NCBI RefSeq assembly: GCF_000507245.1
Contig: NC_023035.1
Span: 571,001-635,000, forward strand
Origin: Salinispira pacifica
GTDB lineage: Bacteria > Spirochaetota > Spirochaetia > DSM-27196 > Salinispiraceae
DNA: 64,000 nt
Reading direction: 5' to 3'
In this document: positions 1 to 64,000 of the stretch, one piece after another
How the letters are laid out: each line of letters opens with the position of its first letter
How positions within the stretch are numbered: the stretch's first letter is position 1
Position numbers and translations under genes: made by a program
The notes under the pieces: model-generated
What the model was told of the DNA's origin: nothing
Database searches by the model: none
What the model saw: only the letters and a program-made list of their open reading frames with translations

Positions 1-97
1 TTTCATGAGCCGGTACCTCGATTACTCGTAGTTTTGATCCTCTGTGCTGAGTGCCCCGTGCTTTCAGGGATGTGGATGATCGGCATGAACTGCGGGC

Positions 98-1129
98 TCA
101 GCCGGGAGATGCGGTGGTCTGCCGGATAACCAGCCGGGGTTCCAGGATTCTGTTTTCGCAATCTCCGCCGCCCATTCGGATTTTCAGCATGTCGAAGGCC
201 TGTAGCCCGATTTCCCGTTTGGGCTGGGCGACGGTGGTAAGGGGGTACACGATCTGGTTGCCGGCGATGCTCAAATCGTCGTAGCCGATTACAGAAATAG
301 TTTCCGGAATCTGTCTGCCCGTTTCCAGACATGCCCTGATGCTTCCGATGGCCGCATAGTCTGTGGGTGATACGATGGCGGTTATATCCGGTCTGCGCTT
401 GAGCAGTTCACGGGTTGCTTCGTAGCCGCCTTGAATTGTCTGATCGCAGGCCTGACTGTACTCGTCGATATCCAGGCGGATGCCTGACTGGATCAGCGCC
501 TTCATGTATCCGGCATATCTGTCTTCAATCTCGCTGTAATGCAGCCGGTTGGATTTGAGAAATCCGATTTTTTCATGGCCGAGTTCCATCAGGTGTCTGG
601 TGGCAAGATATCCGCCCCGGGTGTTATCCACCCCGATAAAGGGAAGTGATGATTGTTCGATTCTGGTCATAACCTGAACTGTGGGAATGCCCTGAGACTC
701 CAGAGATCTGAACAGTTCGATTTCCCGGTAATCCGGGGCGCAGAGAATACCGTCCACTCCCCGGTTGATCATTCGCATAAGTGCGGGACGCTCATCCTTT
801 TCATCCAGAAGGTTGGCGTTTCCCAGGAGCATATCATATTCAAACTCGTTGCATTTCTCTTCAATGCCGCTGATGATGTCATTGAAAAAACTGACGTTGG
901 CATAGGGGAAGAGGGCTCCCAGCAAATAGCTGCGGTTCTGCACCAGGCCCCTGGCGGCGGTGTTGGGCCGGTAGTTCAACTCCTTGGCAACCCGGCGGAT
1001 TTTTTCCTGGGTTGCCGGTGATACCCTGCCGGTTCCGTTTAATGCGGAGGATACGGCTCTGGGACTGACTCCAACACGAGAGGCAATATCTTTCAGGGTG
1101 CTTCGTTTCGTGTTTTGAGAAGCCTGCAT
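98..1129 (-). CDS. LacI-family transcriptional repressor
   Basis: 343-residue regulator of the LacI/GalR family. The N-terminal helix-turn-helix (about residues 11-60, with VSPRAVSSALNG and the hinge NYRPNTAARGL) is followed by a periplasmic-binding-protein-like sugar sensor ending near residue 340. It is divergent from the sugar ABC transporter at 1344, and the 214-bp intergenic region holds a perfect palindrome plus a weaker copy next to its own start. Local repression of the mannoside-type sugar operon with autoregulation is therefore inferred. Family assignment is firm; the effector is unknown, but the adjacent GH38 enzyme suggests a mannose-containing ligand. Confidence 0.93.
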   Translation of the reverse strand: MQASQNTKRSTLKDIASRVGVSPRAVSSALNGTGRVSPATQEKIRRVAKELNYRPNTAARGLVQNRSYLLGALFPYANVSFFNDIISGIEEKCNEFEYDMLLGNANLLDEKDERPALMRMINRGVDGILCAPDYREIELFRSLESQGIPTVQVMTRIEQSSLPFIGVDNTRGGYLATRHLMELGHEKIGFLKSNRLHYSEIEDRYAGYMKALIQSGIRLDIDEYSQACDQTIQGGYEATRELLKRRPDITAIVSPTDYAAIGSIRACLETGRQIPETISVIGYDDLSIAGNQIVYPLTTVAQPKREIGLQAFDMLKIRMGGGDCENRILEPRLVIRQTTASPG

Positions 1130-1149
1130 GGTGTACTCCTGATGTTTGG

Positions 1150-1161
1150 TTCAACGATTAA
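1150..1161. promoter_or_regulatory. Secondary LacI-type operator (TTCAACGATTAA)
   Basis: TTCAACGATTAA matches the core of the perfect palindrome at 1309-1324 (TTCAACGTTGAA) at 10 of 12 positions. It lies about 20 bp upstream of the lacI-type start. It could be an autoregulatory or looping site. Assignment rests on similarity to the main site only. Confidence 0.5.
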
Positions 1162-1277
1162 CTAGGCGAATTATAGAACTATCATGGTGAGAGGTCAAAC
1201 AATTTCGCCGATATCCGGCGAAATGTGGGGGTAAAGCCGAAAATTCCCCTAAAATCCCGGGATTTCATAAAAAAATC

Positions 1278-1306
1278 TTGACATGGATCATAACTGCTTC
1301 TACCAT
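1278..1306 (+). promoter_or_regulatory. Sigma-70 promoter of the sugar transporter operon
   Basis: TTGACA at 1278-1283, a 17-nt spacer, and TACCAT at 1301-1306. The palindromic operator begins 3 nt after the -10 box, so bound repressor would block initiation. Confidence 0.75.
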
Positions 1307-1308
1307 TT

Positions 1309-1324
1309 GATTCAACGTTGAATC
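1309..1324. promoter_or_regulatory. Perfect 16-bp palindromic LacI-family operator
   Basis: GATTCAACGTTGAATC is its own reverse complement and has the central CG typical of LacI/GalR operators. It sits just downstream of the -10 box and upstream of the AGAGGAG ribosome site of the 1344 gene. Confidence 0.8.
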
Positions 1325-1343
1325 ACTCAAAGAGGAGAGCGAT

Positions 1344-2633
1344 ATGAAGAAGATCCTTATAGGATGTGTATTGTTGCTGGCAGCCGCCATGATTTTTGCC
1401 GAGGGCGGTCAGGAAAGCGGTTCAGGTGAATCCGGGGCTTCGGTGGATGAAGCTGCGGAAATTACATTCTGGACAATGAGCCTTGCTCCGCGTTTTAATG
1501 ACTATCTGAACGGTGTCATTTCTGATTTCGAAGCGGCCAACCCCAATGTAACAGTAAACTGGGTCGATGTGCCCTGGGGCGATATGGAAACCAAAATTCT
1601 CACCGCCGCGGCAAGTGACACTCTTCCCGATGTGGCGAACCTGAACCTTCCGTTCAGTCAAAAACTTGCACAGAACGACCTGCTAGTGGATATGTCCGAC
1701 CAGGCTTCGGATGTGCAGGGCAGATTTTTTGAAGGCACTTGGAATGCCAGCAGCTACGGAGATACAATCTTCGCCCTTCCCTGGTACATTACCAGCAATA
1801 TGGTGTATTACAACAAAGCTCTTTTTGAGGAAGCCGGACTCGATTCCGCAGATCCCCCAGAGAGCTTTGACGAACTGCTTGAGTATGCCCGGGAAATCAA
1901 AGAAAGCACCGGCGCATACGGCTATATGACCTTCTTTAATGATCAGTTTATTATGGAAGAGCTGGAACGAATGGGCATACGGCTTTTCAATGAGGATTTC
2001 TCAGAAGCAAATTTCAATACTGCGGAAGTTCGGGAAGCAGCGGAATACTACGCAACCATGCTTGAAGAAGGTCTCATTCCAAGCGAAACCCTCACCTCAA
2101 AATCCGGAACCGGCGAAGCCATCCAGCTCTACAGCTCCGGAGAGCTTGCAATGTTTTTCGGCGGTACAAGCCACGCAAGAATGATCCAGGAAAATTCTGC
2201 GGAAGTGTATGAAAACACCGGCGTCGGTCCTCAGATTCGGGGAACCGGAGGAAAATCCAATATTGCGGTTATGAACATTGCAGTTCCGGAATCCAGTGAA
2301 CATCCCGAAGCCGCTCTGGCATTTGCCAAGTTCCTGACCAACAACGAGAACCAGGTGGTGTTCGCCAAGGATGCCGGTTCCATTGTTCCTTCAACCCGTG
2401 CTTCACTGGAAGATGACTTCTTCAGCAAGGGCGATGGAGAACCATCCACCGCGGCTCGAATCATGAGCGCCCAGGAAGTGTCCCAGGGATCGGTGATTTT
2501 CCCTCCCATCCAGAACTGGCCTGAGATCCGGGATGCATTCATCAATGCATTTGCCCGGGCGGTTGCCGGTGAAGGTGATGCTTCACAGCTGCTGCAGGAT
2601 GCGGAAGAAAAAGCAAACGGTCTTTTACAGTAG
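1344..2633 (+). CDS. Sugar ABC transporter substrate-binding protein
   Basis: 429-residue extracellular solute-binding protein (family 1, MalE/UgpB-like). The signal sequence is MKKILIGCVLLLAAAMIFA, followed by a Gly/Ser/Glu-rich linker and the mature domain starting near residue 38. The strong AGAGGAG upstream sets the ATG. It is the first gene of an operon with two permeases, an alpha-mannosidase and a DUF4127 gene. No ATPase gene is present, so a shared MsmK-type ATPase elsewhere probably energises it. The substrate is inferred to be a mannoside or other oligosaccharide. Confidence 0.93.
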   Translation: MKKILIGCVLLLAAAMIFAEGGQESGSGESGASVDEAAEITFWTMSLAPRFNDYLNGVISDFEAANPNVTVNWVDVPWGDMETKILTAAASDTLPDVANLNLPFSQKLAQNDLLVDMSDQASDVQGRFFEGTWNASSYGDTIFALPWYITSNMVYYNKALFEEAGLDSADPPESFDELLEYAREIKESTGAYGYMTFFNDQFIMEELERMGIRLFNEDFSEANFNTAEVREAAEYYATMLEEGLIPSETLTSKSGTGEAIQLYSSGELAMFFGGTSHARMIQENSAEVYENTGVGPQIRGTGGKSNIAVMNIAVPESSEHPEAALAFAKFLTNNENQVVFAKDAGSIVPSTRASLEDDFFSKGDGEPSTAARIMSAQEVSQGSVIFPPIQNWPEIRDAFINAFARAVAGEGDASQLLQDAEEKANGLLQ

Positions 2634-2651
2634 GTTTTCGGTCTATCATAT

Positions 2652-2674
2652 CCGGCCGCCACCACGGCGGCCGG
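2652..2674 (+). terminator. Intercistronic hairpin between binding protein and permease
   Basis: CCGGCCGCC, loop ACCAC, GGCGGCCGG: a perfect 9-bp GC stem followed by GTTTTG, 19 bp after the binding-protein stop. In binding-protein operons such a stem often protects the upstream mRNA or partly terminates, giving more binding protein than permease. A second weaker GC stem follows near 2706. Confidence 0.65.
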
Positions 2675-2815
2675 GTTTTGTCCGGCTGCTTCCTTTGCTG
2701 CCCCGCCGGTTGCAATACCGGCTGATTTTCCGGCCGGGTATTCAAGGAAGCCGCCGGATGAAATCCCCGTACAGGACCAGCCCGTCGTTTGAATAAAGGC
2801 AACAGGAGTAATTTC

Positions 2816-3703
2816 ATGATTTCACGAATGTATAAGCCGTGGACTCCCTATCTGTATCTGATCCCCACCCTGAGCATTCTCATATTGTTCATTTTTTATC
2901 CCCTGCTGCGGGCCGTGGGTTTCAGTTTTACAAGCTATAATCTGCTGAGCGATCCCCAGTTTATCGGGCTTGATAATTATGTCCGGCTGTTTTCCAGTCC
3001 GGAATTCTACCGGGCACTCTTTAACAGTCTGAAATATTTCCTGGTTGTGGTGCCGGTACTGGTGCTTCTCCCCCTCCTGGTGGCTGTGCTGGTGAACGAC
3101 ACCAAACTCCGGGGGGTTAATGTGTTCCGTACGGTGTATTACTTTCCGGTAGTCACCAGCATGGTGGTTGCGGGAATCATCTGGAAATGGATGTACACAG
3201 AGCGGGGGATTCTGAACTATCTGTTCACTGATGTGCTGCACATCACATCCGAGCCTGTGGCCTGGCTCACCAATCCGGACACGGCCCTGTTTGCGGTGAT
3301 GGTGGTCACCATTTGGAAGGGGATCGGGTATTATATGGTGATATATCTTGCAGGACTTCAAAGCATCAATCCCGAACTGTATGAAGCGGCCACCATCGAC
3401 GGTGCTCCCGCCTGGAGACAGCTCTTCCAGATCACCATTCCCCTGCTGACTCCCACCATGGCAGTGGTGGGCATCATGTCCTCCATGGCGGCTATGAAAG
3501 TGTTTGACGAGGTGTATGTAATGACCGGAGGGGGCCCCTTCGGCAGCACCAGAACCATGGTCTTTGAAATCTATGATACCGCATTCGATAAATTGTCCTT
3601 CGGCTACGCAAGCGCAATCGGTGTGGTGCTGTTCAGCATTCTTTTCATCCTGAGCTTCTTGAGCATCAGGCGAAGCGATAAAAGCTATTCAGGAGATATG
3701 TAA
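2816..3703 (+). CDS. Sugar ABC transporter permease (MalF-like)
   Basis: 295-residue inner-membrane permease with about six membrane segments. The EAA loop (ATIDGAPAWRQLFQITIPLL) that contacts the ATPase lies near residues 200-220. The ATG at 2816 is chosen because AGGAG sits 7-11 nt upstream; an upstream in-frame ATG at 2789 has no ribosome site. Its TAA overlaps the ATG of the next permease. It pairs with that protein to form the translocation channel. Confidence 0.92.
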   Translation: MISRMYKPWTPYLYLIPTLSILILFIFYPLLRAVGFSFTSYNLLSDPQFIGLDNYVRLFSSPEFYRALFNSLKYFLVVVPVLVLLPLLVAVLVNDTKLRGVNVFRTVYYFPVVTSMVVAGIIWKWMYTERGILNYLFTDVLHITSEPVAWLTNPDTALFAVMVVTIWKGIGYYMVIYLAGLQSINPELYEAATIDGAPAWRQLFQITIPLLTPTMAVVGIMSSMAAMKVFDEVYVMTGGGPFGSTRTMVFEIYDTAFDKLSFGYASAIGVVLFSILFILSFLSIRRSDKSYSGDM

Positions 3704-4563
3704 TGGGTGAAAATATCAGGAAAACCGGAACCTTCCGTCCTCAAGTGTCAATGCGGAATATCAGCCGATATCTCCTTCTGCTGCTGGTGGCCGCCGTTTC
3801 CGTCGTTCCCTTTATCTGGCTCCTTTCAACGGCCCTCAAGTCTCCCGGAGAAAATATATTCAGCATGCCTCCTGCATTTATTCCGGAAAGGCCCACACTG
3901 GAAAATTTCATGAAAGTGTTCACCACCATTCCCATGCTTCTGTATTACCGCAACTCTCTTATTGTGGTGGGCGCCACAGTGGTACTGAATATTCTTCTTG
4001 CTCTGACGGCGGCATTCCCGCTGGCACGGATGAAGTTCAAAGGGAAAGGAATTGTGTTTATGGCGGTGCTCTCCACAATGATGATCCCCATTCAGCTGAC
4101 CATGATTCCCAATTTTGTTCTCATTGTGGGCATAGGTCTGAAAAATAATCTTCTGGGAGTGATCCTTCCCAATGCCGTCACTGCTTTCGGAATTTTTCTC
4201 ATCCGCCAGTCTCTCATTACCGTACCCGCATCCCTTGAGGAAGCTGCGGTAATAGACGGTGCTTCTTCAAGCCGGGTGTTGTTTCAGATCCTCATGCCCA
4301 TGGTGAAGCCTGCCATTGCAGCCCTGGGCATTTTCACCTTCATCAATATGTGGAGCGATTTTCTTTGGCCCCTTTTGGTGCTTGAAAGCGATAATCTGCT
4401 CACCGTGCCCCTGGGGGTTCAGAAACTGCAGGGAACATTTTCCACCGACTGGAGGCTGATTGCATCGGGAGCACTTCTGGCCGTAACGCCGTCTCTTATC
4501 TTCTTTATTTTTAATCAACGGCATTTCATTGAAGGCGGTATCGCAAGTGCGGTGAAAGGATAG
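3703..4563 (+). CDS. Sugar ABC transporter permease (MalG-like)
   Basis: 286-residue carbohydrate permease of the MalG type. The EAA motif EEAAVIDGASSSRVLFQIL is near residues 183-200, with six predicted membrane segments and the usual C-terminal HFIEGGIASAVKG ending. It is translationally coupled to the preceding permease (TAATG overlap) and lies 4 nt before the GTG of the alpha-mannosidase. Confidence 0.92.
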   Translation: MGENIRKTGTFRPQVSMRNISRYLLLLLVAAVSVVPFIWLLSTALKSPGENIFSMPPAFIPERPTLENFMKVFTTIPMLLYYRNSLIVVGATVVLNILLALTAAFPLARMKFKGKGIVFMAVLSTMMIPIQLTMIPNFVLIVGIGLKNNLLGVILPNAVTAFGIFLIRQSLITVPASLEEAAVIDGASSSRVLFQILMPMVKPAIAALGIFTFINMWSDFLWPLLVLESDNLLTVPLGVQKLQGTFSTDWRLIASGALLAVTPSLIFFIFNQRHFIEGGIASAVKG

Positions 4564-4567
4564 TTCT

Positions 4568-7243
4568 GTGAATACACGAAGACTGCTGATTGTACATCAT
4601 ACCCATTGGGACAGAGAGTGGTACCGAAGTTTTGCGGATTTCAGGTTCAGACTACTCAGAGCAACTGAGCATGTTGTATCCCTGCTGGAAGACAACTCCC
4701 TTGAAGGATTCCTTTTTGACGGCCAGACAAGCGTAATAGAGGATGTAGATGCCGTGGCAGGAGAATCGCTGAAGAGATCCCTCCACACCCTCATTCGGGA
4801 GGGAAGAATTGAGGTCGGGCCCTGGTATATTATGCCCGATGAGTTTCTGGTCAGCGGTGAGGCCATACTGCGGAATCTGGAGATCGGCATGGCACAGTCG
4901 AGGGAGCTGGGTTCTTCGCCTGAGATTCTGTATCTTCCGGATACCTTCGGTCACATCAGTCAGCTGCCCGCCATAGCCCGGATGTTCGGACTGAAAAGCA
5001 TTCTTCTGGCAAGGGGAGTGAATCGGGACGTAAGCGACCTGCTGTGGACCGGAGCCGACGGCAGTGAAATTCATACCCATGCCCTGCCTCTGTGGAGCGG
5101 GTATTACCAGGATTTTCTGCATGCCGACGATTTTACAGTACAGACTGACAGGTTCATTTCTCAGTGCAGCGAATATTCCTCAGGCGCACCTGTTCTATTG
5201 CCTGCGGGCTCGGACCACAGCATGCCTCCAGCTGACTGGAAGGAGAGGGCTTTGCACCTTCATGATCATCTGTCAGGACACAATCCTCCATGGGAGATGA
5301 AAGAAACAGGTCTGTCTCAGGCTCTTGAAGAATTGCGAACCTTCCACACCCGGGGTAATACACCATCCGGTACCCAATACCCGGGGAAACTTGCCGGCGA
5401 ACTCCGGGATAACGGAAAAGCATACATCCTCAGCGGTGTATTGAGCAGCAGAGTTGATCTGAAACGGGCGAATGTGGATACGCAGGATGCCCTGAGTTAT
5501 CAGCTGGAACCCCTGGGATATTTCGCTTCAGACAACATGCTCTATTCTGAGCACAGAAATCTTCTCTGGAAAACACTCATTCAAAACCATGCCCATGACA
5601 GTATAGGCGGCTGCAGCATTGATGAAGTTCACCGGGAAAACCATGTGAGATTTCAACAGGTGCGAAGCGGTGCCCTCCGGCATATGCATGACATAACCCG
5701 AAGACTTGCCGGACGGACGCCCGGGGTTTTCAATAATATGCTGGTGCTGTGGAATCAGCTTCCCTACAGCCGGGAGACACCGGTTCGCTCGGACGTGTTT
5801 GTGCCCGAGAATGAGGATCAGGGCAGCTTTTCCCTTTGGGATGGTGATACCCCCCTTGATCTGCAGATCATCTCCCGGGAAAAGACCGAAGGGTTTTTCA
5901 GCGAATTTGAATACCCGGTGAACTGGTACCCCGGTTGGAAGTATACGGTGGAGTTTCTTCCCAGGCTCAGGGGGATGGAGTGCCGGCAATTCCGCATTGT
6001 ACCCTGTTCCCCTGAACGGGACAGCGCCCATACCCTGCCCGAAGTGGTGGCGGAAGCTCCGCCTGAAGCTCCGCCGGAAGCTCCGCCGGAGAATTCCCGG
6101 GGTTCAGCCGTGCCGGTAATGGAAAATCAGCATCTGCGGGTTGAGATTGGCATGGATGGACGGGTTGATCTGGTAAACACCGCAACCCGCCTGAGCATTC
6201 CCAATGCGCTTGCCCTTGTTTGGGAACACGATGACGGGGACACGTACACCAGTTCTCCCCGGGAAACCGGATCCCGCTGGGGGAGTCTGGTGAGCATTGA
6301 GCCGGTGATTCGGAACCGTTTTTCCTCCCGTTGCAGCATACGGTTCCGCGGTTTCGACGATTCGGAAGTGGAAATGAAACTCAGCCTGAACGATAACGAA
6401 CAGCTGCTGCGGGTTGGTGTTGAAATACGCAATAGAAGCCGGGACACCCGTATCCGGCTTGTATCCGGACGTGCCGGCTCTTCACGAACCAGCTTTTCAG
6501 ACACTCCTTTCGATGTGGTAAAGCGGGAACATCGGCATATCCGCCCCCACAGCCATATCCCCCAGAGAGAAGCCTATCCCAATGAATGGCCCTCAAGCAG
6601 TTTCATTTCAGCCGGGGATGTAAGCATCTGTCACAACGGATTTCACGGTTACGATCTCCTGGATGACGGCCGGGTGGCTGTGAACCTTCTGAGGGCGGTT
6701 GGAATGCTTTCCAAAGCCGAACTCCCGGAACGGGGGGGAGGAGCCGGTCCCCATATTGAAACACCCGAAGCACAGCTGGAGCAGGGAGTTTCCGGCGAAA
6801 TCGGGATCTTTCCCGGCGTCTGGGACTCGCCTGTGTTAACCGCTCTGAAATTCCGGATTTCTCCTCTGTTTGACCAGGGGGTAGCACCGGCTGCGGCGCC
6901 GGAACCTCTGGAGATCAACAATCAACAGATCATCCTTTCCGCATTGTACCGCATGGGCAATGAACTGTGCTTTCTGAGAATTTGGAACAGCAGCGATAGT
7001 CCTCAGCAGTTCAACCCGGGCCTGCCCCCGGGCAGCAGGCTCAAAAGATTTAAAGGTAATCCTCTAACAACCGTAACGACCGCCGGCGAAGGCCCGGACG
7101 CCGGGATGCTGGATCCTGCGGAGGCCGACCCAGGGGAGCCGGACGCCGGGGCGCAGGCGGCCGGGGAAGTCAACCTGCCTGTGACCATCGGCCCCAGGGA
7201 GATAGCTGCATTCCTGCTTATCTCAAAGGAAACTGCAGAATGA
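4568..7243 (+). CDS. GH38 alpha-mannosidase (MngB-like)
   Basis: 891-residue cytoplasmic glycoside hydrolase family 38 enzyme; no signal peptide. The metal site motif HTHWDREW is at residues 11-18, the predicted nucleophile Asp is in LPDTFGH near residue 125, and AHDSIGG follows near 341-347. It starts with GTG, with AAGGA upstream, right after the permease stop. It likely cleaves imported alpha-mannosides or mannosylglycerate-type solutes. An APPE-rich linker near residues 496-507 is encoded by three 12-bp tandem repeats and separates catalytic and C-terminal beta domains. Family assignment is strong; substrate is inferred. Confidence 0.9.
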   Translation: MNTRRLLIVHHTHWDREWYRSFADFRFRLLRATEHVVSLLEDNSLEGFLFDGQTSVIEDVDAVAGESLKRSLHTLIREGRIEVGPWYIMPDEFLVSGEAILRNLEIGMAQSRELGSSPEILYLPDTFGHISQLPAIARMFGLKSILLARGVNRDVSDLLWTGADGSEIHTHALPLWSGYYQDFLHADDFTVQTDRFISQCSEYSSGAPVLLPAGSDHSMPPADWKERALHLHDHLSGHNPPWEMKETGLSQALEELRTFHTRGNTPSGTQYPGKLAGELRDNGKAYILSGVLSSRVDLKRANVDTQDALSYQLEPLGYFASDNMLYSEHRNLLWKTLIQNHAHDSIGGCSIDEVHRENHVRFQQVRSGALRHMHDITRRLAGRTPGVFNNMLVLWNQLPYSRETPVRSDVFVPENEDQGSFSLWDGDTPLDLQIISREKTEGFFSEFEYPVNWYPGWKYTVEFLPRLRGMECRQFRIVPCSPERDSAHTLPEVVAEAPPEAPPEAPPENSRGSAVPVMENQHLRVEIGMDGRVDLVNTATRLSIPNALALVWEHDDGDTYTSSPRETGSRWGSLVSIEPVIRNRFSSRCSIRFRGFDDSEVEMKLSLNDNEQLLRVGVEIRNRSRDTRIRLVSGRAGSSRTSFSDTPFDVVKREHRHIRPHSHIPQREAYPNEWPSSSFISAGDVSICHNGFHGYDLLDDGRVAVNLLRAVGMLSKAELPERGGGAGPHIETPEAQLEQGVSGEIGIFPGVWDSPVLTALKFRISPLFDQGVAPAAAPEPLEINNQQIILSALYRMGNELCFLRIWNSSDSPQQFNPGLPPGSRLKRFKGNPLTTVTTAGEGPDAGMLDPAEADPGEPDAGAQAAGEVNLPVTIGPREIAAFLLISKETAE
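6053..6088 (+). repeat. Three 12-bp tandem repeats inside the GH38 gene
   Basis: Unit GAAGCTCCGCCT/G occurs three times head to tail, coding EAPP-EAPP-EAPP. It is in frame, so copy-number change would only lengthen the interdomain linker. Confidence 0.85.
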
Positions 7244-8832
7244 CCGTAGCATATATCCCCCTGGATGAGCGCCCATGTAACCTGCACTTCCCCCGGCATG
7301 CATTATCCGGGAACGCTTCCGTTACGCTGGCTGTTCCCCCCGCATACATGTTCGGTAAGAAAAAAACCGCCGGGGATCCTGATGCTCTGTTGAACTGGCT
7401 GGAAGCAACCATACAGGATTGCGATGCCCTGGTACTTTCCCTGGAAATGATTCTCTACGGAGGGCTGTTACCCAGCAGGCTGCATCACATGTCGTACAAC
7501 GACCTTTCTCTCCATCTTGAGAAAGTTATCTCGCTTATTCGATGGAGAAAAGAGAGGGAAGGCGGTGGCAGGTTCAGGGTGTATGCATTCGGTCTTGTCA
7601 TGCGTACTCCATCCTATTCCAGCGACGACGAGGAACCCGATTATTATGCCCGCTTCGGAAGGGAAATTTTCCGCCGGGCGTATCTTTCTCACAAAAGTGA
7701 AACGGAAGAACTCACAGAAGATGAGACCCGGGAGTATTGCAGTCTGGATCAGATAATCCCCGAAGAAATACTCAACGATTATGAAGGAAGGCGGGAAACC
7801 AACCGGAGATTGCTCCAGGATGCAATCCGGTATTTTTCTCAGGGAGATATTGATGTGTTGCTGATTCCCCAGGATGATACCGCCCGCTACGGCTACGGTC
7901 CCAAAGACTGGAGCTGTCTGTTGTCACGGATTCCCCCCGGGGATGGCCCGGGCAGTGGAAACCTGCTCAGTTATCCCGGAGCTGATGAGGTTGGAGGGGT
8001 GCTCATTGCCCGGTCGGTGATGGATGGGAACAACCGGAATACAGGGAATGATCCCCGACGGGAGAAGCAGAAAGGTATTAAAATGTACGTTCTGCCCAGG
8101 CTATGGGAGGATATGAAGCGGATCCCCAAATATGAAAGCATGAGTCTTTCGGAAAGCGTCCGTAATCAGATTCAGAGCTGCGGGGCGGTAGAAGCCGGGA
8201 ATCCGGAGGACGCAGATATCATCCTGGCAGTGAACACTCCCCCTGCGGGCATGCACGAGGCTCCCGGTCAGGAGTTCAGAGAATCTTCTGAATTTGCGCA
8301 GCAGATTGCACGGCTCAGTTCCCGGTATTCCCTGCCGGTGATCGCAGCTGACACCGCCTATCCCAACGGAGGGGAGACATCTCTTCTCCAGGAATTTGAG
8401 CGTCAGAATCTGTGGAATTCCCTTCTGTCATATGCGGGCTGGAATACTGCGGGAAACAGTCTTGGCACTGCGCTCTATGAAGGGGTGCTGGCCTATCTGG
8501 CCGGGGATGCCGGAATCAGGATGAAAAATCTCTACTACCGGATCTGCGACGATTGGGCGTATCAGAGTATTCTGCGGTCTACATGGACTGCCCGGCTTTC
8601 CGAACGGGGAACAGAAGGCCATGTTGATATTACCAGCATCGGAAATTTGCCCGGGTTGAAGTCGGAACTGCGGGATCAGATCAATGAACTTATGGAATCC
8701 CGGTTTCCACAGTTCACCGACATGGCAGGATACAGAGTTTCTCAGGTGGAGTTCCCCTGGGACAGGCTGTTTGAGGTGCGGCTGGAGATTGAATCGGCGG
8801 CTGCATCTTCCTCTGCATTATTGAAGCAATGA
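7240..8832 (+). CDS. DUF4127 family protein
   Basis: 530-residue protein beginning MTVAYIPLDERPCNLHFP, the signature opening of DUF4127. It has no signal peptide or membrane segment. It overlaps the alpha-mannosidase stop by ATGA, so the two are translationally coupled. DUF4127 members often lie in sugar-catabolic clusters; the biochemical role is not established. A role in processing the mannoside taken up by this operon is inference only. Confidence 0.85.
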   Translation: MTVAYIPLDERPCNLHFPRHALSGNASVTLAVPPAYMFGKKKTAGDPDALLNWLEATIQDCDALVLSLEMILYGGLLPSRLHHMSYNDLSLHLEKVISLIRWRKEREGGGRFRVYAFGLVMRTPSYSSDDEEPDYYARFGREIFRRAYLSHKSETEELTEDETREYCSLDQIIPEEILNDYEGRRETNRRLLQDAIRYFSQGDIDVLLIPQDDTARYGYGPKDWSCLLSRIPPGDGPGSGNLLSYPGADEVGGVLIARSVMDGNNRNTGNDPRREKQKGIKMYVLPRLWEDMKRIPKYESMSLSESVRNQIQSCGAVEAGNPEDADIILAVNTPPAGMHEAPGQEFRESSEFAQQIARLSSRYSLPVIAADTAYPNGGETSLLQEFERQNLWNSLLSYAGWNTAGNSLGTALYEGVLAYLAGDAGIRMKNLYYRICDDWAYQSILRSTWTARLSERGTEGHVDITSIGNLPGLKSELRDQINELMESRFPQFTDMAGYRVSQVEFPWDRLFEVRLEIESAAASSSALLKQ

Positions 8833-8930
8833 ATCTGGATGTATTCAGGTTTGGTAGTTCCGCCTCACCCTGCTTTGGAGGCACACAAATTCACCGGCTT
8901 CCCGACTTAACGACTTCGCCCAGAGATTCA

Positions 8931-8962
8931 CCGACTCGCTGACTCACCGACTCACAGACTGG
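8931..8962. repeat. Degenerate 8-bp tandem repeats at the end of troD
   Basis: CCGACTCG, CTGACTCA, CCGACTCA, CAGACTGG in tandem, running across the stop codon of the minus-strand permease. Eight bp is not a multiple of three, so slippage would change the extreme C-terminus (QSVSR). Confidence 0.6.
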
Positions 8963-10407
8963 CGGGCAAGATTTCCCCGCCAGAATTTCTCCACGGATTT
9001 CCGCCCGCCGGTGCTCAGGTGAAGCATCCGGTTTTCATCAATTATCACCAGACTCTTGCCTAACAGCCGGGAGAGAACCTTCCTGGTCTTCTTTTCCGGC
9101 CATTGGACGTGGATATCCAGGCTTTCGGCCTTCAGTTCCAGAGCCTCTTCCGGAGTTCCGCTGTGGTGATACACATGTCCCAGAACCACCTGTTCTTCAA
9201 ATTCCTGTTTCTGTCTTCTCCGCCGGATGCTGCCGGACACCAGTCCGTATTTGGGCGAGACGAGGAAGGTGATAATAAACAGCATGAGCATCATCACAAC
9301 CATGGATGCAGAGATGGAGCTGTTCCAGCCGCCCTGAAACAGGCGGTTCAGATCCAGGCCGAAAAGGTTTCCCTTGGCCAGTTCATATCCCTGCCATGAT
9401 GAGATTATGCCGATGGCCGAACTGAGCAGAAGCATGGTAGAGAGTCGGTCGGTGAGAAGATACGCCGCGGCAGGGGGTATAATGAAAAAGGCAATCACCA
9501 GAATTGAGCCCACTGCCTCAAATGCTCCCACCGCCACAAGGCTTACCAGGGTCATGAGCGCGTAGAGCATCACCCCCGGGCTGAACCCCAGAGACTTGGC
9601 CAAACCGGGGTCGAAGGTGGAGAGTTTCAGTTCCTTGTAAAAGAGGGTGACAAATATGAGGGTGACGATGAACAGCACAAGCATCACCGTCAGGGATGCC
9701 GGCCAAAATACCAGCACGGGTTTGTCATCCACCAAACCCGCATCGTAGGCTTCAGCATGGGTGTACTCGCCGCAGTTGCTGCATTCTTCAGTGAATCGGG
9801 CTCCGGGATCCCGGGGGCTGATTCCCTCCTCCCGGCAGTTCAGGCATTTCCGCACAAACTCCGCCCGGGGATCGTCTTCAGTGATGACGATGGTGTCGTA
9901 CTCGCTGAAACTGTGGCTGTTGGTGTTTGCCCATGCAACGCCGATCTCTCCCACCATTACCGAATCTTCGTCCAGATGAACATCATCCACATAGCGTGCC
10001 ACGAAAATTACTGCAATGGCGAACAGCAGGGGAAACACCAGACCCAGGGCGGCATCCTGCTTCACAAGACCCGAGCTGTGAAGCAGTTCGGTGAGCACCA
10101 CCGTACCCACACCCGCTGCAGCGGCGCCGATGAGCAGCCACGGTGAGGACAGTTCCGGCTGAGCTCCCGCAGCGGCAATAATAATAAAAGCCAGAACAAT
10201 GCCCAGAAGCACCGTGTGGCTGATGGCATCGCTGGTCAGGGTCATTCCCCGAAGCATCAGAAAGGATCCCAGAATACCTCCGGATAACGCAATGAGGGCC
10301 CCCAGTATAACTGCAGTGACCTGGGCATCTCCGAAAAATTCATTGATCTGCTGGACGCTTGCCATCTGCAGCGAAAGCCACACAATTCCCCGTTCAAGTG
10401 CAATCAT
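8944..10407 (-). CDS. troD: Metal ABC permease with CxxC/CxxC insert and winged-helix-like tail (TroD-like)
   Basis: 487-residue ABC-3 family permease for Mn/Zn/Fe, much longer than the usual 270-300. Membrane segments span about residues 30-140 and 235-395. Two features are unusual. A soluble insert at about 160-232 follows DDVHLDEDSVMVGEIG and contains CLNC (188/191) and CSNC (209/212), which looks like a zinc ribbon. A C-terminal region from about 405 to 487 (GTPEEALELKAESLDIHVQ, RKVLSRLLGKSLVII) looks like a DtxR/winged-helix module. Its ATG overlaps the end of troC by ATGA. Permease assignment is strong; extra domain roles are inferred. Confidence 0.88.
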   Translation of the reverse strand: MIALERGIVWLSLQMASVQQINEFFGDAQVTAVILGALIALSGGILGSFLMLRGMTLTSDAISHTVLLGIVLAFIIIAAAGAQPELSSPWLLIGAAAAGVGTVVLTELLHSSGLVKQDAALGLVFPLLFAIAVIFVARYVDDVHLDEDSVMVGEIGVAWANTNSHSFSEYDTIVITEDDPRAEFVRKCLNCREEGISPRDPGARFTEECSNCGEYTHAEAYDAGLVDDKPVLVFWPASLTVMLVLFIVTLIFVTLFYKELKLSTFDPGLAKSLGFSPGVMLYALMTLVSLVAVGAFEAVGSILVIAFFIIPPAAAYLLTDRLSTMLLLSSAIGIISSWQGYELAKGNLFGLDLNRLFQGGWNSSISASMVVMMLMLFIITFLVSPKYGLVSGSIRRRRQKQEFEEQVVLGHVYHHSGTPEEALELKAESLDIHVQWPEKKTRKVLSRLLGKSLVIIDENRMLHLSTGGRKSVEKFWRGNLARQSVSR

Positions 10408-11465
10408 TGATCTTCCTCTGTATGTGCCCCGGTCCGTTCAGATTTCGTCGCCCCCGAAGTCGCAGAAGCCGTCGAAGCCGCAGCGGATCCAGCAAGCTGT
10501 GAGCCCGGGGCGGCCGGGGCGTCGGAAGGCCGGGAGAGCTTTCTCCCGGGTTTCCACAGAAGACCCCGGGCAGGGGCGAATATCAACGAGATGGCCACAA
10601 ATACGCTCACCACCACAATGATCATGGGGCCGGTGGGAAGGTCCCGGTCCAGAGAGCTGAGAATTGCCCCCATGCCTCCCGAACTGGCGCCGATAACCGC
10701 CCCCAGGGCAACCATCTGTTCCAGCCGATTGGTCCATTGCCGGGCGGCAATTCCCGGTGCTATCAGCAGGCCGACCATCAGCACAACCCCCGCCAGCTGG
10801 AGCCCCATGACCACGGAAATCACAATAAGGCTGAGGAGGATGGCGGTAATTATCTTTACCGGATATCCGTTGGCTGCGGCGAAATCCGGGTCGAAGGTTA
10901 TCAGCTTGAACTCTTTCCAGAACAGCAGCAGAATGAGCAGAAGCACAACCGCCACCCCGACCAGAAGAAGTACATCTTTGCGCACTATGGCCGCGGCCTG
11001 TCCGAAGATGAAGGAATCCAGGCCTGCCTGACTGGCATCAGGTCGCTGCTGGATATACGCAAGAATCCCGATTCCCAGAGCGAACCATCCAGCCAGCACA
11101 ATCCCCATGGCCCCGTCCTGTTTAATCCTGCTGTTCCGGGTAACCAGGGAGATGAATCCCACTCCCAGAAAACTGGCAGCGGATGCTCCCAGCAGCAGTG
11201 CCCACAGCTCCCTTCCGGCCACCAGAAATGCGATGCCCACTCCCGGTAAGGCGGCATGACTGAGGGCGTCGCCCAGAAGGCTCTGCTTTCTGAGCACGGC
11301 AAAACTTCCCAGACCTCCGCTGATTGCCCCGAGCAATGCGCCGCCCAGGCTGACCGATCTCAAGGTATAACTGAAGCCCGGGCCGGTGAGAGAACTGAGG
11401 GGGATAAAAAGAATTAATGCGGCGGCCCAAAGGCCGGTCAGGATCCAGATGCTTCGGTTACTCAC
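10404..11465 (-). CDS. troC: Metal ABC transporter permease (TroC-like)
   Basis: 353-residue ABC-3 permease with about eight membrane segments and conserved [13 protein letters not shown] and [18 protein letters not shown]. The C-terminal 40 residues are a soluble Ala/Ser-rich tail ([18 protein letters not shown]). It overlaps the upstream ATPase gene by 8 nt and the downstream permease by 4 nt, so the operon is tightly coupled. It forms a heterodimeric channel with the TroD-like protein. Confidence 0.88.
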
Positions 11466-12297
11466 GGGAATCCTCCGCCGGATTGGGATCGGAGCTGTCC
11501 CGGGCGAGGAGGGCGTTCACCTTTCCGCCGTAAGTCTTTTCGATCAGTTCCTGAGTGAATACTTCGGATACGGGGCCGCTGGCCACAAGGGATACATTCA
11601 GCAGGGCAACCCAGTCGAAGTAGTCTGCAACCGTCTGAAGGTCGTGGTGAACAACCACCACGGTCTTCCCCCGGCTGCGCAGTTCATGGAGAATTTCAAT
11701 GATTGCCGACTCGGTAAGGGCGTCCACGGCTGCAAACGGTTCATCCATGAAGTACAGATCCGCATCCTGAACCAAAGCACGGGCCAGAAAGGTTCTCTGC
11801 TGCTGTCCGCCGGAAAGCTGGTTGATCTGGCGGTTGGCAAACTCACTCAGGCCCACCTGCTCAAGTGCATTCTGTGCCTGGCTGCGCTCTTTTTTTCCGG
11901 GCCGGCGTATCCAGCCCAGATTGTGATACAGACCCATGGTGATTACATCCAGCACGGTGGTGGGAAAGTCCCAATCCACGCTGCCCCTCTGGGGTACATA
12001 ACCCACACGACTGCGGACCCGGGAATATCGTTCACCGAAAAACTCCACCGAGCCCCCGGCTTTGGGAATCAAATCCAGAGCCGCTTTGATGAAGGTGCTC
12101 TTGCCTGCACCGTTGGGGCCGACAATTCCCATGAGAACTCCTGCGGGAACCTGGAGATCCACGTCCCAAATCGCAGGTTTACTGTCATATGCAACAGTCA
12201 AGTCTTTGGTGTTGAGTACCGGTTTGAATGAAGGTTCTCCGGCATGGAGATGACGGGGGTGCTGTGTCTGGGTGCTTCCGGAGCGCTTCATAATCAT
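11458..12297 (-). CDS. troB: Metal ABC transporter ATP-binding protein (TroB-like)
   Basis: 279-residue ABC ATPase. It has Walker [11 protein letters not shown]-loop region [13 protein letters not shown] (the [10 protein letters not shown] form is typical of Mn/Zn importers), signature LSGGQQQR, Walker [13 protein letters not shown] and switch VVVVHHDL. The N-terminus is extended by about 25 residues before [15 protein letters not shown]. It energises uptake with the two neighbouring permeases and lies about 30 nt downstream of the binding-protein gene. Confidence 0.92.
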
Positions 12298-12325
12298 GTA
12301 ATCCTTCCTTGAAAAGGGCCTTGTT

Positions 12326-13429
12326 TCAGTTATAGTTTAACATCACTTGGGGTATTGATGTTTCCATTTCCCCGGGCCATTCAGGTAGAGTGATATCCAC
12401 GCCTGCGGCTATATAAGACTGGAGAATGGTCAGCACATTGCTGGCAAGCATGCCGATATAGCTTCCGCCAAAACTTCCTGCTTCACCCATGGCATCGCCG
12501 TACAGCTCCCGTACGCCTATGCGGACATCTCCGCCCCGGTCACGGATCGCTTCGATTACCGCTTCAATGCTGTCCGGCGGTATGCTGGATTCAACAAACA
12601 GCACCGGAATGGAATTTTCAATTACGAAATCCACGGTATCCTCAATATCACCCACACCCGCCTCATCCTGGGTGCTGATCCCCTGGATTGCCGCCATTTT
12701 CCATCCGAAGGCAGCTCCAAAGTATTGGAATGCATCATGAGATGTTACCAGATATCTCTGGCCTTCAGGAACAGACTGAAGTCCGGTGAGAGCCCATTCA
12801 TACAGCAGTTCAAGCTGGGCCGTATATTCTACTGCGTTTTCCATGATGACAGACTCAAATTCCGGCAGCTTTGCCGATAGAAGTTCGGCCGTCCCGTTAA
12901 CCGTCAGTATCCAGTTTCTTGGATCAAACCAGAAATGGGGATCATCGCTTGCACTTCCGGCCTCTCCCTCATCAATGGAGGGAACAATAAAACCCGCCCG
13001 GTTGACCGGTTCAGACATGGCGTAAATTGTTACTCCCCGTTCCCGCAGGGCTTCAAACACCGCATCAAATTGTCCTTCCAGGTGTAACCCGCTGTACACA
13101 ATCATATCCGCCCGGTTCATGGCTGCAATATTCCGCTCTGTAGGCTGATACAAATGGGGATCCACCCCTGCGCCCATAAGTTTTGTGAGTTCAACGCCCT
13201 CCACATTTTCTGTAAGAATCGAAAGCAGATCGCCTGCCTGGGTGGTGGTGGCAACAATTCTCAGTGCAGAAGTTTCATCTCCGGATCCCCGGAGCTCTGA
13301 TTCTGATCTTTGGGAAGATGGCGCAGAGCTGTCCGGGCCCCCGCAGCTGATGATGATACTGCTCAAGAGCAGAACCAGAACTGACAGGGCCGTTTTTGTT
13401 GTGATACCTGATGTGTGATAGGAATTCAT
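12326..13429 (-). CDS. troA: Metal-binding lipoprotein of ABC importer (TroA-like)
   Basis: 367-residue ZnuA/TroA-type binding protein. A lipobox (SIIISCGG) near residues 24-30 predicts a lipid anchor. Likely metal ligands are His in GVDPHLYQP, His in SGLHLEGQF, His in DDPHFWFDP or TSHDAFQYF, and Asp in [10 protein letters not shown] Ser/Gly-rich linker follows the anchor. It is first in troABCD and has a palindrome in its promoter. Metal identity (Mn, Zn or Fe) cannot be fixed from sequence. Confidence 0.9.
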
Positions 13430-13443
13430 ATGTCACCTCTTAA

Positions 13444-13457
13444 TTTGATTAGTCAAA
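13444..13457. promoter_or_regulatory. Palindromic operator candidate upstream of troA
   Basis: TTTGATTAGTCAAA is an inverted repeat (TTTGA-N4-TCAAA) between troA and a minus-strand TTGACA (13491-13496). Its placement fits a metal-dependent repressor of the MntR/TroR type. It differs from the AGTTAG boxes of the iron locus at the right of the window. Confidence 0.5.
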
Positions 13458-13535
13458 GTATTCTTTATAGGTAATAAAAAAAGAGGAGTATGTCAATATC
13501 TTATATATGGATATATGGAGTTTCTTATGGGGAGT

Positions 13536-13556
13536 GCCCCAAAGAGTGTGGAATTT
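13536..13556 (+). repeat. 21-bp inverted repeat, left copy
   Basis: GCCCCAAAGAGTGTGGAATTT; its exact reverse complement is at 14917-14937. The pair brackets the two small genes and tpx. Confidence 0.8.
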
Positions 13557-13616
13557 GCAATGTGGAAAATGCAATAAGCGGGGCTGGAGACTTTTCAATG
13601 CGCGTTGAATGCTGTA

Positions 13617-13859
13617 TCAGGCAGGCTCCCCATTATAGAGCTGGTGCTTTTTTCTTTTGCCTCCCTGAAAACGGATAAACTCAACGGGCATGGAGCGAAA
13701 TCCTGTCGAACTGATCTCTGAACCGGTTGTTTCCAGTATGGAATCCAGAGTCCGGGAAACATCCTCCAGCAGGGTATCCAGCAGCTCATCGTCCACCGGA
13801 ATGACGTCTGCATTATGTTCCGGCTCCGGGGTGTCGTAAAAATGAATGGTATGGATCAT
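13617..13859 (-). CDS. Small hypothetical protein
   Basis: 80-residue acidic protein beginning MIHTIHFYDTPEPEHNADVIP, with a central helical stretch and a Lys-rich end (GGKRKKHQ). The start is set by AAAGGAG 8 nt upstream; a longer reading frame to 13910 lacks a ribosome site. No family recognised and no signal peptide. It lies alone between troA and a 47-residue gene on the other strand. Confidence 0.6.
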   Translation of the reverse strand: MIHTIHFYDTPEPEHNADVIPVDDELLDTLLEDVSRTLDSILETTGSEISSTGFRSMPVEFIRFQGGKRKKHQLYNGEPA

Positions 13860-14065
13860 GGCGTATCTCCTTTCGGCTGAAAACATAGATTTCCTGTTTG
13901 TGATTACCATGTGGTATGCATTAAAAAATGATGAAGCTGTGCTGCAGAAAATTTTTGCTTGCGATCAATGCATTCTTCCCCTATATTGTGCACATATCCC
14001 GGGGGCAATCCCCCCACACCATATATACCGGTATGACTACGGGAACCTGACGGAGAACTATAGAT

Positions 14066-14209
14066 ATGACATATTACAAAATGAACGGAGCGAAATTTGA
14101 AACCCTGGAGGAGCTGATCGAAAGTCTCTGGCCCCTCTATGAAGAGCGCATGAGCCGGGAAGAATTTGAGGCCTATGCGAAAGAAAATGCCGAAAAGATC
14201 GAGCAGTAG
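14066..14209 (+). CDS. 47-residue hypothetical protein
   Basis: Short reading frame MTYYKMNGAKFETLEELIE... ending in KENAEKIEQ, highly charged and helical, preceded by CGGAG about 10 nt upstream. Codon use and acidic-helical composition look real, but no family is recognised. It stands upstream of tpx with a 186-bp gap. Confidence 0.5.
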   Translation: MTYYKMNGAKFETLEELIESLWPLYEERMSREEFEAYAKENAEKIEQ

Positions 14210-14395
14210 GTTCTTTCTGAAGGCGGAAAGCATCCCGGCTATCTTCAATATTCCATAACGGTTCAGCCAAGGAGGCGCTGCCGGGAGTGCCATTTTCCAA
14301 CTTTTCTTGATTTCACGTAATTGAATCCGTATGTTACTTCCAACCAGCAAGGAAAAAATAATCCAAAAACCTGGTACACTCATACGGAGGAATAT

Positions 14396-14902
14396 ATGGC
14401 TACTATTACATTCAAAGGAAATCCCGTGCATACGCTGGGAGAGCTCCCGGCTCCTGGAAGCCGGCTCCCGGATTTCCGGCTCACCGATACCGATCTGAAT
14501 GATATAACACTGAACGATGTGAAAGGGAAAAAACTGGTGCTGAATATTTTTCCCAGCGTTGATACGGGAGTATGCGCCGCATCTGTGCGCACCTTTAATC
14601 GTGCAGCGGGGAATCTGGATAATACCGAAGTGCTCTGCATCAGTGAGGATCTGCCCTTTGCCCATAAACGCTTCTGCGGAACCGAAGGGATTAAGGATGT
14701 GAAGAGCCTGTCTACCATGAAAAAGCGTGACTTCGGAAAAGCATACAACGCCAGTATGACCAGCGGTCCTCTTGAAGGACTTCTTTCCCGGGCGGTAATT
14801 GTTGCAGACGAAAACGGGAAGGTGGTCTATGCAGAGCAGGTACCGGAAATCGGTCAGGAGCCGGATTACAGTGCTGCGCTTGAAGCGGTGAAAAACGCAT
14901 AA
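14396..14902 (+). CDS. tpx: Thiol peroxidase (Tpx)
   Basis: 168-residue atypical 2-Cys peroxiredoxin that reduces H2O2 and alkyl hydroperoxides using thioredoxin. The peroxidatic Cys is in SVDTGVCAASVRTFN and the resolving Cys in AHKRFCGTEG, with conserved LPGKKL-type strand GKKLVLNIFPS before it. The start at MATITFKG is set by CGGAGG 6 nt upstream and gives the normal family length; an upstream ATG at 14321 would add 25 non-conserved residues. It is likely monocistronic and protects an anaerobe from oxygen exposure. Confidence 0.95.
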   Translation: MATITFKGNPVHTLGELPAPGSRLPDFRLTDTDLNDITLNDVKGKKLVLNIFPSVDTGVCAASVRTFNRAAGNLDNTEVLCISEDLPFAHKRFCGTEGIKDVKSLSTMKKRDFGKAYNASMTSGPLEGLLSRAVIVADENGKVVYAEQVPEIGQEPDYSAALEAVKNA

Positions 14903-14916
14903 ACTGCGCTTCGTAT

Positions 14917-14937
14917 AAATTCCACACTCTTTGGGGC
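14917..14937 (-). repeat. 21-bp inverted repeat, right copy
   Basis: Exact reverse complement of 13536-13556, lying between the convergent tpx and rex genes. Confidence 0.8.
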
Positions 14938-14942
14938 GCTCT

Positions 14943-15593
14943 TTACCTGCCATCCCTCTCAAGATGATGAAACTCCGCAAAAAATGATGAAAAGCGGAGG
15001 CCCAGGTCGATGTTTCTCACCAGGACCCGGGGAGGGAGCTCCAGGTGAAGGGACGCTCCGCTGAAATTCCATATCCCCCGGATGCCCGCTGACACGCAGT
15101 TCTGTGCAGCTGCTGAAGCGGCTTCCTGGGGAACCGTGAGAACTGCGATTTCCACCCCCAGTGAGGGAATGATCTCTCCCATCCTTTCCGCCTCATACAG
15201 TGGAATTCCCCGAAACTCCTCTGACCGCACATCTATATCGAAGGCTGCCTCGAAACGGATACCGTACTGCTGAAAACCCCGGTGCCCCAGCAAAGCACCG
15301 CCCAATGAACCCACTCCGATGAGTACCGCCCTGTATTCATGCTCAAATTCCAACCCCAGGATCTTCCCCAGCGCCTGTTCCAGCTCATCGCAGGGATACC
15401 CGATCCGGGTCCGGCCTTTTACTCCCGTATACTCAATATCCTTTCGAACCTGTATGGGGGTGAGGTTTGCTCTCCGTGCAAGATCTGAAGTTGAGATATG
15501 GGTTTCGCCCGCCATAATGGCCCGGGTTACCGTGTAGTAGTACCCGGGGAAACGCCGGATTGACGGAAGGGGAATGACGGTCTCTGCACTCAT
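14943..15593 (-). CDS. rex: Redox-sensing transcriptional repressor Rex
   Basis: 216-residue Rex protein. It has an N-terminal winged helix (SIRRFPGYYYTV, SDLARRANLTPIQVRKDI), then a Rossmann domain with GVGSLGGALL and a C-terminal swapped helix. Rex binds NAD(H) and releases DNA when NADH/NAD+ is high. It is divergent from adhE, a classic Rex target, so it very likely controls the adhE-hydrogenase operon. The first strand differs slightly (FDIDVRSEEFRGIPLYEAE), but all domain landmarks are present. Confidence 0.95.
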   Translation of the reverse strand: MSAETVIPLPSIRRFPGYYYTVTRAIMAGETHISTSDLARRANLTPIQVRKDIEYTGVKGRTRIGYPCDELEQALGKILGLEFEHEYRAVLIGVGSLGGALLGHRGFQQYGIRFEAAFDIDVRSEEFRGIPLYEAERMGEIIPSLGVEIAVLTVPQEAASAAAQNCVSAGIRGIWNFSGASLHLELPPRVLVRNIDLGLRFSSFFAEFHHLERDGR

Positions 15594-15660
15594 CCATATA
15601 TGGTAGCACGGAGATGGATATCAATAAATAAAAAATATTCAATAAAATATTCAGGGATAA

Positions 15661-15689
15661 TTGACATGCTAAAACTGAGTATATATTAT
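15661..15689 (+). promoter_or_regulatory. Promoter of the adhE-hydrogenase operon
   Basis: TTGACA at 15661-15666, 17-nt spacer and TATTAT at 15684-15689, a near-consensus sigma-70 promoter. The surroundings are very AT-rich. Confidence 0.75.
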
Positions 15690-15702
15690 CTATATAAAAT
15701 TA

Positions 15703-15720
15703 ACGATAAAAAAATATCGT
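15703..15720. promoter_or_regulatory. 18-bp inverted repeat in adhE leader, candidate Rex operator
   Basis: ACGATA-AAAAAA-TATCGT, perfect 6-bp arms with a 6-bp A tract, placed 13 bp after the -10 box. Position fits a repressor operator. It does not match the usual TTGT(T/G)AA-N4-TTAACAA Rex box, so the assignment to Rex is by context only. Confidence 0.5.
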
Positions 15721-15743
15721 ATTGATATGTACCAGGAGGCCAT

Positions 15744-18389
15744 ATGGATCAGCAGGAACTTCAAGTTACTCTGGAGAAAATGAAACAGGCTCAACGGGAA
15801 TACTCAGGGTTTTCCCAAGAGCAGGTTGATGCAGTGTTCCGGCATGCAGCACTCAAGGCCAACACCCAGCGCATCGAGCTGGCAAAGCACGCAGTGGCAG
15901 AGACCGGCATGGGCATCGTGGAAGACAAGGTGATAAAGAATCATTTTGCCTCCGAGTTTATATACAATAAATATAAAGACAGTGTGACATGCGGCACCCT
16001 GGAGTACGATGAAAGCCAGGGAATCCGGAAAGTCGCAGAAGCTCTGGGGATCATTTGCGCCATTATTCCCACCACCAACCCCACGTCAACGGCGATCTTC
16101 AAGGCGCTGTTGGCTCTGAAGACCCGGAATGGGGTAATCTTTTCCCCGCATCCCCGGGCAGCGGAATGCACCATCCAGGCTGCCAGGATAATCCGGGATG
16201 CTGCGGTGGAAGCCGGCGCTCCGGCGGATCTGATTTCATGGGTGGATACTCCTTCCATCGAGTTAAGCAACGCATTAATGAAGCATGATGATATCGCCCT
16301 GATACTTGCCACCGGCGGACCGGGAATGGTAAAGGCCGCTTACTCTTCAGGTAAACCGGCTATCGGGGTGGGTGCAGGTAATACCCCTGCGGTAATGGAC
16401 GAAACCGCGGATATCCGGATGGCGGTGAACTCAGTGATCGTCAGCAAAACCTTTGATAACGGTGTAATCTGCGCTTCCGAGCAGTCGGTAATTGTCCATG
16501 AAAGCATTTACCAGGCTGTGAAGGAAGAGTTCACCCGTCGGGGAGCACACTTCTGTAACGAAAAAGAACGGAAACTTCTTGGCGACACGATTCTGGACCC
16601 CAAACGGGGCAGCATTAACCCCAAAATTGTGGGGCAGCCCGCCGCGGAGATCGCCCGGATAGCAGGATTCAGCGTACCGGAAGAAAGCAAAATTCTCATA
16701 GCAGAGGTGGATTCCATATCAGCGGAAGAACCCTTTGCCCATGAAAAACTCTCACCGGTGCTTGCCATGTACAGCCGGCCGGATTTTTCATCCGCCGTTG
16801 ATGCGGCCAAAGCGCTGGTTGAGCTGGGCGGATTGGGCCACACTGCGGTTCTCTACACCGATCCATCCATGAAGGACCGGATTAAAGAGTATGGAAATAT
16901 CATGCCTGCGGGCAGAATCCTGGTGAATATGCCCTCCAGCCAGGGCGCCATCGGAGATGTCTACAACTTCCGTCTGGAACCATCCCTGACCCTGGGCTGC
17001 GGAAGCTGGGGAGGCAACTCGGTAAGTGAAAACGTGGGCATCAAGCATCTTATCAATATTAAAACAGTAGCGGAACGGAGGGAAAATATGCTGTGGTTCA
17101 GACTGCCGCCGAGAATTTATCATACACCGGGTTGTCTTCCCGTGGCCCTGGGCGATTTACAGGGCAAGCGGCGGGCGATGATCGTTACCGACAGTTTCCT
17201 CTTCGATAACGGATATGTGGAAACCATCGCGCGGAGCCTGAAGTCCATGAATATTCAGTACCAGTGTTTCCACCAGGTCGCACCGGACCCCACCTTGGAA
17301 ACCGTAGAGAAGGGCCTGGAGATGGTGAATGCGTTCCAGCCGGATGTGATCATTGGTCTGGGCGGAGGTTCTCCCATGGACGCCGCAAAGATCATGTGGC
17401 TGCTCTATGAGTATCCGGAAATTGAGTTTGAAGGTCTGGCCATGCGCTTTATGGATATCAGGAAGCGGGTCTACCGACTGCCCGAAGGCAACAAGAAGGC
17501 GGAATTTGTGGCAATTCCCACAACCTCGGGAACCGGAAGTGAAGTGACGCCCTTCAGTGTAATCACAGATCAGAGAAACGGAGCCAAATACCCCATTGCA
17601 GATTACTCCCTCACTCCGGATATGGCCATTCTGGACGCTGATCTTGCCAAGAACATGCCCGCGGGACTCACCGCCGCATCGGGAATCGATGCAATCACCC
17701 ACAGCCTTGAGGCCCTGGTATCTGTAATGGCTACCGAATACACCGATGCAATGGCCATAGAATCGCTGCAGAATCTCTTTCGCTATCTGCCCGATGCATA
17801 CCGGGACGGTGCAGCCAATCCCCAGGCCAGAGAGAAGGTTCACAATGCAAGCTGTATGGCGGGCATTGCCTTCGCAAATGCCTTCCTGGGAGTGTGTCAC
17901 TCCATGGCTCATAAATTGGGAGCTGCCTTCCATCTGCCTCACGGGGTTGCCAATGCTCTGCTGATAGAGCAGGTGGTACGGTTCAATGCAACGGATAATC
18001 CCAACAAGCTCACAGCATTTCCCAAGAATGAATATCCCCGGGCACGGGGCAAGTATGAGCGTCTTGCCGCAATGCTCAGCGCCGCCGACAGGATGGATCC
18101 GGGCGCGGCCGGGAAGACATCGAAGAAAACCCCGGCAGGAAAGAAGAACACCCAGGAAGGGTTGGAGCTGCTGTGCCGCAAGCTGACGGAGCTGAAAGAA
18201 GAGCTGAATATTCCCGCCTCCATTCAGGCTGCCGGGGTGGATGAAAAAGCCTTCCTGGCCCGGGTGGATGCACTTGCGGAAGAAGCGTTTGACGACCAGT
18301 GTACCGGGGCAAACCCCCGCTACCCGCTGATCAAAGAGATTAAACAGATGTATCTGAATGCCTTCTACGGCCGAACAGATGCCGTATGA
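15744..18389 (+). CDS. adhE: Bifunctional aldehyde/alcohol dehydrogenase AdhE
   Basis: 881-residue cytoplasmic enzyme that reduces acetyl-CoA to acetaldehyde and then ethanol with two NADH. The N-terminal aldehyde dehydrogenase half has the catalytic Cys at 243 in GVICASEQ and GVGAGNTPAV. The C-terminal iron alcohol dehydrogenase half has GLGGGSPMDAAK and the iron-ligand region GIDAITHSLEA and CHSMAHKLGAAFHLPHG. A Lys/Ala-rich insert (GKTSKKTPAGKKN) near residue 790 is unusual. AGGAGG 6 nt upstream fixes the ATG. Its stop overlaps the next gene by ATGA. Confidence 0.97.
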   Translation: MDQQELQVTLEKMKQAQREYSGFSQEQVDAVFRHAALKANTQRIELAKHAVAETGMGIVEDKVIKNHFASEFIYNKYKDSVTCGTLEYDESQGIRKVAEALGIICAIIPTTNPTSTAIFKALLALKTRNGVIFSPHPRAAECTIQAARIIRDAAVEAGAPADLISWVDTPSIELSNALMKHDDIALILATGGPGMVKAAYSSGKPAIGVGAGNTPAVMDETADIRMAVNSVIVSKTFDNGVICASEQSVIVHESIYQAVKEEFTRRGAHFCNEKERKLLGDTILDPKRGSINPKIVGQPAAEIARIAGFSVPEESKILIAEVDSISAEEPFAHEKLSPVLAMYSRPDFSSAVDAAKALVELGGLGHTAVLYTDPSMKDRIKEYGNIMPAGRILVNMPSSQGAIGDVYNFRLEPSLTLGCGSWGGNSVSENVGIKHLINIKTVAERRENMLWFRLPPRIYHTPGCLPVALGDLQGKRRAMIVTDSFLFDNGYVETIARSLKSMNIQYQCFHQVAPDPTLETVEKGLEMVNAFQPDVIIGLGGGSPMDAAKIMWLLYEYPEIEFEGLAMRFMDIRKRVYRLPEGNKKAEFVAIPTTSGTGSEVTPFSVITDQRNGAKYPIADYSLTPDMAILDADLAKNMPAGLTAASGIDAITHSLEALVSVMATEYTDAMAIESLQNLFRYLPDAYRDGAANPQAREKVHNASCMAGIAFANAFLGVCHSMAHKLGAAFHLPHGVANALLIEQVVRFNATDNPNKLTAFPKNEYPRARGKYERLAAMLSAADRMDPGAAGKTSKKTPAGKKNTQEGLELLCRKLTELKEELNIPASIQAAGVDEKAFLARVDALAEEAFDDQCTGANPRYPLIKEIKQMYLNAFYGRTDAV

Positions 18390-18685
18390 GCAGGGCAGTT
18401 GAGACCATCACCATCTGCATGGGCAGTTCCTGTCATTCCCGGGGCAACCGGGAAAACCTGGAGCTGCTCAGGCAGTGGCTGTCCGGTCAGTCAAAAAATC
18501 CGGATGCACAAATCGAATTGAAGGGGACTCTCTGCTGCGGTAAATGCAGCAGCGGTCCCCATCTCACAGGAAATAATGAGGAGCCCCTGCCTTCCAGCCC
18601 GGGGCTGCTTGAGCAATGGCTCCGGCGGCACCTCTTCAGGAAAGAGTCTGACCGACGGGATGAACCGAACCCGGAAGTAATGTAA
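18386..18685 (+). CDS. Thioredoxin-like 2Fe-2S ferredoxin (NuoE/HydC-like)
   Basis: 99-residue protein with a C-x4-C (CMGSSC, residues 12-17) and a C-x3-C (CCGKC) pair, the ligand pattern of thioredoxin-fold [2Fe-2S] domains of NuoE and hydrogenase subunits. It is coupled to adhE by ATGA overlap and lies 8 nt before the HydS-like gene. It probably shuttles electrons to or from the neighbouring hydrogenase proteins. A second such protein occurs at 21942. Confidence 0.82.
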   Translation: MSRAVETITICMGSSCHSRGNRENLELLRQWLSGQSKNPDAQIELKGTLCCGKCSSGPHLTGNNEEPLPSSPGLLEQWLRRHLFRKESDRRDEPNPEVM

Positions 18686-18693
18686 AAACGAAA

Positions 18694-20664
18694 ATGAATA
18701 AAACAGGTCCCATATATACAGAGGAAACAGTCTGTCAGGACTGTTATAAATGCATCCGTCAATGTCCGGTGAAAGCCATTAGTGTGGAAGACGGACACGC
18801 GGTAATCATGGCGGATAACTGCATTCTTTGCGGCGTTTGTGTGAATGCATGCCCCGTGGGGGCAAAAAAAGTGCGGGATGATTCCTCTTTTATTGAAGCC
18901 ATGCTGGATTCGGATGAGCAGGTATGCGCGGCATTGGCGCCGTCTCTACTTGCCATGGATTCGGCGGGGCTCATACCTCCTCTTATTCCCGTGCTTGAAG
19001 ATCTGGGGTTCGCAGCCTGGGCACGGGTGTCCGACGGAGCTGAGTGGGTGAATGCTCAGACCCCCGCAGCAGCTGCATTAAATGATGATGCTGATGTACT
19101 GGTCTCCTCCGCATGTCCGGCGGCGAACCGGTATCTCAGGCTCTACGGCAGGGAGGGTGCCCGTCTGGTGAACTTGCCGACACCCATGCTTGCCGCCTGT
19201 GCAGGATTGAAAGAGGACTATCCGCGGGTGGTATTCATCGGCCCCTGTGCGGCCAAAAAATGGGAGGCGGACAGTTTCCCCCAATGGGTTGACGGAGTTC
19301 TTACCCTGGATGAGCTTGAATCTCTTATTGAACGGCGCATGAACGGGCACACTGAAGCGCCAAACACCTCGGCTGCCCGTATTGGACCGGACGAATCCGA
19401 TTCGGGACCGCCCGAAACCAATAGCGGCCAGGCCGCAGCCCATATTGGACTGGCCGCAGCCCGGCTGTATCCCAAACCCGGGGGAATGCTGGAATCTCTC
19501 AACAAAACCAGCAGGCTTCCCGAAGGATCCATTGCGATTTCCGGAGTGGACCGCTTCCAGGAATCTTTGGACGAGGCTGTTCTTATGGCTCGGAATCGTT
19601 CAGTGGAGAAGGGCCGGACGCATGGCCGTAATCCGGACGGCGGCCCGGTTTTTATGGAGATGCTTTCCTGCCGGGGAGGGTGTCTTGAGGGGCAGTGCGC
19701 TGCATCCAGGGCGGGGCAGCTGCGATCTTCCCGGGAACTGGAGATAATTGCGGATGGAGCCACGGGGGATGCCGGAGCTGAGAGCATGGCCGGAGCAGCC
19801 AGAGCAGCCGGAGCAGACAGAGCGGCCCAGTCAGACAGAACGGCCCAGTCAGACAGAACGGCCGGTTCTGATAAGCGGCGGTTTGAATCCGCCCGGGAAA
19901 TTGATTTTTCTTCTGTCCGGGGGCTGAAAAAATTCAGGTGGCCGGAACTTGACCACCCGGTCACATTACGCAGGCACCCTTCTCTCGGCGATCCGGAAAC
20001 AGACCTGAAGATCAGGAATTTCCTGGACTCCATCGGTAAACACAGCCCCGTTGACGAAAAAGATTGCGGCGCATGCGGCTACGATTCCTGCCGGGATTTC
20101 GCCTGGGCCGTTGTCCACGGTTTCGGGGAGAGAAACATGTGCGTAAGCAATCTGCGGATGGTGGCGGAGCGGAAAGCTAATGCCCTGCTGAAGACCATGC
20201 CCTGTGCGGTGGTGATTGTGGATGATCAGCTGGGCATCGTGGAATGCAACAGAAAATTCCTCCAGAATTTCCTTCCCCAGGCAGCTGAACTCCCCGGCAG
20301 AGAGCTGCAGCAGCATATTCATCAGGTGAACCTGGAACATATTATCGAGGACTGCTCCAGCTTCCGTCAGGTTCTGAAAAGCGGATCACCGGTGGAGGGT
20401 ATCACCCTGAAAAAGCAGGAGCGGATCTATGAGCTCACCGTCTTTCCCGTGGAGAAGGAACGTACCGCCGGATGCCTGCTCCAGGATATTACCCAGCCCT
20501 TCGCCCGAAGGGAAAGCGTCATCCGCCGGGCGAAAACGGTGCTGGAAAAAAATGTACAGACGGTACAGCAAATCGCGTTTCTTTTGGGGGAAAATGCAAG
20601 TGAGAGCGAGCAGATGCTCAGGGCGGTGATCCAGTCATTCGGAGGCGGGGAACGGGATGAGTGA
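18694..20664 (+). CDS. Sensory [FeFe]-hydrogenase-like protein with PAS domain (HydS-like)
   Basis: 656-residue modular protein. Two [4Fe-4S] motifs lie at residues 14-53. An [FeFe] H-cluster domain follows, with L1 SSAC (Cys141), L2 IGPCAAKK (Cys185) and L3 CRGGC (Cys326, Cys330). The proton-relay Cys of the normal TSCCP motif is Ala140, as in the Thermotoga sensory hydrogenase HydS, so a sensor rather than a fast catalyst is expected. Next come a repeat-rich Ala/Asp linker (360-395), a four-Cys Fe-S module (458, 461, 466, 483), a PAS domain (about 500-610) and a helical output end. It overlaps the SpoIIE phosphatase gene by 8 nt, suggesting a signalling pair. Confidence 0.85.
   Translation: MNKTGPIYTEETVCQDCYKCIRQCPVKAISVEDGHAVIMADNCILCGVCVNACPVGAKKVRDDSSFIEAMLDSDEQVCAALAPSLLAMDSAGLIPPLIPVLEDLGFAAWARVSDGAEWVNAQTPAAAALNDDADVLVSSACPAANRYLRLYGREGARLVNLPTPMLAACAGLKEDYPRVVFIGPCAAKKWEADSFPQWVDGVLTLDELESLIERRMNGHTEAPNTSAARIGPDESDSGPPETNSGQAAAHIGLAAARLYPKPGGMLESLNKTSRLPEGSIAISGVDRFQESLDEAVLMARNRSVEKGRTHGRNPDGGPVFMEMLSCRGGCLEGQCAASRAGQLRSSRELEIIADGATGDAGAESMAGAARAAGADRAAQSDRTAQSDRTAGSDKRRFESAREIDFSSVRGLKKFRWPELDHPVTLRRHPSLGDPETDLKIRNFLDSIGKHSPVDEKDCGACGYDSCRDFAWAVVHGFGERNMCVSNLRMVAERKANALLKTMPCAVVIVDDQLGIVECNRKFLQNFLPQAAELPGRELQQHIHQVNLEHIIEDCSSFRQVLKSGSPVEGITLKKQERIYELTVFPVEKERTAGCLLQDITQPFARRESVIRRAKTVLEKNVQTVQQIAFLLGENASESEQMLRAVIQSFGGGERDE
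19825..19862 (+). repeat. 18-bp direct repeat in the HydS-like gene
   Basis: GCCCAGTCAGACAGAACG occurs twice in tandem, with a third partial copy (GCGGCC...) on either side. It codes the AQSDRTAQSDRTA linker between hydrogenase and Fe-S/PAS modules. In frame. Confidence 0.75.
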
Positions 20665-21835
20665 GCAGCTTTTCAGTGATATTGCCCTGTCCGCCACAGC
20701 GAAATACGGAGAGTCGGCCCGGGGGGATTGCTTTCTTTCCAGGCGGGACGGCGACGGATCAACTGTTGTTGCAGTGCTCTCCGACGGGTTGGGATCGGGA
20801 ATCAAGGCGAATGTTCTGGCAACCCTCACCGCTAAAATCGCACTGGATATGTTCTGTTCTGGCGAAGATCTGCTTACAGCCGCCCGGCTCATCTATACCT
20901 CCCTGCCCACCTGCAGTGAGAGAAGAATCAGCTACGCTACGTTTTCTGTTGTCCGTTCACACGGAAACGGGGATGTGACGATTATTGAATTTGATAATCC
21001 TCCGGCCCTGGTGATCCGTAATCATGAGCTGCTGGACTTGGAGGAGGAATCATTTACGGTTCCCAGACCACGGGCTGCAGCGGCTACCATTACACGAAGA
21101 GTGCTTCATTCACGTCCCGGGGACCGCATAGTCTTTTTCAGCGACGGGGTGAGCCAGGCGGGTATGGGTTCGGATGCCCATCCTCTGGGGTGGCAGGATG
21201 TATTCCCCTATGTCCGGGGACTGCTGGATCATAATCCGGAGATCAGTTCCGTCGATTTGAGCCGGGCGGTACTCAGGAGGGCTGAGCGTCTGGACGGCAT
21301 GAAGGCCCGGGACGATATCAGCTGTGCCGTGTTGCATGTGCGGCATCCCAGAAAAACGATTCTGGTTTCTGGCCCTCCGTTTCATCCCCAGGGTGATGGG
21401 TATCTGGCATCCCTGTTGAAGAGCTTTGACGGGAAAAAGGCCGTGTGCGGAGGGACTACCGCCCAGATCATTGCCCGGGAATGGGGCGAGAATGTTCATA
21501 TGGACTTAAGCGCCCACACAGGAAGTCTGCCTCCCATGTCACGGCTGGACGGAGTTGACCTGGTAAGCGAAGGCATTCTTACCATTTCAGCATTGAAGGA
21601 TGCTCTGGAGCAGGGCGACGATCATAGCAAGCCGCTGGATCCGCCGGTGGACCGGCTTCAGAATCTTCTGTTGAACAGCGACAGCATCCACATTGTGGGG
21701 GGGACCAGAATCAACGAAGCCCACCAGGACCCCAATATGCCCGTGGAGCTTGAGATCAGGCGGAATGCTCTCAGGTCCTTGGGAGAAATACTGAAAACCC
21801 GGTATCTCAAAGAAGTTGAACTTGAATTTATCTGA
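20657..21835 (+). CDS. SpoIIE-type PP2C serine phosphatase
   Basis: 392-residue PPM phosphatase. The metal-binding aspartates are visible in ARGDCFLS (near 22), VLSDGLGSG (near 43), FFSDGVSQAG (near 163) and DDISCAVL (near 221). A second domain (about 230-392) has no recognised family. It overlaps the HydS-like sensor by 8 nt. SpoIIE-family phosphatases normally dephosphorylate an anti-sigma-antagonist protein; here H2 or redox sensed by HydS could set its activity. The target is not in the window. Confidence 0.85.
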   Translation: MSEQLFSDIALSATAKYGESARGDCFLSRRDGDGSTVVAVLSDGLGSGIKANVLATLTAKIALDMFCSGEDLLTAARLIYTSLPTCSERRISYATFSVVRSHGNGDVTIIEFDNPPALVIRNHELLDLEEESFTVPRPRAAAATITRRVLHSRPGDRIVFFSDGVSQAGMGSDAHPLGWQDVFPYVRGLLDHNPEISSVDLSRAVLRRAERLDGMKARDDISCAVLHVRHPRKTILVSGPPFHPQGDGYLASLLKSFDGKKAVCGGTTAQIIAREWGENVHMDLSAHTGSLPPMSRLDGVDLVSEGILTISALKDALEQGDDHSKPLDPPVDRLQNLLLNSDSIHIVGGTRINEAHQDPNMPVELEIRRNALRSLGEILKTRYLKEVELEFI

Positions 21836-21941
21836 TACACCCGGCGGCAAAATATGCGGCACACACCACCGCAGCCGGCATGGTTCGAATACCTGAAAGG
21901 GTAAAACGGCAATGAGAACAATATCAGAGTGGAGGAAACAC

Positions 21942-22319
21942 GTGGATACACAAGACAGCAAAACCGGCAGCCGGAATATCAAGCTAAACCGGAATATCAA
22001 CATAGACAATGAACAGCCCGGTTCATTGCACGATGAACAGAAGACTTCAGCCTGCATAGAAGTGGAGCTGTGCATGGGAACCGCCTGTCACGTTCACGGG
22101 GCGGCGGACCTTCTTCACCGGCTGAAAGAGCTTGAACAGACATATCCTCTTGAACTGCGGGCCGTCCCCTGTCTCAACAGATGCCGTCAGCGTGGGGCCG
22201 AGCAGCCGCCGGTTATCCGCATTAACGGAAGGCTGCACTTTGCACTGCTGCCCGAAGGTCTTGAAGAGCTGATATCTTCCGTACAGGAACACGATAACGA
22301 AAACGGAGCGGGGCGATGA
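21942..22319 (+). CDS. Second thioredoxin-like 2Fe-2S ferredoxin (NuoE-like)
   Basis: 125-residue protein with CMGTAC and CLNRC, the four ligands of a thioredoxin-fold [2Fe-2S] cluster, and a PVIRINGRLHF strand. The GTG at 21942 is preferred because GGAGG stands 6 nt upstream; an in-frame ATG at 21912 lacks a ribosome site. The first 35 residues are polar and probably disordered. Its stop overlaps the hydrogenase ATG by ATGA, so it likely carries electrons for that enzyme. Confidence 0.82.
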   Translation: MDTQDSKTGSRNIKLNRNINIDNEQPGSLHDEQKTSACIEVELCMGTACHVHGAADLLHRLKELEQTYPLELRAVPCLNRCRQRGAEQPPVIRINGRLHFALLPEGLEELISSVQEHDNENGAGR

Positions 22320-23707
22320 GTCAGCGGAAAAACCGGAGTACCAGGGGCGCAAAAATCCGCCGTGAGATTTATCAGGGGATTGCCGAAAGTGAGCTGAAGA
22401 AAGATCCTTCCCTCCTGGACAGACTTGCATTTGATATGGAAGCAAGGAGCAGCGATACCGCCAGGTGCTGCAGTCATCACCGGAAAGCAGTGCTGAGAAG
22501 GAGGGTTGTGGCGGCCATGGGATACCGGCCATCCAGTATTGAAGAGTTTCAGCCTCTTTCCGGTCTGCCGGCGGCAGGCATCGGTGAACCGGCCATGGTG
22601 ATTATCCCCGAGGCATGCAACAGCTGTCCTTCTTCAAGCTATGTGGTTACCAATGGGTGTCAGAACTGTGTGGACCGCAATTGCAGTCACCAGTGTCCGC
22701 GGGATGCCATAACATTCACCAATAGCGGAGCAGTAATCGATGGAGAGTTGTGCATCAACTGCGGCAAATGCGCCAAAGCCTGCAGTTTCTCTGCCATCAT
22801 CCCCCGGAAATCTCCCTGCCTGGATGCCTGTCCCGCTGGAGCCATTCAGCGGGAAGGGGACGGCCCCGCAGTCATCCATGAAGAGAAATGCATTCAATGC
22901 GGACAGTGCATGCTTTCCTGTCCCTTTGCAGCCCCGGTTCCGGTGTCGCACATGCGGAATGTGGCCCGGGAGTTATCTTCGGAAAACGGCCCCGTGGCCC
23001 TGGTTGCTCCTTCGGTCCACGGTCAGCTTCCCGGTACCCGGGAGCAGTTTTATACAGGACTGGGGCGGCTGGGGTTTGCCGCGGTGTATGAGGTTGCCGA
23101 GGGTGCCGTTGCCACCGCAGAACACGAGGCCCGGGAACTGGGGGAACACATGAAGGCCGGGAAAGGCTTCATGACTTCCTCCTGCTGCCCCGCATACACA
23201 GAACTGGTGCGCACTGCCATTCCTGCCCTGGGTTCCAGGGTGAGCAGCACTCCTCCCCCGATGTTTTACAGCGCCCGAAAGGCGGCGGTGAAGCATGCCG
23301 GGCGCAGTCTGGTGTTCATCGGCCCATGTTTTGCGAAGAAGCTGGAAGCGCTGCGGGATGGATCAGCGGATTATGTGATCACCGTGGAAGAACTGGGAGC
23401 CATGCTGGTTGCTGCAGAAATTGAGCTGTCAGATCTCCCGGAAGAAGACTCTGCAACTCTTCCCCGGCCGCCGGAGTGGGCCATGGGTTTTGCACGGGCC
23501 GGAGGCGTAGCCGCAGCAATTGCCGGAATATCAGCCCGCCCCCCCGGAACCAGGAACATCAAGGGGCTGGACAAAAAGCAAAGCAACCTGCTGAAAGTCT
23601 GGAGCAAAAAACCCGAGCTTGCGGACACAGATTTTCTGGAGGTAATGTGCTGCCCCGGGGGGTGTGCGTCCGGGCCCGGAGTTCTCTGGGAGAACTGTGG
23701 CGATTAG
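22316..23707 (+). CDS. Compact [FeFe] hydrogenase (group B-like)
   Basis: 463-residue monomeric [FeFe] hydrogenase. A Cys-rich N-terminus (CNSCPSSS, CQNCVDRNC) precedes ferredoxin-like [4Fe-4S] motifs (CINCGKCAKAC, CIQCGQCMLSC; residues 146-202). All H-cluster motifs are intact: L1 SCCPAY (Cys290, Cys291), L2 IGPCFAKKLE (Cys338) and L3 EVMCCPGGC (Cys446, Cys450). It evolves or oxidises H2 with ferredoxin. It is last in the adhE operon and coupled to the 2Fe-2S protein. The variant L2 (GPC instead of MPC) and extended N-terminus fit group B rather than HydA1. Maturation needs HydE, HydF and HydG. Confidence 0.88.
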   Translation: MSQRKNRSTRGAKIRREIYQGIAESELKKDPSLLDRLAFDMEARSSDTARCCSHHRKAVLRRRVVAAMGYRPSSIEEFQPLSGLPAAGIGEPAMVIIPEACNSCPSSSYVVTNGCQNCVDRNCSHQCPRDAITFTNSGAVIDGELCINCGKCAKACSFSAIIPRKSPCLDACPAGAIQREGDGPAVIHEEKCIQCGQCMLSCPFAAPVPVSHMRNVARELSSENGPVALVAPSVHGQLPGTREQFYTGLGRLGFAAVYEVAEGAVATAEHEARELGEHMKAGKGFMTSSCCPAYTELVRTAIPALGSRVSSTPPPMFYSARKAAVKHAGRSLVFIGPCFAKKLEALRDGSADYVITVEELGAMLVAAEIELSDLPEEDSATLPRPPEWAMGFARAGGVAAAIAGISARPPGTRNIKGLDKKQSNLLKVWSKKPELADTDFLEVMCCPGGCASGPGVLWENCGD

Positions 23708-23887
23708 CCTAACCGGTAGGTATGGGGGCGGTATCCGGGGTCGGAGTCCGCCCTGTCCATTTACGCTTTATTTAGATATCCTCGCAATAATTATATAATT
23801 AGACCCTTGCTTGTTTTATAGCAAAAAATTCACCTTTTTTTCAACATACCGGCACATCTTGGGGAGTTTTTACAATATATTTATTCC

Positions 23888-25255
23888 ATGGAGTTCTCAA
23901 ACCAGAAAACATGCGAAGAACAGCTGCGGAAACTCCGTATTGAGCTTCAGCTTGAACAGGAACATGCCCAGCAGCTTGAGCGTCTTTTAAATCACGACCC
24001 CGACACCGGCCTTCCGCAGCGGCATGTTCTGGTTCGGCGTCTTATGAAGATGGTCCGGGACAGCGGGGAAACGCCATTTGCATACGGAATTATCCGCCTT
24101 GACCGCCGATATCAGCGGATTAAATACACCCGGGACAGGATCAAAGTGCTGCTGTACATAACCGCTGAGCGTATCAAGTCCATTTTAGGCGAAGGAAACG
24201 TGTACCAGTCCGACCGGAGCGACGAGTTCCTCTTTGTCATGGAAAATGCGGAGAGCGAGCAGGCGATTACTGAAATTATAGAGGAAGTACAGACGGCGAT
24301 TTCAGAAAAGCACAATGCTCCCGCCTCGGACCTGAGTTTCGGAAGCAATGTGGGAGTAGCGGTATATCCCTGGCATGCTCAAAAGCTGGAGGAGCTTGAA
24401 GTAAACGCAGAAATCGCCCTGGGTATTTATGAGCGCAAGAGAGAACAGGGCTTTCTCTACACTCCCGAGCTGGGGGAGAGGTTTCATGAGAACGAGGCCC
24501 TGGTGCATCAGATGCATCAGAGCATACAGGATGGGTTCAACGGCTTTTACGTGGTGTATCAGCCCATCATCGATACCGATAAAACCGTTATGGGCTGCGA
24601 AGCCCTGATGCGCTGGACGGTGCCCGGCTTCGGAGCCATTCCTCCGGCACGGTTTATCCCTCTGGCCGAAGAGAACGGGTATATCCGTTTCCTGGGTAAG
24701 TGGGTGCTCTACCAGGCTTTAAACCAGATCCGGCTGTGGCGGGAAACCCACGGTACAGATTTTTTCATGTCGGTGAATCTTTCCACCGTCCAGCTGGAAA
24801 GCCCCGAGATTCTTTCAGACATTGAAACTGCCCTCACAACCCTGGAACTTCCCGGCGAAGTCCTGCATCTGGAAATAACCGAAAGTTCGGTTATGGAAAA
24901 TCCCGTGGAAATAACCTCCCGCCTCCGGGCAATCCGGGAGCTGGGGGTGAAGATTATGGTGGATGATTTCGGCACAGGCTATTCGAATCTGAATTATCTG
25001 CATCAGTTTCCGGTGGATACCCTGAAAATCGCCAAGGAGTTTATCGACGTGTACCCTGCCGACGGCGGCGCACGGGAACTGGTTCGGGCAATTCAGGGAC
25101 TGGCGGAAAGCTTCGGGTTCAATACCCTGGCGGAAGGAATAGAACGTCAGGAGCAGTTCGATGCCCTGAAAACTTCCGGAGTGCATTTTATTCAAGGCTA
25201 CATTTTCAGTCCGCCCATCGATCCTGCGGAATTCGAAGAAAAATATCTCATGTAG
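23888..25255 (+). CDS. GGDEF-EAL protein, likely c-di-GMP phosphodiesterase
   Basis: 455-residue cytoplasmic protein: short coiled coil (residues 5-40), degenerate GGDEF domain (signature RSDEF near 115), and a complete EAL domain (about 200-450). The EAL domain shows EALMRW, LEITESS, VDDFGTGYSNLNYL and the Lys-bearing VDTLKIAKEF, so hydrolysis of c-di-GMP is likely, while synthesis is not. It has no membrane anchor or sensor domain. It is probably monocistronic; the 180-bp upstream region is AT-rich and holds a weak GGGCGG/CCGCCC stem. Confidence 0.9.
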   Translation: MEFSNQKTCEEQLRKLRIELQLEQEHAQQLERLLNHDPDTGLPQRHVLVRRLMKMVRDSGETPFAYGIIRLDRRYQRIKYTRDRIKVLLYITAERIKSILGEGNVYQSDRSDEFLFVMENAESEQAITEIIEEVQTAISEKHNAPASDLSFGSNVGVAVYPWHAQKLEELEVNAEIALGIYERKREQGFLYTPELGERFHENEALVHQMHQSIQDGFNGFYVVYQPIIDTDKTVMGCEALMRWTVPGFGAIPPARFIPLAEENGYIRFLGKWVLYQALNQIRLWRETHGTDFFMSVNLSTVQLESPEILSDIETALTTLELPGEVLHLEITESSVMENPVEITSRLRAIRELGVKIMVDDFGTGYSNLNYLHQFPVDTLKIAKEFIDVYPADGGARELVRAIQGLAESFGFNTLAEGIERQEQFDALKTSGVHFIQGYIFSPPIDPAEFEEKYLM

Positions 25256-25418
25256 AAACTTTCATTCCCCGCACCGGCCCCCCGTGATCTGGAATTTGCA
25301 TCCGGGGCGGAGTATACTCCCCCGCATGATAACAAAAATGTTTTACGAAAGAAAATCAACCGCCCGGCCCCACAGCCCGGCTCCCAACCTTGCACACAGC
25401 CCGGCCCGCCGCGGTATT

Positions 25419-27116
25419 ATGTCAGCATTTCCGGTGTCCTCCCGGAAAACTCCTTTGGTTCTGGTACTTTTAACCCTTTTCCTCCTTGCAGCCTGTAAAC
25501 CCCAGCCCCAGGGACCGGGGGACGAGTATTTCGGCAATTTCACTCCCGTGAACCCGGGAGCAGAATCCCTGGGTGCACCGGCGGACTGGTATTCCGACGC
25601 CCGGTTTTATCATATCTGGGTAAATGCCTTTTCCGATTCCGACGGAGATGGTATCGGAGATATTCCGGGAATCGTAAACCGCCTGGACTATCTTGAAGAT
25701 CTGGGGATCAACGCCATCTGGCTGTCCCCCATCTTCGAGACCAAGGGTCAGGATTACCCCCAGGGCAATATGCACGGTTATGACACCACCGATCATTACG
25801 AGATCAACCCCTACTTCGGAGATACCGAAGATGTCCGCAACCTCCTGGATCAGGCCCATTCAAGGGGGATTCGTGTAATCTTCGACTTTGTTCCCAATCA
25901 CGTTTCCACCCAGCATCCGTGGTTCCAGTACTCTGTGGAGAATTCCGGAGGCTACGGCGACTGGTTTGTGTGGGAATATGAGGATCTGGACAACTATTAT
26001 GACGGTCCATGGGGGCAGGAGGTATGGCACAGGGCTTCCAACGGCCGGTATTACTACGGGGTGTTCTGGGACGGCATGCCCGACCTGAACTATGAAAACC
26101 CGGAGGTCCGGGAATCCATGGCCAGCGTAGTTACCCATTGGCTGAACTTCGGCTTTGACGGAATCCGGGTGGACGCTGTGAAGTATGTCTATGAACAAGA
26201 CACCGACGATAATCCCAGAACCGCCCCCATCATGGAAGACACCGCCGCCACCAGAGAGTATTTCGCCGAGCTCCGGGAAAAGATTCTGGACCACTACGGC
26301 TACCGGGGATTTGGAAAGTTCATGGTAGTGGAAAACTGGACAAATACCGACAAGCTGGATACCTATGCGGAGTTCAACGGCAGGGCGGCAGCCCAGATGA
26401 GTTTCGACTTCGACCTGGGAGGGACAATTTTTTACTCACTCTCCGGCGGTTCGCCGGCTGCTCTTTCTTCCTATCTTTCCACCCGGGATTCCTACGACAT
26501 GCCCTCCGACTTCCGTTACGGGAATTTTCTCTCCAATCATGACAATGTACGAAGCCGGCCCATGACTGAAACCGGCGACAATACGGAGACTGCCAAAATG
26601 GCTGCCGCCTACAACATTCTCCTTCCGGGGGTTCCCTTTGTGTACTACGGCAATGAAGTGGGGATGACCGGCGCAGCCGGAGATGACATCGATCTCCGCC
26701 AGGACCTGAACTGGGCCGATGTAACCAGTCAAACCGGCGATTCAAGCTCTCTTCTTGAATGGTACCGTGCCCTGCTTACCGCACGGAAAAACTATGACGA
26801 GCTGGGAGGCGGCCAGTTTACTGATGTAAGCAGCGAGGCTTCAAACGGAAACATCTTTGCAGGACTGTGGCAGGATGCAGCTTCAGATACGGCGGTCCTT
26901 TTTGTGGGCAACCACAATAGCAGCGGCGTAACTCCAGAGTCCATGAACCTTTCCGGCTATCTGTCGGGTGTGGGCTCCGGAGTTACCACCATTATCGGAT
27001 CTGACAACGGTGCAGGATTTTCATCCGGCAGCTTCACAAGCGGAACCATCGCTGGCCGGACGGTGAAGGTGTATGTCCTGGGCAGCGGCAGCGAACCGGT
27101 GCTCCTCGCCCCATAA
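25419..27116 (+). CDS. GH13 alpha-amylase-type lipoprotein
   Basis: About 565 residues. The lipobox LLAAC near residue 26 after a hydrophobic leader predicts export and lipid anchoring. The four GH13 regions are visible: DFVPNHVS, GIRVDAVKYV (nucleophile near Asp252), VVENW (acid/base near Glu305) and LSNHDNV (near Asp375). It likely acts on starch or maltodextrins outside the membrane. The start is uncertain: ATG 25419 best places the signal peptide but has no clear ribosome site; in-frame ATGs at 25284 and 25326 would add an unusual Pro/His-rich extension. Confidence 0.9.
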   Translation: MSAFPVSSRKTPLVLVLLTLFLLAACKPQPQGPGDEYFGNFTPVNPGAESLGAPADWYSDARFYHIWVNAFSDSDGDGIGDIPGIVNRLDYLEDLGINAIWLSPIFETKGQDYPQGNMHGYDTTDHYEINPYFGDTEDVRNLLDQAHSRGIRVIFDFVPNHVSTQHPWFQYSVENSGGYGDWFVWEYEDLDNYYDGPWGQEVWHRASNGRYYYGVFWDGMPDLNYENPEVRESMASVVTHWLNFGFDGIRVDAVKYVYEQDTDDNPRTAPIMEDTAATREYFAELREKILDHYGYRGFGKFMVVENWTNTDKLDTYAEFNGRAAAQMSFDFDLGGTIFYSLSGGSPAALSSYLSTRDSYDMPSDFRYGNFLSNHDNVRSRPMTETGDNTETAKMAAAYNILLPGVPFVYYGNEVGMTGAAGDDIDLRQDLNWADVTSQTGDSSSLLEWYRALLTARKNYDELGGGQFTDVSSEASNGNIFAGLWQDAASDTAVLFVGNHNSSGVTPESMNLSGYLSGVGSGVTTIIGSDNGAGFSSGSFTSGTIAGRTVKVYVLGSGSEPVLLAP

Positions 27117-27312
27117 GCGCCGCCATCTTCCCGGGCGGGGCCCCGGCGCCTGCCGCTCCCGGGCTCCCACAGCCCGGCTCCTGCCTCCTGCGTGGCCGGC
27201 CCGCTGCCCGGCTCTAACGGCCCGGCAGCAGTCATCTTCCGAGGCGGCCCGCTTTTGTCAGTCCGCATCCGTCAGTCCCCAGCCCAGCGGCGGCGGCCGT
27301 GTGCCGGCCCCT

Positions 27313-30300
27313 TCACCGCGATGCTGCAGCGGCATCTGTGGAGGAATCAGTGGAAGAATCAGCGGCGGAATCCACAGAATCCACAGAATCCACGGAAATA
27401 ATAGCCCCCTGTTCTGACTCGATGCGATGTGAAAAGGAATGCCACTGGGCCTGCCGGGTTTCCCGGTAGGCCTGCCTGATGAAACCTTCGCCCCGTTCCC
27501 GGACCCGCACACCGTCTTCCGCTGCTTTCTGTTTCCCTGTTTGGTTCTTCGGTTGTTTTTCTGGCCGTTCTTCTGGCCGTTCTTTTGGTTGTTCATCTGG
27601 CCGGGGCTGCTGTTTGTGTGCCGTTTTCAGAAGATATGTTCCGTAGGCATAGAGGGCGGGAATGTAGGTGTTCAGATATTTGGGCTGGCGGGATTCTTTT
27701 ACCGCTTTTGCATAGAAGGCGGCGGGACTGATGAACTTCAGACCGCTGAGCCGGGCAATGTACTTAATCTGCTTCAGGCCGTTCTGTGGGGGCAGGCCGC
27801 TTTTTTCAAGAAGTTCGCCCAGAGCCAGGAAAATTCTGCCCCGTTCGGCGTCATGCCCAAGTATCTGATTCAGTCTCACCAGCTCCACTCCCAGTTCCAG
27901 GGCACGGTCCGGGTTGTCCATCCGGACATGGGCGGCAATCAGGTAGGCCAGGGGATATCCGTAGTAGGACTTTAATCCGATTTCCTGGAATATGCGGTAT
28001 GCGTCCTGAAGATAGCTTAAGGCCTGGGGATACTCATGCTTCTTGTATGCGCTTGCTCCCATGGCGAACTGGGCCCAGCCCACCGCCGGAGCTTCCTCGA
28101 TTTCCCGGGCGATGTGCCGTGAGCGCCGGAAGAAGTCGATGGCTTCGTCAAACGCTCCCTGCTGGTCCTTGATGGAGCCCATATTCACCAGAGCCGCCGC
28201 CAGACCGCTTTTGTATCCGATCTGGGAATAGCTTTGTAAAATTGAGCGGAAACCTTCCTCCGCCTTATCCAAAGCACCCCGGCTCATGTGTATCTGACTG
28301 AGATCGTACATGGGGTTGGAAAGCTCTCTGACAGCATTCAGCTCCTGGAATATTTTCCGGGATTCCTCATACATGTTCACCGCCTGCTCAACTTTTCCGG
28401 TGCGGTTGTAGACCTGGCCCATGTAGTATAAAACCTGGCCCTCTTCCAGCCGGTAAGATTTTTCCACGGCGATGTCCCGGGCTTCAAACAGCCGTGTCAG
28501 TGCTTCGGCGTATTGCCCCTCCCGCATATGATTCTTCGCAAGCTCGATCCGAACGTTCACTTTCTCCCGGGTGATTTCCCGGTAGCCGGGATCCTGGAGG
28601 GCTTTTTCAAGATATTCACCTGCTGATACCGCATCTCCTTTGCGGTAGCTGATTTGTCCCAGCATGGAAAAGAAGCGGTGGTACAGTTCGTTTTCCCCGG
28701 CGATGGTTGCCACCCCCAGTCCCCGTTCGAGCTCACCTTTTGCGGCGTTCCAGTCGCCGGTAAGCTCAAATATCCGGGCTTTTTCCAGGTGAATCCGGCT
28801 GCGTTCACCATCGGAACGGCTCGCGGATAGAACATTGTTGAAATATGACAGGGCCGCTTCATTCTGATAGTTCTGCATGGCCTGGGTACCCGCAAGTTTG
28901 AAATATTCCACCGCCCGCTGGTTTTCACCTGCTTTGGCATAATGGGTGGCTTTTTCTGCACTGTAGTCCGGTTTTTTTGGATGCAGGAGGGTGTAGGCCT
29001 CCGCCGCCGAGGAATGCAGCTTCTGCAGCTGTTCATCGAACTGAAGCTGATACAGGGAATCCCGAAGGAGAGGGGTATGGAAAACCCAGAACTGCTCGTT
29101 GTCCCGGTGAACGATCCCCCGCCGCTCAAGCTCCCTGAGGTTGGCGGCAAGCCCCGTACCCAGGGCTTCACTGAGCATGTTTTTCAGCACCCGGCCGTCA
29201 AACCGCTGCCCCAGTACCGCCATGTAGGGCAGCAGATTTCTCAGCCCGGCGGGAAGGCGGTCAATCCTGCTGAGTATGAGGGCTTCGATATTTCCGGGCA
29301 TAATCCCCATATCGAAATCTTTGAGTTTTAAATACCCGCCACGGCGGTACACAAGGTTTTTCTCATCCAGGAACCGTAGCAGTTCTTCAATAAAAAGAGG
29401 GACTCCTGCGCTCCGTGCCTGAATAAAGCTGTTGTATGATTCGTCCCCCCGGGCGGATGTCCGCTCCTTCACAAACTCCTGAATCTGTTCCCTGTTCAGC
29501 GGTTTCAGTTCCAGATTGTGTTTTGCCGGGATGGTGAGGGTGGAGAGAAAGTCATGTCTGCGGGACAGAAACAGCACCGACAGAGGCAGATCCTGGCTTC
29601 GGGAAAGGAGCCGGTCGAAAAACTCATGGGATCCCTCGTCCATGGTATCTGCGGAATCTGCCACAAGGAGCAGGGGGGTCTGCATGCTTTTCAGAGAATA
29701 GTAGGCAACAAGAGCTTCCAGATTTCTCCCATGCCGGGCCTGGGAGTCCAGTTGGTAATAGTCGTCATTTTCATCCAGGAACCCCATGAGAGAAAGAAGA
29801 GGCTCCCTGCTCCGTACAAACTCATTTCTCAGGTAATCCGGGGTGTGCTCATCCATCATGCTCTGTTGAAGCCCCTGAACCCAGCCGGAGGCCTGATCCT
29901 CTCTGGAGGCTCTGAATTCTTTCAGAAGCTGTTCCTTCAAAGGCTCCATGTAGCGCTTTACCAGGGAGGTGAATGAAAAATCCAGTCTCTGCAGCTTTGA
30001 AGTGGCTTCCCGGGGTTCCTTCCACAGGGACTCAAGGAGGGCGGTTTTTCCGATTCCCGCCTCTCCCTCTATTGAGACTGCTCCGAAAGATTCCCCTCTG
30101 CCGAGGCGGTCCAGAAATGAGGAGAGCACGGTGAATTCTTCATCTCTGCCGATCAGCCTTTCATGGGATACTCCGCTTTGCTTTTTTTGTTTCTGCAGCG
30201 AGGATATTTCCATGGCCCGGTCAAAGCCCTTGAAGCTCCGGCTGCCCGACGGTTCAAAGTCATACTGATCCCGGAACTTTCCGGCGGTTTCATCGGGAAT

Positions 30301-31452
30301 CAGGATGGAGCCTTCGTTCCCGGCCATGGCCAGCCGGGCGGAAAGGTTCACAACCCTGCCCAGTGCGGTGTAGGTTTTCCTCAAAGGAGCGCCAACATAG
30401 CCGGTGAACGCCCTGCCCGAGGCCACTCCCATCCGGAAGGAGTTTCCGGAATCTTCGGATCTCAGGGCCAGGGTAAAATCCAGGGCCCGCCGGGCGTTGT
30501 TCTCCGTGGCCGCCGGTGCGCCGAAGAGCACCAGCACTACTCCCCCTTTATCGCCGGAATCCACCATGCTGATGTAACCGCCGAACATCCGTGCCTGCCG
30601 GGATACGGCGGTGAATGCGGCTGTGGGATTCAACACAGATTCGTCATAGGAGATGAACACGCTGGTAATATCACGGAATTCACCCCGGTCGTTATCCGGG
30701 AAAAATCTGATTGGAGCAAAATCTTCAAGCTGTTCCGGGGAGGGTGAGGCCTGAAGGGCTTCCCGGGTTTCCCCGCTGAGGGGAGTTTCCTCCGTCCGTT
30801 CCGCCCCGGTAAAATTGTGGGTGAGACGGAGAAACCCGCCGGCAAGCTCCTCTTCCGATACGGCTGAATTCCTGTCAGCCGGTCCGGAACCCCGGGGCTC
30901 TGCCCGGCGGGAGCTGGAAACCCGGGCTCCGGGGCCAACTACCACTTCCCCGGCCCGGCAAAGCTTCTCCGCTGCAGCAGCCTGATCCAGGGCCGGTCCC
31001 CGGAACAGGTAGCCTTTCCCCCCGTCACCGGTGAATATCCTCCACTGAATTTCCCCTCCGCCGATTCCGATTTTCACCTTCAGCTGGAATTCCCCCCAAG
31101 GGGTGGTGTGCAGCGGATTATGATAAAAGTACGCCGACAATTCGCCGGCACAGGCAGCGGCGGATTTTTCCACCCCGCCATCCTGGTCTTTGGATTCAAA
31201 CACCACCGTGAAGGCATCCCCGGCAAATGTGCTCACAAATCCGCCGTGGGCGTAAACGATGTCCAGCAGGGGTGCAAACACCGAGTTGATAATCCCCGAG
31301 AGCTGCTCCGCCCCGGCTTTACCGTGGACCATCAGCGCCTCGGTCATGGCGGTGAACCCCGAAATATCCAGAAAAATTACTGCCCCGGGGAATGTACCCC
31401 GACGGTTTTCCTGAAGATCCTGATGTACGATGAATCTGGGTATAATATGCAT
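27313..31452 (-). CDS. Class III cyclase / AAA ATPase / TPR multidomain regulator
   Basis: 1379-residue soluble protein. An N-terminal class III nucleotidyl cyclase domain shows the two metal aspartates in FLDISGFTAM (near 29) and FAGDAFTVVF (near 78). A second cyclase-like domain (about 255-395, GVASGRAFTGYVG) lacks the first Asp and looks degenerate. An AAA/STAND ATPase follows with Walker A GEAGIGKTALL (near 450). TPR repeats fill about 790-1240. The C-terminus is low-complexity (RPEERPEKQP, SVDSVDSVD). It starts 3 nt after the MFS stop, so it is co-transcribed. It is likely a cAMP-linked signal hub; the stimulus is unknown. Confidence 0.87.
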   Translation of the reverse strand: MHIIPRFIVHQDLQENRRGTFPGAVIFLDISGFTAMTEALMVHGKAGAEQLSGIINSVFAPLLDIVYAHGGFVSTFAGDAFTVVFESKDQDGGVEKSAAACAGELSAYFYHNPLHTTPWGEFQLKVKIGIGGGEIQWRIFTGDGGKGYLFRGPALDQAAAAEKLCRAGEVVVGPGARVSSSRRAEPRGSGPADRNSAVSEEELAGGFLRLTHNFTGAERTEETPLSGETREALQASPSPEQLEDFAPIRFFPDNDRGEFRDITSVFISYDESVLNPTAAFTAVSRQARMFGGYISMVDSGDKGGVVLVLFGAPAATENNARRALDFTLALRSEDSGNSFRMGVASGRAFTGYVGAPLRKTYTALGRVVNLSARLAMAGNEGSILIPDETAGKFRDQYDFEPSGSRSFKGFDRAMEISSLQKQKKQSGVSHERLIGRDEEFTVLSSFLDRLGRGESFGAVSIEGEAGIGKTALLESLWKEPREATSKLQRLDFSFTSLVKRYMEPLKEQLLKEFRASREDQASGWVQGLQQSMMDEHTPDYLRNEFVRSREPLLSLMGFLDENDDYYQLDSQARHGRNLEALVAYYSLKSMQTPLLLVADSADTMDEGSHEFFDRLLSRSQDLPLSVLFLSRRHDFLSTLTIPAKHNLELKPLNREQIQEFVKERTSARGDESYNSFIQARSAGVPLFIEELLRFLDEKNLVYRRGGYLKLKDFDMGIMPGNIEALILSRIDRLPAGLRNLLPYMAVLGQRFDGRVLKNMLSEALGTGLAANLRELERRGIVHRDNEQFWVFHTPLLRDSLYQLQFDEQLQKLHSSAAEAYTLLHPKKPDYSAEKATHYAKAGENQRAVEYFKLAGTQAMQNYQNEAALSYFNNVLSASRSDGERSRIHLEKARIFELTGDWNAAKGELERGLGVATIAGENELYHRFFSMLGQISYRKGDAVSAGEYLEKALQDPGYREITREKVNVRIELAKNHMREGQYAEALTRLFEARDIAVEKSYRLEEGQVLYYMGQVYNRTGKVEQAVNMYEESRKIFQELNAVRELSNPMYDLSQIHMSRGALDKAEEGFRSILQSYSQIGYKSGLAAALVNMGSIKDQQGAFDEAIDFFRRSRHIAREIEEAPAVGWAQFAMGASAYKKHEYPQALSYLQDAYRIFQEIGLKSYYGYPLAYLIAAHVRMDNPDRALELGVELVRLNQILGHDAERGRIFLALGELLEKSGLPPQNGLKQIKYIARLSGLKFISPAAFYAKAVKESRQPKYLNTYIPALYAYGTYLLKTAHKQQPRPDEQPKERPEERPEKQPKNQTGKQKAAEDGVRVRERGEGFIRQAYRETRQAQWHSFSHRIESEQGAIISVDSVDSVDSAADSSTDSSTDAAAASR
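27368..27394 (+). repeat. Three 9-bp tandem repeats at the end of the cyclase gene
   Basis: GAATCCACA, GAATCCACA, GAATCCACG in tandem, coding SVD-SVD-SVD on the minus strand. In frame. Confidence 0.8.
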
Positions 31453-31455
31453 GGT

Positions 31456-33036
31456 TTACTCTCCAGCGGACTCCGGCCAGTCTTTTTTGGGAGCCACAAA
31501 TATTCCAGTGAAGACGGAGGAAATTACCGCCAGTCCGGCGGCTATGAACATGATAATACGGAATACCTGCACAAAACTCTGACGTATTGCCAGTTCACTC
31601 CGTTGTTTCAGAGCAGGGGAAAAACTGTCGGGCACCGGGGTTGCCGCAAGTTCATCGCTTTCTTCCAGAAGCAGCTGAATCTGGTCTTCGCTGATGGCTG
31701 CAGCCGCAGCCTCCATGGAGTCCGGAACAACGGCTGATGTATCTCTGAGAGAAGCCTCCAGACTGGCGGAAAAGACCAGCAGTGCGACCATTCCAAGCAG
31801 AGCGGTTGCGATCACCCCGGCAGCACGGGAAATGGCGTTATTAATGCCCGATGCGATCCCCGCATTGGAGCTCTGCACACAGCCCATAACCGTGGAGGTA
31901 AGGGGCGATACCACCAGCCCCATCCCTGTGCCCAGAAGAAGCACTCCGGGAAAGTACGACCGCCAGTAAGCTCCAACCCCCGCAGTGATTCCGGGAATTC
32001 CCAAAAGAATGAAGCCTCCCGCCACCAACAGCGGACCGTAAAGAAGGAAGCGCCGGGGGCCGAACCGGTCGCTCATTCTCCCCACCCATGGACTCATGGT
32101 CATGAGTAAAATGGAGAATGGAACGAAAGCCAGCCCCGACTGCAGTGCGGTGTAGCCCTGAATCTGAATAAGATTCAGGGGGAAGAAAAACAGAGCGCCC
32201 CCCAGGGCTCCGTAGAGCATGAGCGTAAGAAGATTGGTGCCGCTGAAGGTGGGGTTTGAGAACAGTTTCAGCTTCACCATGGGCTCGGGGCTCCGACGCT
32301 CGATGAATACAAACAGGAACATGCCGGCGATCCCCGCCAGGAACAGAATTGCGGGAACCAGGCTCCGGGGACTGTCGATCCCCAGCCGTCCGATTTCGGT
32401 GGCACCGAATACGATGGCTCCCAACGCCATGGTTGCGCTGAGAGCTCCGGGAATATCGGCCCTGCCGGTGCGGGTTTCATCCCGGCTTTCGGGAACTTTC
32501 ATCAGCAGGACAGTCAGCGCCAGGATTCCCAGGGGCACATTTATGAAGAACACTGCCCTCCAGAATCCGATATCAACAAAAAAGCCCCCGAGCACCGGAC
32601 CCAGAATGGATGTCATGGTGGTAAATGCCGACCAGATCCCGATGGCCTGTCCCCTCTCTGAGGATGGAATGCTGGCGGAGATAATGGCCAGACTCCCGGG
32701 CACCATGAGAGCACCCCCAAGACCCATGAGCGCACGGTAGGCGATCAGGGCATTGGTGCTCCCGGCAAACCCCGCAAGCACCGATGCACCGGTGAACACC
32801 CCGATTCCCGCGGCGAACACCCGCTTGCGCCCGTGCATATCTCCCAAAGCACCCCCGATGAGGATGAGAGCTCCCAGAAACAGCTGGAAAATATTTACAA
32901 TCCACAGCAGGTCGGCGGCGCTGGCTCCCAGATCCTCCTGAATGGCCGGAAGGGCGCTGTTCAATGCCGACTGACTGATGAAGGCCATGCTGCTGGCGCT
33001 GATAGTGGCAAGAAGTATCCAGGTTTTTTGCTTCAT
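31456..33036 (-). CDS. MFS drug/H+ antiporter (DHA2, 14-TMS type)
   Basis: 526-residue membrane exporter with about 14 segments. It has the LNSALPAIQEDLG opening and motif A GALGDMHGRKRVF of DHA2 (EmrB/QacA) transporters, plus GPVLGGFF (motif C-like). A soluble loop lies between the last two segments (SLRDTSAVVPDSMEAAAAA). The ATG at 33036 is set by GGAGGCAGA just upstream; a longer in-frame extension to 33210 runs through a repeat element and is rejected as coding. Co-transcribed with the cyclase/ATPase gene. Substrate unknown. Confidence 0.88.
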   Translation of the reverse strand: MKQKTWILLATISASSMAFISQSALNSALPAIQEDLGASAADLLWIVNIFQLFLGALILIGGALGDMHGRKRVFAAGIGVFTGASVLAGFAGSTNALIAYRALMGLGGALMVPGSLAIISASIPSSERGQAIGIWSAFTTMTSILGPVLGGFFVDIGFWRAVFFINVPLGILALTVLLMKVPESRDETRTGRADIPGALSATMALGAIVFGATEIGRLGIDSPRSLVPAILFLAGIAGMFLFVFIERRSPEPMVKLKLFSNPTFSGTNLLTLMLYGALGGALFFFPLNLIQIQGYTALQSGLAFVPFSILLMTMSPWVGRMSDRFGPRRFLLYGPLLVAGGFILLGIPGITAGVGAYWRSYFPGVLLLGTGMGLVVSPLTSTVMGCVQSSNAGIASGINNAISRAAGVIATALLGMVALLVFSASLEASLRDTSAVVPDSMEAAAAAISEDQIQLLLEESDELAATPVPDSFSPALKQRSELAIRQSFVQVFRIIMFIAAGLAVISSVFTGIFVAPKKDWPESAGE

Positions 33037-33093
33037 TCTGCCTCCGGAACGGATCTCAATAATATGTGATTGCAGATACAGCTGCAAAAAATG

Positions 33094-33236
33094 CAGTGCA
33101 CAGAAGCTTGTGAAACTGAAAATTCCGGAAAATTTGGTCCAGATATGGTGGAGTGATATTTCCACCCCACTACCTGGAGAGGCGGTTCCTACCGCCCTGT
33201 GAAAATCCATGTTTTTTCACAAGCTTCTGTGCACTG
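33094..33236 (-). mobile_element. 143-bp element with 22-bp perfect terminal inverted repeats (MITE-like)
   Basis: The ends 33094-33115 and 33215-33236 are exact reverse complements (CAGTGCACAGAAGCTTGTG plus AAA). Three smaller hairpins sit inside: 33139-33177 (CCAG, GGTGGA paired with TCCACC, CTGG), 33181-33196 (GGCGGT/ACCGCC) and 33199-33220. No coding capacity. It could be a non-autonomous transposon or a folded leader RNA of the MFS gene, whose start is 58 bp away. No target duplication is obvious at the edges. Confidence 0.65.
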
Positions 33237-33467
33237 TCCAAATATAAAAATAAAAAGATGTATCTACAAATAAAACCGGATCTCACGGGCAATACTCGGA
33301 TATCTTCCAGTATAATGCAAATTGCCGGCGGCCGGAGCTTCCCGGGAAATTTCTTCCCGCAGTGGCAGGATGTGGAAATCCGCAGCGGCAGCTAGCCGGG
33401 GGATTGGAGCGGAGCAATCGGCATATTCCATTTTACCTGAGAAAATAACCGTGCTACTATCGGAGCT
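33237..33467. other. Intergenic region between the inverted-repeat element and the GH31 gene
   Basis: AT-rich near 33240-33275, then GC-rich. No gene seen. The divergent MFS and GH31 promoters must lie in 33037-33467, but no convincing -35/-10 pair was found. Confidence 0.4.
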
Positions 33468-35942
33468 ATGAAAAAGGTATATCCGGTCCATTCGACCTCT
33501 CCGATTTTGGTAATGATGATATTGTTCGCAGCCCTCCTTCTTCCGGGCTTCAGCTCCTGCGCCCTGCAATCCGGTGCAGGATCCCACCAGCCCCGACTCC
33601 AGCTCACCGGGGATGCCCTCCGCATTACGCTGGATGATCAACGGCTCATTCTTCAGGCCGTCGAGGATGATATGCTCAGCCTGCGCTGGGATGATGAGCG
33701 GCTTTCCCCTGCGGAACGGGAGTTTCTGGAGGCGCAGAGGATGCCCCTCACCGGGAATTCCGGTGATCCGCAGATGGAAGTACAGTCGGAGCTGCGGATG
33801 ATTGACAGATACCGGGCTGCAGCCGGGAAATTTGAAATTGAATCCAGAACCGGGGGAGTGGATGTGTTCCGCAACGGCGAGTACCTCTGGGGGCTGGATT
33901 TTACCGGGTTCGGGCATGCCTCGGATTTCCGTTTTCAGACCGGGGAAAACAATACCCTCTACGGGCTGGGGGGCGTGGACGACGATATCCGTCTCAACGG
34001 CCTCTCAAGGCGGCTGCGCAACGAGTCAAAATACGGTGATCACACATATCTCTATGTGCCCTTTATTTTCTCCCGGGACGGAGACGGATTTTTCATCCAG
34101 GGGCACATACAGGATGCCATGGGCTTCGGTTCCGAAGCTGATGGAAGCTTCCAGCTGAACCAGCAGCTGGACGAGGGAACTCTTCTGTACTGGCATGAAG
34201 CGGACACCAGACAGCTGGTGCGGCGCTTCTATGAACTGGGAGGGGACCGTCCTCTTGCGCCGGAGTGGTTCTACGGCTACATCCAGAGCCGTTACGGCTA
34301 CCGGAACCAGCAGGAGGCTCAGGAAGTGGTGGAGGAGTTTGCCGTCAGAAATATTCCCCTCTCCGCCCTGGTGCTGGATCTCTACTGGTTCGCCCGGATG
34401 GGTGACTATGACTGGGACGAAGCGAACTGGGATTATCGGGAACTTGACCGCTTCCTGGAAAACCGGGGGGTGAAGACCGTGACCATCACCGAACCCTATG
34501 TGCGGGAAGACGCCCTGATGTTTCAGCCCCTGGAAGATATGGGCGCAATGGGAGCAGACCGTGAGGGAAATACCGTCACCTGGAACTCCTGGTGGACGTT
34601 CTCCCAGGCCAAGGAAGGGGGAATTATCGATATATTTGCCCCGGGAGCGGAGGAATATCTCGCCCGCCAGTATCAGAGAATGAAAGAACAGGGAATCGAC
34701 GGATTCTGGACCGACCTGGGCGAACCGGAAGAACGGCCCAACGAGATCCTCTTCGGAGGCGCACTTCAGGACCGGAGCAAGCGTATCCGGGGCTTCCTGG
34801 TGCATAACTACTACAACCAGCACTGGTCCCGGATCATCGTGGATGCAATGAAGGAGATTCAGCCCGGAACCCGCCAGGTGATTCTCAGCCGCAGCGGGAA
34901 CTGGCAAAGTCCCTCCCTGGGAGTATCGGTGTGGACCGGGGATGTACAAAGCAGCTGGGAAGCACTGGCCCAGCAGCCCGCTCAGGGAATTACCGCCGGG
35001 CTCACCGGCTTCCAGCTCTGGGGGCACGATGTGGGCGGCTTTATTGCCCGGAACGGGATTCCCGACGCCGAACTCTTCCTCCGCTGGAACCAGTTCGGAC
35101 TCTGGTCGCCGGTGCACCGGGCCCACGGATCGGGAAGCCCCCGGGAACCCTTCATTCACGAGCAAAGCAGCGAAGATCCGATGGCCCGGCTGACTGTCCA
35201 GTCGGTGGTGCTCCGGGAGCAGCTGAAGACATTCTATGAATCCCTCCACCTTCAGAGCATCCGGGAGAATCTGCCCATCATGCGGCCCCTGTTTCTGGAA
35301 TATCCCCGATGGGAACAGGCCTGGAATATCAGCGATGCATACATGCTGGGGGAAAGCATCTATGTGCAGCCGCTGACAGCCCCCATGACCCGGCTGGAAG
35401 AGTTTTCCCTCTCCCTGCCTCCCGGCCAGTGGTATGACTTTTACAGCGGCAAGCGCTATGTGAGCGGCGGGGCGGATGTGACGCCTGAGTATGAGCCGGT
35501 GCTGGAGACCATTCCGGTGATGCTGTCCCCCGGGGCGATTATGCCCATGGATTCCCCCAGAGGTTTCGGTTCCCAGAGGGAGCCCGCCCGCCGAAACCGG
35601 GGAATTGTGACCCTGGTGCCCCATGCATCCGAAGGGGGCGAATCGGAGTTCGTATGGCTGAAAAGCGACGGGGAGTCCAGTGTGGACATGGGCGCAGAAC
35701 CGGAGAGTCTTCCCGGCGTGCATTTTCTTCTTCGGGGGGAAACATTGACCATGCGACTCACCGGCGGGTATGCCGCCAATCCGGAAACAAGACTGAATCT
35801 GGAACTGCGGGTGCCGGCGGAGGTTCCCGGTGCCGGCGGGGATGAGAGCTGGACGCTTCAGGGGGCGTATTACACCCGGGAAGTTCAGCTTTCCCCTTCC
35901 GCTTCGGAGATTGAGGTTGAACTGGCATCGTCGGGAGAGTAG
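33468..35942 (+). CDS. GH31 alpha-glucosidase/xylosidase-type lipoprotein
   Basis: 824-residue glycoside hydrolase family 31 enzyme. The signal sequence ends in LPGFSSCAL, a lipobox at about residues 24-30. The catalytic (beta/alpha)8 barrel spans about 265-640, with VLDLYWFARMGDYDW and the nucleophile Asp in DGFWTDLGEPEE; RAHGSGSPREPF follows near 545. The last 180 residues are beta-sandwich. It acts outside the inner membrane on alpha-glucosides or xylosides and could work with the GH13 lipoprotein. Its last 58 bp overlap the convergent methyltransferase gene. Confidence 0.9.
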   Translation: MKKVYPVHSTSPILVMMILFAALLLPGFSSCALQSGAGSHQPRLQLTGDALRITLDDQRLILQAVEDDMLSLRWDDERLSPAEREFLEAQRMPLTGNSGDPQMEVQSELRMIDRYRAAAGKFEIESRTGGVDVFRNGEYLWGLDFTGFGHASDFRFQTGENNTLYGLGGVDDDIRLNGLSRRLRNESKYGDHTYLYVPFIFSRDGDGFFIQGHIQDAMGFGSEADGSFQLNQQLDEGTLLYWHEADTRQLVRRFYELGGDRPLAPEWFYGYIQSRYGYRNQQEAQEVVEEFAVRNIPLSALVLDLYWFARMGDYDWDEANWDYRELDRFLENRGVKTVTITEPYVREDALMFQPLEDMGAMGADREGNTVTWNSWWTFSQAKEGGIIDIFAPGAEEYLARQYQRMKEQGIDGFWTDLGEPEERPNEILFGGALQDRSKRIRGFLVHNYYNQHWSRIIVDAMKEIQPGTRQVILSRSGNWQSPSLGVSVWTGDVQSSWEALAQQPAQGITAGLTGFQLWGHDVGGFIARNGIPDAELFLRWNQFGLWSPVHRAHGSGSPREPFIHEQSSEDPMARLTVQSVVLREQLKTFYESLHLQSIRENLPIMRPLFLEYPRWEQAWNISDAYMLGESIYVQPLTAPMTRLEEFSLSLPPGQWYDFYSGKRYVSGGADVTPEYEPVLETIPVMLSPGAIMPMDSPRGFGSQREPARRNRGIVTLVPHASEGGESEFVWLKSDGESSVDMGAEPESLPGVHFLLRGETLTMRLTGGYAANPETRLNLELRVPAEVPGAGGDESWTLQGAYYTREVQLSPSASEIEVELASSGE

Positions 35943-36529
35943 GCGCATCCTCCGATGAGCATGCAAGCCGCCGAGGTTTTGAGAGAATCAATCTGAAAAC
36001 CGCCATTGCGAATGAGGGCAAGTGTGTCCCGGTCCAGATGGCAGTTTTCGGCGATTTTCCTCCACAGGGGAGTGAAGATGGTCTGAAAACGCCGGATTCC
36101 CGGGCTGCATGAGGCCACGTGTTCTATGAACAGATATCTGCCGCCGGGTTTCAGCACCCGGCGGATCTCCGCCAGTCCCCGGGAAACATCCGGCACGGAA
36201 CAGAATACCAGAGTGGCGACGACGGTATCGAAGCTGTTATCCGGATAATGGAGTGACTGCACATCGGCGTGATCAGCAGCACAGCACTCTTCCATGAGCT
36301 GCAGCGGTTCATAGTCGGTGAACAGCAGTTCGCTGAGAGCATTCATATTGTAATAGGGCCGGTTATTCCCGGTACCCGCCCCGATCTCCAGAACCCGGCC
36401 CCGGGCACGGGAGATGATTTCTTTCCGGTAATTCCTCAACCCGGCATGTTCCAGAGGTCTCATAAAGCTGTTGTATAAAACGGGCGAAAACTTCATGCTG
36501 TATAAGTATAAATGAAAAAGCCCGGGCAT
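35885..36529 (-). CDS. Class I SAM-dependent methyltransferase (UbiE/METTL7-like)
   Basis: 214-residue methyltransferase. Motif I VLEIGAGTGNN (about 46-56), FTDYEPLQL (acidic ribose ligand), FDTVVATLVFCSV and GGRYLFIEHVAS are all visible. A start at ATG 36496 (MKFSPVLYNSFMRPLE, 203 residues) is equally plausible, since that is where family similarity begins. Substrate unknown; the family includes small-molecule and quinone methylases. Its 3' end overlaps the GH31 gene tail to tail. Confidence 0.8.
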   Translation of the reverse strand: MPGLFHLYLYSMKFSPVLYNSFMRPLEHAGLRNYRKEIISRARGRVLEIGAGTGNNRPYYNMNALSELLFTDYEPLQLMEECCAADHADVQSLHYPDNSFDTVVATLVFCSVPDVSRGLAEIRRVLKPGGRYLFIEHVASCSPGIRRFQTIFTPLWRKIAENCHLDRDTLALIRNGGFQIDSLKTSAACMLIGGCAYSPDDASSTSISEAEGES

Positions 36530-36606
36530 GGCAGTGTGTAATGAAGCATCCTGTCACCGGAATCCGGACTTCATGCACCATGCAAGCGCCTATTCGGGAG
36601 GAAAGT

Positions 36607-37731
36607 ATGAGTACGCCGATATATACGGAAAACGAAATCACTGAGGTCCGACCTCTTCTTAATGAAGACGGAACCATCAGTGCTGAAGGCTGGTCCCGCC
36701 GGCCCCTGTGGCAATACTCCCGGGATGCGGTGGCCGCACCCTGGTTCCGGATTAAGGAGTGGGACTACTACTATGTAATCTCTCCGGAACTGAAACGGGG
36801 AATCACCTTCACCATCAGCGATTTGGGCTATGCAGGGCTCATCGCCCTGTGCTGGGTGGATTTTGAGAAGGAAGAGGTGCATCAGTTGGATACCATCAGC
36901 TGGTTTCCCCGGGGCGGGATATTCCACCCCGAAACCGCCGGTGCTGCAGGGGACAACCACCGCGGCAGGAGTGAGCGCAGCCCAGGAGGTGCCCGGGCAT
37001 TCAGTCCCGACTCCGGCAGGGTGAGTTTTTCCAATGATGATATTTCCCTGAGCTTTGAAGCGGTGGACGGGCAGCGGCGGATCCGGGTCAGCGCACCTGA
37101 TATGAAATTTCCCGACGGCAGCAAGGGGCTGGAAGGGGAGCTGGTGCTTAATCAGCCCCCGGAGCTGGAAAGCATGAACATCGCCACATCCTGGAAGAAG
37201 AACCGCAAACGCTTCTACTACAACCGCAAAATCAACAACATGAGCGCAGCGGGGACCATCAGGGCGGGCAGGCGCAGCTACTTTTTCCGGGATGAAGACT
37301 CCATGGGCGGCCTGGACTGGGGGCGGGGAGCCTGGACCTACAAAAACCGCTGGTTCTGGGCATCCATGAGCGGGCGGCTTGAGGGTACACCCTTCGGGTT
37401 CAACCTGGGTTACGGCTTCACCGACCGAAGCCCGGCCAGTGAGAACATGCTCTTTTATGACGGAAAAGCCCATAAACTGGGGGAGGTCAGGTTCGAGTTC
37501 GATCCTGAAAGCTACTACCGTCCCTGGTCCATGAGCTCCTCCGACGGCCGGCTTGAGCTGGCCTTCACCCCTGCGGTGGACCGAAGCTCCAGCACCAACT
37601 TCCTGATTATCCGCTCCGTTCAGCACCAGGTATTCGGATACTTCAGCGGCATAGCCGTTCTGGATAACGGCGAAAAACTCAGCTTCCGGAATATGCCGGG
37701 GTTCGCAGAGGATGTGTTTAACCGCTGGTAA
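36607..37731 (+). CDS. DUF2804 family protein
   Basis: 374-residue protein recognised as DUF2804 by its AWSRRPLWQYSR-like opening (EGWSRRPLWQYSR), the central NKKRFYYNRKINNMSAAG region and SMGGLDWGRGAW. No signal peptide or membrane segment. GGGAGGAAAGT directly before ATG 36607 sets the start, discarding a longer frame to 36541. Function is not established; the structure may be a calycin-like barrel binding a hydrophobic ligand (inference). Confidence 0.83.
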   Translation: MSTPIYTENEITEVRPLLNEDGTISAEGWSRRPLWQYSRDAVAAPWFRIKEWDYYYVISPELKRGITFTISDLGYAGLIALCWVDFEKEEVHQLDTISWFPRGGIFHPETAGAAGDNHRGRSERSPGGARAFSPDSGRVSFSNDDISLSFEAVDGQRRIRVSAPDMKFPDGSKGLEGELVLNQPPELESMNIATSWKKNRKRFYYNRKINNMSAAGTIRAGRRSYFFRDEDSMGGLDWGRGAWTYKNRWFWASMSGRLEGTPFGFNLGYGFTDRSPASENMLFYDGKAHKLGEVRFEFDPESYYRPWSMSSSDGRLELAFTPAVDRSSSTNFLIIRSVQHQVFGYFSGIAVLDNGEKLSFRNMPGFAEDVFNRW

Positions 37732-37799
37732 CAGGCGGGAGGGCAGAGGGATCAGTTTTCTATTGCCCTGATATGTGATTCACCGTTATTATCCAGGTT

Positions 37800-38825
37800 A
37801 TGCATGTCTGTATAATTTTTCCCCGGGGGCAGAAACATTTCAGCCGATTGCCGGGAAGCCGCCGGTTTGGTATCGGCGCCCTTGTCATTTCTCTTCTCCC
37901 ATTTCTCCTGCTGAGTTCATGTGCAGATCCCCTTGCCTGGCCCGAGGCTCCTCTCTATTCGCAGGATACGGTCAGCAGGCTGCAGGGTAACCTGGAAGAG
38001 TTAGCCGCTGAAAACCCGGGGTATACAGCCCCGGAACAGATATCCACCGAAAATGATTACCCGGAAAGCCGGGAAGAAGCGATAGATGCAATACGGGGCA
38101 ATTACGGGCATTTTGATGTTGTGGCGTATCAGGACCGGTCAACCAAAACACCCATGAACAGTTTCATCGTTTCCTACGGATATACCGAATTCGTCCCTGA
38201 ACCGGTACATGGGGATATCCGGCTCGTACAACAGAACAGATTTCTCTTCGCTGACTATATTCTGAACCAGGGCGGAGTGGAAACTTCCTTTGATCCTTCG
38301 GCCGTTCAGGCCATCAAACCCCGAAATTCCCGGGTCGAGCTCTATGTTGAAGACGGATTGTGGAGAATGTACCGCCCGGAGACGCCGGTGCTTCTGGGCG
38401 TTCAGGGCGATCCTGATATATCACTCGAACAAAACATTCAGGCGGGCCGGGCCGCAGGACTCAGCGATGAACGGCTTTTTCCCGATGACGACGGGGATGG
38501 AAACCCCGGCGTAACGGTGAAGTTAAAAATTGCGGGAATCATCCATGGTGAGTTGTACATCGCTCGGCGGGAGATTTACCGCAACCATCTGACCCTTCAC
38601 CCCGGAGGCATTATATCAGGACATGTTGAAGACCTGTCGGAGCAATATGTCATAGATGCGAACATGAAAATTCTCCGGCAACAGTCTGAAAGTCTGCAAT
38701 TCGGCGGACCGGGCCTGAATCCCATCTACCTTATCCCGCTGAACCGGAATATCAACAGTGCAGAACAGCTTCTTGAGATCAGGGACCGGATATTTCCCCC
38801 GTCGCCTGAATTTGTCCGTAAATAA
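37800..38825 (+). CDS. Hypothetical lipoprotein
   Basis: Up to 341 residues. A hydrophobic stretch (IGALVISLLPFLLLSSC) with a lipobox Cys near residue 41 predicts a lipoprotein; the 24-residue basic N-terminal extension suggests the true start may be later. The rest is polar, with acidic calcium-binding-like DDDGDGNPGVTVKLK near 226. No family recognised. It lies between DUF2804 and an NTF2-like gene on the same strand. Confidence 0.6.
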   Translation: MHVCIIFPRGQKHFSRLPGSRRFGIGALVISLLPFLLLSSCADPLAWPEAPLYSQDTVSRLQGNLEELAAENPGYTAPEQISTENDYPESREEAIDAIRGNYGHFDVVAYQDRSTKTPMNSFIVSYGYTEFVPEPVHGDIRLVQQNRFLFADYILNQGGVETSFDPSAVQAIKPRNSRVELYVEDGLWRMYRPETPVLLGVQGDPDISLEQNIQAGRAAGLSDERLFPDDDGDGNPGVTVKLKIAGIIHGELYIARREIYRNHLTLHPGGIISGHVEDLSEQYVIDANMKILRQQSESLQFGGPGLNPIYLIPLNRNINSAEQLLEIRDRIFPPSPEFVRK

Positions 38826-38852
38826 CACACGGCACGCGCCGCCGGGAGGCGA

Positions 38853-39314
38853 ATGGAGGATTCCCTGGAACAGATCGGGAACGGGCTTGAAAGCCCTGAG
38901 CAGGTGAAGAACCTGTGGTCGAAAACCTACAATACGGACGGAAAACCGGATTGGTCCCATATTTTTCCCTATTATGATGATGCCGTCGTTTTTCACGATT
39001 CCATTCAGCGGGTGGAAGGAATTGATGAGTTCAAGGCTCTGTGCAACCGCCTCACTGACCGCTGCAAAGAACTGAAGATGAACATCATTACCGTGGTGAT
39101 GGCCGAGAAAGAGGTCTTTCTCCAATGGGAGATGACCATGATGTTTAAAAAGTTTCCCAGCTCCACCCTCTACGGTACCACCAAACTCAGCCTGAACGGG
39201 AACGGCAAAATTATTCATCAGCGGGATTATTACGATTTATGGGGAGATATTTTTGATAATATTCCGTGGATGCACCACAGGTACCGCCGCTTTATGCGGA
39301 AAAAATTCGGTTGA
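38853..39314 (+). CDS. SnoaL/NTF2-like protein
   Basis: 153-residue alpha+beta cone protein: WSHIFPYYDDAVVFHDSIQRVEGIDEF is the hallmark opening of SnoaL-like domains, with QWEMTMMF and GTTKLSLNGNGKI strands after it. GGGAGG 3-8 nt upstream supports ATG 38853. It precedes an SDR gene by 15 nt, and such pairs often act together on a small polar or lipid substrate. Function unknown. Confidence 0.78.
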   Translation: MEDSLEQIGNGLESPEQVKNLWSKTYNTDGKPDWSHIFPYYDDAVVFHDSIQRVEGIDEFKALCNRLTDRCKELKMNIITVVMAEKEVFLQWEMTMMFKKFPSSTLYGTTKLSLNGNGKIIHQRDYYDLWGDIFDNIPWMHHRYRRFMRKKFG

Positions 39315-39329
39315 TTACAGGGGGCGGGG

Positions 39330-40304
39330 ATGTTTCCGTACATTAAAGAGTACAACATGGCCGACATGAAGAAAGTTATCGCCAATGGTAAGCGCAAACC
39401 CCTGGAGAGCACCGAGTCCATGAAAGGACGTCTATGCATCATTACCGGGGCAACTTCCGGGGTGGGGAAGGAAGCTGCCAGGAGGCTGCACGGCTATGGT
39501 GCGGATCTTGTTGTGGTGAACAGAAATGACGACAAAGCCGAGGCGCTGATCCGTGAGATTCAGGCAGAAAGCTCCGGCGGGGGCTTTATCCGGCATATTC
39601 GGGCAGATTTTTCCCTCCTGGAAGAGACTCGGCATGCCCTGGGCCGAATTCTGCAGCTGTTGGAAGATATGAAGCGTCCCCTGGACGTACTCATACATAA
39701 CGCGGGCATTCACATGACACGGCGTGAATTAACCGTCGAGGGCCATGAAAAGGTGTTCGCCGTAAACCATCTTTCTCCCTTTCTGATCACCCGCAGTCTG
39801 CTTCCCGTATTCGAAGAGCAGAACAGCGGAAGAATTATACTGGTAAACTCCCAGGGGCACAGGTTTTCCGGACTCCGCCTGGATGATCTTGATTGGAGCA
39901 AGCGGCCCTACATCGGTCTGCGGGGCTACGGCGCCGCAAAAACCGCCCAGCTGTTGTGCTGTTGGGAAACCGCCGATGCCCTGTCTGCCTCCGCTTCCCG
40001 GGTGAGTATCAACGCCATGCATCCCGGAGCGGTGCGCTCCTCGGTGGGGATGAACAATGGACGGCTGTACCGCTGGTTCCAGAACCGCATTGTACAGCCC
40101 GGTCTGGATGATCCCGAAATTTCGGGGATTGCACTTCACTGGCTTGCCTCGGACCCTTCCCTGGACAATGTGTCGGGACGCTACTTTAATCTCACCACCG
40201 AGGAGAAGCCGGCCCCCCATGCCTTGGACCGGGAGGTTGGAAAGAAGATCTATGACATGAGCATGGAACTCACCGACGCCTTCCTGCCGTCCACCCGGTT
40301 CTGA
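39330..40304 (+). CDS. SDR family NAD(P)-dependent oxidoreductase
   Basis: 324-residue short-chain dehydrogenase. It has cofactor motif TGATSGVG (near residue 37), NAGIHMT, catalytic Ser in LVNSQGHRFSG and YGAAK as the Tyr-x3-Lys pair. The 28 residues before the Rossmann fold are an extra segment. It resembles retinol-dehydrogenase/WW-domain-oxidoreductase-like SDRs. Likely co-transcribed with the NTF2-like gene. Confidence 0.88.
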   Translation: MFPYIKEYNMADMKKVIANGKRKPLESTESMKGRLCIITGATSGVGKEAARRLHGYGADLVVVNRNDDKAEALIREIQAESSGGGFIRHIRADFSLLEETRHALGRILQLLEDMKRPLDVLIHNAGIHMTRRELTVEGHEKVFAVNHLSPFLITRSLLPVFEEQNSGRIILVNSQGHRFSGLRLDDLDWSKRPYIGLRGYGAAKTAQLLCCWETADALSASASRVSINAMHPGAVRSSVGMNNGRLYRWFQNRIVQPGLDDPEISGIALHWLASDPSLDNVSGRYFNLTTEEKPAPHALDREVGKKIYDMSMELTDAFLPSTRF

Positions 40305-40415
40305 GCCCTTTCCGCGCCGGAGCGGGCAAGGGCCCCTGATGACTGCTGAGGCACTCAGGCCGGCCAGGTCAGGACAGGAGGGGCAGGCCGGGATGGGCAT
40401 ACGGATCAATGCCGA

Positions 40416-41015
40416 TTATTGAAACCAGAGCGCAACGGGCCGCAGATCGGGTTTATATACCATCAGCAAAAATACGACCAGCAGGGGAATAACTCCCCCC
40501 AGAGATATCCACAGCCGCAGCTTCAACAGGTTCATCACATGTTCCGGCAGGTCGGGGTCTTGAGGATCTGACTGTTCCAGCCGTTTTTTTAATGTGTATT
40601 GGGTGGGAATATCGCTGGCAATCCATACCACACCGGAAAACAGAAACAATACTAATGACAGAGAGAGCCATCCGATCTCCCACATATTGCCTTTCAGCAC
40701 ACTGAGCATAATACCGCTGATGACCGAGAGTATGATGAGTACCGTGGAAATTCGGGCATCCAGCCAGGAAACTGTACGGTAGGTGTGCAATATGATTTCT
40801 CTTTTGCGGGTTGTAAGACTTCTGATTTCCCATACCATCCCGATGACGGCATTGGCAAAAAACAGGGTGGCGGCAGCGATGTGGACAAACAGAATGTGGC
40901 GGTACATGGAGGGTCTGTACAAGAAGGATTGCAGCCCTTGGGGAAAGAGAAGGGCTGCGGTAATCATGATGGCCATAAGGATGAGAAGGGACAGCAGAAT
41001 TGTTTTGGTGTTCAC
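40416..41015 (-). CDS. DUF2269-like integral membrane protein
   Basis: About 199 residues with five predicted membrane segments; the layout (RHILFVHIAAATLFFANAVIGMVWE, RTVSWLDARI) resembles DUF2269 proteins. The GTG at 41015 is preferred because GGAGG lies 4 nt upstream and the longer frame to 41162 would overlap the next gene. It is 31 bp downstream of a lipoprotein gene. Function unknown; two His near the membrane edges could bind heme. Confidence 0.6.
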   Translation of the reverse strand: MNTKTILLSLLILMAIMITAALLFPQGLQSFLYRPSMYRHILFVHIAAATLFFANAVIGMVWEIRSLTTRKREIILHTYRTVSWLDARISTVLIILSVISGIMLSVLKGNMWEIGWLSLSLVLFLFSGVVWIASDIPTQYTLKKRLEQSDPQDPDLPEHVMNLLKLRLWISLGGVIPLLVVFLLMVYKPDLRPVALWFQ

Positions 41016-41046
41016 TATGCCTCCGGGGAATCGTCTGAGGGCTGTA

Positions 41047-41436
41047 TTACTCCAGCCTGTCGTAAAAGAATTGGCTTGGTACTTCTGCATTTTCAGAGGC
41101 CCGGAATTCCACCTGTATTTCATCACCGGATACTCTGGCAGTGAAGGGGTTTTTAAATGCATTTCCCGCTGAATCGTAGACGGAGTACGTTACTGAGTTA
41201 TCTGTATTCACCCGCCATTCGCCGGTGAAGGAGCCTTGAGTGCCGGCGGACCATCCGGTGATGCTGAAATCGGAGTGGAATTGGATTTGATCATCCGCCG
41301 GTCCGGGCCGGTAATGCCATACTCCCACTATCGGATGGACTTCTTTTTCCGCGCTTTTTTCGGGGTTACAGCCGGAAGCCAGTCCGGCCAGGATGAAGAT
41401 ACAGGTTAACAGCAATAGTTTGGAAGCAATTTTCAC
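41047..41436 (-). CDS. Small lipoprotein
   Basis: 129-residue lipoprotein: signal sequence with lipobox LASGC at residues 19-23, then a beta-rich domain (VGVWHYRPGPADDQIQFHSDF, GEWRVNTDNSVTYSV) resembling lipocalin-like stress or copper-response families. No firm family. First gene of a two-gene unit with the DUF2269-like protein. Confidence 0.7.
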   Translation of the reverse strand: MKIASKLLLLTCIFILAGLASGCNPEKSAEKEVHPIVGVWHYRPGPADDQIQFHSDFSITGWSAGTQGSFTGEWRVNTDNSVTYSVYDSAGNAFKNPFTARVSGDEIQVEFRASENAEVPSQFFYDRLE

Positions 41437-41757
41437 AGGAACCTCTTACATGAATGTTTTCTACGCCTGAATACTGCAAGGCAATAGGGTATCAGTTTTC
41501 CGAATGTGAATATTACCACGATATCTGCATTTCCTCCAGATGTTTGGGGGGATGTGTGGTTGAAGGGACCGGATTTCGCTGGGCGGAGCTGGGTGGTGTG
41601 GTGAACAGTTGGTGATTTTAGATGCTGTGGAACCGTGGATTGGCGCGGGTGTTCACAGATGAGGGATTTTTGAAGAGTGCGGAATAGAATAAAATATCCA
41701 CTGATTTCATGTGTAAATTACCTGGGATTCGCTGTTAATAGAGCTCGGGATTCTACA
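41437..41757. other. Intergenic region at the distal end of the CRISPR array
   Basis: 321 bp with no convincing gene. It joins the lipoprotein promoter side to the leader-distal end of the array. A frame from 41677 into the repeats is an artefact of repeat sequence. Confidence 0.5.
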
Positions 41758-44089
41758 ACGGGGAGCGATGACCGGCTTTCCTGGGAGTCTCATCACCGAG
41801 ACGTTTCAATCCGCGCTCCCGCACGGGGAGCGATGGTGGGGCGTGATTTTGGAATCAACACTGACATGGTTTCAATCCGCGCTCCCGCACGGGGAGCGAT
41901 TTTCGATGTTAGTGACGCGGTTGCGGAATCAATGGTTTCAATCCGCGCTCCCGCACGGGGAGCGATTCCTGCTCAGAAAGAGTGTTAAGGAATGATTCAA
42001 GTTTCAATCCGCGCTCCCGCACGGGGAGCGATAAGTGCTGCCGTCAGCTTTGCAATCTGATCATCGTTTCAATCCGCGCTCCCGCACGGGGAGCGATTTT
42101 TATCAGCATCGCAATAATGAGGCTCTTACCCGTTTCAATCCGCGCTCCCGCACGGGGAGCGATATTGTGCAGATCAAAAAAATCAGGATTGACGGAGGTT
42201 TCAATCCGCGCTCCCGCACGGGGAGCGATATCAGCTTCGAAGATGTAACCCCGGCGAGTGCTTGGTTTCAATCCGCGCTCCCGCACGGGGAGCGATTTTA
42301 ACTGTCAAGTATTTTGTCAAAGAAAGTTAAGTTTCAATCCGCGCTCCCGCACGGGGAGCGATGCAACAAGGTCCCAGTTTGTGCCGCTTGCCAGTTCAGT
42401 TTCAATCCGCGCTCCCGCACGGGGAGCGATGGCCTTGGCTGAGAGTTGGCCGACAAAAACAGTCGTTTCAATCCGCGCTCCCGCACGGGGAGCGATAGTA
42501 AACCGGGTATACGGCTCACTGTCAGCCGGTGTTTCAATCCGCGCTCCCGCACGGGGAGCGATTTATTTGGACTTTCAACAAAATACACACAACGCCATGT
42601 TTCAATCCGCGCTCCCGCACGGGGAGCGATCCCAAGCACGGACCGTAGAGAAAGAGACGACTTAAGTTTCAATCCGCGCTCCCGCACGGGGAGCGATCGG
42701 ATGTACCGGACGACTGGAAACTACAGCTATGGTTTCAATCCGCGCTCCCGCACGGGGAGCGATTGAGCCGCTTACAAGCATCGTCGCTGATTCAGCTGTT
42801 TCAATCCGCGCTCCCGCACGGGGAGCGATAGGATACAAAACGGCATTTGGACTGGTGGCTCCATGTTTCAATCCGCGCTCCCGCACGGGGAGCGATTTAC
42901 GATGCTGAGCTTGAAAATATCCGAAAAATAGTTTCAATCCGCGCTCCCGCACGGGGAGCGATACAGGCTGGCGTGCCTTACCAGACGCGCACCTTTGTTT
43001 CAATCCGCGCTCCCGCACGGGGAGCGATTCGATCAATAATGGCGTGTGCAATTGTCACAAAGGTTTCAATCCGCGCTCCCGCACGGGGAGCGATGGCTAC
43101 ATTCAGGAATACGACCAGATAAACTCCCGTTTCAATCCGCGCTCCCGCACGGGGAGCGATGCTTGAGCCACGATACTACCAAACTCAAGCACATGTTTCA
43201 ATCCGCGCTCCCGCACGGGGAGCGATTAGAAAAAGTTATATCATGGGCCTTACAGGTTGACGTTTCAATCCGCGCTCCCGCACGGGGAGCGATGTGGCCA
43301 TTGTGGGTTTCCGCATACATTATAGCGGTTTCAATCCGCGCTCCCGCACGGGGAGCGATTCATGAGAGATAACAGGCCGATTGCTGCGTATATGTTTCAA
43401 TCCGCGCTCCCGCACGGGGAGCGATCAGTTCTGTCAATGCTGGATTATAGTTGTAATTATGTTTCAATCCGCGCTCCCGCACGGGGAGCGATTTATGGGT
43501 CACTTGATTATATAGTCGCGATCCGTGTTTCAATCCGCGCTCCCGCACGGGGAGCGATCTGGCGCCCTGGGCGCATATTTCGACAACAGTCAGTTTCAAT
43601 CCGCGCTCCCGCACGGGGAGCGATCCGCAAGAAGTACAGGACGAACAACAGCCCGATCTGTTTCAATCCGCGCTCCCGCACGGGGAGCGATTACAGCCAT
43701 CTGAATTGATATGAGCATTTAACCTGTTTCAATCCGCGCTCCCGCACGGGGAGCGATGCCTGCCACTCGGTCCATCTTGCCCCTGTGCGCTGTTTCAATC
43801 CGCGCTCCCGCACGGGGAGCGATCGACGAACCGAACGGAGCCTGACTGTATAAATTAGTTTCAATCCGCGCTCCCGCACGGGGAGCGATGATTCGGTAGC
43901 TACAATTACAGCATCGCCGATGGTGAGTTTCAATCCGCGCTCCCGCACGGGGAGCGATAACTTTCATGAGCTCAGAAAAAGCAATGAGAAAGTTTCAATC
44001 CGCGCTCCCGCACGGGGAGCGATTTCCATTGCCTGGATGATAGCGTATGCAATCGAAGTTTCAATCCGCGCTCCCGCACGGGGAGCGAT
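41758..44089 (-). CRISPR. Type I-C CRISPR array, 35 intact repeats
   Basis: Thirty-five identical 32-bp repeats from 41803-41834 to 44058-44089, separated by 34 unique spacers of 33-37 bp (most 34). On the + strand each repeat starts GTTTCAATCC and ends GGGGAGCGAT, with a 7-bp stem CGCTCCC/GGGAGCG. Read on the minus strand it ends GGATTGAAAC, the usual crRNA 5' handle, so transcription runs right to left away from cas2. A degenerate repeat at 41758-41769 keeps only 12 bp (ACGGGGAGCGAT) and marks the old, leader-distal end, giving one further 33-bp spacer. No repeat variant was seen among the 35. Confidence 0.98.
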
Positions 44090-44275
44090 AGACCCCATTA
44101 TATATCATTATGGTATAATATGTTAGTGGCATTATATCGCGAACCTATTTTTCTGGTGTTGCCTGGAACTATAGATTCCTTCTCTTTTCTGTCAAAGATC
44201 TTTATAATGCAAGGAAATATTCTATGCGCGAAAGGTTCGGGATTTTCTGAATGATTGGCGTTCGCAAAAGAGGAT
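44090..44275 (-). promoter_or_regulatory. CRISPR leader with promoter
   Basis: AT-rich 186 bp between cas2 and the newest repeat. On the minus strand TTGACA (44190-44195), 16-nt spacer and TATAGT (44168-44173) make a good promoter about 75 bp before the first repeat. Confidence 0.75.
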
Positions 44276-44566
44276 TTAAATAATAAGTGGGTCATCAACA
44301 TCAAATGATGCCTTTGCTCCGATATGCTCTACCCGTTTTCGATAGTTTTTTCCCAGATAATAATATCGAAGGCTATCCAACTCTACATCGATAATACCTT
44401 CGAGAGTATTTTTAAGCCGAGCCCATTGTCCAGGATCTATGACACATTCAAACACAGAGTATTGTACACGCTGTCCGAAATTTGTACATTCTTTCGCAAT
44501 TTTTCTTAACCTTCGTTTTCCTCCCGGACTGGTTACTGCAACATCATAACTGATTAGCACCATCAT
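44276..44566 (-). CDS. cas2: CRISPR-associated endonuclease Cas2
   Basis: 96-residue Cas2: ferredoxin-like fold opening MMVLISYDVAV with the conserved Asp after the first strand, then RVQYSVFECVI. Works with Cas1 as the spacer-integration complex. Start at ATG 44566 follows GGAGG by 8 nt; the longer frame to 44620 overlaps cas1. Next to the leader, as usual in subtype I-C. Confidence 0.96.
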   Translation of the reverse strand: MMVLISYDVAVTSPGGKRRLRKIAKECTNFGQRVQYSVFECVIDPGQWARLKNTLEGIIDVELDSLRYYYLGKNYRKRVEHIGAKASFDVDDPLII

Positions 44567-44571
44567 AATAC

Positions 44572-45603
44572 TTACCTCCAAAAAAACGGTGGGTATCCTT
44601 CTATATCTCCTCTGATACAACGCGCGAGCAGATTTGCTTGAACAAAAAACAAGAGGCCGATCGGAATTGATTCTTTAATATATGGATGGTAAATTTCAGT
44701 CTGTTTTCTATTTTGGTACTCAGCTAACAATGTTTTTCGAGCATCATCGCTCATTGTAATTGCTCCGTTTTCTGCTCTTCTGAAATCTTTTTTATCGAGC
44801 TGGCGCCGGTTTATTAGCGACAGAACTAGTCGGTCCGCTATTACTGGCCTCAATTCTTCCATCAGGTCAAGTGCAAGGCCCGGCCTTCCTGGTCTATCTC
44901 TATGAAGAAATCCCACAGATGGATCAAGACCTACTGTCTCTAATGCCGATCTCATATCATGCGCAAGCAATGTATACGTGAATGACAGCAGTGCGTTCAC
45001 TTCGTCAAGCGGAGGACGTCTACTTCTTTCGTGAAACTGGAAGTCCCCCTTCTGTTCAATGATGAGGTGATTAAAAATACTGAAATAAGCAGCTGCAGCA
45101 GCACCTTCGATTCCCCTGGTTTCTTCAGTGGTCGATATTTCTTCTAACTGTTTAAGGCACTGCGATAGCTGTGTGGCTGCGTTTTTAAGCAAAACGGAAT
45201 TCACTTTGCTTTTATGATCTCTCAGGGTTCTCAGAATAACTATCCGGCTGTTTGCGATTTTTGCAGCAACAAAATTGGTTGCATATTTTTGGGTTATTTC
45301 TTCATTATCAGCCTGTCTATACTGTGCTCGACGCAAAAGCACATTTCCTCGAACCGGACCATGAACAGATGCCAGAAAACGCCCAAATTCAGTCAGAAAA
45401 GAAATACTGATATCTTTTTCAGTGCAAAACCCGAGTAAAAAAGGGGAGCATAATACATTACCAAAAGCTACGATTCCGCCAACTGTGTGAATTGGTAATT
45501 GCAGAACTTTTCTGGATTCTTGCTCAACAACTATGGTCTCCCCCTCCTTTCTCAGATAACTTCCTTGAGTTCTAACATAGAGAGTATTAAGCAGTTTCCT
45601 CAA
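44572..45603 (-). CDS. cas1: CRISPR-associated integrase Cas1
   Basis: 343-residue Cas1 of the I-C type. Likely catalytic metal ligands are Glu166 (RGIEGAAAAAYF), His234 (GFLHRDRPGRPG) and Asp246 or Glu249 (LALDLMEELRP). It begins with TTG overlapping the cas4 stop (TTGA), so the two are coupled. Cuts and joins new spacers at the leader-proximal repeat with Cas2. Confidence 0.97.
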   Translation of the reverse strand: MRKLLNTLYVRTQGSYLRKEGETIVVEQESRKVLQLPIHTVGGIVAFGNVLCSPFLLGFCTEKDISISFLTEFGRFLASVHGPVRGNVLLRRAQYRQADNEEITQKYATNFVAAKIANSRIVILRTLRDHKSKVNSVLLKNAATQLSQCLKQLEEISTTEETRGIEGAAAAAYFSIFNHLIIEQKGDFQFHERSRRPPLDEVNALLSFTYTLLAHDMRSALETVGLDPSVGFLHRDRPGRPGLALDLMEELRPVIADRLVLSLINRRQLDKKDFRRAENGAITMSDDARKTLLAEYQNRKQTEIYHPYIKESIPIGLLFFVQANLLARCIRGDIEGYPPFFWR

Positions 45604-46259
45604 TCAAGATCCTCCTGCAGATTTTTGCGAATATGGTTCTGCATGTATCTTCTGACATGGTTCCCGTTCACATGCATGGTATGCGGCATGCAAATATCAA
45701 GCAGAGAGCACCGGTCGCACTTCTTTTTGTCATACACAGCAGGTGGCGTCTGGCCTGATTCAAAGATATTTCTGGTATGATCAATGGTTGCGATCGTTTC
45801 TGCTCTGAGCTCAGTATCAAAGGAAATTGATGTACGGCGATGCTCCTGCAGATAATAAATCTGCCCTTCGGGCACAGTCACGCTGAACATCTCCTGAAGA
45901 CATAGTGCCTGTGCGCATAGCTGAACCAAATCATAGTTGTCCGGCTTTTTCCTTCCACGTTTGAATTCTACTGGCTTAACCGACTCGTAGTTTTTTGTTG
46001 TTGTTTTAACGAACTCGACTAGATCTGCTTTTCCAATAAGTCCATACTGTAAGGAACGCAAAGCAAGGCCGTATTCTGTACGATTAGTACGTCTGGACTC
46101 ATTGTGTACAATATCAACCCGCTCATGAAGTATATTTCCTTCAATTGTATATCTGTTTTCTGCCCATACCTGCTCAATGTGGATGAGAGCATACTGCCGT
46201 TCACAAAACAGAACATGTTGAAGGGCGGAAATTGGTATCAGGTCTGTTTCAGAATACAT
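45600..46259 (-). CDS. cas4: CRISPR-associated exonuclease Cas4
   Basis: 219-residue Cas4: first Cys in LFCERQYALIH, RecB-like nuclease motifs GKADLVEF and PVEFKRGRKK, and the C-terminal Fe-S cysteines CDRCSLLDIC. It trims prespacers and selects the PAM for Cas1-Cas2. It sits between cas7 and cas1 with a 45-bp gap from cas7. Confidence 0.96.
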   Translation of the reverse strand: MYSETDLIPISALQHVLFCERQYALIHIEQVWAENRYTIEGNILHERVDIVHNESRRTNRTEYGLALRSLQYGLIGKADLVEFVKTTTKNYESVKPVEFKRGRKKPDNYDLVQLCAQALCLQEMFSVTVPEGQIYYLQEHRRTSISFDTELRAETIATIDHTRNIFESGQTPPAVYDKKKCDRCSLLDICMPHTMHVNGNHVRRYMQNHIRKNLQEDLD

Positions 46260-46304
46260 AGTTTCCTCAATAGAGCCGGGGTGGATGAACCCCGGCTTAT
46301 GGAT

Positions 46305-47180
46305 TTAAATAAAAGAGTGTAGTTTTACACCTTCAGGGAGTGCTTGCTCATCGATTTGTATCTGATAATCAGCGAAAGACCTTGCTGGTGTATCAGAGTC
46401 TCCGTTTGCACGGGTAACCTCTATTCGATCGAATAATGTGTGTGCGGGGGCATTCCCGAGAGCAGAGTCATGTTCAAATACATATAATCCCCTTGCAGTC
46501 ATTAGACCTCGGGCTGCTGAACGGTCATGCTCGAACATATTAATCAAGGATTCCCAGAACAGCTTTAGATCATCTTCGGTAAATCCGGTTTGTTCAGCCA
46601 AATGAGCAGATACGAATCCATGGGTTCGGTACAGACCGTAGGGAATTGTGTACTTTCGTCCCATAGTCCGATTATCACCCTTCTGCTTTTTGGCTTCTTC
46701 TTCCGTTGCTACAGCCATTCTAGTGATACTATGTTCCAGGGTAACAACCGGTTCAATAGAGCGCCCAAACACGAGTTGAATAGGACCTCGAACTTGCCCG
46801 CAATTATTAGTTTTTAGACTCATCACTGCACCGAATGTCCGTATGTCGAAAAAATTCCTGCACATATATTCCCGGCCCTTAACGATTTTTACACTTTTAT
46901 CGCTCGCCGCTTTTACAGATTCATCCTCATATGCTTCACCCTGAGTTCTACTCAGCACCGCTTTTTCTTTCACGTAGATATCATGTGGCTTCTGATTTCC
47001 TTTTACAATCTGTACGTAGTTTCTAATCTTCCGTTTCAGACAGACATCGGTCACAAGCCCCATACCGGTTTCCGCATCAATTCGAGGCAGATTTCCTGCA
47101 TCGGGATCTCCGTTTGGATTACCATCTTGGACATCAAACAGATAGGTGAAGTCATACCTTCGATTTACCGTATTACTCAT
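46305..47180 (-). CDS. cas7c: Cascade backbone protein Cas7 (Csd2 type)
   Basis: 291-residue Cas7 of subtype [28 protein letters not shown] at the N-terminus is the family signature. Several copies coat the crRNA spacer. The start at ATG 47180 follows GGAGAAAACA; the longer frame to 47267 lies within cas8c. Overlaps the cas8c end by 8 nt. Confidence 0.96.
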
Positions 47181-48936
47181 TGTTTTCTCCTTCTGATACA
47201 TTGTTTTTCTTGAAAAAGTCTTGTCGCTGGTGGTAGTAGCCAATTGCAAAGCGAGCCTGATCTTCAATATTCATATGTGCAGGAATCGAAGTAGGCAGTT
47301 CTCCCATGATCTCGGCAAGCCGCTTTTCATGAACAGTTTTGAATGCAGGGTTATCAATCTTTGCAAGATGATAGTTTTTTAACTTCAATAGCTGTGGGAA
47401 TGCGGTAACCGGATTTGAGCTTGCTGAAGAATAGTACCGTTCCCGTATTGTTGAGTTGATCGATCGGCCTCCGCTTGCATCCTCCTGAATCTTTTCCAGA
47501 GCTGCAAATAAACGACCTAGTCGGTAACCGACATTGGTATTTTCTTTGTCTAATGCCACTTTTATCTCCTTTTTGAGGTTGTTATGAGATTTCCTTTCTT
47601 TCCGATTAAGATAAGCTTTTAGCAATGCTGCTCGAATATGATAGATTTTCTGCTCTGCCCGAATGCGACGAATACACTGGTGTAACATGGGTACAGGATA
47701 CGGCTGGTTATTCAAGACTGAACGCATCATATTTCCGGCAAGGTTTGGCGGAACATTATCCGATTTCCAATCAAGTACCGTGGATTTTAAAAGATATGAC
47801 AATGATGGTTTTGGTTCATCCACTCTTGCTCCTTCTATTTCCAGATCCATGAGATGTTGTCGGATGTTATTCGCAAATTCTTCCACCGTTGCTTCGTGCC
47901 AAAACCTGACCGAAATTCTTGCTGCATTTGGGGCTAACCCAAGGATGTAGAACTTTGAACTTTTCTCTTCAGGGGGAATTCCTGTCAGTACGGAATAGAA
48001 GGTGTTGCTAAGCTTTTCAATATCCTTATCTGGGTTATCGCGTTCCTTTTTCGGAGTGGTAAAGAATGAAGGGAAATGTTTCTCAAAATTTGATTCACTC
48101 TTTTGAGCCCAGAATACTACCGAAGTATCACCAATCTGTAGACGGTTTCGGGAACCTTTTGCAAGCAAAAGGTTGAGTGCTGTTGTGTAGGCAAATGTGA
48201 CAGTTTTACTGATAGGCGCATTAAAATTCTGCTCCTTACAATACGAGTCATACCCTCTTTGCTTCTGGAATGAGACAAGTGCTGCACCTGCTTTTTGTGC
48301 ACCATAAACACCTTTAATAGCTGGGTGAATACGGTTAATTAAACCCTTTTCACCGGTTACCATACATCTGCCAAACTTAAATTCATCCGAGGATGCAGTT
48401 TTCAGTTCTTTTAAGTCGCTCATTAGGCTCTCAGTAATAGAACTTCCCGCTTCTCCTTGAAGCTTGAACGTGAGATTCGGATTGGTTTCGTAAATTTCAT
48501 CCCATACTGAATCTGCATGATTTTTACCATAATTCTCAGCTTCAAATGTGTTCAGAAAATTCATGACAGCTTTCACCTGCGGTTTATCAGCAATTGAACT
48601 GAGCATTTCGGATTGCTTTTCTATGAAAGCATGGTGCCGCTCTTGGACATTATTTCTCTGTTTTGATGTGATACCTAAAACGTACTCTGCAGAATCCCAT
48701 AATAAATTTGCTTTAATCCCGGAAGTTTTTTTCTCACCTTGCGGTACTAAAAATGGTTTTCCATTGTTTTTTCCCCCTCCTGTCTCCCTTGTATCTTCAA
48801 AACGAACCAAATTTCCTTGCTTATCCAGTACAATTAAAAATGGTATCTGTTTTCTTTCAAAGCCTTCAGGAGGGATGTTACTGTTTGGATCGTCAGCCTT
48901 TCGTTGATAGTATTCGTATAACGCTTGAATGATCAC
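47173..48936 (-). CDS. cas8c: Cascade large subunit Cas8c (Csd1)
   Basis: 587-residue Csd1-family protein, the PAM-recognising large subunit of I-C Cascade; its gene may also encode an internal small subunit (Cas11-like) from the C-terminal helical part, as known for other I-C systems. GTG start with GGGGAGG 9 nt upstream; it overlaps the cas5 stop (GTGA). Typical features: [16 protein letters not shown] start and [18 protein letters not shown] in the middle. Confidence 0.95.
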
Positions 48937-49601
48937 AGATAAACCTCCCCACTATCCCAATCGGGGACTTCAATCACACCATTCTTCATTAATGGCCGAT
49001 AAAACGCAGGCCGTATTTCCTGATCTTCGTCATCGGGTTTTGGAAATTGCATATCATAGAGCATAAACCCCAGATCAGAATCTTCATGAATAGGTTGTTT
49101 TTCGCGCTCTCCTTTTTCATGATCAATTAATGCAAACCTGCAGCTGTATTCCCTGCAGCCGAGGTAGGGCTGGTTGAAGCATTGTCCTTTGCCTGCACGT
49201 CTTTCGAACATTGCATTGTACTTCGCAGGATTTTCGTCCTTCCGTGGTTCGCCCTTTTCTGGATGGAAGCGCAGTTCGGCATACAGGCGGTATGCAACGT
49301 CGCGTAGAATCAGTCCGGCTCGCTGTTGTCGGACATCTTCGATATACACACCATCTGTTCGAGTGATATAGGCACCCACTTCGTTCCGCCGGATTGAAGT
49401 CCACCTGATGGGTTTGAGAACCTCAATTTTTTTCACCTGCCACGAAACCGAAGGTTTCCAGAGAATAGCTTCAAATATTCCTCTAGCAGCAGAGGGAGTA
49501 ATAACATCGTAGCTTACTCGCTCAACTTTCATTTCCGGTCGGGTAAAACATGCATAGTCTCCTTCTACTTCCAGGCAAAAGGTTTTGTAATAGTGTTCCA
49601 A
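48933..49601 (-). CDS. cas5c: Cas5 (I-C crRNA endonuclease)
   Basis: 222-residue Cas5d/Cas5c. In subtype I-C this protein replaces Cas6 and cuts the repeat RNA; no cas6 is present here. Signatures: LEVEGDYACFTRPEMKVERVSYDV and PSAARGIFEAILWKP. TTG start with AGGAGGT upstream, 14 bp after cas3. Confidence 0.95.
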   Translation of the reverse strand: MEHYYKTFCLEVEGDYACFTRPEMKVERVSYDVITPSAARGIFEAILWKPSVSWQVKKIEVLKPIRWTSIRRNEVGAYITRTDGVYIEDVRQQRAGLILRDVAYRLYAELRFHPEKGEPRKDENPAKYNAMFERRAGKGQCFNQPYLGCREYSCRFALIDHEKGEREKQPIHEDSDLGFMLYDMQFPKPDDEDQEIRPAFYRPLMKNGVIEVPDWDSGEVYL

Positions 49602-49615
49602 CCGTACCTCCTTTG

Positions 49616-51904
49616 TTACGTCATGTAATCCTGCACAGAAAGCTCAGGACCATCCATATTCAGGCCATATACTTCACTGTATAGGTTTGTAGCACTTTGA
49701 ACGTATAAGCCGTCCATGCCTTTAACCGGACGTATAAAATTATTTAATTCTAACTTTCTTGAAACCGGCAGCGGAACGGAAACAGAATATCTTTGTAGTT
49801 TCCTAAGAATTGTACGATTCGGACCGAGGAATTCTAATTTTTCTACCAATTTCTCGCCGTCTTGATACCATACTACTATTGGTCTTTGTTCGGAATTATC
49901 AATGAGGCAAAATTTCTCTGCTGCGGATCGAAACTGAAATTGAAAGTTTCGTGTACGTTCACCTGCAAGTAATGCCATGATCCCTTTTTCGTCAAAACTA
50001 TTTAACTTTGAGTAAAACTCAGTGAAATACTTTCGAAACACTTCTGGATCTAACCGTTCCACTAATTCTGGACAGGCTTGCAAAATATCCTGTCCTGCAT
50101 ATTGTCCTTTTCTCAGCAGACCAGGAGGGGCATCTCGTTCGGGTTGAAAAATATAGGTTGTCCCAAGATGCGGTAATTTGCCTTCTCGATTACATCGTCC
50201 AGCGGCTTGTGCTATGGAATCGAATCCGGAAACTGCTCTGAATACGACTGGAAAATCTATATCAACTCCTGCTTCCACCAACTGTGTACTGACGACGCGA
50301 AGAGGAGAGTTCGCTTTCAATTTGTCTTTTATTGTGCGAATGACCACAGATCTATGTTGTGGGCACATTAGTGCAGATAGATGAATGGTACCATTGGGTA
50401 GTAGATCAAACAGCTGTTTGCAATCACGCCTGGAATTTACAATAGTCAAGACTTGATCAAATTCATCCATAGCTTCAGCAACTTCTGGCCAACTAGTTTT
50501 TTCAAGACCATCCTTCATGATCTTGATTCGAACGCGCTGAAGTTGTCTGCTTAATTCCTCTGGTTTTTTAATAATCTCTGTTACATCTGCAGAATTGAAA
50601 CCATGCAACACCTCGCTTCCAGCATCAATATTTTCTGATAGAACGGGTTGGGTTGCAGTGGAAAGCACAATTGAGCAGTTAAACATCTTGATCAGCCCAC
50701 GCATGCTGGAGATAATTGGCTGAAGATATTGAGGAGGTATCATTTGAGCTTCATCCAGAAGGATGACCGAATTAGCAATATTATGTAACTTTCGTGACGC
50801 TGAAGTTCGTGCAGCAAACAGAGACTCAAACAGTTGTACATTTGTTGTGACAATAATTGGAGCTTCCCAGTTCTCACTAGCGAGCTTTGATCTATTGGTT
50901 TCAGTATCCGGATTCAAATTTGAATGATGCTCGATGACGACCCCGTTGCCGAATACTTTGCGATACTGCTCAGCTGTTTGTTCAATGATACTTGTATATG
51001 GAATTGCGACAATCACTCTGTCCATCTTGTGAGTTACCGCATGATCGAGTGCGAAGGTCATTCCAGAAAGAGTTTTGCCTCCTCCGGTGGGAACTGTAAG
51101 GGTAAAGATTCCTGGCTTCTCATTTGCTCGTTCCCTGCACTGTGATAATACAGATTTTCGAATTTGGTTTACGGTTGTTTCCTCAGCAGATTCTGATAGC
51201 TGATACATATAGATATCAAGATTTTGTTTAAGTTTCGTGAGACTAAGCGCATAGTTGCCCCGTTGATTTGCAGAATCGGGACTCATGTATGCTTCGGTAT
51301 CAAGAAAATCAGCATCAACTAAGCATGAGAAGAGCATTCGAATCCATAAATGCAGGTTCTCTTCCATAAGCGTATCTGCTTCCTGATTTTGCACAAGATT
51401 GCATGGCATTGAACTTGGCAATTCTGTATTAATAAACTCATCGGGTATTGGTGACTGCAAGGCTTTATCCAGGTGGTGTTCTTCAGTCCAACGACCGGAT
51501 AGCGCTCCACCTATATTTGGAGAATGATCCCAATCAGGCAAACCTGCGTGGTGTCCGGCGATGATATATCCAAGAATCTTTGCAAAATTCTCACCTTCTT
51601 TTCCAAATTTTCTTTTTGCTAAAAGAGCCCCGACAATCGAATGGTCGACACGTCCAGCGCCACCCTCAGTATTTATTTCATTCATGTAGCCTGATACCTT
51701 TCGGATGTACTGTTGAAAGTCAGGTTTGTATTTTCCAAGATCATGCCATAATCCTGCGATTTTTGCCCAATCTTGATTCCCGAATCTGCTTGCAAATTTA
51801 GCCGCTTTTTCAGCAACATCCACAAGATGCTCATGAAGTTCATGGGGAGGAGCCCAATTCCCAGAGTTGTCCTGTTTTACATGTGCTACAAAATCCATAT
51901 TCAT
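49616..51904 (-). CDS. cas3: CRISPR effector nuclease-helicase Cas3
   Basis: 762-residue Cas3 with an N-terminal HD nuclease (HDLGKY, His54-Asp55; further His in AGHHAGLPDW) and SF2 helicase (Walker A PTGGGKTLSG near 272-281, DEAQ at 384-387, QAAGRCNREG motif VI). It unwinds and degrades target DNA recruited by Cascade. First gene of the cas operon; a 19-bp inverted repeat lies directly upstream. Confidence 0.97.
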   Translation of the reverse strand: MNMDFVAHVKQDNSGNWAPPHELHEHLVDVAEKAAKFASRFGNQDWAKIAGLWHDLGKYKPDFQQYIRKVSGYMNEINTEGGAGRVDHSIVGALLAKRKFGKEGENFAKILGYIIAGHHAGLPDWDHSPNIGGALSGRWTEEHHLDKALQSPIPDEFINTELPSSMPCNLVQNQEADTLMEENLHLWIRMLFSCLVDADFLDTEAYMSPDSANQRGNYALSLTKLKQNLDIYMYQLSESAEETTVNQIRKSVLSQCRERANEKPGIFTLTVPTGGGKTLSGMTFALDHAVTHKMDRVIVAIPYTSIIEQTAEQYRKVFGNGVVIEHHSNLNPDTETNRSKLASENWEAPIIVTTNVQLFESLFAARTSASRKLHNIANSVILLDEAQMIPPQYLQPIISSMRGLIKMFNCSIVLSTATQPVLSENIDAGSEVLHGFNSADVTEIIKKPEELSRQLQRVRIKIMKDGLEKTSWPEVAEAMDEFDQVLTIVNSRRDCKQLFDLLPNGTIHLSALMCPQHRSVVIRTIKDKLKANSPLRVVSTQLVEAGVDIDFPVVFRAVSGFDSIAQAAGRCNREGKLPHLGTTYIFQPERDAPPGLLRKGQYAGQDILQACPELVERLDPEVFRKYFTEFYSKLNSFDEKGIMALLAGERTRNFQFQFRSAAEKFCLIDNSEQRPIVVWYQDGEKLVEKLEFLGPNRTILRKLQRYSVSVPLPVSRKLELNNFIRPVKGMDGLYVQSATNLYSEVYGLNMDGPELSVQDYMT

Positions 51905-51952
51905 TAACGCCCTCTTTTGCTAAATCAACAGTGTCAGTTTATTTCTATCCAG

Positions 51953-51971
51953 TTTCACCTACCGAAACTCC
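51953..51971. promoter_or_regulatory. Inverted repeat upstream of cas3
   Basis: AGTTTCACCTACCGAAACT: perfect 6-bp arms around a 7-bp core, 49 bp before cas3 and just after the WYL gene stop. Its ACCGAAAC half recurs next to the WYL gene's own start, suggesting an operator for that regulator. Confidence 0.5.
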
Positions 51972-51972
51972 T

Positions 51973-53004
51973 CTACAATTTTTTATTCTTTTCATACATC
52001 TGAGCCATCTTGCTGCAATCTTCCATATGCTTTTGACGCAGCCATTCGGGTTCTAATACTTGAACATCCGGTCCCCAACCACGAATCCAGGGATACATTT
52101 CTCGGGGTTCGGCAATGTATGCGTAAAACATCAGGCTTCCGTCCGCTTCTGTGGAAATGGTCATGCTCGGGTGCCATTGCGTTTCGGCAACACGATGAGC
52201 AACGCTTTTTGAAAATAAAAGTTGAACATGCTGAGGAGCGCTTTCGCTGCTCCAAATACCCCAGGCTTGCCGAAAACGCTTTCTTATTGATTCCAAGGGG
52301 ATGCGGTTCTTAATATTTGGCTCTGGTTGCATCAGCTCAACGTTTTCGATCCGTTCAACTTTTATTGTGCGGAATTGTTCATCCTGATTAGATATATCCC
52401 ATGAAAGCAGGTGTACGGCTCTACCTTCATGATGAGGTTCAAGTGATATGGGAAACAGAATAAATTCCTGAGTGGTCTGTTTTCGGGCAGAGAAATGGCG
52501 GATCTTCATGGGACGGGATTCACTCATCGCACGGCCGGTTTGTTCAATAATTTTACGGTAATGGGAGAAATCGATGGGGCTTGAGAAATTATCGATATCC
52601 TCGGCTGTGAACAGAATCTGATCGGCCAGAGAGTCGCTTACCCGCCGCTGGGCGTCTGCAAGTTTACGTAGAGCGGAGGATGCATGAGGGAAGGGGAATT
52701 TCATCACCCGTGAGAACAAGCGGGTTGACAAATGAAGAGCTTCCAGCTCGTACATGCTCAGTCTTACATTGTGCAAATACTGTGACGGGTCCATCCGGAG
52801 CCGCCGTGAATCATCTTCATATATATAACCGCCAGTGCTTAATGATTGAATATCTCTGTGGATGGTTGCTTTACTTACCCCAAAAATCTTTGCCAGCTCG
52901 CTTTGGGTTTTACCTCGTTCCGAATGGAGCAATAGCCGCTCAATTTGCAAGAGTCTCTCAGCTTTATTATGGGCGGAAGTAAACCGCGTTGTCTCATTAG
53001 ACAT
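51973..53004 (-). CDS. WYL-domain transcriptional regulator
   Basis: 343-residue regulator: N-terminal helix-turn-helix (about 14-60, GKTQSELAKIFGVSKATIHRDIQ), a central WYL domain (about 150-230, with HLLSWDISNQ) and a C-terminal WCX extension. WYL proteins bind nucleic-acid ligands and often control CRISPR-Cas or other defence genes. It sits just upstream of cas3 on the same strand, so control of the cas operon is likely. Sign of regulation unknown. Confidence 0.88.
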   Translation of the reverse strand: MSNETTRFTSAHNKAERLLQIERLLLHSERGKTQSELAKIFGVSKATIHRDIQSLSTGGYIYEDDSRRLRMDPSQYLHNVRLSMYELEALHLSTRLFSRVMKFPFPHASSALRKLADAQRRVSDSLADQILFTAEDIDNFSSPIDFSHYRKIIEQTGRAMSESRPMKIRHFSARKQTTQEFILFPISLEPHHEGRAVHLLSWDISNQDEQFRTIKVERIENVELMQPEPNIKNRIPLESIRKRFRQAWGIWSSESAPQHVQLLFSKSVAHRVAETQWHPSMTISTEADGSLMFYAYIAEPREMYPWIRGWGPDVQVLEPEWLRQKHMEDCSKMAQMYEKNKKL

Positions 53005-53021
53005 ATCTTATATATTCGGTC

Positions 53022-53036
53022 GTTTCGGTTTCAAAC
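53022..53036. promoter_or_regulatory. Possible WYL autoregulatory site
   Basis: GTTTCGGTTTCAAAC, imperfect inverted repeat 18 bp upstream of the WYL gene. Its reverse strand carries ACCGAAAC, shared with the site before cas3. Confidence 0.4.
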
Positions 53037-53184
53037 TCAATAATAGATATAAGTTAGATAACAGAATAAAGATGTGAATATCATGAATACTATGCTTTGA
53101 AGCGGATCTCCGGGATTTAATCCCCGGCTCCCGGAAAAACCACCAAATTGACACACAAAATCCCTCCCCCATTCGTCATAGTTT

Positions 53185-53733
53185 GTGAAGGATATGAAAC
53201 CGAATAGCGAAGCGCTACAGAATGAGCCCCGGGCAAGGCTGGAATCGGCATACCGGGCTGAGAAGCCCCGGCTGATGGCCCGCTTGAGAAAGGCGGGAAA
53301 GAGCATCGAGGAAGCCGAGGATCTCATCCATGAGGTGTACGCCGAGACCCTTGAGCGGCTGCCGCTGATTCATGAGATCCGCAATCTGCCGGCCTGGATC
53401 AATTCATTGTTCACCCGGCGGCTCATTGATCTGTGGCGAAGGGATAACCTGAAACAGCGGAAGGGCGAGACCGATGTCTCCGAAGAAACGATCCGTGAGG
53501 TGATTACCGAAGCGGGCTTTAACCCGCTGGACAGTTATGTGTACGCCGAACTTGTGGATGCCCTGAACACCGCCATTTCGGTGCTGCCGGGATCCCAGAA
53601 AAAGGTAATAGAGCTTCATGTATTCGGGGGCAAAACCTTCAGAGAAATCGCTGAGCTCAGCGGAGAGAGTATCGACACAATCAGTGCACGCAAGCGTTAC
53701 GCTGTTAAGAATCTGGCAAGGGCTTTGCCGTGA
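53185..53733 (+). CDS. ECF-like sigma-70 family RNA polymerase sigma factor
   Basis: 182-residue sigma factor: region 2 (about 25-95, with AEDLIHEVYAETLERLP and FTRRLIDLWRR) and region 4 (about 125-178, GKTFREIAELSGESIDTISARKRYAVKNL). No anti-sigma gene is evident. The start is GTG 53185 or ATG 53194; AAGGA lies between them, too close to the ATG. It stands between the CRISPR locus and feoA, so a link to iron or metal stress is possible but unproven. Confidence 0.85.
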   Translation: MKDMKPNSEALQNEPRARLESAYRAEKPRLMARLRKAGKSIEEAEDLIHEVYAETLERLPLIHEIRNLPAWINSLFTRRLIDLWRRDNLKQRKGETDVSEETIREVITEAGFNPLDSYVYAELVDALNTAISVLPGSQKKVIELHVFGGKTFREIAELSGESIDTISARKRYAVKNLARALP

Positions 53734-53819
53734 TTCCAATCTCAACCCTACGAAAAGATCAGAAAACGATACTGAAAGCTTTGGGACCTCCATTTGAAAA
53801 ATACTATTTCTTGTTCTGA
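53730..53819 (+). CDS. Possible 29-residue peptide overlapping the sigma gene stop
   Basis: GTG overlapping the sigma TGA (GTGA) opens a 29-codon frame rich in Lys, Pro and aromatic residues. The overlap would allow translational coupling. No homology is known and it may be chance. Confidence 0.25.
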   Translation: MIPISTLRKDQKTILKALGPPFEKYYFLF

Positions 53820-53837
53820 GATGTCCGGAATGTGGGT

Positions 53838-53855
53838 AGTTAGATATTGCTAACA
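53838..53855. promoter_or_regulatory. Iron-box-like inverted repeat (feoA copy 1)
   Basis: AGTTAG-ATATTG-CTAACA, 18 bp upstream of feoA copy 1. Same motif as four other sites in this locus; resembles DtxR/IdeR boxes. Confidence 0.6.
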
Positions 53856-53872
53856 GTCAATGGAGGCGTGCC

Positions 53873-54133
53873 ATGACCCTTGCGAATGCATCAGCCAATT
53901 CAACATATATCATTTCCTCGGTGCAACCTGCGGAAGCGGGTATGAAAGATTTCCTTTTCACCCTCGGGTGCTATCCCGGTGAAAAAGTGACGGTGATTTC
54001 CCGCCTTTCAGGCAATCATATCATCAATGTCAAAAACGCCCGATACAGCCTGGACGACCGGCTTGCCGCGGCAATCCATATTACGTCCGAATCCGCCAAG
54101 TCAGCACTCGACTCTGCGCTCAAAGTCGGCTAA
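53873..54133 (+). CDS. feoA: Ferrous iron transport protein FeoA, copy 1
   Basis: 86-residue SH3-like FeoA. It opens with ANSTYIISSVQPAEAG and contains LFTLGCYPGEKVTVISRLSGNHIINV, the FeoA signature. GGAGG stands 6-10 nt upstream. It differs from copy 2 at one residue (Ala19 for Thr). Downstream feoB is truncated after 20 codons, so this copy works, if at all, with the distant intact FeoB. The TTGACA promoter of copy 2 lies outside the duplicated segment, so expression is doubtful. Confidence 0.9.
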   Translation: MTLANASANSTYIISSVQPAEAGMKDFLFTLGCYPGEKVTVISRLSGNHIINVKNARYSLDDRLAAAIHITSESAKSALDSALKVG

Positions 54134-54231
54134 GCGACTTCTGTAATCCAGTGAGTTAGCCGGGGCAACTCGATTTTTGTCGAGGGAAGTCCGGATAAAC
54201 CAGAACCAATTCAGTACCAGAGGAGACTGCT

Positions 54232-54291
54232 ATGAAAATAGCATTGACCGGTAATCCGAACTGTGGAAAAACCACTTTGTTCAATGCAATC
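54232..54291 (+). pseudogene. feoB: feoB 5' stump
   Basis: First 60 bp identical to intact feoB (MKIALTGNPN then CGKTTLFNAI, the G1 loop), then the sequence switches to antisense hydE at 54292. The frame ends shortly after (PGS stop). Remnant of recombination, not functional. Confidence 0.92.
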
Positions 54292-54433
54292 CCCGGTAGT
54301 ATACCTTCTCTCCCACGGTCCGCTTCATGGTTTCATAGGCCCGGCGCTGCAGGCGCTCCAGATCCGCCGGGTCGGTCAATGAGAGCAGTTCTTTAATTTC
54401 TGCGCGGCTTAATGTGGTCCTATCCCTGCTCAT
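54281..54433 (-). pseudogene. hydE: hydE 5' fragment
   Basis: Begins MSRDRTTLSRAEIKELLSLT and continues DPADLERLQRRAYETMKRTV, then VYYRGL, matching the N-terminus of the radical-SAM maturase HydE. It is cut at 54292 by the feoB stump and stops at 54281 before its iron-sulfur cysteines. Its ATG overlaps the hydG stop (ATGA), the usual coupled hydG-hydE order. The cell would need a full hydE elsewhere. Confidence 0.82.
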
Positions 54434-56092
54434 AAATAGAGGTCCCGTTTTCCCCTGCAAGTCTCTGCATACATGGGCTTGAATTTCCCCTGGTATTGAG
54501 AAAGCTCCTGACCGATGGAAGACAGCTCGCGGCGAATCAGCGCCTCCCATTTCTGCCGGATGTCATCGCATGCGAAATCGTCCAACCACTCCCGGAAGGT
54601 GATGACCGCATTGAGCTTGCAAAACTCCGCCTCATGGCATCCCCTGAACAGCTTCATGATCCGCTCTCCGGTTCGACCGATGCGGTAGCCTGCGGTGCGA
54701 AAACTCGTAATGTGACCACGGTCTGCCAATTCGCCAATGAGCTCCTCCAGGCTTCTGGTGTCTGCCAGCTCGAACTGCTGCTTCGACACATCCCGCTTGG
54801 CATCATTAATTTCGCTGTATGCCCCGAGACCGATTCGGGTGGACGCATCCATTTGGGTGATCCCGGATTCCAGGGCCGAATTTCTGATATGAGCCGGTTC
54901 CCTGGCGGTAATGATCATCCCATTGTAGGGAATGGCAAGGCGGATGATGCTGATGATTTTCAAAAACCTTCAACCCCAACCCAGTATTTCAGATTGTTCA
55001 TAAACGGGGCATTGTCCGCCGTCTCCAGCCGGCGGAAACTGATTGTGTGAGGGCCGATTTTGTTGTACCGGTCCTCAAGTTCCCTGCTGTGATGAATCAG
55101 GCCCATCAGTTCAAAACGCCAGTCGTACAGGCCGAATAACGCTCCGATGCCCACATCGTCAATGCCGGCGTCCATAGCCCGGTGCATGGCATAAAGCCGC
55201 CAGAGATAGTTCCCTTTCAAACTTTCTGCGGGATGACCGCTTCATAGGTCTTTTGATGATAGGTCTCCTGAAAAACCTGATAGGTACCCACTCCTACCCG
55301 TTGAAGCCGGGTCAGTTTTTCAATATCCATTGGCACTGCATTCACATTGACCCGGCGGATACTCGCCTTGCCCTTACGGGTTGGCATTTCAACATTGTAG
55401 ATCCCGTCTATGCTCCCTTCGATGTAGTCGATGTCCGACCGGGGATATTCTACGTACACTACAATGATGCGTTTGTGACCGAGATTTCCGGCTAAGGCCT
55501 CGGTTTCCCTCTTCACTTCATCCATTGAAAGGCTTCGTTGGGGCATGCGGTTGTTTTCATCCCGAAAGCCGCAATATTTGCAGGCATTTACACAATAATT
55601 CGACAGATACAAGGGGGCGAAAGTGACGATCCTGTTATCGTACACCTTGTTTTTGACCGTAAGCGCCGCATCGCGCATTTCTGCAAGGAGCTGCGGGTCT
55701 GAAACGCGAATAAGCGTCGCGGTTTCCTCAGGGGTGAGAGAGCTGATGCTTACGCTTTTGGCAAGAATTTCCCGTACCCTCCCGGGTTCAGGAGCAGCAG
55801 CATAATTAATTTGATGCCAGATCTGCTGCTCATCAATGAAGCTGGCGCCGTCGGGTCGCAGATATCTTGATATTTCGTCGGGCTTTATGACCAATGAAAC
55901 CCCATTCCTTAACAGACATAGTTCCTCCTCAGAGGATATGGCAACGGAAAGAGTGAACGGAGGGGGCAGGGCCCGCTTGTGTGGTACGGTCTCCGCGTTG
56001 CTCAGTGCCATATCGTCCTTGCAAGCGTTGTGGTTTCGAATCCTCTTGCGATCGGCCTCTTGCGGATGATAGTTCGAATAAGCGGACAGCAA
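54430..56092 (-). pseudogene. hydG: hydG, [FeFe]-hydrogenase maturase, split by two frameshifts
   Basis: HydG cleaves tyrosine to make the CO and CN ligands of the H-cluster. Three frames together give a complete protein: 55217-56092 (radical-SAM CVNACKYCGF and GVGTYQVFQETYH), 54960-55220 (WRLYAMHRAMDAGIDDVGIG) and 54430-54963 (FRTAGYRIGRTGE to GKRDLYL). Each junction is a lost base in a T run (GTTTGAAA near 55217; GTTTTTGAAA near 54960), and at each a TTG overlaps the TGA stop. The first 65 residues of frame 1 are unlike HydG, so TTG 55894 (after AAGGAATGGGG) is a likelier start. Decay, sequencing error or recoding are the options. Confidence 0.85.
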
Positions 56093-56188
56093 TCAGATAC
56101 GGCAAACGGTAGAGGGATTATAAGCGGGTGTCAATATTAAATAAATATATATCTATAACAATGGGGTAAAGAATTTTAATAAAAAACC

Positions 56189-56217
56189 TTGACATAGTTA
56201 ATAAGACCTAATAAAGT
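56189..56217 (+). promoter_or_regulatory. Promoter of DUF2023-flavodoxin unit
   Basis: TTGACA 56189-56194, 17-nt spacer, TAAAGT 56212-56217; the -10 overlaps the iron-box-like repeat. Confidence 0.6.
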
Positions 56218-56232
56218 TAGGTAAAGCTAACT
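56215..56232. promoter_or_regulatory. Iron-box-like inverted repeat (DUF2023-flavodoxin)
   Basis: AGTTAG-GTAAAG-CTAACT, perfect 6-bp arms, covering the -10 region, followed by AAGGAG. One of the best matches in the set. Confidence 0.7.
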
Positions 56233-56245
56233 TAAGGAGCGATTC

Positions 56246-56674
56246 ATGGCCAGTCTGATGGTTACAGACTTCGCAGACACCCATCACTACGCAGCGATTT
56301 TGAACCATCCTTTTTATTCTCAAGAGGGAGGGGACATGAGCGCCGACCTTCAGATCTGCAACCACCACCTGTATGAGCTGAAGAAAGGCCTTCGGGACAT
56401 GGTTCTGGTTACGATTCCGCGGGTTCATAGCGAACGGTTCTGTGCCCGCTTAGATCAAAAAGACATCCGCTACTTCGTACAGGACGTGAGCGATAGAAAA
56501 GTGAATATTTTCTTCGGCAGATCGGAGTGCATTACAATCGTTGAGTCATTCGGTGTTAAGCATCTTCATGAGCTTACTCCAGAACAGGATTTCATCCTGG
56601 GCATTATGCTCGGATACAATAGCATTAACCAGTACGAACGATTTCTCCAGCGCAAAAACGCCCGGGAGAAGTGA
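56246..56674 (+). CDS. DUF2023 family protein
   Basis: 142 residues from ATG 56246, or 112 from ATG 56336; both have good ribosome sites (AAGGAG and GGGAGGGG). The domain itself begins with NHHLYELKKGLRDMVLVTIP after the second start, so the shorter form may be the main product. DUF2023 proteins are commonly found beside flavodoxin genes, as here (52 bp gap), but their function is unknown. Control by the iron-box-like site suggests use when iron is short. Confidence 0.82.
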   Translation: MASLMVTDFADTHHYAAILNHPFYSQEGGDMSADLQICNHHLYELKKGLRDMVLVTIPRVHSERFCARLDQKDIRYFVQDVSDRKVNIFFGRSECITIVESFGVKHLHELTPEQDFILGIMLGYNSINQYERFLQRKNAREK

Positions 56675-56726
56675 ATACCTTTATTGTAATTGTAGCGGTT
56701 CGGATTGGACTGCAATGGGAGACAAC

Positions 56727-57227
56727 ATGAGCAAAGTGGCAATTATCTATGGCTCTACTACCGACAATACTGCAACTGTCGCTAAAGAGCTTTCTGGCAG
56801 GATCAGCGGGTCTGAGCTGTTCAACATCGCAGACGGCGTTCCCTCAAACATTCTCGATTTCGACCTTCTGATTCTCGGGGCATCCACCTGGGGACTCGGC
56901 GAATTGCAGGATGACTGGCAGGACAATATCGGCGACCTCGCCGGTTTGGATCTGGCCGGTAAAAAGGTCGCCTTTTTCGGGCTGGGAGACCAGGAAGGGT
57001 ATCCCGATACCTTTTGTGATTCCGTCGGCCTCATAAAAGACGAACTTGCTTCCTCCGGCGCTGAATTCGTCGGTTCAATCGTAAAAGAAGGATACTCATT
57101 CGATGAGTCCCGCGCCGAGGAGAACGGTACGCTCCTTGGTCTTCTCATCGATGAGGATAACGAGTCGGCTATGACCGACGATCGCATAAGTCAATGGTTG
57201 GAGAGTATGTCGACTCTTCTTTCTTAG
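56727..57227 (+). CDS. Flavodoxin
   Basis: 166-residue FMN electron carrier: phosphate loop YGSTTDNTATVAKEL (residues 8-22), isoalloxazine loops STWGLGELQDDW and GLGDQEGYPDTFCD. It replaces ferredoxin under iron limitation, feeding enzymes such as the hydrogenase. Start ATG 56727 follows GGGAGA; longer frames run into DUF2023. Long-chain type by length, with the extra loop near 115-145. Confidence 0.93.
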   Translation: MSKVAIIYGSTTDNTATVAKELSGRISGSELFNIADGVPSNILDFDLLILGASTWGLGELQDDWQDNIGDLAGLDLAGKKVAFFGLGDQEGYPDTFCDSVGLIKDELASSGAEFVGSIVKEGYSFDESRAEENGTLLGLLIDEDNESAMTDDRISQWLESMSTLLS

Positions 57228-57262
57228 CCTCCTCCGGCATGGTTTTTGGTTTCTGGTACACG

Positions 57263-57284
57263 CCGCCCCGGTGACGCGGGGCGG
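57263..57284 (+). terminator. Terminator-like hairpin after flavodoxin
   Basis: CCGCCCCG, loop GTGACG, CGGGGCGG: perfect 8-bp GC stem followed by TATCTTTGTGTCTTT, 36 bp after the flavodoxin stop. Confidence 0.75.
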
Positions 57285-57304
57285 TATCTTTGTGTCTTTA
57301 AAGA

Positions 57305-57337
57305 TTGACACCTATAGTTAGTTAGGGTAAACTTGCC
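57305..57337 (+). promoter_or_regulatory. Promoter and degenerate iron box of intact feoAB
   Basis: TTGACA 57305-57310, 17-nt spacer, TAAACT 57328-57333, overlapped by AGTTAG-GGTAAA-CTTGCC (57320-57337), a half-conserved copy of the locus motif. Confidence 0.55.
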
Positions 57338-57346
57338 CCCGTTGTT

Positions 57347-57364
57347 AGTTAGATATTGCTAACA
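57347..57364. promoter_or_regulatory. Iron-box-like inverted repeat (feoA copy 2)
   Basis: AGTTAG-ATATTG-CTAACA, 18 bp before feoA copy 2 and 10 bp after the degenerate box, so two tandem boxes control feoAB. Confidence 0.65.
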
Positions 57365-57381
57365 GTCAATGGAGGCGTGCC

Positions 57382-57642
57382 ATGACCCTTGCGAATGCAT
57401 CAGCCAATTCAACATATATCATTTCCTCGGTTCAACCTACTGAAGCGGGTATGAAAGATTTCCTTTTCACCCTCGGGTGCTATCCCGGTGAAAAAGTGAC
57501 GGTGATTTCCCGCCTTTCAGGCAATCATATCATCAATGTCAAAAACGCCCGATACAGCCTGGACGACCGGCTTGCCGCGGCAATCCATATTACGTCCGAA
57601 TCCGCCAAGTCAGCACTCGACTCTGCGCTCAAAGTCGGCTAA
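57382..57642 (+). CDS. feoA: Ferrous iron transport protein FeoA, copy 2
   Basis: 86-residue FeoA (SH3-like) with ANSTYIISSVQPTEAG and LFTLGCYPGEKVTVI. It stimulates or stabilises FeoB. GGAGG is 6-10 nt upstream; feoB starts 98 bp downstream. This is the functional partner of the intact feoB. Confidence 0.94.
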   Translation: MTLANASANSTYIISSVQPTEAGMKDFLFTLGCYPGEKVTVISRLSGNHIINVKNARYSLDDRLAAAIHITSESAKSALDSALKVG

Positions 57643-57740
57643 GCGACTTTTGTTATCCAGTGAGTTAGCCGGGGGCAACTCGATTTTGTCGAGGGAAGTC
57701 CGGATAAACCAGAACCAATTCAGTACCAAAGGAGACTGCT

Positions 57741-59753
57741 ATGAAAATAGCATTGACCGGTAATCCGAACTGTGGAAAAACCACTTTGTTCAATGCAATC
57801 ACCGGAAAAGTGGAGCATGTGGGCAATTGGCCCGGTGTTACCGTTGAGAAAAAAGAGGGTCCGGTAAAAGATGATCTGAACCCGGCGTCTATTCCCATGA
57901 CGGTGGTTGACCTCCCCGGGGCTTACTCATTGTCCCCCTACACCAGCGAGGAATCCATCACCAGTGAGTTTGTTCGCAATGAGTCCCCCGACGTGATCAT
58001 CAACATCGTCGATGCTACCAACCTCAACCGGAGCCTTTTTTTCACCACCCAGTTGCTCGAAATTGGCATCCCCGTGGTCGTGGCACTGAACAAGAGCGAT
58101 CTGAGTGCGAAACAGGGCATCATAATCGATACCCAGCTCCTCAGCGACGCGCTGAACTGTCCGGTCATCGAAACCGTTGCTACCCATAGCAGGGAAAACG
58201 GCCTGGGGGATATCGTCGAAGCCGTCGCGATGGTTAAAAAGGAAGTCAAGAAGCAAAGATCTGTTTCTATCCGCGGATCAAGAAGCGCTGACAGTAAAGA
58301 AAAAATGGAAGCGGTGGATGAACGCCGATTCGACTTCGTCAACGACCTGGTAGAGCAGGCGGAACGGCGGAAAATCGATTCCACTAAACAGACCGCCCAG
58401 GACAAATTCGATCGGATCGTCGCTCACAAGTGGCTGGGCCTGCCGATTTTCGCCGGCGTTATTTACCTGGTGTTTTCGGTATCCCAGACCTGGGTAGGGC
58501 CCTGGCTTGCCGATCTCCTCGTGGGCTGGATCGAAGGCTTTTACGGCTTTGTCGAAGGACTTATGGGCGAAGCGGTCAATCCGCTTCTCAGCGCTTTGCT
58601 CCTCGACGGGATAATCGGCGGGGTAGGGGCGGTCGTCGGATTCCTGCCCCTGATCATGGTGCTCTTCTTCATGCTCGCGCTGCTTGAGGATTCGGGGTAC
58701 ATGAGCCGAGTGGCGGTTATCATGGATCGCTTTTTCAAACGCATCGGCCTATCCGGAAAGTCCATCATCCCGATGATCGTCTCCACCGGTTGCGCCATAC
58801 CGGGTATCATGGCGACCCGTACGATCAAGAACGAGCGGCAACGGCGTACCACCGCCATGCTGTCCCCGTTCATGCCCTGCGGAGCCAAGCTTCCCATCAT
58901 CGCGCTCTTCGCCGGCGTATTCTTCGGCGACCAGGCCTGGGTCGGCACCTCCATGTATTTCCTGGCGATCTTCGTCATCGTATTCAGCGGACTGATAATC
59001 AGGAAAATCACCGGGGACACTTCTCAGTCCTATTTCATAATGGAGCTTCCGGAGTACCGGCTACCGAGCATCAAGCGCGCGACGGTTTCCATGCTCTTCC
59101 GCGCGAAGGCGTTTATCGTGAAAGCGGGAACCATCATTCTCATCTGCAACGCCGTTGTACACATCCTTCAGACATTCACATGGGATTTGAGCGTCGTCGC
59201 CGAAGGCATGGCCGATACCAGCATCCTCGCCGGTCTCGCATCGCCGATGGCATTCCTTTTCATCCCCCTTGGCTTCGGGATCTGGCAGTTTGCCGCCGCG
59301 GCGATCACCGGATTCATTGCCAAAGAGAACGTCGTCGGTACCCTGGCGGTAACGTTCGCTATTACCAACTTCATCGATGTTGAGGAGCTTGCATTGGTTG
59401 GCGGCTCTGCGGAAGTATTGGGAGTTTTCGGCATCGGCGCGGTAGCCGCAATGTCCTACCTGGTATTCAACCTGTTCACGCCCCCTTGTTTCGCGGCCAT
59501 CGGTTCGATGAACTCTGAAATGGAAGATCCGAAGTGGGTCTGGGGGGCAATCGGGTTCCAACTGGGTATGGGTTATGTCCTGGCCTTCCTGGTATACCAG
59601 ATCGGCACCCTCATTACCGCAGGAACTTTCGGAACCGGGTTTTTGCCCGGTCTCATCGCTGTGGTCGCCATGGTAGGATTTGTCGGCTTCCTGATGCATC
59701 GCGGAAGCCGGAGCGTAAAGTTTGAGCTGACCGACGTTGCAGTAGGCAAATAG
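57741..59753 (+). CDS. feoB: Ferrous iron transporter FeoB
   Basis: 670-residue inner-membrane Fe2+ permease. N-terminal G domain: G1 GNPNCGKT (7-14), G3 DLPG (57-60), G4 NKSD (117-120). A helical linker follows, then two Gate domains with GCAIPGIMATR and FMPCGAKLP (Cys ligands in the membrane core). C-terminus ends SVKFELTDVAVGK. AAGGAG is upstream. A FeoB-associated protein follows after 1 bp. Shorter than E. coli FeoB by about 100 residues, normal for this group. Confidence 0.96.
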   Translation: MKIALTGNPNCGKTTLFNAITGKVEHVGNWPGVTVEKKEGPVKDDLNPASIPMTVVDLPGAYSLSPYTSEESITSEFVRNESPDVIINIVDATNLNRSLFFTTQLLEIGIPVVVALNKSDLSAKQGIIIDTQLLSDALNCPVIETVATHSRENGLGDIVEAVAMVKKEVKKQRSVSIRGSRSADSKEKMEAVDERRFDFVNDLVEQAERRKIDSTKQTAQDKFDRIVAHKWLGLPIFAGVIYLVFSVSQTWVGPWLADLLVGWIEGFYGFVEGLMGEAVNPLLSALLLDGIIGGVGAVVGFLPLIMVLFFMLALLEDSGYMSRVAVIMDRFFKRIGLSGKSIIPMIVSTGCAIPGIMATRTIKNERQRRTTAMLSPFMPCGAKLPIIALFAGVFFGDQAWVGTSMYFLAIFVIVFSGLIIRKITGDTSQSYFIMELPEYRLPSIKRATVSMLFRAKAFIVKAGTIILICNAVVHILQTFTWDLSVVAEGMADTSILAGLASPMAFLFIPLGFGIWQFAAAAITGFIAKENVVGTLAVTFAITNFIDVEELALVGGSAEVLGVFGIGAVAAMSYLVFNLFTPPCFAAIGSMNSEMEDPKWVWGAIGFQLGMGYVLAFLVYQIGTLITAGTFGTGFLPGLIAVVAMVGFVGFLMHRGSRSVKFELTDVAVGK

Positions 59754-59754
59754 C

Positions 59755-59976
59755 ATGAGCGTTGCCGACCTGATCGTCTTGGCGCTGATCGTCGCGATAC
59801 TCGCACTTGCCAGTTTCAAGGTCATCCGCGATCGACGGCGGGCGAGGGCTATGGGTGGCGAAATGCTGCCCATATGCGTAGGCTGCCCCATCGCAACCCA
59901 GTGCGAAAGCAAAGGGGGCAGCTGCTCCACCGGGCATCGACAGCGATCGGTGTCATCGAGCTGTTCCTGTCACTAA
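59755..59976 (+). CDS. FeoB-associated Cys-rich membrane protein
   Basis: 73-residue protein: one N-terminal membrane helix (LIVLALIVAILALASF), basic loop, then Cys motif CVGCPIATQC and a Cys-rich tail (SSSCSCH). Small Cys-rich proteins of this kind commonly follow feoB and may deliver or sense Fe2+. The TAG of feoB and this ATG are 1 bp apart. Confidence 0.85.
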   Translation: MSVADLIVLALIVAILALASFKVIRDRRRARAMGGEMLPICVGCPIATQCESKGGSCSTGHRQRSVSSSCSCH

Positions 59977-60017
59977 CCTCCGCACAACGAAATGTAAAAT
60001 ACGGCACGAAAAACAAA

Positions 60018-60052
60018 AAACCGTGGAGGCATAAACCCCCACGGTTTCTTTT
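60018..60052. terminator. Rho-independent terminator after the feo operon
   Basis: AAACCGTGG, 12-nt loop, CCACGGTTT followed by CTTTTA; an A run on the left makes it bidirectional, serving both feo and the convergent reductase-like gene. Confidence 0.85.
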
Positions 60053-60916
60053 ATCTTGACCACGCACCTGTCGGTTTTGGAATAGCTTTGGCCTCAGGAC
60101 TCCCGGTTCTTTTATCATCTTCTTTACGTTTTTGCACTTTTTTGAATCTAATGCGTTGAATCAAATACGGAACGTATATGGCCAGATAGATGAAAAGCCT
60201 GATCGCCGCCGCGATGCCGTAGACCAGCCTTTCGGGACTGAATAAATTCGGAAGCCCGAGGCCAGAAAATAACATTAACTCAAGAAAGGTGATCGCTTAA
60301 AATTGGTAGGCCTTTTTCTGAATCGTGCGCCATTTTTTTGCTCCCAGCTTCTTTTTGGGGGCGGGGAATGATGTGTATCCCAAAACAACCAGCAGGTAGA
60401 CATTGTAAAGCAGCAGGAATATCACCGGGAAATAAAGCTGGCCGCTAATTCCCTGTTTCGGGAAGTCCGCAGTCGGTAAATATGATCAGCGGCGTAAAAC
60501 AGCGCTTGCGCAAGTGAAATAAAAACCCCCACTATGGACAATTCGGTTCTCACTGCGAGAGCCTTCCTTTTCCATGTTTGATTCGGGATGTAACTAGCCC
60601 ACATTACGAATGACCAGATCGATATCCCGAGATATCCCCCAGTGATCATTCCATAGGGAAACATCCACCACGAATCATAGAAAGCCCTGAGTGAAAGATA
60701 CTCTACTGATTCCCATGCTGCCGGGGAGTTATTGTACAGCATACCGATTGGACCGATTCTCACCCGGTAGTAAATCATCCCGGCCAAAGCCATTGTAGAT
60801 AATATCGCCGATACGATATACACGAGAGTTCTGTGCTTTTTCAGCGCCGGTCCGAACTTGAATACCATTAAGGCCACGAGGGCCAACGCGGCAAACAGCT
60901 CAATTGAAGAATTAAT
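60051..60916 (-). pseudogene. Ferric-reductase-like membrane protein, broken
   Basis: Three in-order pieces read as one membrane protein. 60422-60886 gives four hydrophobic segments (VALMVFKFGPAL, VYIVSAILSTMALAGMIYY, FPYGMITGGYLGISIW, VGVFISLAQALFYAAD). A base lost in a T run near 60472 moves to a second frame (PKQGISGQLYFPVIFLLLYN, KKWRTIQKKAYQF), which meets an in-frame TAA at 60297-60299 and then continues as 60051-60275 (LVYGIAAAIRLFIYLAIYVPYL). W-x-x-x-Q-x-x-A-Y resembles YedZ/ferric reductase domains. AGGAG precedes an ATT at 60916 rather than ATG. The heme-histidine pattern is not clear, so the family is tentative. Confidence 0.55.
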
Positions 60917-61052
60917 GTTTTTACTCCTATATGCTTATTACATCCATTACAACAAGTGAAATGTATGCTGACGTGGATTGTAAGGTGTCTGAGGTTTGAA
61001 TTTTTCATTGCGCGGTTTCGTTGTTCAACATTTCGCTATCTCATTTACGGGG

Positions 61053-62201
61053 TTATTGATTCATTTTAATCATTTCACGTTGGAAACTTGTGACGCCGGA
61101 ATTCGGTAATAACACTAGTCGTTTCGAATTGCCCCGGCATTGGTTTTTGACTCCCTTGACCGCGCTGTGGCTGACGCAATCGAGGGCGCAGACTACAATG
61201 TCCGCGCCGGCAACCATGGATTTCAGCACATGAAGCGATTGCTCCTTACCGCCGTCATGGTATGCGAAACAGCCATTATAGGACTCAATAAACCGGCGGC
61301 AGTGTGGAACCATCGACATCTTTCCGCCCACCAGCAAAACGGATTTCGCATCCAAATTGCATGAATCCCGAAATTCACATTCTTGAGGACAGTCGATATT
61401 TGGAGCTGGCCACTCGTCGGAACGTTCGCTTTCCATCGAAAACGTACTCTGATTATTGCCGACTTGGGCGATTCTCAATACTTTGATCTCTTCGCGAAGC
61501 CGCTGATTCTGGGCATTCAACATCTCCACTGCCTTAACCAGCTTTTCATTTTCTCTTGTCGTCAGTACCGGGTCTGATTTTTCGAGTGACGCTATTTCAG
61601 AGCAGTGTAGTACGACCTGTCTTTTGAGTTCGTTCTGCTTCTTTTTGGCTATGCGTAATGCCGATTCAAGCTGACGAAGCTTTGTCGTCGTTTTATCCAG
61701 CTCTAGTCTAGTACGGACCGAATCTTCTTCAATAACGTGTATTTGATGATGCAACCGCTCAACTTCCTTCCGTCTCTCTTGCTCCTCCCGGGCGGACTCA
61801 TGGCCCTGCATGTGGACCATGCCGAAGACTCTGGTCAGTATCTCATTGCCCGCATGACCATGGGTAAACAGCGCCCAGTATGCACCACTGATTGAGCCGG
61901 AGGCAAAACGCTCATCCCAGTATGCATCAAGATCCGCCTTGGAGCTGAGCTTAGATACGGCATAGACTTCCCGACTGTACAGACGGTCCAGATATGCGGC
62001 TGTGCGGTTTCGAAAGCGCTCGTTGCGACGCAAGCTTGCAACTGCAACCTCATGGACGACATAATCCGGTTGATCTTTCACCGGGGCATCAGTTTCTTCC
62101 AGAAGCAGATGGCGGACCTGGTCACAGGTAAAACAGGTCCCGACAATCGAGCAATACAAATCCGAATCGATTTGCGACATTTTTCGTCTCTTCGCCTTCA
62201 T
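61053..62201 (-). CDS. DUF2325 family protein with coiled coil
   Basis: 382-residue soluble protein. N-terminal region (1-135) of unknown fold, a long coiled coil (about 135-260), a Cys motif IDCPQECEFRDSC (near 274) and a C-terminal DUF2325 domain (about 290-380: VLLVGGKMSMVPHCRRFIE, HDGGKEQSL, CALDCVSHSA). GGAGGGAAAAAA before ATG 62201 sets the start. It is 20 bp after the flavin reductase gene and shares its promoter. Function unknown; the association with iron uptake genes suggests an iron or heme role. Confidence 0.8.
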   Translation of the reverse strand: MKAKRRKMSQIDSDLYCSIVGTCFTCDQVRHLLLEETDAPVKDQPDYVVHEVAVASLRRNERFRNRTAAYLDRLYSREVYAVSKLSSKADLDAYWDERFASGSISGAYWALFTHGHAGNEILTRVFGMVHMQGHESAREEQERRKEVERLHHQIHVIEEDSVRTRLELDKTTTKLRQLESALRIAKKKQNELKRQVVLHCSEIASLEKSDPVLTTRENEKLVKAVEMLNAQNQRLREEIKVLRIAQVGNNQSTFSMESERSDEWPAPNIDCPQECEFRDSCNLDAKSVLLVGGKMSMVPHCRRFIESYNGCFAYHDGGKEQSLHVLKSMVAGADIVVCALDCVSHSAVKGVKNQCRGNSKRLVLLPNSGVTSFQREMIKMNQ

Positions 62202-62221
62202 TTTTTTCCCTCCGCAGATTA

Positions 62222-62968
62222 TCAATGCGAAAAGTCTTCCATTTTTATCCTCTCAGCGCTGACACCGGCAGCAATCAGCATCGAGCTGAGGTCTGAGACG
62301 AACTCATGGGGTCCGCTGATGTAGTAACGCTTCTGGAGGCTGTCGCTCTCTGCCAGGGATTCAATAGTTTGTGGAACATCCTTCCGGTCGATATACCTGG
62401 CGGAAATTCCGCTCTCCAGTTGGCCATGGTACAAGTAATTCTTTCCCACATGGACAAACTCGTAGGATGGAGGGGAAGAGGGGATTTCGGCCTTGCGTCG
62501 CTCGATTTCCAATATCAGGGATCTGATCGGAGTCACGCCGATCCCACCGGCGATAAACACCGCATGATGGGATCTATCGAGTCCGGAGAGGGTAAATGCT
62601 CCCTTCGTCTTAAAGAGCTCGATAACCGCTCCCGGCTTGACTTTTCGGAATGCCTCCTTGAACTCACTTGAGGAGGAAAGGTCCATGCTGAAAACCAAAG
62701 GCTGACCGGGGAGCGATGCAAATGACAAATGCCGTATATATTGTTTCGCAAATGGCGAGCCGGGGGCTTTTACATGGGTATATTGGCCCGGGATAAATCG
62801 AACTTCATCGCGGGCCGATAACGGTGATAGGTAATAGGTAAAGCACTGGCCGAATTCGTTCTCAATTGAATCGATCCGCTGCTGATACATTCGCACCGGA
62901 GGCAGGCCGAATAAACGTCTAACAGAGCGACTTATAAGCTTGAGAATCTTTTTCAGAAGGGTAGACAT
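62222..62968 (-). CDS. FAD-dependent ferredoxin/ferric reductase-like oxidoreductase
   Basis: 248-residue FNR-family flavoprotein: FAD-binding RHLSFAS (near 93-99), NAD(P)-binding GGIGVTPIRSLI (near 143), and the C-terminal ISGPHEFV. It has a basic helical N-terminus that may sit on the membrane but no 2Fe-2S domain. AAGGA before ATG 62968 sets the start. Adjacent genes (DUF2325, reductase-like membrane protein) suggest an NAD(P)H to ferric-iron electron path. Substrate is inferred. Confidence 0.85.
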   Translation of the reverse strand: MSTLLKKILKLISRSVRRLFGLPPVRMYQQRIDSIENEFGQCFTYYLSPLSARDEVRFIPGQYTHVKAPGSPFAKQYIRHLSFASLPGQPLVFSMDLSSSSEFKEAFRKVKPGAVIELFKTKGAFTLSGLDRSHHAVFIAGGIGVTPIRSLILEIERRKAEIPSSPPSYEFVHVGKNYLYHGQLESGISARYIDRKDVPQTIESLAESDSLQKRYYISGPHEFVSDLSSMLIAAGVSAERIKMEDFSH

Positions 62969-63061
62969 ACGCGATCCTTGTTTACCATGCAAAACACCGT
63001 TTGTATTGTATGATTCAATCTGTTTCCGGTGTCTATTCGCTAGGTAAAGGTAGATTAACAA

Positions 63062-63100
63062 AGTTAGGTAAATCTAACTCTGAAATAAGAAATTAGTCAA
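63062..63100 (-). promoter_or_regulatory. Promoter and iron box of the flavin reductase unit
   Basis: AGTTAG-GTAAAT-CTAACT at 63062-63079 has perfect arms. It overlaps a minus-strand -10 TTAGAT (63072-63077); the -35 TTGACT lies at 63095-63100 with a 17-nt spacer. Confidence 0.68.
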
Positions 63101-63218
63101 TAAAATTAGTCGGAAATATGGTAAAATCGGCTTCGCCGACACGACGATGACTTATTCCAAGTTAGCGCATTCTCGAAGTTCCCGTACGAATCAACAATGT
63201 CGCGCTGTATGAGCGCGA

Positions 63219-63282
63219 TTGACAAACGATTTGCATTCAAGATAGTGTTAACATCTGTTACTAAAGTTAGGCAAGGCAAACT
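63219..63282 (+). promoter_or_regulatory. Promoter and degenerate iron box of the methyltransferase gene
   Basis: TTGACA 63219-63224, 16-nt spacer, GATAGT 63241-63246; AGTTAG-GCAAGG-CAAACT at 63265-63282 is a half-conserved box just before the GGAGG. Confidence 0.5.
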
Positions 63283-63295
63283 AAGGAGGAAAGGT

Positions 63296-64000
63296 ATGAC
63301 CGAAGAATTTGGGCGACCCATTGATGGTAATATAGAGGTCGCATCCGGTCACTGGGTTCTCGCCTCGCTGGGTAAGAAGGTACTGCGCCCGGGCGGTATC
63401 AAGCTTTCCAGAACCATGCTGCGCTTGCTCTCTATCGACGGGCGGGACGATGTCGTCGAGTTCGCGCCGGGACTGGGGGCAACTGCACGGCATACGCTTG
63501 GCTATTCACCTCGCTCATATACCGGAGTCGATAAAACCCCTGAAGTGGTTGAAATCATTAACCGGGAGTTCGATCATCCCCGGTACATCTGCGTCGAGGC
63601 GGATGCATCAAACACCGGCCTCGAGGATGAATCCGCCTCGGTTTTGTACGCAGAGGCGATGCTGACGATCCAAACCGATACGCAGAAGCTCGCCATCATG
63701 AAAGAGGCTGCCCGTTGTCTTCGAACCGGTGGGCGATTCGCGATACACGAAATATACCTATGCGACGATCAACCGAATGAAATCGCCGATGCGGTCCGCT
63801 CGGCCCTTACGGGTCAGGTCAGGCACCCGGTAAGGCCCGTTCGCATCGGCGAATGGAGGCTCCTCCTGGAGGAAGCGGGTTTTAGGGTGCGTGAGATCCG
63901 CAAAAAGCGGATGAAACTCCTCCAGCCCCTCCGAGTCATTTCCGATGAGGGTTTATTGCCTGCGATCCGCTTTTTCACGAGGGCGATGAAAAATCCCGCG
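63296..64000 (+). CDS. Class I SAM methyltransferase, cut by window end
   Basis: 235 codons visible, open to the last base. Motif I VVEFAPGLGATARH (about 58-71), acidic YTGVDKTPEVV, then CVEADASN and RCLRTGGRFAIHEIY. GGAGGAAAGGT precedes ATG 63296. It belongs with small-molecule methyltransferases; substrate unknown. The iron-box-like motif upstream links it to the iron regulon. The C-terminus lies outside the window. Confidence 0.85.
   Translation, partial: MTEEFGRPIDGNIEVASGHWVLASLGKKVLRPGGIKLSRTMLRLLSIDGRDDVVEFAPGLGATARHTLGYSPRSYTGVDKTPEVVEIINREFDHPRYICVEADASNTGLEDESASVLYAEAMLTIQTDTQKLAIMKEAARCLRTGGRFAIHEIYLCDDQPNEIADAVRSALTGQVRHPVRPVRIGEWRLLLEEAGFRVREIRKKRMKLLQPLRVISDEGLLPAIRFFTRAMKNPA

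Follow-up and report, generated by a model that had tools for sequence, protein, structure and literature searches.

How sensory [FeFe] hydrogenases pass on their signal is an open question in the field (PMC11376134, PMC13104023), and it is raised by a locus of the spirochaete Salinispira pacifica in which the gene for a HydS-like hydrogenase overlaps that for a SpoIIE-type phosphatase by 8 nt. A preliminary description of the 64,000-nucleotide window that we analyzed had read this locus as an H2-sensing module with a phosphatase as its output and Rex above it, and nearly all of its details are correct. Directly behind adhE, which is divergent from rex, we observe a run of five genes: a 2Fe-2S protein (overlapping adhE by 4 nt), HydS, the SpoIIE-type phosphatase, a second 2Fe-2S protein, and a group-B-like [FeFe] hydrogenase (Table 1). 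Both thioredoxin-like 2Fe-2S proteins score above the family cut-off. We consider it probable that the block is a spirochaete hfs-type (HydDB C3-type) H2/redox-sensing operon that works by the mechanism proposed below.

Table 1. Features of the S. pacifica locus, in window coordinates.
Feature	Position	Strand	Evidence or remark
rex, redox-sensing repressor, divergent from adhE	14943..15593	-	NF003994 190 bits, cut-off 130
Promoter-like site TTGACA-N17-TATTAT before adhE	15661..15689	+	Consensus scan, 11 of 12; function only predicted
18-nt palindrome ACGATA-N6-TATCGT, candidate operator	15703..15720	.	Between promoter and adhE start
adhE, bifunctional acetaldehyde-CoA/alcohol dehydrogenase	15744..18389	+	NF010378 1354.7 bits, cut-off 951
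Thioredoxin-like 2Fe-2S protein 1	18386..18685	+	PF01257 30.4 bits, cut-off 24.8
HydS-like sensory [FeFe] hydrogenase, 656 aa	18694..20664	+	PF02906, PF00037, PF04060, PAS_9 above cut-offs; motif conservation
PF04060 Fe-S module of HydS, residues 456-484	20059..20145	+	34.5 bits, cut-off 23
PAS region of HydS, about residues 491-605	20164..20508	+	PAS_9 30.1 bits, PAS_4 28.3 bits
Conserved tail of HydS, residues 606-656, VQxIAxLLGEN motif	20509..20664	+	Proposed phosphatase contact
SpoIIE-type (PPM) phosphatase, HfsC-like, 392 aa	20657..21835	+	PF07228 50.1 bits; AF2 model
Phosphatase C-terminal domain, residues 230-392	21344..21832	+	No Pfam match
Thioredoxin-like 2Fe-2S protein 2	21912..22319	+	PF01257 27.9 bits, cut-off 24.8
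Group-B-like monomeric [FeFe] hydrogenase, 463 aa	22316..23707	+	TIGR04105 418 bits (cut-off 450); PF02906 144 bits

HydS contains Fer4, Fe_hyd_lg_C, PF04060 Fe-S, and PAS domains, all above Pfam cut-offs, followed by a conserved tail, in agreement with the extra parts first ascribed to it. Its four H-cluster cysteines (C141, C185, C326, and C330) are retained in 92 to 94 of 94 homologues. The preliminary description had also singled out Ala140, and this residue does occupy the position of the proton-relay Cys. Since Ala stands there in 74 of the 94 homologues (Cys in 6), it is the usual state of the family and not peculiar to this protein; TmHydS has Ala at the same position (PMC10055695). 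In the tail, V624, Q625, L631, G632, E633, and L642 are each found in 91 to 93 of the 94 homologues. The VQxIAxLLGEN motif persists even without the hydrogenase part, in a PAS-only protein encoded before the same phosphatase in a CO-dehydrogenase operon; a literature search for a CODH-PAS-SpoIIE link found none. This pattern of conservation makes the helical tail the likely contact site to the phosphatase.

The phosphatase keeps the metal-binding PPM aspartates (D24, D43, D163, D219, and D220), and its AlphaFold2 model has a PPM fold, with a best Z score of 25.6 against PPM structures, as expected of a SpoIIE/RsbU-type PPM phosphatase. The C-terminal domain of about 160 residues is more conserved than the catalytic domain and never occurs apart from the phosphatase in 296 genomes of the phylum. 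Pfam scans gave no match to this domain in the window protein and scattered weak matches among 82 members, a PDB sequence search returned nothing below E 0.5, and Foldseek returned nothing at E≤0.001. The modeled domain is alpha/beta and resembles a domain of NuoG and formylmethanofuran/formate dehydrogenase (Z 10.8, 121 aligned, rmsd 3.3), a likeness that we treat as a lead, without family assignment.

The hydrogenase that closes the run aligns to positions 4 to 459 of the 462 in TIGR04105 (group B), and its H-cluster motifs (TSCCP, GPCFAKK, and CCPGGC) are intact. Its score of 418 bits lies under the curated cut-off of 450, so we term it "group B-like" rather than group B, the wording already chosen for it.

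The pairing of HydS with the phosphatase is conserved. In 100 loci collected by a phosphatase query alone, HydS lies immediately upstream of the phosphatase in 98, spanning about 13 phyla by record titles, and this pairing is beyond chance. The preliminary description had named a lack of such conservation as grounds for refuting it, and the result favors it instead. Short overlaps between the two genes are frequent across homologous loci, and 2Fe-2S proteins flank HydS in most of the 100. Firmicutes are absent from an 80-locus set of retained phosphatase loci. adhE is close to the module in only 7 of the 100 loci and is therefore not its general target gene.

Gene order thus lends good support to a phosphatase as the output of H2 sensing, but the idea itself is already published (PMC5037454, PMC6776011, PMC5707799); the S. 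pacifica operon is a new example. HydDB group C3 consists of sensory [FeFe] hydrogenases labeled "phosphatase-linked (putative)", with a Ser/Thr phosphatase as the presumed output (PMC5037454). The corresponding features are present here (Fe_hyd_lg_C with four H-cluster Cys, an Fe-S module, PAS, and a phosphatase alongside), a likeness of architecture; unlike in the HydDB account, the set sits in a spirochaete, beside a group-B-like hydrogenase and adhE. Ruminococcus albus has an H2-responsive eight-gene cluster that likewise combines adhE, a ferredoxin-type hydrogenase, a group C PAS sensor (HydS), and a putative Ser/Thr phosphatase, and its components fall 111-fold once a partner organism removes H2 (PMC6776011). 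The partner hydrogenase is called A1 in R. albus (PMC6776011) and is group-B-like in S. pacifica.

The genetically dissected hfsABCD operon of Thermoanaerobacterium (PMC5707799) shares the order PAS hydrogenase (HfsB), serine phosphatase (HfsC), and ferredoxin-linked hydrogenase (HfsD) (PMC5707799, PMC11837493). S. pacifica has this order on one strand, a likeness of gene order and domains. HfsA has no obvious match to known proteins, whereas S. pacifica has 2Fe-2S proteins before HydS and before the hydrogenase and, unlike hfsABCD, carries adhE in the same gene run. Deletion of hfsA or hfsB raises adhE transcripts twofold or threefold, respectively, deletion of hfsC or hfsD does not, and the effect requires intact hfsC and hfsD (PMC5707799).

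From these comparisons we infer H2 as the ligand, contact between tail and phosphatase, the sign of control, and regulation of adhE. H2, or a redox state set by H2, would alter the H-cluster and the N-terminal Fe-S part of HydS. The Fe-S module and the PAS domain would then hand this change on to the helical tail, which would dock on the phosphatase and switch it. One point against this scheme comes from the group D relative TamHydS, where H2 fails to reduce the C-terminal Fe-S cluster (PMC13104023); the signal may therefore not be passed on electronically. A point in its favor is that sensor signals reach related PPM phosphatases via coiled-coil linkers (PMC12143880). By analogy with hfs genetics, HydS may restrain the phosphatase, and release would raise expression of adhE and the hydrogenase and so direct electrons to ethanol.

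Through Rex, whose gene is divergent from adhE, NADH would act as a further control. The place of Rex above the module, also part of the original reading, is plausible from gene position: rex adjoins the module, 2.0 to 3.0 kb upstream, in 13 of the 100 phosphatase loci, and the candidate operator palindrome before adhE is the sole exact copy genome-wide. A canonical Rex operator before adhE is rejected, however; a motif scan of the window gave three matches with two mismatches each, at or below chance level, none close to adhE.

A classic partner switch, in which the phosphatase dephosphorylates a STAS anti-anti-sigma factor phosphorylated by an RsbW-like kinase and a sigma factor then induces adhE and the hydrogenase, is quite unlikely. 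The catalytic domain is SpoIIE/RsbU-like, and the genome search for STAS/anti-sigma partners suggested in the preliminary description does yield six proteins with a STAS domain in S. pacifica, as well as two STAS-RsbW-like pairs, but each pair adjoins a SpoIIE gene of its own. Further, no STAS domain is detectable in seven relatives that carry the phosphatase (nine others have one), so a STAS/anti-sigma target is not required. RsbU, RsbP, and SpoIIE share the PPM catalytic domain and couple sensor domains via helical linkers (PMC12143880, PMC11418112); unlike in these proteins, sensor and phosphatase are separate genes in S. pacifica and there is an extra C-terminal domain. Hanks kinases, some of which occur in S. 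pacifica, are rejected as the general counterpart because small relatives have none. A HATPase/DRTGG/CBS module (hydABC locus) occurs in 19 and 20 of 40 phosphatase genomes against 6.8 and 9.6 expected, which shared fermentative life could explain; it is as a rule not adjacent to the phosphatase module and is rejected as an obligate partner. Eighteen genomes were initially scored as lacking both, an unreliable list, as all three of those checked have diverged HATPase copies.

In the neighborhoods examined, the module has no dedicated partner gene next to it, as would fit post-translational control of a pathway enzyme (AdhE or a hydrogenase subunit) by the phosphatase, with transcript changes secondary. 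In this vein, hfsB mutants gain NADH-ADH but not NADH-ALDH activity, and their authors raise possible post-transcriptional control (PMC5707799). We nevertheless regard direct action on an enzyme as unlikely, given the accompanying rise in adhE transcript and the rarity of adhE next to the module. It is rather doubtful, too, that what HydS senses is ferredoxin or the general redox state instead of H2, its H-cluster part serving only for poise: the PAS-only protein in its place and the flanking 2Fe-2S proteins are in keeping with redox sensing, whereas the retained H-cluster cysteines and the fermentation shifts of R. albus, which track the H2 level (PMC6776011), speak for H2. That HydS and the phosphatase are mere neighbors, with neither physical nor functional coupling, is very improbable considering an order and overlap fixed over some 13 phyla and a tail motif that outlasts the hydrogenase part.

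Tentatively, and with the balance somewhat against it, the phosphatase may be the output common to a family of sensors for redox state and gases in anaerobes, with HydS serving for H2 and a PAS-only protein accompanying CO dehydrogenase. These sensors would share one helical docking motif, and the phosphatase would act via its C-terminal domain on a non-STAS target, in a signaling branch separate from that of the RsbU/SpoIIE switch. Deletion of hfsB is already in use to increase ethanol yield (PMC5707799), and our comparison adds two handles: the near-invariant HydS tail motif, where docking probably takes place, and a domain specific to the phosphatase that had not been described. It also speaks against presuming a STAS target for the phosphatase, and the CO-dehydrogenase-linked version suggests that this phosphatase is able to serve more than H2.

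Re-examination of the window, which covers positions 571,001-635,000 of a complete 3.78-Mb genome, upheld every ORF, domain and coordinate of the preliminary description. The module lies directly behind adhE, with rex divergent, in the order adhE, 2Fe-2S protein, HydS-like sensory hydrogenase (HydS), SpoIIE-type phosphatase, 2Fe-2S protein and group-B-like hydrogenase. The first 2Fe-2S gene shares 4 nt with adhE, and the proposed 8-nt overlap between the HydS and phosphatase genes was borne out. The last hydrogenase scores 418 bits against the group-B model, consistent with its description as group B-like but below the cut-off of 450 for a full member. Other features are collected in the table.

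Features of the window and of the hydABC locus (L134) of the same genome
Feature	Coordinates	Description
Palindrome	window 15703-15720	ACGATA-N6-TATCGT, between promoter-like site and adhE; no second exact copy in the genome; possible operator of Rex or some other regulator
HydS repeat	window 19789-19865	4.3 tandem copies of a low-complexity 18-nt unit, lying after the hydrogenase part and before the Fe-S part
Phosphatase C-terminal domain	window 21344-21832	~160 aa, behind the catalytic domain; motifs GGTT, EGILT, INEAHQDP
Low-G+C stretch	window 44001-52000	8 kb at 42-43% G+C in a window that is mostly 50-58%; its six long ORFs all run on the minus strand; possibly acquired DNA
Run divergent from bifurcating hydABC operon	L134 4324-7495 (genome about 299.3-302.5 kb)	second rex, two small DRTGG-type proteins, CBS-HATPase fusion, PHP protein
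2Fe-2S-like protein of hydABC operon	L134 8897-9310	small, without cysteines, beside small HATPase
Small HATPase-like gene of hydABC operon	genome 303,358-303,912	

Searches with the phosphatase alone found it in 40 of 296 genomes of the phylum, and a scan of a species-genome collection gave at least 585 relatives among the 587 pattern matches listed. The best 80 of these, whose record titles point to about 13 phyla, and 20 from the phylum make up a set of 100 loci that is skewed toward those most like the query and includes some on the same contig (e.g., L052 and L129). The pairing of HydS-PAS with SpoIIE proved conserved in this set: the C-terminal part of HydS lies directly upstream of the phosphatase in 98 loci, in most with an overlap or separation of a few nucleotides, as measured from longest-possible-ORF starts. 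The first 2Fe-2S protein is present in 81 loci and the downstream hydrogenase in 58. Rex occurs within about 9 kb in 21 (2.0-3.0 kb upstream, adjoining the module, in 13) and AdhE within about 9 kb in 7; one relative (G185, locus L051) repeats the order of divergent rex, adhE and module.

HydS has the four H-cluster cysteines and Ala140 at the proton-relay position, as described. Of 94 homologues, 74 have Ala here and 6 have Cys, which makes Ala the usual state; the sensory hydrogenase TmHydS likewise has Ala (PMC10055695). The protein is 656 aa long here vs about 580 in most relatives. Behind the PAS domain, a tail that looks helical from its sequence carries a nearly invariant motif, VQxIAxLLGEN, with V624, Q625, L631, G632, E633 and L642 kept in 91-93 of the 94 homologues. 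In three genomes of the phylum, all from a single family (L049, L147 and L149), the phosphatase sits within a CO-dehydrogenase operon: CooC-like ATPase, CooS (TIGR01702, 682 bits, cut-off 478), CooF-like ferredoxin, 2Fe-2S protein, PAS protein, phosphatase and NuoE/F/G-like genes, with CooC and CooF assigned from position and sequence. This PAS protein (173-177 aa) has no hydrogenase domain and retains the tail motif. Because the tail persists where the hydrogenase head is missing, its likeliest role is to make contact with the phosphatase, consistent with an RsbU-derived mechanism in which coiled-coil linkers are proposed to carry signals of diverse sensors to PPM dimers (PMC12143880). In the other locus without HydS (L090), the neighbour is unrelated.

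The phosphatase keeps the PPM metal-binding Asp residues, and its AF2 model (pLDDT 87) matches PPM structures with Z up to 25.6. Its C-terminal domain has no Pfam match in the window protein, and a PDB sequence search returned nothing convincing. Conservation is higher in this domain than in the catalytic one (mean majority residue 59% vs 55%), and across the 296 genomes its 41 occurrences all coincide with those of the full phosphatase. Its own AF2 model is confident (pLDDT 90.5); Foldseek gave no match at E<=0.001, and VIA-align returned a series of domains from NuoG and formylmethanofuran/formate dehydrogenases (Z 8-10.8), a likeness we treat as a lead only. The INEAHQDP loop (residues 354-363), highly conserved yet of low confidence in the full-length model, might bind a ligand or partner.

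This genome encodes eight SpoIIE-domain proteins. The suggested search for STAS/anti-sigma partners found two STAS-RsbW-like pairs, each adjoining a SpoIIE gene of its own. Among 16 relatives with the phosphatase, nine have a STAS match and seven have none; the seven are draft genomes from two genera, 95-99% complete, and likewise lack Hanks kinases. The phosphatase thus does not need a STAS target, although one may still serve in S. pacifica. A candidate counterpart, unproven, is a small HATPase-like gene found within the hydABC operon in each of the three STAS-free genomes that were read (L150, L151 and L152) and in S. pacifica, and directly behind the module in a further relative (G292, L046). 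The sensory hydrogenase TamHydS is also flanked by a histidine-kinase-like ATPase (PMC8163306). The usual GTCG of the 2Fe-2S-like protein in the hydABC operon is GTSG in L134, L150 and L151 but not L152; that its serine might be a phosphorylation site is pure speculation.

Related systems are known. HydDB [FeFe] group C3 is 'phosphatase-linked (putative)', with possible H2 sensing and regulation via Ser/Thr phosphatases (PMC5037454). R. albus has an eight-gene cluster that combines adhE with a ferredoxin-only hydrogenase, a PAS-containing group C hydrogenase and a putative Ser/Thr phosphatase; it drops 111-fold when R. albus is grown together with an H2-consuming partner (PMC6776011). In T. 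saccharolyticum hfsABCD, HfsB is a PAS hydrogenase and HfsC a serine phosphatase, followed by HfsD (PMC5707799, PMC11837493); adhE transcripts rise two- and threefold on deletion of hfsA or hfsB, with no rise on deletion of hfsC or hfsD (PMC5707799), and high ethanol yield depends on wild-type hfsC and hfsD (PMC5707799, PMC11837493). Combining the hfs and R. albus data, we propose that HydS would hold the phosphatase back, that high H2 or loss of HydS would free it, and that the freed phosphatase would raise adhE and hydrogenase expression. We infer this sign of control from the genetics of those other organisms. Speaking against a simple Fe-S relay, H2 does not reduce the C-terminal cluster of TamHydS, a group D relative (PMC13104023).

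The earlier observation is sound and its interpretation reasonable; given these precedents the idea is already published, and the operon is a new member of the phosphatase-linked kind. The present analysis adds the breadth of conservation, the HydS tail motif, the phosphatase-specific domain, the CO-dehydrogenase-linked variant and evidence that the phosphatase can do without a STAS target.
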